32,612 bases of DNA from Ignavibacterium sp. (GCA_020724775.1 DYGG01000010.1:1-32612), one strand, 5' to 3'; shown: positions 1-32,612, numbered from the stretch's first letter. The notes: generated from the sequence alone by a model not told the origin. Numbers and translations are program-made.

Positions 1-43
1 ATCAAAATCAGGATATGCTTATTAATCAATTTACACAACCTTC

Positions 44-75
44 TTGACAGAATCACCGGTCGCCGGTGTCAAAAT
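44..75 (+). promoter_or_regulatory. Possible promoter/operator upstream of hutU
   Basis: A consensus -35 hexamer TTGACA lies at 44-49. It is followed by a perfect 6-base inverted repeat, CACCGG at 54-59 and CCGGTG at 63-68, with a 3-base spacer. No good -10 sits at 17 bases; CAAAAT at 70-75 is the nearest, at 20 bases. A dyad just downstream of a -35 could be a regulator site for the hut genes, but this is inference and the promoter is weak. Confidence 0.3.
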
Positions 76-134
76 CTTCATTGCTAAAATTTGGACAAAA
101 AAATATATTCTCCTGCAATGGAGGAAAACTCGAT

Positions 135-1787
135 ATGAAATATACCCCGGTAAAGGCGGCAAGAGGCAGCAAGATAAGTTGCAAGGGCTGGGCACAGGAA
201 GCGGCGCTCCGCATGCTCAATAACAATCTTGATGAAGAAGTTGCGGAAAAACCGAAAGAGTTGATCATTTACGGCGGTTCCGGCAAAGCCGCCCGCAACT
301 GGGAATGCTATCATGCCATCGTCAAATCGTTGAAATCTCTGGATAACGATGAGACACTTTTGATTCAGTCGGGAAAACCGGTGGGGATATTTCGGACGCA
401 CGAATATGCGCCGCGGGTATTGATCGCCAACAGCCATCTGGTGCCGGCCTGGGCCACCTGGGAGAAGTTCCGTCAGTTGGAAAAGATGGGGCTTATAATG
501 TTTGGTCAGATGACCGCCGGCAGTTGGATTTATATCGGCACCCAGGGAATCTTGCAGGGGACTTATGAGACTTTTGCCGCCGTCGGCGCGACACATTTTG
601 GCAGTGACCCCTCCGGTCGCTGGATTCTTACCGGTGGGATGGGGGGCATGGGTGGCGCCCAGCCACTGGCGGCTACGATGAACGGGGCATCAATACTCTG
701 CGTTGAAATCGACGAAGAGCGCATCAATCGACGAGTCAATTATGGCTATTGCGACATAAAGGTTAAAACTTTAGATAAAGCGGTCAGGCTGATTAAGGAT
801 AGCATCAAGGATAAAAAGCCGCTCTCGGTTGGCCTGGTTGGTAACTGCGCCGAAGTTTTTCCGGAAATCTTTCGCAGAGGAATCATCCCGGATATTGTGA
901 CCGACCAGACCTCGGCACATGATGAGTTAAACGGTTATGTTCCGGAAGGGCTGACTATCACCGAGGCCGACCGCCTTCGTCGCAGTAATCCTCGTGAGTA
1001 TATTTCGCGGGCGTACGATTCGATGGTCAAACATTGCGGGGCGATGGTAAAATTCCTGCGAGCCGGGTCGGTAGTTTTTGACTACGGCAATAATCTTCGC
1101 GGTCAGGCGGAAAAAGGGGGGTTGAAGGAAGCCTTTGAGTTTCCGGGATTCGTTCCGGCATATATCAGGCCCCTCTTCTGCAGCGGCAAAGGACCGTTTC
1201 GCTGGGCGGCGCTTTCCGGTGACGCCGGCGATATTCATATAACAGACGATGTAATCTTGAAAGAATTCAAGCAGAACGAATCGCTCTGCCGCTGGATTAA
1301 AATGGCGCATGAGCGGGTGCACTTTCAAGGGTTGCCGGCGCGTATCTGCTGGCTCGGTTACGGTGAAAGGGCTCATTTCGGCGGAATAATTAACGACCTG
1401 GTGAAGAAAGGTAAGATAAAGGCGCCGATTGTAATCGGGCGGGACCATCTCGATTGCGGCTCGGTGGCATCTCCCTACCGGGAGACGGAAGGGATGAAAG
1501 ACGGCTCCGATGCCATCGCCGATTGGCCTCTGCTGAACGGCTTGTTAAACGCCGTCTCGGGGGCATCCTGGGTCTCGATTCACCATGGCGGCGGCGTCGG
1601 TATCGGCAATTCCATTCATGCCGGGATGGTGATAGTTGCCGATGGCACCAAAGAAATGGAAGTTCGTCTCAACCGCGTCCTGACCAACGACCCCGGTACC
1701 GGCATAGTCCGGCATGAGGACGCCGGTTACAAGGAAGCAATTACTTTCGCCCGGAAAAATAAGATAAAGATTCCGATGCTGAAATAA
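135..1787 (+). CDS. hutU: Urocanate hydratase (urocanase)
   Basis: Urocanase is a cytosolic NAD+-dependent enzyme that hydrates urocanate to 4-imidazolone-5-propionate, the second step of histidine degradation. The protein is 550 residues, close to the usual ~557. The family signature [16 protein letters not shown] is present at about residues 397-412, with the catalytic Cys at 405. The glycine-rich segments [15 protein letters not shown] (about 124-138) and [11 protein letters not shown] (about 167-177), expected for the NAD site, are also seen, as is [16 protein letters not shown] near 257. The frame stays open back to a GTG at 66. I chose ATG 135 because GGAGG at 120-124 sits 10 bases upstream and the product then starts like other urocanases. 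hutI follows at 2879 and supplies the next enzyme of the pathway. No hutH is in the window; it may lie upstream. Confidence 0.96.
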
Positions 1788-1843
1788 TTGTGAATTATCA
1801 TCGGGAATGTCGTTGCTTCGCCAGTATAATTAAAGATTGCCGC

Positions 1844-2815
1844 ATGAGAGCAATCGCAATACTCATATTTTCGATTCTGATTTCGGGCGTTGGCGATTTT
1901 GCCGAGAGCCAAATTTCTCCCAAAGGGTTTGACAAAAGCCCCATACAATATCCTGATTCTTGTATCTCCTACCGGTTCGAAATCGTTTCGCTTCCTTACA
2001 GTGAACTTCCCCATACGGGAAGTTTGAAAATTGCCCGGGATACCGGCTTCACCAGAGATTATGATGGCGTTAGTATGGTCGAGATGAACGGTTTGCTTTA
2101 TTATCACCCTGTTGACCTGCTAAATAGAACGCTGGCATATCTTGACGCCTTTCGCAGCGGTGGCGATTCTGTCTATCTGGAGAAAGCAAGAAGGTTTCTT
2201 CGACGGCTCTTCGTGGAGTCGAATGAAATAGACGGCGCTCTCTTTTATCCGTACAGGTTCGATTACCATGTGAATCAGCAGGAGGAAGGACTCTTAAAAG
2301 CCCCCTGGTATTCCGGGATGGCGCAAGGATTGGCACTTTCAGCATTAACCCGGATGTTTGAGATTACCGGAGATTCGCTTTACTTTGATTATTGCCGACG
2401 GACTTTCCGCTCGCTTCTTCGCAAAAAAGGAAAGGATATGCCGTGGGTGACATTCCGAGACGACACCGGCTGTCTGTGGATTGATGAATATCCACTCACT
2501 CCTCCCAGCCGAACCTTGAACGGATTTATCTTTGCCATTTTCGGTTTGTATGACTTCTATCGGCTTACTGCCGATTCCGCCGCCCGGCAAATGCTCCAGG
2601 AATCTCTCAGTACTGTCAAGAATTATCTGCTTCTGTTTCGACGACCCGGAAGACCTTCTTTCTACGGTTTACGGTTCGGGCATTATGCCGCCAATTATCA
2701 TGCCCTGCATATAAGGCAACTGCAGTATCTTCATAAGATGACCGGTGACAGTTTTTTTCGGGTCTGGGCGGATTCCTTGTATCATGATTACAACGAAACT
2801 AAACAGAAAGAATGA
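1844..2815 (+). CDS. Secreted D-glucuronyl C5-epimerase C-terminal-domain-like protein
   Basis: This is a 323-residue protein with a likely Sec signal peptide (MRAIAILIFSILISGVG, residues 1-17 or so). The body resembles the C-terminal (alpha/alpha)-barrel domain of D-glucuronyl C5-epimerases (Glce_C), which act on polysaccharides. Recognisable stretches are PWYSGMAQGLALSALTRMFE, then LWIDEYPL followed by a TLNGFIFAIFGLYDFYRLT segment, and finally YHALHIRQLQYLHKMTGDSFF near the C-terminus. The frame is open from a GTG at 1790, but ATG 1844 starts directly with the signal peptide. The gene lies 56 bases after hutU and 63 before hutI, yet has no obvious link to histidine breakdown. An export-linked polysaccharide epimerase or a related glycan-binding role are both possible; substrate and activity are not visible. 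Family recognition is from motif reading. Confidence 0.65.
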   Translation: MRAIAILIFSILISGVGDFAESQISPKGFDKSPIQYPDSCISYRFEIVSLPYSELPHTGSLKIARDTGFTRDYDGVSMVEMNGLLYYHPVDLLNRTLAYLDAFRSGGDSVYLEKARRFLRRLFVESNEIDGALFYPYRFDYHVNQQEEGLLKAPWYSGMAQGLALSALTRMFEITGDSLYFDYCRRTFRSLLRKKGKDMPWVTFRDDTGCLWIDEYPLTPPSRTLNGFIFAIFGLYDFYRLTADSAARQMLQESLSTVKNYLLLFRRPGRPSFYGLRFGHYAANYHALHIRQLQYLHKMTGDSFFRVWADSLYHDYNETKQKE

Positions 2816-2875
2816 TTCAACAGTTGTTAGTTCAACAATCTGATTGACTATTCTCGTCCGCCACATATTTTATAT
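2816..2875 (+). promoter_or_regulatory. Candidate hutI promoter with inverted repeats
   Basis: TTGACT at 2844-2849 and TATTTT at 2866-2871, 16 bases apart, form a plausible promoter. Just upstream, TTGTT (2824-2828) and AACAA (2834-2838) make a dyad, and TTCAACA occurs twice (2816-2822 and 2831-2837), 15 bases apart. These could be operator half-sites. Transcription from this promoter would start close to the hutI ATG at 2879, leaving almost no leader. Confidence 0.35.
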
Positions 2876-2878
2876 CCC

Positions 2879-4144
2879 ATGCCGATTCAGAAAAAAGCGA
2901 CCCTGATAATCAAAAACATAAGTCAATTGATTACAATGGATGGTCCCTCACCCCGTCGCGGCCGGGAGATGGAGAATCTCGGTCTGATTGAAAACGCCGG
3001 AATTGCGGTGGCCGGCGACGAAGTTCTGGCGGTGGGGAAATCGGAAGAGATTTCCGGAAAGGTTGACCTGGCTGAAGGATGCCAGGTAATTGATGCCAAG
3101 AATTGCGTGGTGACACCCGGACTCATTGACTCGCACACTCATCCGGTATTCTCGATGACTCGTGAAAAGGAGTTCGAGATGAGGCTTCAGGGAAAATCAT
3201 ATATGGAGATTGCCGCTTCCGGCGGCGGCATAAGGGCATCGGTGCGGGACCTGCGCGAGACACCTACCGCAACGCTCACGGAAAAGACGACAACGCGGCT
3301 AAATCGAATGCTCAGTTACGGCACGACCACGGCGGAAGCGAAATCGGGATACGGTTTATCGACAGAAGCGGAGGTCAAGTCGCTTGAAATTGTCAGAAAC
3401 CTGAATGAGACCCACCCGCTCGACCTGATACCGACTTTTTTAGGGGCGCACGAAGTTCCCGATGAGTTCCGTAATAAGCGGGAAAAGTATATCGACCTTC
3501 TGATTGGCGAGATGATACCGAAAGTGGCGACGGAAAAACTGGCGGAATTCTGCGATATTTTTTGCGAGGAAGGGGTATTTAGTGTCGAAGAGTCACGGCG
3601 GATATTAGAAGCGGCGAAGAGAAAAGGGATGAAGTTGAAACTTCATGCCGACGAGTTGACGTCATCGGGCGGCGCCGAACTGGCGGCAGAACTGGGGGCG
3701 ATTTCGGCGGACCATCTGGTACATATATCAGAGGAGGGAATAAAGGCTCTGGCAAAATCAGGCACTGTGGCGGTGCTTCTGCCCGGCACCAGTTTTTCCC
3801 TCAATAAAGGTCAGTATGCTCCGGCGAGAAAGATGATTGAAGCCGGAGTGATCGTGGCGCTCTCAACCGACTGCAATCCCGGTTCCAGTTATACCGAGTC
3901 GCTCCAGATAATCATTACCCTGGCGGCGCTTCATCTGGGGATGTCGGCGGCGGAGGCAATTTCTGCAGTTACGGTGAATGCCGCCTGCGCCGTGGGACGG
4001 ACCGGTTTGCTCGGCATGCTCAAGCCGGGACTTCAAGCCGATATCGTGCTGTGGAATATGAACGATTATCGGGAAATGCCCTATCATTACGGAGTGAATC
4101 TGGCTGAAAAAGTAATTAAACGGGGCAAAATAGCGATCATTTAA
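2879..4144 (+). CDS. hutI: Imidazolonepropionase
   Basis: Imidazolonepropionase is a metal-dependent amidohydrolase that hydrolyses 4-imidazolone-5-propionate to N-formimino-L-glutamate, the third step of histidine degradation in the cytosol. The 421-residue length is normal. Amidohydrolase features are visible in order: the HxH metal site in PGLIDSHTHPVF (His86, His88), the LHADE motif (His256 to Glu259), SADHLVH with His279, and the metal Asp331 in ALSTDCNPGSS. The substrate-loop sequence TTTAEAKSGYGL (about residues 149-160) is typical of HutI. ATG 2879 has no clear Shine-Dalgarno sequence. A promoter candidate lies so close upstream that the mRNA may be leaderless. It follows hutU with one unrelated gene between. 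Confidence 0.95.
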   Translation: MPIQKKATLIIKNISQLITMDGPSPRRGREMENLGLIENAGIAVAGDEVLAVGKSEEISGKVDLAEGCQVIDAKNCVVTPGLIDSHTHPVFSMTREKEFEMRLQGKSYMEIAASGGGIRASVRDLRETPTATLTEKTTTRLNRMLSYGTTTAEAKSGYGLSTEAEVKSLEIVRNLNETHPLDLIPTFLGAHEVPDEFRNKREKYIDLLIGEMIPKVATEKLAEFCDIFCEEGVFSVEESRRILEAAKRKGMKLKLHADELTSSGGAELAAELGAISADHLVHISEEGIKALAKSGTVAVLLPGTSFSLNKGQYAPARKMIEAGVIVALSTDCNPGSSYTESLQIIITLAALHLGMSAAEAISAVTVNAACAVGRTGLLGMLKPGLQADIVLWNMNDYREMPYHYGVNLAEKVIKRGKIAII

Positions 4145-4189
4145 TCCCTTTGGAGAAACTCTTGTGGCTCTTTTTTGTTTAATTTTCAG

Positions 4190-4678
4190 ATGAGGCTTTA
4201 CCAAGTCATCCCGCTGGCGCTGGTCGGGGTTGTTATTTCCGGCTGTTTTGTCTATTCGCTTTCGCCGGGAGGGAAATCGTCAATAAAGACTATCGCCGTT
4301 ACTCAGTTCGAGAACAAGACCATTGAAGCGGGACTTTCGGGTCGGATGACCGAAATGGTGGTCGATGCCTTTATAGCCGACGGCAATTTGAAGATCGCCT
4401 CACCGGAGCAAGCCGATGCCGTTCTGAGCGGGACGATGTCGAGTTATGAGCGTCGCCCCAAAAATTATGACGAAAACGACATTGTAACGCAGTACGCCGT
4501 GATAATTGTCTTCGATTTAAGCCTGACCGAAAAGGGGGGCGAAAAAGAAATCTGGAAGGAACGGTTTTCCAGCGAGGGGATTTACGCGGTGGAGAATGAA
4601 ATGGAAGAAGACGGGCAGAGCCGCGCCGCCGAGCGGCTGGTGTTGGACATAATTAATCGTACGACCAAAAGCTGGTAA
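4190..4678 (+). CDS. LptE-like LPS-assembly lipoprotein
   Basis: This 162-residue predicted lipoprotein has a signal peptide ending in a VISGC lipobox (Cys at about residue 19). After the Cys it reads like LptE-family proteins: a FVYSLSPGG segment, then TIAVTQFENKT, and a middle region ending in ADAVLSGTMSSYERRP. LptE plugs the LptD barrel in the outer membrane and helps deliver lipopolysaccharide to the surface. The frame is open from a TTG at 4175, but ATG 4190 gives a compact signal peptide; the ribosome site is weak for either. It heads an envelope cluster with a PorV-type barrel and another lipoprotein. No LptD is in the window, so the role rests on family resemblance. A related secretin-pilotin-like lipoprotein is the alternative. 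Confidence 0.7.
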   Translation: MRLYQVIPLALVGVVISGCFVYSLSPGGKSSIKTIAVTQFENKTIEAGLSGRMTEMVVDAFIADGNLKIASPEQADAVLSGTMSSYERRPKNYDENDIVTQYAVIIVFDLSLTEKGGEKEIWKERFSSEGIYAVENEMEEDGQSRAAERLVLDIINRTTKSW

Positions 4679-4732
4679 TTTTTAATTGACTGACACCGAC
4701 AAAGAGATATATTGAACGGAAACGAGGAACCA

Positions 4733-5686
4733 ATGACAATCACAAAAGTTTTATTATTCGGGCTGGCATTGTTCGTGATACTTCCGGCATATCAGGCATA
4801 TGCCGGGTTGAGCAACTCGAATGCCGGGACAACGGTATTCAATTTTCTCAAGATAGAATCGGCGGCCCGCCCGACCGCAATGGGTGGGGCATTCACGGGG
4901 CTTTCCAATGACCCCGCGGCTCTCTATTATAACCCGGCCGGCACGGCCATGCTCACCGGGCGCCAGTTCATTTTCAGTTATAATAACAGCATCGTTGACA
5001 TTCAGTCGGGATTTTTAGGGTATATTCACCCGGTCGGTCCGGACCGGAAACTTCTGGTCTATATCAACTATCTCAATTACGGCGATTTCATTCGCACCAA
5101 CAGCAACGGTGATGAAGAAGGGACTTTTTCGGGGAGCGATATTCTCTTTGGCGCCGGTTATGCAATGAAAGTCAAGGAAGACCTTCAGGCCGGAGGAGTG
5201 GCGAAACTGATTTACGAAAAGATTGATTCCTATTCGGCGGTGGGCATAGCTGTTGACCTTGCCATGAAGTGGCGTCTGGAGAGAAGCAATGCCGATTTTG
5301 GCTTGATGGTGCAAAATCTGGGGTTGCAGGCGACAACCTTTGTTGACGGCGGAGATAAAGAATCCTTGCCGCTGACCGTACGAGGCGGATACTCCAGCCG
5401 GCTGCGGGGACTCCCCTTGCTTGTCGCCGCCGACCTGGTCTATCCGACCGATAATGACCTCTACGTGGCTCTTGGCGCGGAACTTCTGAACCTGAAGCCG
5501 ATGTATATCAGGCTGGGATGGACAAGTCTCGGCTCCAATTATAAAACTGATTCCGATAAGGATGACTTCGCCGGTTTTGCCGCCGGATTCGGATTCGACT
5601 ACCGCAGGATGCAACTGTCGTACACCATTACACCGCAGGCAGAATTAGGGACAAGTCATCGGGTAACATTAACCGGAGCATTTTGA
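4733..5686 (+). CDS. PorV/PorQ-family outer-membrane beta-barrel protein
   Basis: This 317-residue protein has a signal peptide ending near AYQAYA (about residue 25). The mature part begins with the signature seen in PorV/PorQ (UPF0164-type) barrels: ESAARPTAMGGAFTGLSNDP followed by AALYYNPAGTA. The rest alternates short hydrophobic and aromatic strands and ends in a terminal phenylalanine (TGAF), as expected for an outer-membrane barrel inserted by the BAM machinery. In Bacteroidetes PorV is a shuttle protein of the type IX secretion system, but PorV-like proteins also occur where T9SS is not established, and no other T9SS component is visible here. ATG 4733 is preceded by GAGG at 4724-4727; a TTG at 4712 is a less likely start. 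The TGA stop overlaps the ribosome site of the next gene, suggesting cotranscription. Confidence 0.75.
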   Translation: MTITKVLLFGLALFVILPAYQAYAGLSNSNAGTTVFNFLKIESAARPTAMGGAFTGLSNDPAALYYNPAGTAMLTGRQFIFSYNNSIVDIQSGFLGYIHPVGPDRKLLVYINYLNYGDFIRTNSNGDEEGTFSGSDILFGAGYAMKVKEDLQAGGVAKLIYEKIDSYSAVGIAVDLAMKWRLERSNADFGLMVQNLGLQATTFVDGGDKESLPLTVRGGYSSRLRGLPLLVAADLVYPTDNDLYVALGAELLNLKPMYIRLGWTSLGSNYKTDSDKDDFAGFAAGFGFDYRRMQLSYTITPQAELGTSHRVTLTGAF

Positions 5687-5696
5687 GGGGAAAGAA

Positions 5697-6161
5697 GTGG
5701 GCATGCATAAGCCTTTAGTATCACTCTTAATATTAGCCCTGCTTTTGAGCGGGATTGCCTGCTCTAACAATCCGCCGAGTGACCCCAAAGACGCGGTGAT
5801 TAAACTTTTCGGAGCGATGGAGCGAAACGACCAGGGAGCGATTGCCCATCTCCTGGACATTCCGGCTCTGATGGGGAATCGCGATGAAGATTATGCCTTG
5901 CAGACGGCAACGCCGCGGGTATTCCGCAACCCGGTCGATATACTGGAAGATTTGACCGGTGACGGTCTGACCAAGAAGCGGTGGTTTGCGATGCAACGGG
6001 TAATCGGGGCGGCGGAAGTTCTCGGCGATTCGGCTAAGGTCGAAGTCTCCTTTATAGACAAGAGCACCAATACCCAGTACTACAATAAATTCGGTTTGCA
6101 CAGGGTTAACGGCCGGTGGAAAATCTATGCGTTTAAGACGCTCAGCCCGGCCGGACAATAA
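5697..6161 (+). CDS. Small lipoprotein with NTF2-like (DUF4878-type) domain
   Basis: This predicted 154-residue lipoprotein has a hydrophobic signal followed by LLLSGIAC (lipobox-like, Cys at residue 22) and a Ser/Asn/Pro linker. The mature part, from DPKDAVIKLFGAMERNDQGA to the C-terminal segment with VNGRWKIYAF, has the layout of NTF2-like/DUF4878 proteins: an N-terminal helix, then sheets ending in a conserved W-x-I/V strand. The function is unknown. GTG 5697 is preferred because GAGGGG at 5685-5690 lies 6 bases upstream; ATG 5703 is in the same frame. The ribosome site overlaps the stop of the preceding barrel gene, so the two are probably translated from one message. Confidence 0.7.
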   Translation: MGMHKPLVSLLILALLLSGIACSNNPPSDPKDAVIKLFGAMERNDQGAIAHLLDIPALMGNRDEDYALQTATPRVFRNPVDILEDLTGDGLTKKRWFAMQRVIGAAEVLGDSAKVEVSFIDKSTNTQYYNKFGLHRVNGRWKIYAFKTLSPAGQ

Positions 6162-6210
6162 AGCGACCATCTAAATTTCATACACTTGAGACATCGGGGA
6201 AGATGCGGGT

Positions 6211-6465
6211 ATGCAAAAGGGCAAGATAAAATCTATTGAGCGGGCGTCGGGGTATGGATTTATAACCTCGGATGAGGGGGTACAGGTATTCTTTCACCAG
6301 CGCTGGCTTCGGAATGTAAAATTCAGCGAATTGAAGGAAGGTGATGAGGTGGTGTTTGAGGTAAATCAGGGACCGCGGGGTCTGCGCGCTCACCGAATGA
6401 CTCTGGCCGGAGCCGAGAAAAAGCCCGATAAAATCCGTCCCGTTGACCGTCTTTTCAAAGACTGA
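6211..6465 (+). CDS. Cold-shock-domain nucleic-acid-binding protein
   Basis: This 84-residue cytosolic protein is an OB-fold cold-shock domain with a short basic tail. The RNP1-type motif is GYGFIT (residues 14-19) and the RNP2-type motif is VFFHQRW (residues 26-32). The start MQKGKIKSIERA matches the first strand of CspA-like proteins. The usual VFVHF is VFFHQ here, so one aromatic contact is changed. The tail after residue 66 (AGAEKKPDKIRPVDRLFKD) is longer than in minimal Csp proteins. It probably binds single-stranded RNA or DNA. It lies 49 bases after the lipoprotein gene. Confidence 0.85.
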   Translation: MQKGKIKSIERASGYGFITSDEGVQVFFHQRWLRNVKFSELKEGDEVVFEVNQGPRGLRAHRMTLAGAEKKPDKIRPVDRLFKD

Positions 6466-6481
6466 CTTCCATAATAAAAAA

Positions 6482-6555
6482 GAAGCCTACCGGTCATTTC
6501 TGCGGAGATAGAGGGGGAGATCCCCGACAGTTATAATTGACTCAGGTAAGGCTTC
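6482..6555 (+). other. Structured 74-base element, possible RNA
   Basis: GAAGCCTACC (6482-6491) can pair with GGTAAGGCTTC (6545-6555) with a single bulge, closing a 74-base element. Inside is a second hairpin, GGGG/CCCC, at about 6514-6525. The element is tRNA-sized with a 7-base-pair closing stem but lacks D-arm and T-arm consensus. No T-run follows, so it is not a standard terminator. It could be a small structured RNA or the 3' end structure of the cold-shock gene transcript. Confidence 0.3.
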
Positions 6556-6648
6556 AAGATGAATCTAATAGACCCTCCCGGAACTGTCAAGGGTATTTCT
6601 TGAGGGCGCCAATTATTGCTTCTCAAGCCGCCCTATCCTATTTTAGGC

Positions 6649-6678
6649 TTGACACATCCGCTTCAGAGGCATTACATT
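6649..6678 (+). promoter_or_regulatory. Candidate promoter of the cassette array
   Basis: TTGACA at 6649-6654 is followed, after 18 bases, by TACATT at 6673-6678. An imperfect dyad, TTACATTG (6672-6679) and CATTGTAA (6686-6693), overlaps the -10. This is the best sigma70-like promoter between the cold-shock gene and the array. Its transcript would have a leader of about 150 bases containing two hairpins. Confidence 0.4.
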
Positions 6679-6718
6679 GCACAATCATTGTAACTTTGAG
6701 AACCGGCGGGAGATATTG

Positions 6719-6768
6719 CCTTCCGGCACTGGTAATATGAACAAAGAGAAAAAGATACAACCGGAAGG
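6719..6768 (+). other. Leader hairpin, 8-base-pair perfect stem
   Basis: CCTTCCGG (6719-6726) and CCGGAAGG (6761-6768) form a perfect inverted repeat enclosing a 34-base A-rich loop. It stands 10 bases upstream of the terminator hairpin. The two stems together resemble a two-hairpin attenuation leader. No known riboswitch consensus was recognised. Confidence 0.45.
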
Positions 6769-6808
6769 ACGGAACTGGCCTCACAGACAGATTGTCCGCA
6801 GTCTGTGA
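6737..6808 (+). other. Possible leader peptide ORF (23 codons)
   Basis: ATG at 6737 opens a 23-codon frame (starting MNKEKKIQPEGRNW) that ends with TGA at 6806-6808, inside the 3' arm of the terminator hairpin. There is no clear Shine-Dalgarno sequence and the start lies in the loop of the upstream hairpin. The placement fits a leader peptide whose translation would open the terminator, but the frame may be chance. Confidence 0.2.
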
Positions 6809-6819
6809 GGGTTTTTTTT
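6779..6819 (+). terminator. Intrinsic terminator/attenuator ahead of the array
   Basis: CCTCACAGAC (6779-6788) and GTCTGTGAGG (6801-6810) form a perfect 10-base-pair stem with a 12-base loop, followed by G and eight T residues (6812-6819). The first array gene starts at 6837, only 17 bases beyond the T-run. There is no room for a promoter between, so transcripts entering the array must read through this terminator. It therefore probably acts as an attenuator. Confidence 0.8.
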
Positions 6820-6836
6820 GCCCGCGAGAACAACGG

Positions 6837-8060
6837 ATGCGATTAACGACCGCCCTCTTCTTAACCCTTTTCCTCACCATGTCGGCCGCCACGGCGCAGG
6901 AGGCAGATTCCTCCCTGACCGTCGATTCTACATTTATCGCCCCACCGGATGTCACTCCGGTGATGGTCAAGAATCTGAGCGCTCGCGACAATCCGAATGA
7001 TGCCGGCGGCTCCATTCTGATAAAATGGGACCTGTCGGTGGATGATATCGAGGGGGGGAAAGTAACGCATTATCAGATTCTTCGCGCCGAGACCAGCGAA
7101 GGGGAATTTGAAGAGGTAGGGGAGGTTCCCTCCGGCAACAGCCAGTTTATTGACAACCGCGCCGACCGGGGTAGAGAATTTTATTATAAGGTGGCGGCGG
7201 TTAATCAACGGAAACAGGAGGGGAAACTGCTCTGGCAGGTCCGCTCGGAGTCAGCGTTGTCCGGTCCGGTCAAGTCGACCGCCCAGTGGTTTGATATGAG
7301 ACGGCTCAATGTTTTTGTCGGCATGATTATACTCTGCGGTTTGATAATAATTTACATCAATCGTGCCAAATCAGGAAAACCGATTTTCATTCGTAAAATA
7401 GCCGGACTGGATGCCGTTGAAGAAGCGGTCGGTCGCGCTACGGAAATGGGGAAGAAGATTTTCTTCATTCCGGGAATATCCGACATGGATAATGTTCAGA
7501 CCTTAGCCGGGATAACCATACTGGGTAAAGTGGCGCAGATGGCGGCGGAATATGAAACCTGGATAGAAGTTCCGGTAAGCCGTTCGCTGGTGATGGTGGC
7601 AGCGAAAGAGATTGTCAAAGAAGCCTATGTCAAGGCGGGGAGACCCGATGCCTTTCATGAAGACCAGGTGCATTACCTCACTGATGACCAGTTCGGGTAT
7701 GCGGCTGCGATTGACGGTATGTTCATTCGGGAAAAACCGGCGACGGTATTTTTCTTGGGGAACTTTTATGCCGAGTCGCTCATCTTAGCAGAAACCGGGA
7801 ATTCGATTGGAGCCATTCAGATTGCCGGTACGGGACAACAGACACAATTACCCTTTTTTGTCGCCGCCTGCGACTACACTCTCATAGGCGAAGAACTGTT
7901 TGCGGCATCGGCATATCTTTCACGCGAACCGAAACTGCTGGGCTCGCTTAAAGGGCAGGATATGGGAAAGGCGATTATTCTGCTGGCGCTTCTGGCGGGG
8001 ATAATCCTGGAGTCCTTCAATATATTCCAGTTGTCGCAATTCTTTTCGGTAATTGAATAG
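6837..8060 (+). CDS. Cassette 1 gene A: FN3-TM-conserved-domain membrane protein (DUF6754-like)
   Basis: This 407-residue membrane protein has a signal peptide (residues 1-20, ending ATAQ), a fibronectin type III-like domain (about 41-145) and a TM helix (about 157-175). A highly conserved soluble domain (about 185-375) and a second TM (about 378-395) follow. Positive charges after TM1 (NRAKSGKPIFIRK) place the conserved domain in the cytoplasm and FN3 outside. Landmarks are AVGRATEMG, AGRPDAF, YAESLILAETG, DYTLIGEELFAASAYL and GSLKGQD. I recall such domains labelled DUF6754, without a known function. ATG 6837 is used; the frame extends upstream to a TTG inside the terminator hairpin, which is not credible as a start. 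It is the first gene of three A-B-C-D cassettes and the paralog of the genes at 10393 and 14068. Confidence 0.85.
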   Translation: MRLTTALFLTLFLTMSAATAQEADSSLTVDSTFIAPPDVTPVMVKNLSARDNPNDAGGSILIKWDLSVDDIEGGKVTHYQILRAETSEGEFEEVGEVPSGNSQFIDNRADRGREFYYKVAAVNQRKQEGKLLWQVRSESALSGPVKSTAQWFDMRRLNVFVGMIILCGLIIIYINRAKSGKPIFIRKIAGLDAVEEAVGRATEMGKKIFFIPGISDMDNVQTLAGITILGKVAQMAAEYETWIEVPVSRSLVMVAAKEIVKEAYVKAGRPDAFHEDQVHYLTDDQFGYAAAIDGMFIREKPATVFFLGNFYAESLILAETGNSIGAIQIAGTGQQTQLPFFVAACDYTLIGEELFAASAYLSREPKLLGSLKGQDMGKAIILLALLAGIILESFNIFQLSQFFSVIE

Positions 8061-8077
8061 GAGAAAAGGGAAGAGCC

Positions 8078-8728
8078 ATGCGACGCGAGATTCCGCTTCT
8101 GATTACGGCGATAGTGGGAATCTTTTTTGTACTGCAGTATTTCATTCCGCATCCGCCGTTCAACCGGCTGAACGGATGGTTCTCCGATTGGTTTTCGATT
8201 ATCGGAGCCTGTGCCATCTGGCTGGGGGCGTTGAACCTGATTCGGATTTCCGCCGATAAGATTTACCGGAAACGTTCCGACTGGGGATTCAGCGTTGTCA
8301 TCATTCTCTCCTTCCTGCTGATAGTTGTTATAGGATTTAAGGAGGGACGGGATTTTCGTAATCCTGGTTCCGGTTTCGACTGGCTATACAATTTCATATA
8401 CACACCGCTATCGGCGACGATGTTTGCGCTCTTGGCGTTCTTTGTGGCATCGGCATCCTATCGCGCCTTCCGCGCCCGCAATCTTGAAGCCTCCTTGCTT
8501 CTGGTGGCGGCGTTTCTGGTGATGCTGGGGCGAGTTCCGGTTGGGGATGCCATCGGCGTATCGCTGGGACTTCCCGAAACAAATATCTCCAAAGTGGCCG
8601 TCTGGATAATGAATACTATAAATACCGCCGGTCAGCGGGCGATTTTAATCGGCATTGCCCTCGGGGTTGTTTCGACATCGCTGCGAATTATCCTGGGGAT
8701 TGAACGTTCTTATCTGGGGAGCGAGTAA
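8078..8728 (+). CDS. Cassette 1 gene B: six-TM inner-membrane protein
   Basis: This 216-residue, very hydrophobic protein has about six TM helices. The N-terminus MRREIPLL and the loops RISADKIYRKRSDW and YRAFRARN are positively charged, so N- and C-termini should face the cytoplasm. Conserved marks shared with the B genes at 11632 and 15315 are the W-F/IIG helix, ATMFALLAFFVASASYRAFR, the segment QRAILIGIALGVVSTSLR and the end GIERSYLG. The gene begins 17 bases after gene A, behind AGGAG and GAAGAG ribosome-site candidates, and ends 2 bases before gene C, so it belongs to the same message. I do not recognise a characterised family. A channel or scaffold subunit of the cassette complex is a guess. 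Confidence 0.85.
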   Translation: MRREIPLLITAIVGIFFVLQYFIPHPPFNRLNGWFSDWFSIIGACAIWLGALNLIRISADKIYRKRSDWGFSVVIILSFLLIVVIGFKEGRDFRNPGSGFDWLYNFIYTPLSATMFALLAFFVASASYRAFRARNLEASLLLVAAFLVMLGRVPVGDAIGVSLGLPETNISKVAVWIMNTINTAGQRAILIGIALGVVSTSLRIILGIERSYLGSE

Positions 8729-8730
8729 CT

Positions 8731-9744
8731 ATGACCCGCGGCGAATTAATGGCCTATCTCGTAATCGTGGCGGTAGTTCTGCTCCTGGCGTTTGCTGTCC
8801 CCAAACCGATTTCGTTTTCAACGACCGTTTCCTATATCATCGTTGGTTTTATCGCTCTGGTTCTGCTAATAATCTTTGTCAGGACCATTCAGGGAAACAT
8901 GGTGGGGCGCAGGATTGTTTTCCTCTTTGTTGGGATGGCGGTGATACTGCCGCTCTTTATGACCATTTCCCAGCCGATTCCGCTTTCGCCGGAAGTGAAG
9001 CAGGTATATGATGCGGTAGTGGCACTCAAGCCCGGTTCCAAAGTGCTGGTGTCATTTGATTATGACCCGCCGTCGGCTCCCGAACTGCAACCGATGGCGG
9101 AGACCTTTTTCCGCTTATGTCTTTCGCGCGATTTGAAAATTGTAATAATGGGCCTCTGGCCCCAGGGACCGCAACAGGCCGAAATAGCGATGCGAAAAAC
9201 GCTGGAGTATCCGGAGATTGCCTCCAAGAATCTGAGGTATGGGATTGATTACGTGAATCTCGGATTTCAAACCGGTAACGAGTTCGTCATTCAGCGGATG
9301 GGGGGCGATTTTAAGAGCATGTTTCCGACCGACCTCAATGGCACTGCTTATGACTCGCTGCCGCTGGTGCGGAATGTCCGCAATTTTTCCAATATTGACT
9401 ATGCTTTCCATCTCTCGGCAGGGTATCCCGGGACGGTGGAATGGGTGCAGGTGGCGGTGGACCGGTACGGTTTGAAGATGGGAGCCGGGAATACGGCGGT
9501 GCAGACGACTCAGATGTATCCTTATCTGCGGGCGCGGCAGTTGGTCGGGTTGCTGGGTGGACTGAACGGCGCCGCCGAGTTTGAGCGCGCCGCCGATATG
9601 ATCGGCAAGGCGACCAAGTTCATGGTATCGCAATCGTTTTCCCACATTATAGTAATTGCCTTCATTATAATTGGCAACGCTGCATTCTTTCTCGGTGATA
9701 AAAGCAGGAAGAGAAAACAAGAGGCTGCGGGAGGCGGGCACTGA
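8731..9744 (+). CDS. Cassette 1 gene C: membrane-anchored protein with soluble domain
   Basis: This 337-residue protein has three N-terminal TM helices (about 8-24, 32-51, 62-79), a soluble domain (about 88-300) and a C-terminal TM (about 303-322) followed by a basic tail (DKSRKRKQE). Arginines before TM3 (GRR) and the basic C-tail place the soluble domain on the outer face of the membrane. The domain starts with alternating helix/strand pattern (VKQVYDAVVALKPGSKVLVS), suggestive of a Rossmann-like fold. Motifs shared with the other C genes are YDPPSAPELQPM, GIDYVNLGFQ, the FPTDLNGTAYDSLPLV segment and QLVGLLGGLNGAAEFE. This copy has the most N-terminal helices of the three. Function unknown. 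It starts 2 bases after gene B. Confidence 0.85.
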   Translation: MTRGELMAYLVIVAVVLLLAFAVPKPISFSTTVSYIIVGFIALVLLIIFVRTIQGNMVGRRIVFLFVGMAVILPLFMTISQPIPLSPEVKQVYDAVVALKPGSKVLVSFDYDPPSAPELQPMAETFFRLCLSRDLKIVIMGLWPQGPQQAEIAMRKTLEYPEIASKNLRYGIDYVNLGFQTGNEFVIQRMGGDFKSMFPTDLNGTAYDSLPLVRNVRNFSNIDYAFHLSAGYPGTVEWVQVAVDRYGLKMGAGNTAVQTTQMYPYLRARQLVGLLGGLNGAAEFERAADMIGKATKFMVSQSFSHIIVIAFIIIGNAAFFLGDKSRKRKQEAAGGGH

Positions 9745-9745
9745 T

Positions 9746-10390
9746 ATGGAAATTTTCGGAACCTGGCTGGCGGCTTTCTTCACTCTGGGGATTATTTCCT
9801 TTCTCTATCGCGACAACGCCTGGTACAAACTGTGTGAGTCAATTTTTGTCGGCATCTCAGCCGGATACTGGTTTGTAACTTTATTCTGGGACAATATCCA
9901 CGGCTTGTTCTGGGAAAGGATTACCGAGCGGCACGACTACTGGCTTCTGATTGGCGCCTCGTTGGGACTGATGATGCTTCTCCGGCTCATTCCGCCGATA
10001 GGCTGGATTTCGCGCTGGCCGCTTTCATTTGTGGTCGGGGCGACCGCCGGTCTTTATATCATCAACTATTTTGCGTCCAATGTGATGGTTCAGGTGGAAA
10101 ATACTCTTATGCCTCTTTTCAGCGCCAAGTTCGGCGACCCCCTCTTTTCCGCATCGCCATACAGTATCGTCGGCAATATCGTGGTGGCTGCAGGAACATT
10201 CACCGGGCTGGTTTACTTTTTCTTTAGTAAAGAACACAAAGGGGCATTCGGCGGGATGGCTAAAATAGGCATCTGGACAATTATGATTACATTTGGAGCG
10301 TCGTTCGGGTATACGGTGATGAGCCGTATGTCGCTTCTGATTGGTCGGATGGATTTCATTTTCGGCGACTGGCTGGGACTGATTCGATAA
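9746..10390 (+). CDS. Cassette 1 gene D: six-TM inner-membrane protein
   Basis: This 214-residue polytopic membrane protein has about six TM helices. Landmarks conserved in all three D genes are FLYRDNAWYK after TM1, the VGISAGYWF helix, ISRWPLSFVVGATAG, YFFFSKEHKG and ITFGASFGYTVMSRMSLLIGR near the C-terminus. Several of these mix charged residues into or beside membrane segments (SKEHKG, YRDN), which is typical of functional sites rather than simple anchors. ATG 9746 is used because GGGAGG at 9729-9734 precedes it; the longer open frame runs inside gene C. It starts 1 base after the stop of gene C, so translational coupling is likely. No characterised family recognised. Confidence 0.83.
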   Translation: MEIFGTWLAAFFTLGIISFLYRDNAWYKLCESIFVGISAGYWFVTLFWDNIHGLFWERITERHDYWLLIGASLGLMMLLRLIPPIGWISRWPLSFVVGATAGLYIINYFASNVMVQVENTLMPLFSAKFGDPLFSASPYSIVGNIVVAAGTFTGLVYFFFSKEHKGAFGGMAKIGIWTIMITFGASFGYTVMSRMSLLIGRMDFIFGDWLGLIR

Positions 10391-10392
10391 CG

Positions 10393-11613
10393 ATGAAGAA
10401 CGTGCCGATATCATACCCGACCTTCTTTATTATTTTACCCCTACTTATTATTTTGAATTCAGCGCTGACCGCTCAGCCGGAGGTGACGCCTATTGACAGC
10501 GCCGCCGCGTTGATTCCCCGGAATATAACCGCGAAAGATTTTAAATATGACCGCGGCGAGACCATTGAACTCAACTGGAAACCGGCCGACCGCGTCAATC
10601 AGGAGATGCTTGACGGTTACGAAGTCTACCGTGCCGAGGAATCTTCGGACTCCTTCGTCTCTATCGGATTCACAGGCCCGGATGTAACCCGTTTCAAGGA
10701 CAATGGTGTCGTTTCGGAGAAAAGATACCGCTATCGGGTGGCGGCTATCGTTGGCGATGTTCCTTATCTGTCCGAGGCGACGCCGCCGGCAAGCCCGACC
10801 ATGGAATTGGTTAATTTCAATCTTGCCAACCTGTTTATCATAGGCTGTCTCATCGCCGGCGCCGTTACCTATTTTATAGGGCATGCTCGTCGTGGGAAAA
10901 AACTGTTTATCCGCAAGATTGCCGGTCTGGAGGCGATAGATGAAGCGATAGGACGGGCTACGGAGATGGGCCGCCCGATACTGTTTGTTCCCGGAATTAA
11001 TGATATGGATGACGTGCAGACGATTGCGGGAATAACGTTATTGGGACGAGTCGCAAAGGTCGTCGCCGATTATGATATAAAAATCAATATGCCGGTATCC
11101 CGTTCCATCGTGATGACCACGGCGCGCGAGACCATAAAGGAAGCATATATGGGAGCAGGGCGCCCGGACGCTTACAACGATGACATGGTGCGGTATATCA
11201 CCGACGAGCAATTCGGGTATGTGGCGGCGGTCGACGGTATCATGGTCAGGGAGAAACCGGCCACCTGCTTTTACCTGGGGGCGTTTTATGCGGAATCGCT
11301 GATTCTGGCGGAGACGGGAAATTCTATCGGCGCCATTCAGATTGCCGGGACAGCACAGCCGGCGCAGTTGCCATTCTTTGTCGCGGCGTGTGACTACACG
11401 CTGATTGGCGAGGAACTATTTGCGGCATCGGCATATCTCTCCAACGAGCCAAAGCAACTCGGTTCGCTTAAAGGGCAGGATGTCGGCAAACTGCTGGCAA
11501 TGGTAGTCATAATTGTTGGAGTGGTCGCCGCGACCATATCGCAGTCATGGAATATAGCATTCTTCACCAGGTTGTATGACCTTATGATAAAACTGTTCAC
11601 GGTGCAAAATTAA
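10393..11613 (+). CDS. Cassette 2 gene A: FN3-TM-conserved-domain membrane protein (DUF6754-like)
   Basis: This 406-residue protein is a paralog of the A genes at 6837 and 14068. It has a signal peptide (about 1-27, ending LTAQ), an FN3-like domain (about 43-140), TM1 (about 150-167), the conserved domain from KKLFIRKIAGL onward, and a C-terminal TM after GSLKGQDVGK. It keeps AIGRATEMG, AGRPDAY, YAESLILAETG, DYTLIGEELFAASAYL and GSLKGQD. By eye its conserved domain is closer to cassette 1 than to cassette 3 (for example GNSIGAIQIAGT is shared with cassette 1). The FN3 parts differ much more than the cytoplasmic domain. It starts 2 bases after gene D of cassette 1, so the cassettes are joined without an internal promoter-sized gap. 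Confidence 0.85.
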   Translation: MKNVPISYPTFFIILPLLIILNSALTAQPEVTPIDSAAALIPRNITAKDFKYDRGETIELNWKPADRVNQEMLDGYEVYRAEESSDSFVSIGFTGPDVTRFKDNGVVSEKRYRYRVAAIVGDVPYLSEATPPASPTMELVNFNLANLFIIGCLIAGAVTYFIGHARRGKKLFIRKIAGLEAIDEAIGRATEMGRPILFVPGINDMDDVQTIAGITLLGRVAKVVADYDIKINMPVSRSIVMTTARETIKEAYMGAGRPDAYNDDMVRYITDEQFGYVAAVDGIMVREKPATCFYLGAFYAESLILAETGNSIGAIQIAGTAQPAQLPFFVAACDYTLIGEELFAASAYLSNEPKQLGSLKGQDVGKLLAMVVIIVGVVAATISQSWNIAFFTRLYDLMIKLFTVQN

Positions 11614-11631
11614 GTCGATGAGGACGGCGCT

Positions 11632-12309
11632 TTGAAGCGAAAGATACCGGTCATAATTACATCACTGGTCGGGACGGTACTGATTCTCTCGGTCTTTTTC
11701 CCTCCGGCGGAACGGATGGGGGAAGATTTCTCCATCTTTTTTGATATTATCGCCGTCTTTGCTTTCTTCCTCGGCGGGGGAAATCTGGTGCGGATTCATG
11801 GCAACAAAATCTATAAGAAAGCGCGAGATTGGGGTTTCTCGGCGGTGACCTTGGCCGGCTTTTTCCTTATGCTTGCCGCCGGTCTTTTCAAAATTGCCAA
11901 TCCGGGTGGGATCGCCGCCGATGTTACAGCGCAGGGGTCGCTTTTTCAGATGCTTTACGACTGGATATTCAACCCGCTGGGAGCATCAATGTACGCGCTT
12001 CTGGCGTTTTATGTGGCATCGGCTTCGTACCGCGCTTTCCGCGCCAAGAATAAAGAGGCGACGATTCTTCTGATTGCCGCTTTTATCATCCTCCTGGGAC
12101 GGACGCCGTTGGGAGTTTACGCCACCGCTTGGATACCGGAGCAGTTCTCGCTTATGCAGATTCCGAATCTGGCTATCTGGATTATGACGGCGCCTAATCT
12201 TGCCGGACAGCGAGCCATTATGATTGGTATCGCGCTGGGGGTCATATCGATGTCACTGCGGCTGATTCTCGGTGTCGAGCGAACCTATCTGGGGACCGAC
12301 AATGAATAA
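11632..12309 (+). CDS. Cassette 2 gene B: six-TM inner-membrane protein
   Basis: This 225-residue, six-TM paralog of the B genes at 8078 and 15315 starts MKRKIPVIITSLVG and shares ASMYALLAFYVASASYRAFR, QRAIMIGIALGVISMSLR and the end GVERTYLG. The best start is TTG at 11632: GAGG at 11620-11623 lies 8 bases upstream and the product then begins exactly like the other two B proteins. A TTG start may keep expression lower than in the neighbours. It carries a slightly longer loop between TM3 and TM4 (the IANPGGIAADVTAQGSLFQ region) than the other copies. The last 8 bases overlap the start of gene C. Confidence 0.82.
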   Translation: MKRKIPVIITSLVGTVLILSVFFPPAERMGEDFSIFFDIIAVFAFFLGGGNLVRIHGNKIYKKARDWGFSAVTLAGFFLMLAAGLFKIANPGGIAADVTAQGSLFQMLYDWIFNPLGASMYALLAFYVASASYRAFRAKNKEATILLIAAFIILLGRTPLGVYATAWIPEQFSLMQIPNLAIWIMTAPNLAGQRAIMIGIALGVISMSLRLILGVERTYLGTDNE

Positions 12310-13213
12310 TCTGGGACTGATTATATCATTCCTGGTGATTGGCGCCGGCTTACTCTGGTTCCTGCTGCGCGCCTTACAGGGTAAAGAAGTCGAGCGGAGA
12401 ATTATCTTTGTCTTTATCGGTCTGGCTGTCTCCGTTCCGATACTTTTCAGTATCACCTTCGCCGAGAAAGCCTCCCCTATAGTGAAGGCGGTCTATGACA
12501 AGATTGAAAATCTTCCGGACGGCTCCCGGGTTCTGATTTCGTACGATTACGGGCCATCGATGGCGCCTGAAGTAGAGCCTATGTCGAACGCTTTTTTGCG
12601 TCATTCACTGGCGAAAGGACACAAGGTTTACCTGATGGGTCTCTGGGCGACCGGGCAGTCTATTGCCGCAACAGCGATTGATAGTGTCGTAAGAAGAGAA
12701 TTCCCGGAAAAGGTTTACGGGGTTGACTTCGTCAACCTGGGGTATAAGGCGGGTAATCAGGGCGTTCTCAATGTAATTATAACCGATATCAGGAAGATGT
12801 ATCTGACCGATGTCGGCGGGATCGACCTTGATTCGTTGCCTATAATGGACGGTATCAAGTCACTGCGGAATATGAATCTGCTGATGTCGGTTGGGGGCGG
12901 CTTTCCCGGAATCAAAGAGTGGATTCAGTTTGCCGGTGACCCGGGACACATCCCGGTTGCCGGCGGAAGCGCCGCTGTCTCGGCGCCGCTTCTTTATCCC
13001 TATTATCCGACACAACTGCTGGGGCTGCTCGGCGGAATCAAAGGGGCGGCAGAGTATGAAGCGGAGTTGAAACGTCACTATCCGCAATTTGCCGATACCC
13101 CGCAGCCGGGGATAAAAATGATGGGTCCGCAGACTTTGGCGCACCTGGTAATTATGGCGTTCATCATTATCGGAAATATCTCATTCTTTGTCGCGCGAAG
13201 AAGGCGGGGTTGA
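12302..13213 (+). CDS. Cassette 2 gene C: membrane-anchored protein with soluble domain
   Basis: This 303-residue paralog of the C genes has two N-terminal TM helices (about 4-21 and 35-52), one fewer than cassette 1, then the soluble domain and a C-terminal TM with a basic end (ARRRRG). It keeps YDYGPSMAPEVEPM, GVDFVNLGYKAGNQG, DLDSLPIM, GGFPGIKEW and QLLGLLGGIKGAAEYE. An extra segment near residue 258-275 (LKRHYPQFADTPQP) is not in cassette 1. ATG 12302 overlaps the end of gene B by 8 bases, giving translational coupling; the frame also extends a little upstream within gene B. The soluble domain is predicted outside the cytoplasm by the positive-inside rule. Confidence 0.83.
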   Translation: MNNLGLIISFLVIGAGLLWFLLRALQGKEVERRIIFVFIGLAVSVPILFSITFAEKASPIVKAVYDKIENLPDGSRVLISYDYGPSMAPEVEPMSNAFLRHSLAKGHKVYLMGLWATGQSIAATAIDSVVRREFPEKVYGVDFVNLGYKAGNQGVLNVIITDIRKMYLTDVGGIDLDSLPIMDGIKSLRNMNLLMSVGGGFPGIKEWIQFAGDPGHIPVAGGSAAVSAPLLYPYYPTQLLGLLGGIKGAAEYEAELKRHYPQFADTPQPGIKMMGPQTLAHLVIMAFIIIGNISFFVARRRRG

Positions 13214-13214
13214 T

Positions 13215-14033
13215 ATGAACGGCAGTAGATGGACTATGATTGTTTTGATTGCCGTAGTAACCCTTTTTCTCGTAAGTTGGGCGATAAAGTCATTCCCGTC
13301 GTCGGGGGATACAATATCATGGCCCTCAATACGGCATGCTTTCTTTGTGACCCTGGCGGCATTTGTAACATTGGCGATTTTTTCTTTTCTCTATAAGGAC
13401 AATCCTTATTACAAGTTTGCCGAGCATCTCTTTGTCGGGGTTTCGGCGGCATACTGGATGTGCGTCGGATTCTGGTCCACCTTTGTGGGCAATCTGATTC
13501 CGCGCATCTCGCCGGGACTGTCGAAATTTTTTGGGGTGCCTTATAAGGAGTTTACTTTTTATTACTTTGTTCCCCTGATTCTGGGGATTCTGCTTCTCAT
13601 GAGACTGTCGTCGAAAGCCGGGTGGCTTTCGCGCTGGGCGCTGGCGTTCATAGTCGGCACCACTGCCGGCCTTAATTTAATAAGATATTTGCGTTCCGAT
13701 TTTATCAGCCAGGTGAGCAATACTTTTGTGCCGTTACTGGTGCAATGGAAGGGCACCGGGGCGTTCTTCTCCGATTTCTCCCTGGCGTCGGGGGGACAGT
13801 TTACCCTGATGCTGACCAACTGGGTGATTTTTATCGGGACCTTCTGCGGGTTGATATACTTTTTCTTTTCTAAGGAACATAAAGGAGTCTTTGGCGCCGC
13901 ATCCCGCGTCGGTATCTGGGTGCTGATGATAACTTTTGGCGCCTCCTTCGGATATACCGTTATGGGACGCGTGTCTCTTCTGGTGGGGCGATTGACATTT
14001 CTTTTCGATGACTGGCTGGGACTGATGAATTGA
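13215..14033 (+). CDS. Cassette 2 gene D: seven-TM inner-membrane protein
   Basis: This 272-residue paralog of the D genes has an extra N-terminal TM helix (about 8-24) not found in cassettes 1 and 3, joined by a linker (SFPSSGDTISWPSIRH). The common core then follows: FLYKDNPYYKFAEHLFVGVS, a LSRWALAFIVGTTAG segment, YFFFSKEHKGVFG and ITFGASFGYTVMGRVSLLVGR. It starts 1 base after gene C. The conserved SKEHKG and GASFGYTVM stretches are nearly identical among the three D proteins, while the loops between TM2 and TM3 vary in length. Function unknown. Confidence 0.83.
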   Translation: MNGSRWTMIVLIAVVTLFLVSWAIKSFPSSGDTISWPSIRHAFFVTLAAFVTLAIFSFLYKDNPYYKFAEHLFVGVSAAYWMCVGFWSTFVGNLIPRISPGLSKFFGVPYKEFTFYYFVPLILGILLLMRLSSKAGWLSRWALAFIVGTTAGLNLIRYLRSDFISQVSNTFVPLLVQWKGTGAFFSDFSLASGGQFTLMLTNWVIFIGTFCGLIYFFFSKEHKGVFGAASRVGIWVLMITFGASFGYTVMGRVSLLVGRLTFLFDDWLGLMN

Positions 14034-14067
14034 GCAATTATAGATGGGTATAAGGTATGAGGTATCT

Positions 14068-15303
14068 ATGAAACGTCAATTTCTGTTGCTGCTCTTGCTC
14101 TGTTTTGCCGTGGCTGCGCCCCTGGCGACAGCGCAGACAGCCGAAGATAGCCCGTTATCCGGTGAAGCCGCCGTCGCGGTATCCCCCGCGCCGGGTCCGG
14201 TATCCAACATTCAACTCAAGGATACCGACAACGACCATGGCCACTCGGTGACGCTATCGTGGGAGATTTCGCCTGATGACGGCGCCGGTCTGAATAATGT
14301 CATCGGCTATGAAATCCACCGGGCTTTGTCCCCGGAGGGCCCCTTTGTGAAGCGGGCGGGAGTGCCGGCCGGGTCGCATTCTCATGTCGATGTCGGCTCC
14401 AAAGAGGAAAGCTCCCCCGATTATATGAAAGACTACATCGATTATTACTACAAAATCAGGACGATTACAGCCGACAGCGCCGTTAATGCCGAATCGACCG
14501 TGGCAGGGCCGATACAGTCCTACGGGCAGTGGTTTAATACCGGCCGAGTCCCGGTGCTGATATTCGTTGCCTGCTTTCTGGCGCTGACACTTTACTTCAT
14601 CAACCGCGCCAAAGGAGGAGCCGACCTTTATGTGCGTCCCCTGGCTGGAATCGGCGCCGTCGATGAAGCAATAGGCCGCGCCACCGAAATGGGGAAGCCA
14701 ATTCTTTACGTACTGGGGCTGGGGACGGCCGCTGATATTGCGACCATTGCGTCGTACACCATCCTGGGACGGGTGGCGAAAAAGGTCGCCGAGTATCAGA
14801 CGGGGCTGATTGTTCCGTGCTACGACCCGATTGTCATGACCGTAGCGCAGGAAACGGTGAAAGCCTCGTATGCCGATGCCGGGCGCCCCGACTCCTACAA
14901 AGAAGATATGGTCTATTTTGTGACGCAGTCGCAGTTCGCCTATGTGGCGGCGGTAAACGGCACCATGCTCCGTGACCTTCCCGCTACCAATATCTATATG
15001 GGAAAATTTTACGCCGAATCGCTGATTCTTGCCGAAACCGGAGCTCTGGCCGGCTCGATACAGATTGCCGGCACCGATGAAATCGCTCAGATACCGTTCT
15101 TCGTTGTCGCCTGCGATTACACTCTAATCGGCGAGGAACTCTACGCGGCATCGGCTTACCTGGGACGGGAACCGCTTTTGCTGGGTTCGCTCAAAGCCCA
15201 GGACTATGCCAAAGCCGGGGTCATATTGATTGCCTTAGTCGGTTTTATACTGCTGAACTTCGGCGTTGACGGTTTCAAAGAATTCTTCTTCGTGAGCAAT
15301 TGA
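14068..15303 (+). CDS. Cassette 3 gene A: FN3-TM-conserved-domain membrane protein (DUF6754-like)
   Basis: This 411-residue protein is the most divergent A paralog. It has a signal peptide (about 1-23, ending ATAQ), an FN3-like domain (about 40-150) with a longer loop containing a Ser/Glu-rich insertion, TM1 (about 168-185), the conserved domain and a C-terminal TM. It keeps AIGRATEMGKP, AGRPDSY, YAESLILAETG, DYTLIGEELYAASAYL and GSLKAQD, but has GALAGSIQIAGTDE where cassettes 1 and 2 have GNSIGAIQIAGT. ATG 14068 with GAGGT at 14059-14063 is chosen over ATG 14044, which would add eight residues before the signal peptide. The gap to gene D of cassette 2 is 34 bases, the largest junction between cassettes. 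Confidence 0.84.
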   Translation: MKRQFLLLLLLCFAVAAPLATAQTAEDSPLSGEAAVAVSPAPGPVSNIQLKDTDNDHGHSVTLSWEISPDDGAGLNNVIGYEIHRALSPEGPFVKRAGVPAGSHSHVDVGSKEESSPDYMKDYIDYYYKIRTITADSAVNAESTVAGPIQSYGQWFNTGRVPVLIFVACFLALTLYFINRAKGGADLYVRPLAGIGAVDEAIGRATEMGKPILYVLGLGTAADIATIASYTILGRVAKKVAEYQTGLIVPCYDPIVMTVAQETVKASYADAGRPDSYKEDMVYFVTQSQFAYVAAVNGTMLRDLPATNIYMGKFYAESLILAETGALAGSIQIAGTDEIAQIPFFVVACDYTLIGEELYAASAYLGREPLLLGSLKAQDYAKAGVILIALVGFILLNFGVDGFKEFFFVSN

Positions 15304-15314
15304 GGAGATAGACT

Positions 15315-15956
15315 ATGAAGAGACAATTACCGTTATTTCTGGTTCTTATATTCGGTCTCTTTGGGATTGTCCAGTACTTCATTCCTCACGAGAAATCGGA
15401 ATGGATGTACGAATTCCTCCTCGACTGGATATATATCATCGGCATTTTTGCCCTCGCCCTGGGAATCTGGTCGCTTATGCGAGTCTCCTGGGACAAGATA
15501 AAGCATAAAAGGCAGAACTGGCAGTATTCGATTGTGACCCTGACCGGGTTGTTTGCGATGATTTTCTTCGGGTTCAATTATTTTCGTGACTTCTTTAATT
15601 CGGCCGGGCTGCAGAACTATATGTTCCGCGCCTTCTTCGATCATATAATGATTCCGATACAGGCGACGATGTTTTCCCTGCTGGCGTTTTTTATCGCCTC
15701 GGCCGCTTACCGGGCATTCCGCGCCCGGTCGCTTCTGGCAACACTTCTGCTAATTTCAGCCCTAATCATCATGCTCCGGTTCAACCCCTATCTCGGATTT
15801 ATTGGCGACTACATGGAAAGGACCGCCCTCTGGCTCCTCAATGTCCCCAACCTTGCCGCCAAAAGGGCGATTATTATCGGTGTGGGACTGGGAATGGTAG
15901 CCACTTCGCTGAAGGTAATCCTGGGAATTGAACGAGCCTATCTGGGGAAGGATTGA
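15315..15956 (+). CDS. Cassette 3 gene B: six-TM inner-membrane protein
   Basis: This 213-residue B paralog starts MKRQLPLFLVLIFG. It shares the pattern YFIPHEKSEW (compare YFIPHPPFNR in cassette 1), ATMFSLLAFFIASAAYRAFR, KRAIIIGVGLGMVATSLK and the end GIERAYLG. Six TM helices are predicted with cytoplasmic basic loops (SWDKIKHKRQNW, YRAFRARS). GAGGAG overlapping the stop of gene A provides the ribosome site, 11 bases before the start, so A and B are coupled. The shared YFIPH motif, absent from cassette 2, shows the copies did not diverge in a simple stepwise way. Confidence 0.84.
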   Translation: MKRQLPLFLVLIFGLFGIVQYFIPHEKSEWMYEFLLDWIYIIGIFALALGIWSLMRVSWDKIKHKRQNWQYSIVTLTGLFAMIFFGFNYFRDFFNSAGLQNYMFRAFFDHIMIPIQATMFSLLAFFIASAAYRAFRARSLLATLLLISALIIMLRFNPYLGFIGDYMERTALWLLNVPNLAAKRAIIIGVGLGMVATSLKVILGIERAYLGKD

Positions 15957-15966
15957 GGAGGACAAT

Positions 15967-16830
15967 ATGAATATATTTGATCGTATGATGTCTCTGGACC
16001 GACGCTGGGTCTTCCTCTTCATCGCGCTGGTCTGCGTTATTACTTATGTATGGCCCTTTTCAATTCCGATACGAATAACCGAAGAAGTGAAGGCGATTTA
16101 TAGTTTTATTGAAAAACTGAATGAAGGGGACATAATTTTCCTGGGAATCGACTATGACCCCAATGCTCTGGCGGAACTGCACCCGATGAGTTATGCCATC
16201 GCCGAGCAGGCGTTCCGCAAGAAACTGCGGGTGATATTTGTGACGCTGTCGCAGAACGGACCCGGCATGGCTGACCAGGCGATTCGCGATATCAGCGACT
16301 CGGTAAAACTGGACAAGACCTATAACGGTGTTTTCTATCCGGGCCGGGAGATAAAAAACGGCATCGATTATGTCTTTCTCGGTTACAAACCGTATCCGGC
16401 GCTGGTAATTCTCGGGATGGGGCAGAATTTCCGGATTCCGTTCCCCTCCGACTATTACGGCACTCCCCTCGACAGCATCCCGATGATGAAAGGGGTCATG
16501 AATTACGACCAGGTGAAATGTGTGATCGATTTTGCCGCCGGAAACGTGGCCGATATGTGGATTTCCTACGGGCAGGGACGGTACAATTTCCCGCTGGCGC
16601 TCGGTATGACCGGAGTTATGGGAGCCGATTACTATCCATATCTGAATTCGGGTCAGATATTCGGTATAATGGGTGGGCTTCTGGGTGCGGCGCAGTATGA
16701 AAAACTCGCCGATAATCCCGGCCCGGCCATTGACGGAATGCGGATTCAGGTCTATGCCCATATTGTAATCATACTGTTCATCATAATTGGCAACATCGGG
16801 TTCCTTGTATCCCGACGGAAACAGGGTTAG
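15967..16830 (+). CDS. Cassette 3 gene C: membrane-anchored protein with soluble domain
   Basis: This 287-residue protein is the shortest C paralog, with a single N-terminal TM (about 12-30, preceded by DRR), the soluble domain and a C-terminal TM with the basic end SRRKQG. It keeps YDPNALAELHPM, GIDYVFLGYKPYPA, the segment FPSDYYGTPLDSIPMM, YPYLNSGQIFGIMGG and GAAQYEKLAD. Both ends being basic puts the domain outside the cytoplasm. The start ATG 15967 has GAGGAG at 15955-15960, overlapping the stop of gene B; a longer frame from 15928 runs inside gene B. Loss of the two extra N-terminal helices of cassette 1 is the clearest structural difference. Confidence 0.84.
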   Translation: MNIFDRMMSLDRRWVFLFIALVCVITYVWPFSIPIRITEEVKAIYSFIEKLNEGDIIFLGIDYDPNALAELHPMSYAIAEQAFRKKLRVIFVTLSQNGPGMADQAIRDISDSVKLDKTYNGVFYPGREIKNGIDYVFLGYKPYPALVILGMGQNFRIPFPSDYYGTPLDSIPMMKGVMNYDQVKCVIDFAAGNVADMWISYGQGRYNFPLALGMTGVMGADYYPYLNSGQIFGIMGGLLGAAQYEKLADNPGPAIDGMRIQVYAHIVIILFIIIGNIGFLVSRRKQG

Positions 16831-16843
16831 GAGGTGAAATAAA

Positions 16844-17635
16844 ATGGATGCATTTTCAATAGGAACTTATCTCTGGACAACCTTTGGCGCCTTTCTGACT
16901 CTTTGCATTTTTTCCTTCCTGTACCGGGACAATCCTTTTTATAAGTTCGCAGAACATCTGGTAGTCGGCGTCTCCGCCGGTTATTTCGTAATCATTCTCT
17001 GGCACAACGGCCTTCAGCCAAACCTCTTCAACCGCCTCAATGACGGCGACTTCTATCTGCTCTGGCTGAATTCGGCCCGCCCCTGGTACCTGATACCGGG
17101 TATTCTGGGTGTCATGATGTGGACCCGCTTCTCGCGGAAAAAATCCTGGATCAGCCGCTATCCGATTGCTATGTACATGGGTATCGCCGCCGGTATTGCG
17201 GTGCCATTGGAAATGAAAAACCGCGTTAACGTGCAGTTGTATTCGGCGATGAAGAACGTAGAATGGAACAACTTCTTCGGGACAGGAATCCTTGATTCCG
17301 GTTCGGCCGTGGCGCAATTGATTATCTTAATCGGAACGCTCTCGGCTCTGTTTTATTTCTTCTTCTCCAAAGAGCACTCCGGGCTGTTCAAAGGAGTAGC
17401 GCGTTTCGGTATCTGGATACTGATGATAGGCTTCGGCGCCTCTTTCGGATATACCGTGATGGGCCGTATTTCACTCTTCGTTCAGAGAATCCAATATGTC
17501 GGCAACTGGACCGAAACCTCATGGGCGCACCCGTCGGTGCTCGTAATCTGGTTCTTGATAGTTGGTGTCTTTGCCCTTCTCCTGCTGCTGGAATTCATTA
17601 AATTCTTAACCAAGCGGAGGACGGCAGCCTCATAG
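16844..17635 (+). CDS. Cassette 3 gene D: seven-TM inner-membrane protein
   Basis: This 263-residue D paralog has the common six-TM core (FLYRDNPFYKFAEHLVVGVS, ISRYPIAMYMGIAAG, a YFFFSKEHSGLFKG segment, IGFGASFGYTVMGRISLF) plus an extra C-terminal TM (about 230-253) ending in a basic tail (KFLTKRRTAAS). The conserved SKEHKG is SKEHSG here. A near-perfect Shine-Dalgarno sequence, AGGAGGTG at 16829-16836, lies 7 bases before ATG 16844. This is the strongest ribosome site of the array, which may compensate for its promoter-distal position. A perfect intrinsic terminator follows 35 bases after the stop. Confidence 0.84.
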   Translation: MDAFSIGTYLWTTFGAFLTLCIFSFLYRDNPFYKFAEHLVVGVSAGYFVIILWHNGLQPNLFNRLNDGDFYLLWLNSARPWYLIPGILGVMMWTRFSRKKSWISRYPIAMYMGIAAGIAVPLEMKNRVNVQLYSAMKNVEWNNFFGTGILDSGSAVAQLIILIGTLSALFYFFFSKEHSGLFKGVARFGIWILMIGFGASFGYTVMGRISLFVQRIQYVGNWTETSWAHPSVLVIWFLIVGVFALLLLLEFIKFLTKRRTAAS

Positions 17636-17670
17636 TACGACGCCCAACAAAGGCGACGATTTCTAATGAA

Positions 17671-17706
17671 CCCTGCCGTGCCGGAGCGACCGGACGGCAG
17701 GGTTTT
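17671..17706 (+). terminator. Intrinsic terminator of the cassette array
   Basis: CCCTGCCGT (17671-17679) and ACGGCAGGG (17694-17702) form a perfect 9-base-pair stem, with CCGG/CCGG pairing inside and TTTT after it. It closes the twelve-gene transcription unit 35 bases after the last stop codon. Confidence 0.85.
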
Positions 17707-17828
17707 CTGACGCCTTTCAGGGTGAACAGTGAAGCGGGTATATTGCTTGATAAAATGGCGAGTTACAAAAAAGTAAAATTGGCGGAAGTACAATTTTCAA
17801 TGATGCAAGAATTTATGCGAGAAAAGTC

Positions 17829-17915
17829 TTGACAAACCCCAAAAATCTCTTGACAATTGCAACTCAACAGGATAAATTGGGTATAATAGTACTGGAACCT
17901 GGTGGTAGTACTATT
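17829..17915 (+). promoter_or_regulatory. Promoter region with tandem -35 boxes and a dyad over the -10
   Basis: TTGACA occurs at 17829-17834 and 17850-17855, 21 bases apart (two helical turns). TATAAT lies at 17882-17887. TTGACA at 17850 has TAAATT 17 bases on (17873-17878). AATAGTACT (17885-17893) and AGTACTATT (17907-17915) form a perfect 9-base inverted repeat around a 13-base spacer; it overlaps the TATAAT and the probable start point. This suggests a repressor operator or a 5' mRNA hairpin for the gene at 17966. Confidence 0.5.
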
Positions 17916-17965
17916 TCTCAATTTAAGGGTAACTTAAACCTTTACCGCGAAAGTGAGGTGGGGGG

Positions 17966-18289
17966 ATGGCGATAACGGCAGGAAACGCCGGCGCCAAAAC
18001 AAGAGTCAGGAAGAGAGGAAAGGGTAAGCTTTCAACTCCGGAAGCGCGCAGAGAGTATCAACGACGGTACTACCAGTTGCACAAGGAAAAAGCCAAGGAG
18101 TATCAACGTCAGTACAATCTTACCCACAAGAAGAAGGCCCGGGGGGGCAGAGGGAAAGCGAATTTCGTCTGTCCACGAGAGCCGATTCGTTCCACTTTTA
18201 ACACTTCTGACATAATGCACTCTCCAGTGGAGAAAACCTTGAAGATACTGGAGAAAATCATCAACGGCGAACGGCTATTCACGATGTAA
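17966..18289 (+). CDS. Small basic protein, unknown function
   Basis: This 107-residue, strongly basic protein (many Lys/Arg) has no signal peptide or TM helix. Residues 29-58 contain two near-repeats of about 15 residues built on YQRRYYQLHKEKAKE and YQRQYNLTHKKKARG, probably a long amphipathic helix. Similar Y-Q-x-x-Y/K-rich helices occur in small nucleic-acid-binding and phage-associated proteins, so DNA or RNA binding is plausible but unproven. GAGGTGGGGGG directly before ATG 17966 is a strong ribosome site. The gene has its own promoter region with a dyad and its own terminator (18308-18345), so it is an independent unit. The C-terminal third (HSPVEKTLKILEKIINGERL) looks like a separate short helix. 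Confidence 0.65.
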   Translation: MAITAGNAGAKTRVRKRGKGKLSTPEARREYQRRYYQLHKEKAKEYQRQYNLTHKKKARGGRGKANFVCPREPIRSTFNTSDIMHSPVEKTLKILEKIINGERLFTM

Positions 18290-18307
18290 TGCCGGATTAA
18301 GTCTTAT

Positions 18308-18345
18308 AAGGCGGCTTTGGAGCGGAATCCAGAGCCGCCTTTTTT
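18308..18345 (+). terminator. Intrinsic terminator after the small basic protein
   Basis: AAGGCGGCTTTGGA (18308-18321) pairs with TCCAGAGCCGCCTT (18328-18341) over 14 positions with one G-U pair, around a 6-base loop, followed by a run of T residues to 18345. Confidence 0.9.
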
Positions 18346-18348
18346 GTA

Positions 18349-18403
18349 TTGCTTTGTGCGCAAAAATCTTATAATTTTTGCAAAATTTTGAACATTGGGG
18401 AGG
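18349..18403 (+). promoter_or_regulatory. ppdK: Candidate ppdK promoter and ribosome site
   Basis: A consensus TATAAT stands at 18370-18375, just after the preceding terminator. The best -35 is TTGCTT (18349-18354), at a short 15-base spacing. GGGGAGG at 18397-18403 is a strong Shine-Dalgarno sequence 5 bases before ATG 18409. The leader is short, about 25-30 bases. Confidence 0.45.
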
Positions 18404-18408
18404 CCGGT

Positions 18409-21276
18409 ATGGTTGCAGTCAAGAAAGAAACAAAGCGCCAACCAAACAGGGCATCTGTGAAAAGCAAAATCCCGAGGAAAGTGAGCATGGCAAAAATGAC
18501 CAAATCGAAAAGCGCCGGGTCGAAGAAAAGTAATCCGGAGAAGAAATCATCCAGGGAAAAATCATCCCGTGGTAAATCGACGGCAAAATTCACGCTGGAG
18601 CATCCGGCATATTACTTTTTCGGCGGCGGCAAGGCTGACGGAGACGGCGCCATGCGCGACCTGCTGGGAGGAAAAGGAGCCGGTCTGGCCGAAATGACCC
18701 GCGCCGGAATTCCGGTACCGGCCGGTTTCACCATAACTACCGAAGTCTGCAAAATCTATTATCAGAATAATCTGGAGATTCCCGAGGAAATAGACCGCGA
18801 ACTGCCCAAATTTATGGGGAAAATTGAGGACATAATGGGCGCCAAATTCGGCGACCCCAATAATCCTCTTCTGGTTTCGGTCCGCTCCGGCGCCAAATTC
18901 TCCATGCCGGGAATGATGGATACGATTCTCAATCTCGGTCTCAATAAAGATACTCTGGAAGGGCTGACAAAAAAGACCGGCGATGCCCGTTTTGCCTATG
19001 ACAACTACCGCCGATTTGTTCAGATGTTCGGCAATGTCGTCCTCGGCATTGACAAAGAGAAATTTGAGGAAATCATTGAGGCGAAGAAAAAGGAGCGGCG
19101 CATTAAGCAGGACTCTTCGCTTTCAGTCGAAGACCTGAGTGATATCGTCAAGAAATTCAAAGCGATTATAAAGAAAAAGACAGGAGAATCTTTTCCGGAT
19201 GACCCCTGGCAGCAGTTGCGATTGGCGCGCGATGCCGTCTTCCGTTCCTGGAACAATCCGCGGGCAATCAGTTATCGCAAATTGAATAATATCCCCAGCG
19301 ACCTCGGCACGGCGGTCAATATTCAGGCGATGGTTTTCGGAAATATGGGAAACAACTCCGGAACCGGGGTCGGTTTTACTCGCAATCCCGCAACCGGAGA
19401 GAAAGAGTTTTACGGCGAATATCTGCTGAACGCCCAGGGGGAGGATGTAGTCGCCGGTATCCGAACGCCGCAACCAATATCACAACTTGGCTCGGAAATG
19501 CCGGAAGTTTATAAGCAGTTGAAAGAGATCACCACCCGGCTGGAGAAACATTATCGGGATGTTCAGGATTTCGAGTTCACGATTCAGCAGGGGAAGTTGT
19601 ACATGCTGCAGACCCGCGCCGGCAAAAGGACGGTGCAGGCGGCGCTGAAAATCGCCGTCGATATGGTCAAGGAAAAACTGATTACCAAAGAAGAGGCGAT
19701 AATGCGTCTGGAGCCGGCGCAACTGGACCAGTTGCTGCATCCTCGCCTTGACCCTAAAGCGGAGTATGAAGTTATCGCGCGCGGACTGCCGGCATCGCCG
19801 GGGGCGGCATCAGGTGCCATCTATTTCACCGCCGAAGCCGCCGTTAAAGCCGCCAAAGGAGGCGACCCGGTGATACTGGTGAGACAGGAGACCAACCCCG
19901 ACGATATCGAAGGGATGCATGCCGCGGCGGGAATACTTACTTCTCGCGGGGGGATGACTTCCCACGCGGCGGTGGTGGCTCGTGGTATGGGAAAATGCTG
20001 TGTTGCCGGTTGTGAAGCGGCCCGAGTCAATGAAGCCAAAAAGCAACTGCAAATCGGCAAACTGATAATCAAGGAAAAGGAGATTATCACCCTGAACGGC
20101 TCCATCGGCGAGGTTATGCTTGGTCCCGTAGCGACCATCGAACCGGAACTGTCGGGGGAATTTGCCGAATATATGTCGTGGGCAGATGAAATCAGGAAAT
20201 TGAAGGTGCGCGCCAATGCCGATACTCCTCGTGACGCCAAACAGGCGCGAAAGTTCGGAGCCGAAGGGATCGGACTCTGCCGCACCGAACATATGTTTTT
20301 CTCCGAAGATAGAATCCCCGTCGTGCAGGAGATGATTCTGGCGGATTCGACCGAAGAGCGCCAGCAAGCCCTGGATAAATTGCTTCCGTTCCAGAGAGCC
20401 GATTTCCGCGCCCTCTTTGAGGTAATGGATGGGCTTCCGGTGACGATTCGCACCCTCGACCCGCCCCTGCACGAGTTTCTTCCGGACAAAAGAGAAATCG
20501 AAAACGAACTCGAGGAACTGGATAAAGCAGACGAGCATTATGACGAGATTCTCGCCCGCAAGAGAAAGATACTTCAGCGGATTGACGAACTGAAAGAGAT
20601 AAATCCGATGCTGGGACATCGGGGTTGCCGTCTCGGAATAGTTTTTCCGGAGATAACGGAAATGCAGGTCCGGGCGATTATCGAAGCCGCCTGTCAGGTC
20701 ATCCGGGACAAGAAACGTGTGGTGCCGGAGATAATGATTCCGCTGGTAGGTCATATCAATGAACTCAGAAATCAGATAGAAATTGTGCGTCGGGTGGCGG
20801 AGGAAGTGACGACCAAATTCAAGGTGAAAAATCTTGAATACGCGGTTGGCACTATGATAGAAATCCCCCGCGCCGCCATTGTTGCCGATGAAATCGCGAC
20901 CGAGGCGGAGTTTTTCAGTTTCGGCACTAATGATTTGACGCAGATGACCATGGGGTTCTCGCGTGACGATGCCGGCAAATTCCTGAGATATTATGTGGAC
21001 AAAGGGATACTCCCGAATGACCCGTTTGTCAGCATTGACCAGGAAGGGGTCGGTTATCTGGTTGACCTGGGAGTTAAAGGTGGCCGTCGAACCCGACCCG
21101 ATTTGAAGATCGGAATCTGCGGCGAGCATGGAGGAGACCCGGATTCCATAGACTTTTGCCACCGAACGGGGTTGAATTATGTTTCCTGCTCTCCCTTCCG
21201 GGTGCCGATAGCGCGCCTGGCGGCGGCGCAGGCAACCATCAAAGAGAAGAAAAAAACCTCCGAAAGGGACAAATAA
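18409..21276 (+). CDS. ppdK: Pyruvate, phosphate dikinase with basic N-terminal extension
   Basis: PPDK is a cytosolic enzyme that interconverts pyruvate + ATP + Pi and phosphoenolpyruvate + AMP + PPi. The protein is 955 residues against about 874-900 usually. The nucleotide-binding domain starts near residue 66 (YYFFGGGKADGDG, then LLGGKGAGLAEMTRAG). The phosphohistidine motif GGMTSHAAVVARGMGKCC holds His519. The C-terminal PEP/pyruvate barrel carries GFGTNDLTQM-like FSFGTNDLTQMTMGFSRDD and the catalytic-type Cys927 in NYVSCSPFRVPIARLAAAQA. Residues 1-62 are an additional Lys/Ser-rich, low-complexity basic extension with no counterpart in ordinary PPDK. GGGGAGG precedes ATG 18409; an in-frame ATG at 18487 also has a fair ribosome site (GAGGAAA at 18474-18480) and would give 929 residues. 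It may work in gluconeogenesis or PPi-linked glycolysis. Confidence 0.94.
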   Translation: MVAVKKETKRQPNRASVKSKIPRKVSMAKMTKSKSAGSKKSNPEKKSSREKSSRGKSTAKFTLEHPAYYFFGGGKADGDGAMRDLLGGKGAGLAEMTRAGIPVPAGFTITTEVCKIYYQNNLEIPEEIDRELPKFMGKIEDIMGAKFGDPNNPLLVSVRSGAKFSMPGMMDTILNLGLNKDTLEGLTKKTGDARFAYDNYRRFVQMFGNVVLGIDKEKFEEIIEAKKKERRIKQDSSLSVEDLSDIVKKFKAIIKKKTGESFPDDPWQQLRLARDAVFRSWNNPRAISYRKLNNIPSDLGTAVNIQAMVFGNMGNNSGTGVGFTRNPATGEKEFYGEYLLNAQGEDVVAGIRTPQPISQLGSEMPEVYKQLKEITTRLEKHYRDVQDFEFTIQQGKLYMLQTRAGKRTVQAALKIAVDMVKEKLITKEEAIMRLEPAQLDQLLHPRLDPKAEYEVIARGLPASPGAASGAIYFTAEAAVKAAKGGDPVILVRQETNPDDIEGMHAAAGILTSRGGMTSHAAVVARGMGKCCVAGCEAARVNEAKKQLQIGKLIIKEKEIITLNGSIGEVMLGPVATIEPELSGEFAEYMSWADEIRKLKVRANADTPRDAKQARKFGAEGIGLCRTEHMFFSEDRIPVVQEMILADSTEERQQALDKLLPFQRADFRALFEVMDGLPVTIRTLDPPLHEFLPDKREIENELEELDKADEHYDEILARKRKILQRIDELKEINPMLGHRGCRLGIVFPEITEMQVRAIIEAACQVIRDKKRVVPEIMIPLVGHINELRNQIEIVRRVAEEVTTKFKVKNLEYAVGTMIEIPRAAIVADEIATEAEFFSFGTNDLTQMTMGFSRDDAGKFLRYYVDKGILPNDPFVSIDQEGVGYLVDLGVKGGRRTRPDLKIGICGEHGGDPDSIDFCHRTGLNYVSCSPFRVPIARLAAAQATIKEKKKTSERDK

Positions 21277-21295
21277 GCAGGAGTATCTCGATTTA

Positions 21296-21318
21296 GCCCC
21301 GCCTTTGCGGGGCTTTTT
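21296..21318 (+). terminator. Intrinsic terminator of ppdK
   Basis: GCCCCGC (21296-21302) and GCGGGGC (21307-21313) form a perfect 7-base-pair stem with a CTTT loop, followed by TTTTT (21314-21318). Confidence 0.92.
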
Positions 21319-21352
21319 AATCAAAGTCGAGTTTGCCATAGAGGGTGAATAG

Positions 21353-22051
21353 ATGAGCACCATTACCACGTTACTTATAGACGTCGGTGGGCCGATAGTC
21401 ATAGAGAATGAAGCGGAAAAGGCGTGGCACAATCGCCTTAAAATGCTGGTTTTTGAGCATACCGGCAAAGCGCTCAATGATTACGAAATAGAGCATTACC
21501 TTCAGGAGGCGGTCCGCTGTTACGCCCCCTCGGTCTTCTCTTATGTCATCTGGCAGGCGGTAAAACCGGACAAAGGGCTATTCTATCGTCTGCGCGAGGA
21601 ATTTGACCGTTTCCCGCTGGAAGAGAATTTCACGTTTCAGCCCGGCATAAAGGAGATTCTGGGGAAACTGCACCGGCACTTTCGACTGGGGATTGCCGCT
21701 AATCAGAATGAAGGGGCTTTTCGATTTCTCGAGAAAGCCGGCATTTTGGAGTATTTCGATTTCAAGAAGGTCTCCGAGCAGATTGGGTATTCCAAGCCGG
21801 ACCCGCGCCACTTCCTGACAATTATGGAGGAGTTGGGCTCAAAACCGGAAGAAACGGCTATGGTCGGGGACCGTCAGGATAATGATATCGTCCCGGCGAA
21901 ACTTCTTGGGATAAAAGCGATTCGACTTCTGACCGGCATCAACCGGAACCAGATGGTGCGGTATCCCAAAGAGGAAGCCGACTTCACAATTGAGACTATT
22001 GAAGAAATGCTCGAGGTGCCATTCATCAAGGGGAAGTTGCAAGGACAGTAG
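21353..22051 (+). CDS. HAD-superfamily hydrolase
   Basis: This 232-residue cytosolic HAD-fold hydrolase probably acts on a small phosphorylated substrate. Motif I is LLIDVGGPIV (residues 7-16), where the nucleophile Asp is present but the usual second Asp is Gly, as in the YihX-like D-x-G variants. Motif II is at AANQNE (Asn/Gln in place of the usual Ser/Thr). Motif III is SKPDPRHF with the catalytic Lys, and motif IV is MVGDRQDNDI. A helical cap fills residues about 20-95, so it is a subfamily I enzyme. GAGGGTG at 21341-21347 precedes ATG 21353. It sits between the ppdK terminator and a promoter for the lipoprotein genes, so it may be read by a weak local promoter or by read-through. Substrate unknown. 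Confidence 0.85.
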   Translation: MSTITTLLIDVGGPIVIENEAEKAWHNRLKMLVFEHTGKALNDYEIEHYLQEAVRCYAPSVFSYVIWQAVKPDKGLFYRLREEFDRFPLEENFTFQPGIKEILGKLHRHFRLGIAANQNEGAFRFLEKAGILEYFDFKKVSEQIGYSKPDPRHFLTIMEELGSKPEETAMVGDRQDNDIVPAKLLGIKAIRLLTGINRNQMVRYPKEEADFTIETIEEMLEVPFIKGKLQGQ

Positions 22052-22174
22052 CAGCCATTCCCAAATTGTGTCCGAGCGATTTTGACAGTATTTTAGGCCG
22101 GGCGAAATGCAGAAAAGTTTGAACAGAAACGCCCTTTTAGCGGTCTTTAATAATAGCGAGCGCAAAAAAATCGA

Positions 22175-22203
22175 TTGAATTTCGGGCCAGATTGATGTAT
22201 AAT
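22175..22203 (+). promoter_or_regulatory. Sigma70-type promoter for the lipoprotein gene at 22246
   Basis: TTGAAT at 22175-22180 and a consensus TATAAT at 22198-22203 are separated by exactly 17 bases. The TATAAT is immediately preceded by TG. GGAGGAG at 22231-22237 then provides a strong ribosome site 8 bases before ATG 22246. Confidence 0.75.
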
Positions 22204-22245
22204 CTGGTAGTGAAAGAGCATAATAGTTTGGAGGAGTGATAAGTA

Positions 22246-22695
22246 ATGGCGAGGTTATTCTGGCTGGCATTGGCTGTAGTAATCATGGCAGGGTGCGCTG
22301 AAGATATAGTGGTGGAGCCGCCCCAGTCGTTGCGCGGAGTCTATGACGGGGAATACATAGTTACGCGCGATTTCGGCAGCAGCGGCGGCGGGACAACGGT
22401 CTCGCAATGGGTAATCTGGACCTTCAGTGACCAGAAATTCTGGATGGAGGCAACCAAGACCGACCAGCGCCCGAAAGTCTTCTGCAATATGTCCGGCAAT
22501 TATAAGCTGGAGACAAATATAACCCTGACTGACCCAAATACCGGCGGCGAACAGTGCGACCCGCGGGATGTTCCAGACGGGATTTTTGGTCTGCGTCGGA
22601 CAATCGGGGCTGACAACCAAATCGATTCTCTTTATCTGGAGCAGATTGAAGGGACGATGAAGAAAGAACTGCGACTTAAGAAAAAGCCGCAGTGA
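22246..22695 (+). CDS. Lipoprotein of a three-member tandem family, copy 1
   Basis: This predicted lipoprotein of 149 residues has a signal ending IMAGC (Cys17). The mature part shares with the copies at 22820 and 23334 a G-x-Y-x-G-x-Y strand near residues 31-37 and the stretch WTFSDQKFWMEATKTDQRPK. It also shares a Cys (FCNMSG), a second Cys-Asp-Pro (EQCDPRDVPDG) and a C-terminal strand LRLKKK. The two Cys could form a disulfide in the periplasm. The pattern suggests a small beta-barrel or lipocalin-like sandwich attached to the membrane, but I do not recognise the family. Its own promoter and an intrinsic terminator at 22720-22746 make it a single-gene unit. Confidence 0.78.
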   Translation: MARLFWLALAVVIMAGCAEDIVVEPPQSLRGVYDGEYIVTRDFGSSGGGTTVSQWVIWTFSDQKFWMEATKTDQRPKVFCNMSGNYKLETNITLTDPNTGGEQCDPRDVPDGIFGLRRTIGADNQIDSLYLEQIEGTMKKELRLKKKPQ

Positions 22696-22719
22696 TGCAG
22701 GATTAAGCCGATTTAAGAG

Positions 22720-22746
22720 CGCCTCCTCACACAGGAGGCGTTTTTT
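22720..22746 (+). terminator. Intrinsic terminator after lipoprotein copy 1
   Basis: CGCCTCCT (22720-22727) and AGGAGGCG (22733-22740) form a perfect 8-base-pair stem with a 5-base loop, followed by six T residues (22741-22746). Confidence 0.92.
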
Positions 22747-22819
22747 ATGAAGACCTGTTTTTGACGCACATTTTGCCGGCGAGGCCGTCTCTATTTGAAA
22801 ACACCGGGGATTCAAGATT

Positions 22820-23272
22820 ATGACTTATAAGTCATTAGTTGTTGCGCTTCTCTTATTGATGATATCCAGTTGCGAAAATGATGAGCCGCGAATTACTGAT
22901 GTTCCCCGAATTCCTGAATCTAAATATAAGGGGGAATATTTAGTCTTAAGGTCAGACCAGAACGGATTCGACACCAGTTTAGCCCAGGATATATACTGGT
23001 TATTCAGCGACCTTAAATTCTGGATGGAGGTCACCGATTCCGACGAGCGACCGCGCATGCTTTGCGACGCGGTGGGATATTATAGACTTACTGAGGTTAT
23101 TACGTTTTTCAACACAGTATGAATCTCTGACAGTTGCGATGCGTCGGAGTATCCCGAAGGAGCCTTCCAGATAAGGCGGACTCTGTCGAACGGTCAGGTC
23201 GATTCGCTTCAAATGATACAAGTTACCGACAGTTGCGTAACGGAAATTCGGCTTGCCCGCCGCTCTTACTAA
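22820..23272 (+). pseudogene. Lipoprotein copy 2, interrupted by one in-frame TGA
   Basis: This is a paralog of the flanking lipoprotein genes. The frame opens at ATG 22820 with a lipoprotein signal (LLLMISSC, Cys18) and the family stretch YWLFSDLKFWMEVTDSDERP, then meets TGA at 23120-23122 (codon 101). Reading on in the same frame gives 49 more codons with clear homology to copy 1: SCDASEYPEGAFQIRRT against QCDPRDVPDGIFGLRRT, then DSLQMIQ against DSLYLEQ, ending at TAA 23270-23272. The total length then equals the family. The single substitution is the only lesion, with no frameshift. It is most simply a young pseudogene encoding a 100-residue truncated lipoprotein. A sequencing error or stop read-through are alternatives. 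Confidence 0.8.
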
Positions 23273-23333
23273 TGTTATCTTGCTTGACAGTATTGTTGCC
23301 CATTTTGATGCCGACAGTCGAAAGAAGGAGTTT

Positions 23334-23783
23334 ATGAATAGTATTGGTCAGATAGGAATCAGATGCTTTTTGTTGGCTGCTGCCATATCAGTTCTGGCGG
23401 TTTCCTGCGGCGAGAACGGCACCGACAGCCGGGTGGCTTTTACGCCGGGGGTATATAAAGGAATCTACCGGGTGGTGAATGATTGGCAGGGTCCCAATGA
23501 AGAGATTAAAGTCGATACGGTAACATACACGTTTATCCGGCCTGATACTTTTCGGATGGTGGTGGCGGCGGAAGATAAAGAGCGCAAATTCTGTGATGTG
23601 AGCGGGACATATGTTTTTACCGGTGATTCCCTGTTTGTGACAGAAGAATTCACCTATCCCCAGATATGCAATCCGGATGAGATACCGGAAGCCCACTACG
23701 GTTACACAACTGACAGTCGGGATGTTATTTTTCGAACGGTAACAACTCCCTTTTACCGGGAGATTCGCCTCTGGGTCAAATGA
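23334..23783 (+). CDS. Lipoprotein of a three-member tandem family, copy 3
   Basis: This 149-residue predicted lipoprotein has a signal ending LAVSC (Cys25). It is the most divergent of the three tandem copies but keeps the G-x-Y-x-G-x-Y strand (GVYKGIYRV), the D-x-F-x-M-x-V strand followed by KERKFCDVSGTYVFTGDSL, a second Cys (PQICNPDEIPE) and a C-terminal strand REIRLWVK. GAAGGAG at 23324-23330 is a close but good ribosome site for ATG 23334; the frame is open a little further upstream to 23253 without a ribosome site. It lies 61 bases after the end of the broken copy and may depend on the same transcript. Function unknown, probably an outer-membrane or inner-membrane tethered periplasmic protein. 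Confidence 0.77.
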   Translation: MNSIGQIGIRCFLLAAAISVLAVSCGENGTDSRVAFTPGVYKGIYRVVNDWQGPNEEIKVDTVTYTFIRPDTFRMVVAAEDKERKFCDVSGTYVFTGDSLFVTEEFTYPQICNPDEIPEAHYGYTTDSRDVIFRTVTTPFYREIRLWVK

Positions 23784-24052
23784 CCGATAGAGTCTTCCCT
23801 CATTAAATAGGCCTTGGGATAGAAACCTTTCTTATTGCTCCAGCACTGATGTTGTATCATTAAGTCTATATTTCCCAAATAGATATCTTGTCTGATGGGC
23901 GACGGTCATGGGGGGATGCGGACAATTTTTTCTAATCTTCGGAACTTTCACTGACAGCATCTGTCACCACACCATGCGATATTTTATGCGGGACGGCAGG
24001 AGTCGAAAGAACGCGGGCGGTGACCCGTACGGACTCAAACAGGAAAGGTTAA

Positions 24053-25597
24053 ATGTCTATGTTAGCCAAGGTCTATTCTTCGGCAACACTGGGAGTTAAT
24101 GCCTATCTGGTTGAAGTTGAAGCCGATATACAGCAGCAACTTCCACTTTTTGTCACGGTAGGGTTGCCCGACGGGGCTGTCCGGGAGTCGAAAGAAAGGG
24201 TCACCGCTGCTATCAAGAATTCCGATTTCATATTTCCTTCCAAAAAGATAACTATAAACTTGGCGCCGGCCGATATCCGCAAGGAGGGTTCGGCCTTTGA
24301 CCTTCCCATTGCCGTCGGGATTCTTGCCGCAACCGGGCAGATACTTAGAGATACCTTTGATGATTTCGTGATTCTGGGAGAACTCTCTCTGGATGGCGCC
24401 GTGCGGGCCGTGCCGGGCGTGCTGCCGATGGCGATGCAGGTGAGAAATAATAACGGGATACGAGGGATTATCGTGCCGAAGGAAAACGCCTCCGAGGCGG
24501 CAATGGCAAGAGGACTCAATGTTTACCCGGTCACCAATTTGAAAGAGACGGTGCATTTCCTGGAAGACCCGACCTCGATTAAACCGTTTGAACTGGACAT
24601 CGCCTCTGTCTTTTCATCGTCTCGACATTACGATGTCGATTTTTCAGATGTCAAAGGGCAGGAATCGGCGAAACGGGCACTGGAGGTTGCCGCAGCCGGC
24701 GGGCATAATATCATTATGATTGGTCCTCCCGGGTCGGGGAAGACCATGCTGGCGCGACGGTTACCGACCATTCTTCCCGATATTACCCTTGAAGAAGCGC
24801 TGGAAACGACCAAGATTCATTCGGTCGCGGGAATTCTGCCGGGGAATACCGCTCTTATTGCCACCCGTCCCTTCCGCTCGCCGCATCATACCGTATCTGA
24901 TGCCGGGTTAATTGGTGGAGGAAGGATTCCGAAGCCGGGCGAGGTCTCGCTGGCTCATCACGGGGTGCTCTTTCTGGATGAGATGGCCGAGTTTCATAAG
25001 GATGTCCTCGAGGTGCTTCGGCAGCCGATGGAAGATGGGTATGTGACTCTTTCGCGGGCGATGACATCGCTGACTTATCCGGCGTCATTCATGCTGGCGG
25101 CGGCAATGAATCCCTGTCCCTGCGGCTACTTTGGTGACAGTTCTCACGAATGCAATTGCACCACCGCCGGTATACAGCGGTACATGTCGCGAATTTCGGG
25201 ACCATTGATGGACAGGATTGATATTCATATTAATGTCCCTTCGGTGAAATTCAAAGAACTCTCGGCAGAATCATCAGGAGAAAAATCGGAATTGATTCGA
25301 AGCAGGGTGAATGGGGCGCGGCGAATTCAACTGGAGCGGTTTGCCGGGGAGAAGAAGATTTTCTCTAATGCCCATATGCAGTCTAAGGATATCAGAACTT
25401 ATTGTCCCATCGATGAAAAATCAAAATCTCTGCTGAATCTGGCAATAACGCGTCAGGGGCTCTCGGCTCGCGCTTACGACCGAATAATAAAAGTGGCGCG
25501 GACAATTGCCGACCTGGAGGGGGCAGCAAATATTGATGTTGCCCACATCGCCGAATCTATACATTACCGCTCGCTCGACCGCTCGCTCTGGCTTTAA
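24053..25597 (+). CDS. comM: ComM/YifB-family AAA+ ATPase (Mg-chelatase-like)
   Basis: This 514-residue cytosolic protein is of the YifB/ComM family. In naturally transformable bacteria ComM is a hexameric branch-migration helicase that helps integrate incoming DNA; many non-competent bacteria also carry it. The N-terminal Lon-S16-like domain begins LAKVYSSATLGVNAYLVEVE. Walker A is GPPGSGKT (residues 224-231) and Walker B is VLFLDEMAEF. The Cys-rich segment NPCPCGYFGDSSHECNC, typical of the family, follows, and the C-terminal Mg-chelatase domain ends with HIAESIHYRSLDR. ATG 24053 has AGG at 24046-24048; an in-frame ATG at 24059 (MLAKVYSS) matches the usual family start and may be the true one. 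No other competence gene is in the window. Confidence 0.93.
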   Translation: MSMLAKVYSSATLGVNAYLVEVEADIQQQLPLFVTVGLPDGAVRESKERVTAAIKNSDFIFPSKKITINLAPADIRKEGSAFDLPIAVGILAATGQILRDTFDDFVILGELSLDGAVRAVPGVLPMAMQVRNNNGIRGIIVPKENASEAAMARGLNVYPVTNLKETVHFLEDPTSIKPFELDIASVFSSSRHYDVDFSDVKGQESAKRALEVAAAGGHNIIMIGPPGSGKTMLARRLPTILPDITLEEALETTKIHSVAGILPGNTALIATRPFRSPHHTVSDAGLIGGGRIPKPGEVSLAHHGVLFLDEMAEFHKDVLEVLRQPMEDGYVTLSRAMTSLTYPASFMLAAAMNPCPCGYFGDSSHECNCTTAGIQRYMSRISGPLMDRIDIHINVPSVKFKELSAESSGEKSELIRSRVNGARRIQLERFAGEKKIFSNAHMQSKDIRTYCPIDEKSKSLLNLAITRQGLSARAYDRIIKVARTIADLEGAANIDVAHIAESIHYRSLDRSLWL

Positions 25598-25681
25598 TGG
25601 TCTTTTCGGCTACCATTGTTGAACCGGTAACTTGTTAAGGTACTGGTGATTATCAGATTTGCCAAATTTGTCTAAACTTTG

Positions 25682-25732
25682 ACGGTTTAAAACCGTTATC
25701 CTGAAGCAAAGCCGAAAAATCGCTTTTTAGCG
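25682..25732 (+). promoter_or_regulatory. Palindrome and hairpin between comM and the phosphatase gene
   Basis: ACGGTTT (25682-25688) and AAACCGT (25690-25696) form a near-continuous palindrome. A second small hairpin, CGCT/AGCG with a TTTT loop, lies at 25721-25732. TTGACG at 25679-25684 overlaps the palindrome, but no -10 follows at the right distance. It could be an operator for the gene at 25791; the evidence is weak. Confidence 0.25.
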
Positions 25733-25790
25733 GTGCTTGCTTGACTTTGCGACCCTCATCCTTTATTTGGAAGGCTTAACTGAAGTTAAT

Positions 25791-27524
25791 ATGGCTGACC
25801 AAACCAGAATAGAAAAACTGTTTTTGCATGCCGCCCGGATGTTGAACTCAACTCTGGAGTATGAGGAGTTGATGCGCCTGGTGCTGGAACTCACGGTTGA
25901 TGCCACCGATGCCGAAGCGGCGCTGGTGTACCGGGTTGACCGGACCACCGATGTTATGAAAGCCCGCTTCTTCAACGGGCGGGATTACTCCGTCAAATAC
26001 CTGACTCTTCCCAAGGGTCAGGGGATAATCGGTTGGGTGGCGGAAAATCAGGAGGCGGTTATCAGCAATGATGTCGCCAGCGACCCCCGCTTTTACCGTC
26101 CGGTCGAAGAGATCGGAGATATCAAATTCCGCTCGGTGCTTGCCATACCGCTGATTGGCAGAGGGCAGATGATTGGGGTAATTGAGGCTATAAACAAGCT
26201 AAACGGTTCCTTCGACGAGCATGACCTGGATACCCTGGTAGGGCTGGCCAATCAGATAGCGGTTGCGATTGATAATGCCCGTCTCTATCGTGAAGCAAAG
26301 CATGAGGCGATGGAGCGGCAACTGCTATATGAAGTCGGCAAGCGACTTTCCAGCACGCTAAATATCGATGAAATACTGAATCTCATTCTCGATTCGCTCC
26401 AGAAAGTGGTGGGATTTGATGCCGCCGGCGTTTTTCTGATAAATGAAGAACTGAATGAAGTCAGCACCATTCATTCACAGGGGTACGACCCGAAATACGA
26501 AGAGCAGATACATTTACAAATTGGGCAGGGACTGGTCGGCTGGGTGGCAAAGACCGGGGAAGCGGTGATAGTTCCCGATGTTTTAACCGACAGCCGGTAT
26601 GTTGCGGCCAACCCCTCAACAAAATCGGAAATTGTCGCTCCCCTTAAGATAGATGGACGGATAATAGGGGTATTGAATCTGGAATCGAATCATCCGGCGG
26701 CGTACAACCGGAAGAGTCTGGAACTTATTTCCGCCTTTGCCAGTCAGGCCGCGATTTCGATTGAGCGGGCGATGCTTCATAAAAAAATGCTTGAAAACAA
26801 ACGGCTGGAGGAGCAACTGGCGATAGCGCGCGAGATACAGTTGACCTTTCTTCCCAAAGGGAATCCGTCAATACCGGGATATGATATCGCCGGGGTTAAT
26901 ATCGCGTCGGGCGAAGTCGGGGGCGATTATTACGATTTCATCAAAATCATCGATAATCAAACCGGTATCGCCATCGCTGACGTGGCAGGGAAAGGGATAC
27001 CGGCATCGCTCATAATGGCTTCCTTCCGTGCCTCCCTGATTGCCGAGATTCGGAATAATTATGCCATCAGGACCATTTGTAAGAAAGTAAATTCACTTAT
27101 TTATGAATCGGTGGAGCGGGGCAATTATGTTACCGCCGTTTATGGTGTCCTCGATTCCAAGAACGATATTTTCACTTTTTCCAACTGCGGGCATAACCGG
27201 CCGATGCTCTTAAGAGGCGACCGGGTCGAGTTTCTGAAAGAAGGGGGACTGGCGCTGGGGATAATTCCTGATTTTGATTATGAGGAGAGGCCTATCTTTT
27301 TACAGACGGGGGACATAATTTTGTTCTACACCGATGGTGTTACCGAGGCGATCGACAGTCGGGGGCAGGAATTTGGCGTGGAGCGATTGATAGCGATTCT
27401 CAAGGAATCACGCGCGCTGGAGGCTCCCGCGATTCTTCAGAAAATCTATTACCGTGTCAGGGAATTCGCGCACAATTCTCATATTCATGACGACCTGACC
27501 ATGATTGTTCTCAAAAAACTCTGA
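25791..27524 (+). CDS. GAF-GAF-PP2C serine phosphatase (RsbU/SpoIIE type)
   Basis: This 577-residue cytosolic signalling protein has two GAF sensor domains (about residues 20-170 and 185-345), a short coiled linker (KKMLENKRLEEQLAIAREIQ), and a C-terminal PPM/SpoIIE-type phosphatase (about 360-577). The linker ends with the family motif AREIQLTFLP. Phosphatase metal-site motifs are visible: GGDYYDFI, ADVAGKGIPASL, FSNCGHNRPMLL, LFYTDGVTEA and HDDLTMIVLK. Such enzymes usually dephosphorylate an anti-sigma-factor antagonist in a partner-switching pathway; the GAF domains would bind a small ligand. No anti-sigma or antagonist gene is nearby, so the partner is elsewhere. ATG 25791 is chosen; a TTG at 25737 would add 18 residues but lacks support. 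The ribosome site is weak. It appears to be a single-gene unit. Confidence 0.92.
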   Translation: MADQTRIEKLFLHAARMLNSTLEYEELMRLVLELTVDATDAEAALVYRVDRTTDVMKARFFNGRDYSVKYLTLPKGQGIIGWVAENQEAVISNDVASDPRFYRPVEEIGDIKFRSVLAIPLIGRGQMIGVIEAINKLNGSFDEHDLDTLVGLANQIAVAIDNARLYREAKHEAMERQLLYEVGKRLSSTLNIDEILNLILDSLQKVVGFDAAGVFLINEELNEVSTIHSQGYDPKYEEQIHLQIGQGLVGWVAKTGEAVIVPDVLTDSRYVAANPSTKSEIVAPLKIDGRIIGVLNLESNHPAAYNRKSLELISAFASQAAISIERAMLHKKMLENKRLEEQLAIAREIQLTFLPKGNPSIPGYDIAGVNIASGEVGGDYYDFIKIIDNQTGIAIADVAGKGIPASLIMASFRASLIAEIRNNYAIRTICKKVNSLIYESVERGNYVTAVYGVLDSKNDIFTFSNCGHNRPMLLRGDRVEFLKEGGLALGIIPDFDYEERPIFLQTGDIILFYTDGVTEAIDSRGQEFGVERLIAILKESRALEAPAILQKIYYRVREFAHNSHIHDDLTMIVLKKL

Positions 27525-27577
27525 TTTGCTTCCCTTTGCGGCAGTCTGATTTAAGTCGCAAAATCACAAATAGCCGA

Positions 27578-27636
27578 TTGACAGTTCTCCGGGAATAGAT
27601 TAATTTGATTATTATCATAATCAAATTGCGGAGGAG
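27578..27636 (+). promoter_or_regulatory. Promoter with 26-base dyad over the start point
   Basis: TTGACA at 27578-27583 has TAATTT 17 bases on (27601-27606). AATTTGATTAT (27602-27612) and ATAATCAAATT (27617-27627) form a perfect 11-base inverted repeat with a 4-base spacer, covering the -10 and probable start point, as a repressor operator would. Within it, TTGAT-N4-ATCAT (27605-27618) is one base off an FNR-type box. GGAGGAG (27630-27636) is the ribosome site. Confidence 0.55.
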
Positions 27637-27638
27637 AA

Positions 27639-28685
27639 ATGAAAAAGATATTTATCCCGGCGGTATTATTGTTGGCGGTCATAGGAGCCGGATGCGGCGG
27701 TGATAACGGCGGAACCAACTCTCCTCCTCCGCAGACGCCAGCGCCACGACTGGTGGTCGATACCACCGTGACAGCGCCGTTGATGAATGACGTCAATGAA
27801 GCGGTCTGGGGGCAGGTTGATTCCGTGTTGATTGAAATCGGCGGGGATCCGACCAATTATGGTTTTAACAGCAACCTGGGGAAGCAGAATGTAACGATGA
27901 AGGCGATTAAGAAGAATGATACCCTTTATGTTCGCGCCCGCTGGAAAGATGCTTCGGCGCATCTTCGGGCAAATCGCTTGAGAAGACTGACCACTCCGGT
28001 GGAAACCTGGGAATTCGGCGACCTGGTGGGCCAGGATATGTTCTTTGTTATCTTTGATGCCGGCAACAACGGCACGGAGAAGGCTGATTGCGCCACCATG
28101 TGCCATGCCTCCGGAATGGCTACCACCGGCGGCGGAAACGCCGATGCCTGGAAATGGATGGCGACCTCCACCCTTCCGGGAAAGATGGCGGAAGATAAGT
28201 GGATTGGGGCGGCAGGCACAAATTCCGACGCCGTCATCAATAAATACGTTTACCGGAATAATCATGACGCCGGTCAGCCTTTCTGCGTGCACGAAGATAC
28301 CTCTGACTACCTGGGAATCTTTTTATATCTGGATGATACCGTAAAGTATGACCCAATAAACAACGATTACTGGCCCGAGAATTTTATTGTGCCGGGGTTT
28401 ATTATTGATTCGACCATTTATGCCGCGGCCGACCGCAATAATAACAGCCGCAATAACGTTCGCGCGATTGCCAGATTTGACAGCAGCGGTGTCAATACCA
28501 ACTGGACCTGGACGTTGGTGATGGCGCGGGCGCTCAATACCGGTAAAGCCGATGATGTGAATCTGCTTCCGCTTGATTCGGTGCAAATCACGGTTGCCGC
28601 GACAAACAATCATTTCCAAAGCAATGTCACCACCAAACCGGAGCACTCCGGCTCCAAACCGTTCTACCTGATTCTGAAGCCGTAA
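27639..28685 (+). CDS. Lipoprotein with ethylbenzene-dehydrogenase-like heme-binding domain
   Basis: This 348-residue predicted lipoprotein has a signal ending VIGAGC (Cys19) and a Gly/Pro-rich linker. The mature part reads like EB_dh-type (ethylbenzene dehydrogenase gamma-related) heme-binding domains: an N-terminal TAPLMNDVNEAVWGQ segment, then VTMKAIKKNDTLYVRARWKD, a GDLVGQDMFFVIFDA strand and a C-terminal TWTLVMARALNTG strand. A C-x3-C-H motif (Cys151, Cys155, His156) lies in the middle, similar to but not the same as the c-type heme motif C-x2-C-H. It could bind heme b, heme c or another cofactor in the periplasm. The gene has its own promoter/operator and a strong terminator, so it is monocistronic. 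No partner molybdoenzyme or cytochrome is in the window. Domain call from motif reading. Confidence 0.65.
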   Translation: MKKIFIPAVLLLAVIGAGCGGDNGGTNSPPPQTPAPRLVVDTTVTAPLMNDVNEAVWGQVDSVLIEIGGDPTNYGFNSNLGKQNVTMKAIKKNDTLYVRARWKDASAHLRANRLRRLTTPVETWEFGDLVGQDMFFVIFDAGNNGTEKADCATMCHASGMATTGGGNADAWKWMATSTLPGKMAEDKWIGAAGTNSDAVINKYVYRNNHDAGQPFCVHEDTSDYLGIFLYLDDTVKYDPINNDYWPENFIVPGFIIDSTIYAAADRNNNSRNNVRAIARFDSSGVNTNWTWTLVMARALNTGKADDVNLLPLDSVQITVAATNNHFQSNVTTKPEHSGSKPFYLILKP

Positions 28686-28708
28686 GACAGGAATAATATC
28701 GATTTTTC

Positions 28709-28739
28709 AAGCGGGCAGGAACGGTTCCTGCCCGCTTTT
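28709..28739 (+). terminator. Intrinsic terminator after the heme-lipoprotein gene
   Basis: AAGCGGGCAGGAA (28709-28721) and TTCCTGCCCGCTT (28725-28737) form a perfect 13-base-pair stem with a 3-base loop, followed by T residues to 28739. It is the strongest terminator of the window. Confidence 0.93.
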
Positions 28740-28747
28740 GCATTTAC

Positions 28748-28810
28748 GGAGGTCAATATATGTTTGCGAAAAAATTCACAATCTTGTATATTGGTTATAT
28801 GAGTTCTTGA
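28748..28810 (+). other. Possible mini-ORF and promoter ahead of the dehydratase-like gene
   Basis: GGAGG (28748-28752) stands 7 bases before ATG 28760, which opens a 16-codon frame ending TGA at 28808-28810. Overlapping it, TTGCGA (28763-28768) and TATATT (28787-28792), 18 bases apart, resemble a promoter. Either the mini-ORF is a leader peptide, or the stretch is simply the promoter of the gene at 28840. The two readings compete and neither is firm. Confidence 0.25.
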
Positions 28811-28839
28811 GCAAAATTTTTCCAGCCAGGAGAGCCCTT

Positions 28840-30303
28840 ATGGCACTGAAATCATATTCCGACTATCTTGAATCGCTCCGAAAAATGCGCCCCAATGTCT
28901 ATAAGTTTGGTGAGTTGATATCCGATGTTACCACTCATCCGGCGACGCGGAGCACGATTGAAGGGCATGCCCAGACCTATAAACTTCTCGATGACTCCTC
29001 CGAGCGAGAGATTTTGACCACCAAGTCGCAACTGACCGGCGAGCCAATCAGCCGGTATCTTTCGATAGTGGCATCGCCGGAAGATATGTATGCCAATAGT
29101 CGGTTGAAACGACATATGTTCCAGAAGACCGGCACCTGCACCGGCGGACGGTGTGTCGGCTGGAATGCTCTTAATGCTATCTACATTACCTCCTGGGAAA
29201 TCGACAAGAAATATGGCACCGGGTATCATGACCGATTCTTACGCTGGCTTAAAGAGGCGCAGGAGCGCGATATTACCATTTCGGGAGCCCTGACCGACCC
29301 GAAAGGGGACCGCACCAAGACGCCGTCGGCACAGGAAGACCCGGATATGTCGTTGCGGATTATTGAGCACAGGAAAGATGGCATAGTGGTTCGGGGCGCC
29401 AAAGTAATGATTTGCGGTGTGGCGGCATCGAATGAGATTTTCGTCCTTCCCGGTTCGGCGTATAAAGAGCCCGATAAAGAATATGCGGTTTCATTTGTGG
29501 TTCCCCGGGACATTGAAGGTTTGACGATTGTGGAGACACGTCGCCCCAGCGATACCAGAGAAATGGAGGAGGGGTTTGATATTCCGGTCAAGGAGGGGGG
29601 AATATCCCAGGCGTATCTGCTGTTCGAGGATGTCTTTGTCCCGATGGAGCGGTTGTTTATGGCGGGGGAATATGATTTTTCCTTCAACGCCATCAAGTAT
29701 TTCATCAGTTCCTACCGGGCGGCAATAGGAGGATGTGTCGCCGGTCAGGGGGATGTCAAGATAGGCGCCGCCGTTCTGGTGGCGCGGGCAAACGGCTTAT
29801 CTTCGAAGGCATTTACCGACAAGATTACCAAGATGCATATAAACAACGAGACCACCTACGGAATGGGGATAGCGGCGGCGGCGATGGGGAAGAAACATCC
29901 CTCCGGAGCCTGGGTCTGTGACCTGTTGCTTTCTAATGTAAATAAAGTGCATGTGGCGACACTGCCGTACGAGACCTCCCTTCTGGCGCAGGATATCTCC
30001 GGCGGTATCGCCGAGACCGGCTGTATTCCGTCATATAAGGATATCAAGTCCGAGCGATATGGAGCGCTGCTGGAAAAATATCTGAAAGCGAAGCATTCGG
30101 CGGAGGCGCGCGTCCGGGCGGCGCGCCTTGTCGAATGGGCAACTATCGGAGCGGGAGTGCCGGGATGTATGCACGGCGGCGGCTCTCCCGATGGCGCCAA
30201 GATGATGATTCGGGCATCGGAAAATCTCGAAGAGAAGGTTGCCATAGCCAGGAGACTGGCCGGCATTACCGAAGAGATTCCGGAACCGGAGGCAAAAAAA
30301 TAG
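28840..30303 (+). CDS. 4-hydroxybutyryl-CoA dehydratase / HpaB-family protein
   Basis: This 487-residue flavoprotein-type enzyme closely resembles 4-hydroxybutyryl-CoA dehydratase (about 490 residues), which dehydrates 4-hydroxybutyryl-CoA to crotonyl-CoA using FAD and a [4Fe-4S] cluster. Family stretches are ALTDPKGDRTKTP, DPDMSLRIIEHRKDGIVVRG, DKEYAVSFVVP and MHGGGSPDGAKMMI. In the characterised Clostridium enzyme the cluster ligands are Cys99, Cys103, His292 and Cys299 (from memory). Here Cys299 is kept, but residue 292 is Tyr (YRAAIGGC), and the N-terminal Cys pair is C-T-G-G-R-C (Cys100, Cys105), one residue wider. The cluster may be altered or absent, so the reaction could differ from the classic one; a 4-hydroxyphenylacetate hydroxylase-like or isomerase role is possible. 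AGGAG at 28828-28832 precedes ATG 28840. Function in amino-acid or aminobutyrate fermentation is inference. Confidence 0.85.
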   Translation: MALKSYSDYLESLRKMRPNVYKFGELISDVTTHPATRSTIEGHAQTYKLLDDSSEREILTTKSQLTGEPISRYLSIVASPEDMYANSRLKRHMFQKTGTCTGGRCVGWNALNAIYITSWEIDKKYGTGYHDRFLRWLKEAQERDITISGALTDPKGDRTKTPSAQEDPDMSLRIIEHRKDGIVVRGAKVMICGVAASNEIFVLPGSAYKEPDKEYAVSFVVPRDIEGLTIVETRRPSDTREMEEGFDIPVKEGGISQAYLLFEDVFVPMERLFMAGEYDFSFNAIKYFISSYRAAIGGCVAGQGDVKIGAAVLVARANGLSSKAFTDKITKMHINNETTYGMGIAAAAMGKKHPSGAWVCDLLLSNVNKVHVATLPYETSLLAQDISGGIAETGCIPSYKDIKSERYGALLEKYLKAKHSAEARVRAARLVEWATIGAGVPGCMHGGGSPDGAKMMIRASENLEEKVAIARRLAGITEEIPEPEAKK

Positions 30304-30374
30304 GCAGTTGAATCGCTGACTGACTTGTCGTCAGCAGCAGGGGGTAAATTTTAGTGGTATTCCTGAGTTAAGTC

Positions 30375-31106
30375 TTACGGTTTGAGCGTCGGTTGATGTA
30401 CGATATCAACTATCTCTTTGACCGCCCGCTCCAGACCGACCATCACGGCGCGGCAGACGACAGCATAACCGACCGTAAACTCCTCCACCAATCCCAGATC
30501 GAGAATCGGGCGGATATTGCGATAGTTCAGACCGTTGCCGCAATAAACCATCAGGTTCAACTTCACCGCCAACTGCGCCATCTGCTCCAATTTGTCCAAT
30601 TCCGCTTCGGCTCGCTCCAGAGAGTCGGCGGAAACATACTTGAAGGCGTTCAACTCAACGGCATCGGCTTTCGCTTTTGCCGCCTGTTTCACCGCTTCAA
30701 TCTCCGGGTCGATGAAATAGCAGACATTAATGCCTGAGCCTTTCAGCGAGGCAGCGCTATCACTATATAGGTCGCGGTTGTGGTCGAGGTCGATACCGTT
30801 CTGGATTCCGGGATTCTCATCGGTGAACGGCATTAGGGTTACCATCCAGGGCTTGACTTCGAGGGCGCGCTCCATCAGGTCATCGGCCGGCTCCATCCGC
30901 AGATTCAGTTTGGTCTTGACCATCTCTTTGAGGATATAAAGGTCACGGTCGCGAATCGCTTTGCGGTCTTCCCGCAGATGGCAACAGATACCATCGGCGC
31001 CCGCTAACTCCGCAATGACGGCAGCCTGCGAGGGGTCCGGCTCTCGGAGATGTTTTATCTCCCGGAGAGTGGCAAAATGGTCAACCTGGATTGAGATTAA
31101 CGGCAT
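30375..31106 (-). CDS. PdxJ-family protein with substituted catalytic residues
   Basis: This 243-residue TIM-barrel protein is clearly homologous to PdxJ (pyridoxine 5'-phosphate synthase, vitamin B6 pathway): VDHFATLRE at the N-terminus, then GADGICCHLREDRKAIRDRD, and GNGLNYRNI near the end. E. coli PdxJ uses His45, Glu72 and His193. Here the first His is kept (His43), but Glu72 is Arg70 (NLRMEP instead of NLEMA) and His193 is Asn191 (CGNGLNY instead of AGHGL-Y). The phosphate-loop GHAI is GYAV (Tyr214), and ELHTG is ELNAF. Ordinary PNP synthase activity is therefore doubtful. It may be a neofunctionalised barrel or a lineage-specific variant. The gene is last in a - strand run after rsmA, with a 46-base gap, and converges with the dehydratase-like gene. 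Confidence 0.85.
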   Translation of the reverse strand: MPLISIQVDHFATLREIKHLREPDPSQAAVIAELAGADGICCHLREDRKAIRDRDLYILKEMVKTKLNLRMEPADDLMERALEVKPWMVTLMPFTDENPGIQNGIDLDHNRDLYSDSAASLKGSGINVCYFIDPEIEAVKQAAKAKADAVELNAFKYVSADSLERAEAELDKLEQMAQLAVKLNLMVYCGNGLNYRNIRPILDLGLVEEFTVGYAVVCRAVMVGLERAVKEIVDIVHQPTLKP

Positions 31107-31152
31107 AATTACTCTTGAACTTGAAAGACGTTATCTTTTTCAAATATCGATT

Positions 31153-31941
31153 TCAAGCATTTTTTGTGGAAAGAACCGCTTTTGTCAGCCCGACGAAATC
31201 ATCGATACTGAGTTGCTCGGCGCGGATATTCGCCGGCAATCCGAGCGTGGCAAAGGCGGCTTGGATACTTTCACGGGTCATTCCGGGGAGACGGAGGAGG
31301 TTATTGGAGAGAAGTTTCCGTCTTTGATGGAACGACTGCCTGACAATCCGCTCGAAATCATCCCAGAACGGTATATGGTGCTTTTTATTGGCGGAAAAGA
31401 GAAGGGTGGCAGACTTGACATTGGGCGGCGGGTAGAAGGCGCCGCCGGAGATGCTCAGGACTTTCCTGATATCGAAAAAACACTGGTGGAATATAGAAAT
31501 AGGCGCCCAGTCTTTGCTCTCGGGAGTGGCTGCGATACGGTCGGCAAGTTCTTTCTGAGTGGTGATGACAGCGCGCGTTATGGATTCGCGGAAACGCAGC
31601 ATCCATTCCAGAAGGGGGGAGGTGATATCGTACGGAATATTGCCGATAAGTTTAAATTTTTCGGCAGTATATTCGTCCGGCAGAATTGCGAGGAAATCGC
31701 GGTTTATAACGGCGACGTTTTTGTAAGGGGCGAATTTATTGTTGAGATTCTCCATCAGGTCGCGGTCGATTTCGAAAGAATAGAGTCTGGCGCCTGAAGC
31801 CGCAATGATTTCGGTGAGGATACCGCGACCGGCGCCGATTTCAAGTACAGTATCATCGGGGCGGAGTTCCAGAAAGGAGACAATCCGCTCGGCGATAGTG
31901 CGGTCGGTCAGAAAATTCTGAGAAAATCGTCGCTTGGGCAT
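31153..31941 (-). CDS. rsmA: 16S rRNA (adenine1518/1519-N6) dimethyltransferase
   Basis: RsmA (KsgA) is a cytosolic SAM-dependent enzyme that dimethylates two adjacent adenines in helix 45 of 16S rRNA during late 30S assembly. The 262-residue protein starts MPKRRFSQNFL, a typical KsgA N-terminus. The SAM-binding motif is VLEIGAGRGILTE, the acidic ribose contact is in SFEIDRDL, and the catalytic motif is GNIPYDITSPLL (NIPY). The C-terminal helical domain includes RQSFHQRRKLLSNNL. I chose ATG at 31941; an in-frame TTG at 31956 would add five residues. The upstream tatD stop is 17 bases away, so the two are cotranscribed, as often seen. Confidence 0.95.
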   Translation of the reverse strand: MPKRRFSQNFLTDRTIAERIVSFLELRPDDTVLEIGAGRGILTEIIAASGARLYSFEIDRDLMENLNNKFAPYKNVAVINRDFLAILPDEYTAEKFKLIGNIPYDITSPLLEWMLRFRESITRAVITTQKELADRIAATPESKDWAPISIFHQCFFDIRKVLSISGGAFYPPPNVKSATLLFSANKKHHIPFWDDFERIVRQSFHQRRKLLSNNLLRLPGMTRESIQAAFATLGLPANIRAEQLSIDDFVGLTKAVLSTKNA

Positions 31942-31958
31942 AAAACAACGACACAATA

Positions 31959-32612
31959 TCAGCCGCCAAAAGTCTCTTCCAGACGATAGACTTTGCGGCA
32001 GTTGCGGTCGGTTACTTTCTCGATTTCTTCAACGTTTACATTCCGAAGCGTCGCCAGTTTTTCGGCGATAACCCGGACATATGCCGGTTGATTGGTTTTC
32101 CCTCGATACGGCACCGGCGCCAGATAAGGGCTATCGGTCTCAAGAAGAATTCTATCTAACGGCACGCTGGCCGCCACGGTCGCCATTCTCGAATTGGGGA
32201 AGGTAATCACGCCGCCGACCGAAATATGAAAACCGATGCCGATGACCTGCATCGCCTCCTCCACCGTACCGGGAAAACAGTGAAATATGCCGCCCGGCAG
32301 CCGGGACGAGTATTCTTTGACAATTTCAAATGTTTCTTGGAAGGCTTCACGGGTATGAATCACAACCGGCATCTGATGTTTGACGGCAAGTTCCAGTTGC
32401 TGACAGAACGCTTTCTCTTGAACCGGGCGGGGGGAAAGGTCGCGATAATAATCCAGACCAATCTCACCGATGGCAACCACCTTGCGGTTGCCCAGCAGAG
32501 CCGTCAGTTCGGCGGCGACATCATCATTATAGGTCTTGGCATCATGAGGGTGAATGCCGACAGTGGCATAGACCGGCTCGTGCTTCTCTGCCAGAGATAC
32601 CGAGTTGCGGGA
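31959..32612 (-). CDS. tatD: TatD-family metal-dependent DNase, 5' end beyond the window
   Basis: This is a TatD-type amidohydrolase-fold DNase. The visible 217 codons run off the window end. Reading upstream of the first in-window GTG (32480) in the same frame gives LAEKHEPVYATVGIHPHDAK, a conserved TatD segment, so the true start lies outside; only the N-terminal HxH region (about 50 residues) is missing. Metal-site motifs present are GIHPHD, GEIGLDYYRD, PVVIHTREA, GIFHCFPG and LLETDSPYLAP. TatD enzymes have 3'-5' exonuclease activity on DNA and have been linked to repair. It precedes rsmA by 17 bases in the same operon, a common bacterial arrangement. Confidence 0.94.
   Translation of the reverse strand, partial: SRNSVSLAEKHEPVYATVGIHPHDAKTYNDDVAAELTALLGNRKVVAIGEIGLDYYRDLSPRPVQEKAFCQQLELAVKHQMPVVIHTREAFQETFEIVKEYSSRLPGGIFHCFPGTVEEAMQVIGIGFHISVGGVITFPNSRMATVAASVPLDRILLETDSPYLAPVPYRGKTNQPAYVRVIAEKLATLRNVNVEEIEKVTDRNCRKVYRLEETFGG

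Follow-up and report, generated by a model that had tools for sequence, protein, structure and literature searches.

Why would a bacterium keep three tandem copies of a four-gene membrane cassette? By "the window" we mean the whole 32,612-nucleotide stretch that we analyzed, which corresponds to contig C28 in a genome of 3.07 Mb (96% complete). Positions 6837-17635 of its + strand hold twelve intact open reading frames, which are four genes (A, B, C, and D) repeated three times in the same order (Table 1). All three A proteins match DUF6754 (PF20539) at 382-420 bits (the curated cut-off is 27 bits; E ~1e-114 to 1e-126), and the copies of B, C, and D were identified with family HMMs (E of 2e-86 or better). 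These matches bear out the original prediction of three intact cassettes in tandem. Within the window, the paralogs are 45-51% identical for A, 42-53% for B, 33-40% for C, and 40-51% for D, which is far above chance. The genome probably belongs to the phylum Zixibacteria, because the closest named relatives of its A proteins are from Zixiibacteriota MAGs (70-80% identity).

Table 1. The twelve genes of the three cassettes, with positions counted from the first nucleotide of the window.
Gene	Position	Strand	Features	Match
A1	6837..8060	+	signal peptide, FN3, TM, DUF6754 domain, C-terminal TM; ORF open from 6792	PF20539, E=6.6e-126
B1	8078..8728	+	polytopic membrane protein, ~six TM; alignment A5	family HMM, E=1e-99
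C1	8731..9744	+	N-terminal TM(s), Rossmann-like domain, C-terminal TM	family HMM, E=3e-137
D1	9746..10390	+	polytopic membrane protein; alignment A6	family HMM, E=2e-99
A2	10393..11613	+		PF20539, E=2.8e-126
B2	11632..12309	+		family HMM, E=1e-93
C2	12302..13213	+		family HMM, E=4e-129
D2	13215..14033	+	extra N-terminal hydrophobic segment	family HMM, E=5e-99
A3	14044..15303	+		PF20539, E=1.5e-114
B3	15315..15956	+		family HMM, E=2e-86
C3	15967..16830	+		family HMM, E=7e-127
D3	16844..17635	+	extra C-terminal hydrophobic segment	family HMM, E=5e-87

The AlphaFold2 model of A1 (pLDDT 87) contains an FN3 domain, as had been predicted, and an alpha/beta domain. The FN3 part matches FN3 chains with Z up to 12.5, and the Foldseek rows for A as a whole are mostly FN3 domains; Pfam's fn3 model matched 7 of 55 A proteins, weakly. 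The DUF6754 part aligns with a Sir2 structure (1s7g; Z 11.7 over 144 residues at 3.5 Å), which we read as a fold-level match that does not imply function. A also has a weak resemblance to eIF2B/MtnA (E 0.04-0.09). Charge bias suggests that the DUF6754 domain is cytoplasmic. In Cloacimonadota, the A proteins have ~700 residues ahead of DUF6754, in the part that is predicted to be periplasmic.

The model of C1 (pLDDT 94) is a Rossmann-like domain flanked by N- and C-terminal TM segments, and the positive-inside rule would put this domain in the periplasm. Foldseek found no match for the C model at E ≤ 0.001. The top rows from the structural aligner were MT0777 (1kjn, Z 10.1) and the epsilon subunit of CODH/ACS (3cf4, Z 9.5); at the level of the model, these point to a Rossmann-like fold and do not imply function. 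A profile comparison of A against C found no homology. In one of the B proteins, the loop that follows the third hydrophobic segment contains FG-GAP repeats and is also predicted to be periplasmic.

The same genome encodes two more cassettes: a fourth (A-B-C-D) on contig C15 and a fifth (A-A-B-C-D) on contig C72. This gives five cassettes in three places, with six A genes. The A proteins on C15 and C72 lack an N-terminal region of the size of FN3. DUF6754 was found in all 132 genomes of the phylum that we examined, mostly in 4-6 copies, and in none of 14 control genomes.

A wider scan used one genome per species; it confirmed at least 568 stretches, of which the best 80 were kept as the loci that we analyzed. 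According to their record titles, these 80 include Zixiibacteriota, WOR-3/Stahlbacteria, Coatesbacteria, Eisenbacteria, Cloacimonadota, Gemmatimonadota, Neomarinimicrobiota, Fermentibacteria/Aegiribacteria, Latescibacterota, and Caldithrix. (The few other taxon titles among the scanned loci are possibly misassigned bins.) The range of about ten phyla is a lower bound. The order A-B-C-D is nearly always conserved across these loci, and we assembled 123 complete cassettes, which are spread over about ten phyla. At one Caldithrix-titled locus, unrelated genes are inserted. Cassette number varies from 1 to 6: in other phyla, a single cassette is common, and other genomes have 2-6.

To trace the history of the cassettes, we used ten loci with three cassettes each. 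Cassettes 1, 2, and 3 form three separate clades both when the genes are concatenated and when each of the four has a tree of its own, and the gene trees have 12-18 of 27 splits in common (the shuffled mean is ~0.2). Cassette 2 clusters with single cassettes from Gemmatimonadota, Calditrichota, and Marinimicrobia records, while cassette 3 clusters with second-type cassettes of other lineages; supports for these deeper groupings vary. Since each cassette is a clade of its own, and since cassettes 2 and 3 group with those of other lineages, the trees indicate that entire cassettes were duplicated, either before the phylum arose or close to that time, or else that cassettes were exchanged early. 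A recent duplication is rejected: cassettes 1-3 are old subfamilies. The agreement of the four gene trees and the intactness of the copies support the earlier claim that whole cassettes, rather than single genes, were duplicated and retained.

The original prediction also held that the simplest model is a heteromeric, pseudo-threefold complex built from the three cassettes. The three subfamilies would fit this idea, as each is a clade in the trees of all four genes and many genomes of the phylum have them in the same order. But our results do not support a fixed threefold complex, and none is required where, as in many genomes, one cassette suffices. Furthermore, the window genome has five cassettes in three places, and an early-branching genome of the same phylum, which is 99% complete, has two. 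We consider the pseudo-threefold complex to be quite unlikely.

By clustering the genes that neighbor the cassettes, we identified two partners, F and E, which are both encoded upstream of A. (These near-invariant partners are encoded outside the window and were not part of the original prediction.) F is a MutL/GlmL-family (ASKHA) protein of ~617 amino acids with the invariant ASKHA-type motifs DCGSTTTKA and GVDIGGATTD. The F of a Gemmatimonadetes-titled record matches Pfam's MutL (PF13941) with 434 bits (the cut-off is 27), and the F of the window genome was recognized by homology (81% to another F). E is a soluble protein of ~375 amino acids whose mean column identity is 67% over 14 sequences from several phyla. 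Several lineages also have two smaller genes, G and H, ahead of F.

In several lineages, F, E, and one to three cassettes form a single operon. Three loci (L122, L131, and L150) have the order G-F-E-ABCD or H-G-F-E-ABCD, in some cases with one or two extra genes, and in three Marinimicrobia loci, F and E are fused. Another locus (L167) has an unbroken F-E-ABCD-ABCD-ABCD followed by PPDK. In the window, PPDK likewise follows the array, and F and E are together elsewhere in the genome, on contig C75, in one copy each. Because of this shared arrangement, the array in the window looks like an operon of the L167 type whose F-E now sits elsewhere.

The distribution of E matches that of the cassette. 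In the phylum of the window, 77 of 78 good genomes have E. There is one full-length copy (the extra matches are weak and are to longer paralogs), and E stays single-copy while the number of cassettes runs from 1 to 6. Among the 16 genomes of a smaller phylum, E is present in all 12 that have A; of the four that lack A, three have no E, and the fourth has a contig-edge fragment of E. (In that case, A could lie past the edge of the contig.) E was also found in 31/31 other A-bearing genomes from many phyla. Because F and E are near-invariant partners, we suggest that there is a larger system, with the cassette as its membrane part.

What might F and E do? Given that F belongs to the MutL/GlmL family, and that longer F-E fusion paralogs are encoded elsewhere in these genomes, F-E might be a reactivating chaperone for a cobalamin-dependent enzyme, with the membrane cassette being secondary or handling a metabolite. 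However, F scores below NCBIfam's equivalog cut-off for GlmL (236.5 bits against 475) and below that of TIGR01319 (176.6 against 204), and several lineages have F-E and ABCD together in a single operon. Subunit E of methylaspartate mutase (PF06368) is above the cut-off in just 5 of 132 genomes of the phylum (the window genome is one of the five), while our E is near universal. As most of these genomes lack glutamate mutase, F is not simply a mutase chaperone of the GlmL type, and we reject this as its sole role. That F-E is a chaperone for a cobalamin-dependent enzyme, with the cassette in a secondary role, seems very unlikely to us. We also considered whether F replaces FtsA, and we rejected this because FtsA is above the cut-off in 39 of the 40 genomes tested.

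Another idea comes from the N-terminus of E, which has sub-cut-off matches to RnfC_N (20.2 bits against a cut-off of 25.6; E=6e-4) and to NQRA_N. Further along the sequence, E has weak resemblances to RraA and to proteins of the NusG/Spt5 type. If E has the N-terminal barrel of RnfC or NqrA, and if B and D correspond to small six-TM subunits, then the system could be an Rnf/Nqr-type pump for ions or for redox chemistry. B and D are similar in size to the small membrane subunits of Rnf and Nqr. But no cysteine is conserved in the alignments of B, C, or D, which leaves no iron site of the Nqr/Rnf type; no flavin or iron-sulfur domain was detected in any part; and B and D do not match the NqrD, NqrE, or Rnf families. 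We regard such an ion or redox pump as highly improbable. Anti-phage defense was rejected as well, as none of the proteins A-H matched a PADLOC model at E ≤ 0.01.

The neighbors of F-E point to the cell envelope. TolQ adjoins F-E in 12 of 20 sampled Zixibacteria loci with E, and these loci usually also carry TolR, a TolA/TonB-like protein, TolB, Pal, and a TPR protein, which make up a Tol-Pal operon. In the window genome, F-E is beside Tol-Pal in the same way. In early-branching lineages of the phylum, F-E is next to ABCD, without Tol-Pal. The adjacency is common in one part of the phylum, and it could reflect one ancient event. In three other phyla, a TolQ/ExbB gene is at most ~6 kb from ABCD or F-E: this is the case for one genome each of WOR-3, Fermentibacteria, and Marinimicrobia (which encode two, three, and one TolQ/ExbB in all, respectively). 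We noticed this after the fact, and it is suggestive only.

Other envelope genes were seen nearby. In the window, a gene for LptE (PF04390) and a UPF0164/PorV-like gene are upstream of A1. The same block precedes A1 in one related genome (L163), and it does not do so in L162 or L164. At two other loci (L156 and L158), E is within ~8 kb of genes for LptF and LptG.

Our best, though tentative, explanation is an ATP-driven system of the inner membrane, F-E-(A-B-C-D)n, that acts on the envelope and whose membrane part is encoded by the cassettes; we see this as a real possibility that nonetheless falls well short of probable. F, with its ASKHA ATP-binding motifs, would form with E the one cytoplasmic actuator of each genome, and each A-B-C-D set would be one membrane module with B and D as its polytopic core. 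A would have its FN3 arm in the periplasm and its Rossmann-like DUF6754 domain on the cytoplasmic side, possibly in contact with F-E; the Rossmann-like domain of C would be periplasmic as well. Movements of F-E, powered by ATP, might then be transmitted by A, B, and D to the arms in the periplasm, and these arms would act on parts of the envelope, or tether them, alongside Tol-Pal. The extra domains that the Cloacimonadota A proteins and one B protein carry in their predicted periplasmic parts would fit this picture. In Zixibacteria, a single F-E unit would be common to several ancient versions of the membrane module. What we observed are the parts, their order, their co-occurrence, their copy numbers, and their ancestry, and from these we infer the topology, the ATPase activity, the assembly, and the envelope function. 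Besides the limits of the Tol-Pal link, two points run against the ATP-driven proposal. The named relatives of F serve cobalamin enzymes, and its ATPase activity is putative. Also, the Rossmann-like folds of C and A would fit a binding-protein-like or enzymatic role equally.

Alternatively, each cassette could serve as transporter or receptor for a solute or signal of its own, with C as a membrane-tethered binding domain whose ligand differs by paralog. B and D are polytopic and have conserved charged residues in their alignments, C is weakly similar to periplasmic sugar-binding proteins (3rot, Z 8.3), and the variation in copy number from 1 to 6 would fit this reading. On the other hand, no part matched a transporter family in Pfam or NCBIfam above the cut-off, the cassette lacks an ATP-binding-cassette protein, and F is not a known transport ATPase. 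Also, the subfamilies are old and fixed and do not show rapid diversification. We view a set of transporters or receptors as unlikely.

If our proposal of an ATP-driven system is correct, then it might represent a new class of trans-envelope machine, widespread in diderm candidate phyla, with one ASKHA-type actuator driving several ancient four-subunit membrane modules that extend into the periplasm. We are somewhat doubtful of this broader claim. An envelope role would add one more machine to those that are known, beside Tol-Pal, Lpt, and Mla. More generally, the system comprises at least six proteins, is near-universal among the genomes that we examined from one phylum, and is found in about ten phyla, so it is likely to be part of the basic cell biology of diderms. 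The bacteria that carry it are from little-studied phyla and have hardly been cultured, and its ATPase-like partner, F, belongs to a family that is named after an unrelated enzyme.

How does this system compare to those already described? As originally predicted, the A-D families have no known function: no characterized system matched in any library that we searched. Only A's domain (DUF6754) and F's family (MutL/GlmL) are already named, and B, C, D, and E have nothing above the cut-off in Pfam or NCBIfam. In sequence searches of the Protein Data Bank, neither the profiles for each of A-E nor F itself had a significant relative, and no match came from a plasmid search. In the open-licence literature, we found no paper on DUF6754, PF20539, or the Tol-Pal gene cluster of Zixibacteria, nothing relevant on GlmL or glutamate mutase L, and no description of the system as a whole, although an account may exist elsewhere.

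All of the A proteins belong to PF20539 over their C-terminal half. The PF20539 entry is for a domain of unknown function and describes neither B, C, D, E, or F nor the system. F shares the MutL match and the ASKHA phosphate motifs of the GlmL/MutL family (PF13941, TIGR01319, NF040745), but it falls under the NCBIfam cut-offs for GlmL, mostly occurs without the mutase, and sits with a membrane cassette. Unlike ABC transporters, the system has no ABC ATPase among A-D or F, E, G, and H. Like Rnf and Nqr, it has small polytopic subunits, and E weakly resembles the barrel-sandwich part of RnfC and NqrA, but conserved membrane cysteines and detectable redox domains are missing here. As for Tol-Pal, it is a separate, adjacent operon, and we saw no homology between its Tol proteins and A-D, E, or F. 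Yet Tol-Pal neighbors F-E in part of the phylum, and, if our topology predictions are right, both systems are trans-envelope.

Immediately 3' of the window's array are two genes, one encoding a small basic protein and the other pyruvate phosphate dikinase (PPDK). This pair also lies 3' of the array in several other Zixibacteria genomes (L045, L046, L048, L165, and L166); in L167, from the same phylum, the array is followed by PPDK alone. Upstream of A1, the first A (DUF6754) gene, a hutU-hutI-LptE-UPF0164-lipoprotein block is found in L163, as in the window, and is absent from L162 and L164.

Methylaspartate mutase subunit E, which shares contig C72 with the fifth cassette of the window's genome, is carried by only 5 of the 132 Zixibacteria genomes compared, including this one.

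WOR-3 loci have a run of genes 3' of the cassette: a DUF4388 protein comes first, then a pair of short proteins, a pair of small membrane proteins, and finally TolQ/ExbB, ExbD, and TonB. The short proteins appear roadblock-like, as judged by eye, and have no match in Pfam.

Across much of Zixibacteria, the partner genes F (MutL/GlmL family) and E (a soluble protein) are separated by a gene for a signal-peptide protein, which has no match in Pfam (L117). Diverged F-E fusion paralogues occur in genomes from several phyla, and the three loci that we read (L132, L133, and L134) share no constant neighbours. As for the cassette itself, the A-A-B-C-D order on C72 recurs in a different genus (L126), and the FG-GAP repeats in one membrane protein B (L055) are inserted between hydrophobic segments three and four.

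Coordinates of cassette neighbours and variants
Feature	Locus	Positions	Remark
LptE (PF04390)	window	4175-4678	upstream of A1
UPF0164/PorV-like	window	4712-5686	upstream of A1
Small basic protein	window	17966-18289	3' of array
PPDK	window	18349-21276	3' of array
C15 (fourth) cassette	L034	9946-12832	divergent from an extracellular sugar-binding-protein-like ABC transporter operon
Methylaspartate mutase subunit E	G000 (window's genome), C72	4649-5911	
Two adjacent A genes	L033	9746-11501	C72 cassette
B with FG-GAP repeats	L055	18732-20507	third cassette
WOR-3 gene run	L138	9423-14544	3' of cassette; also L062, L076, L077, L083
F-E fusion paralogue, ~950 aa	L132	6957-9863	
F-E fusion paralogue, ~950 aa	L133	5322-8171	
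F-E fusion paralogue, ~950 aa	L134	6965-9808	
Signal-peptide protein, ~270 aa	L117	11756-12568	between F and E
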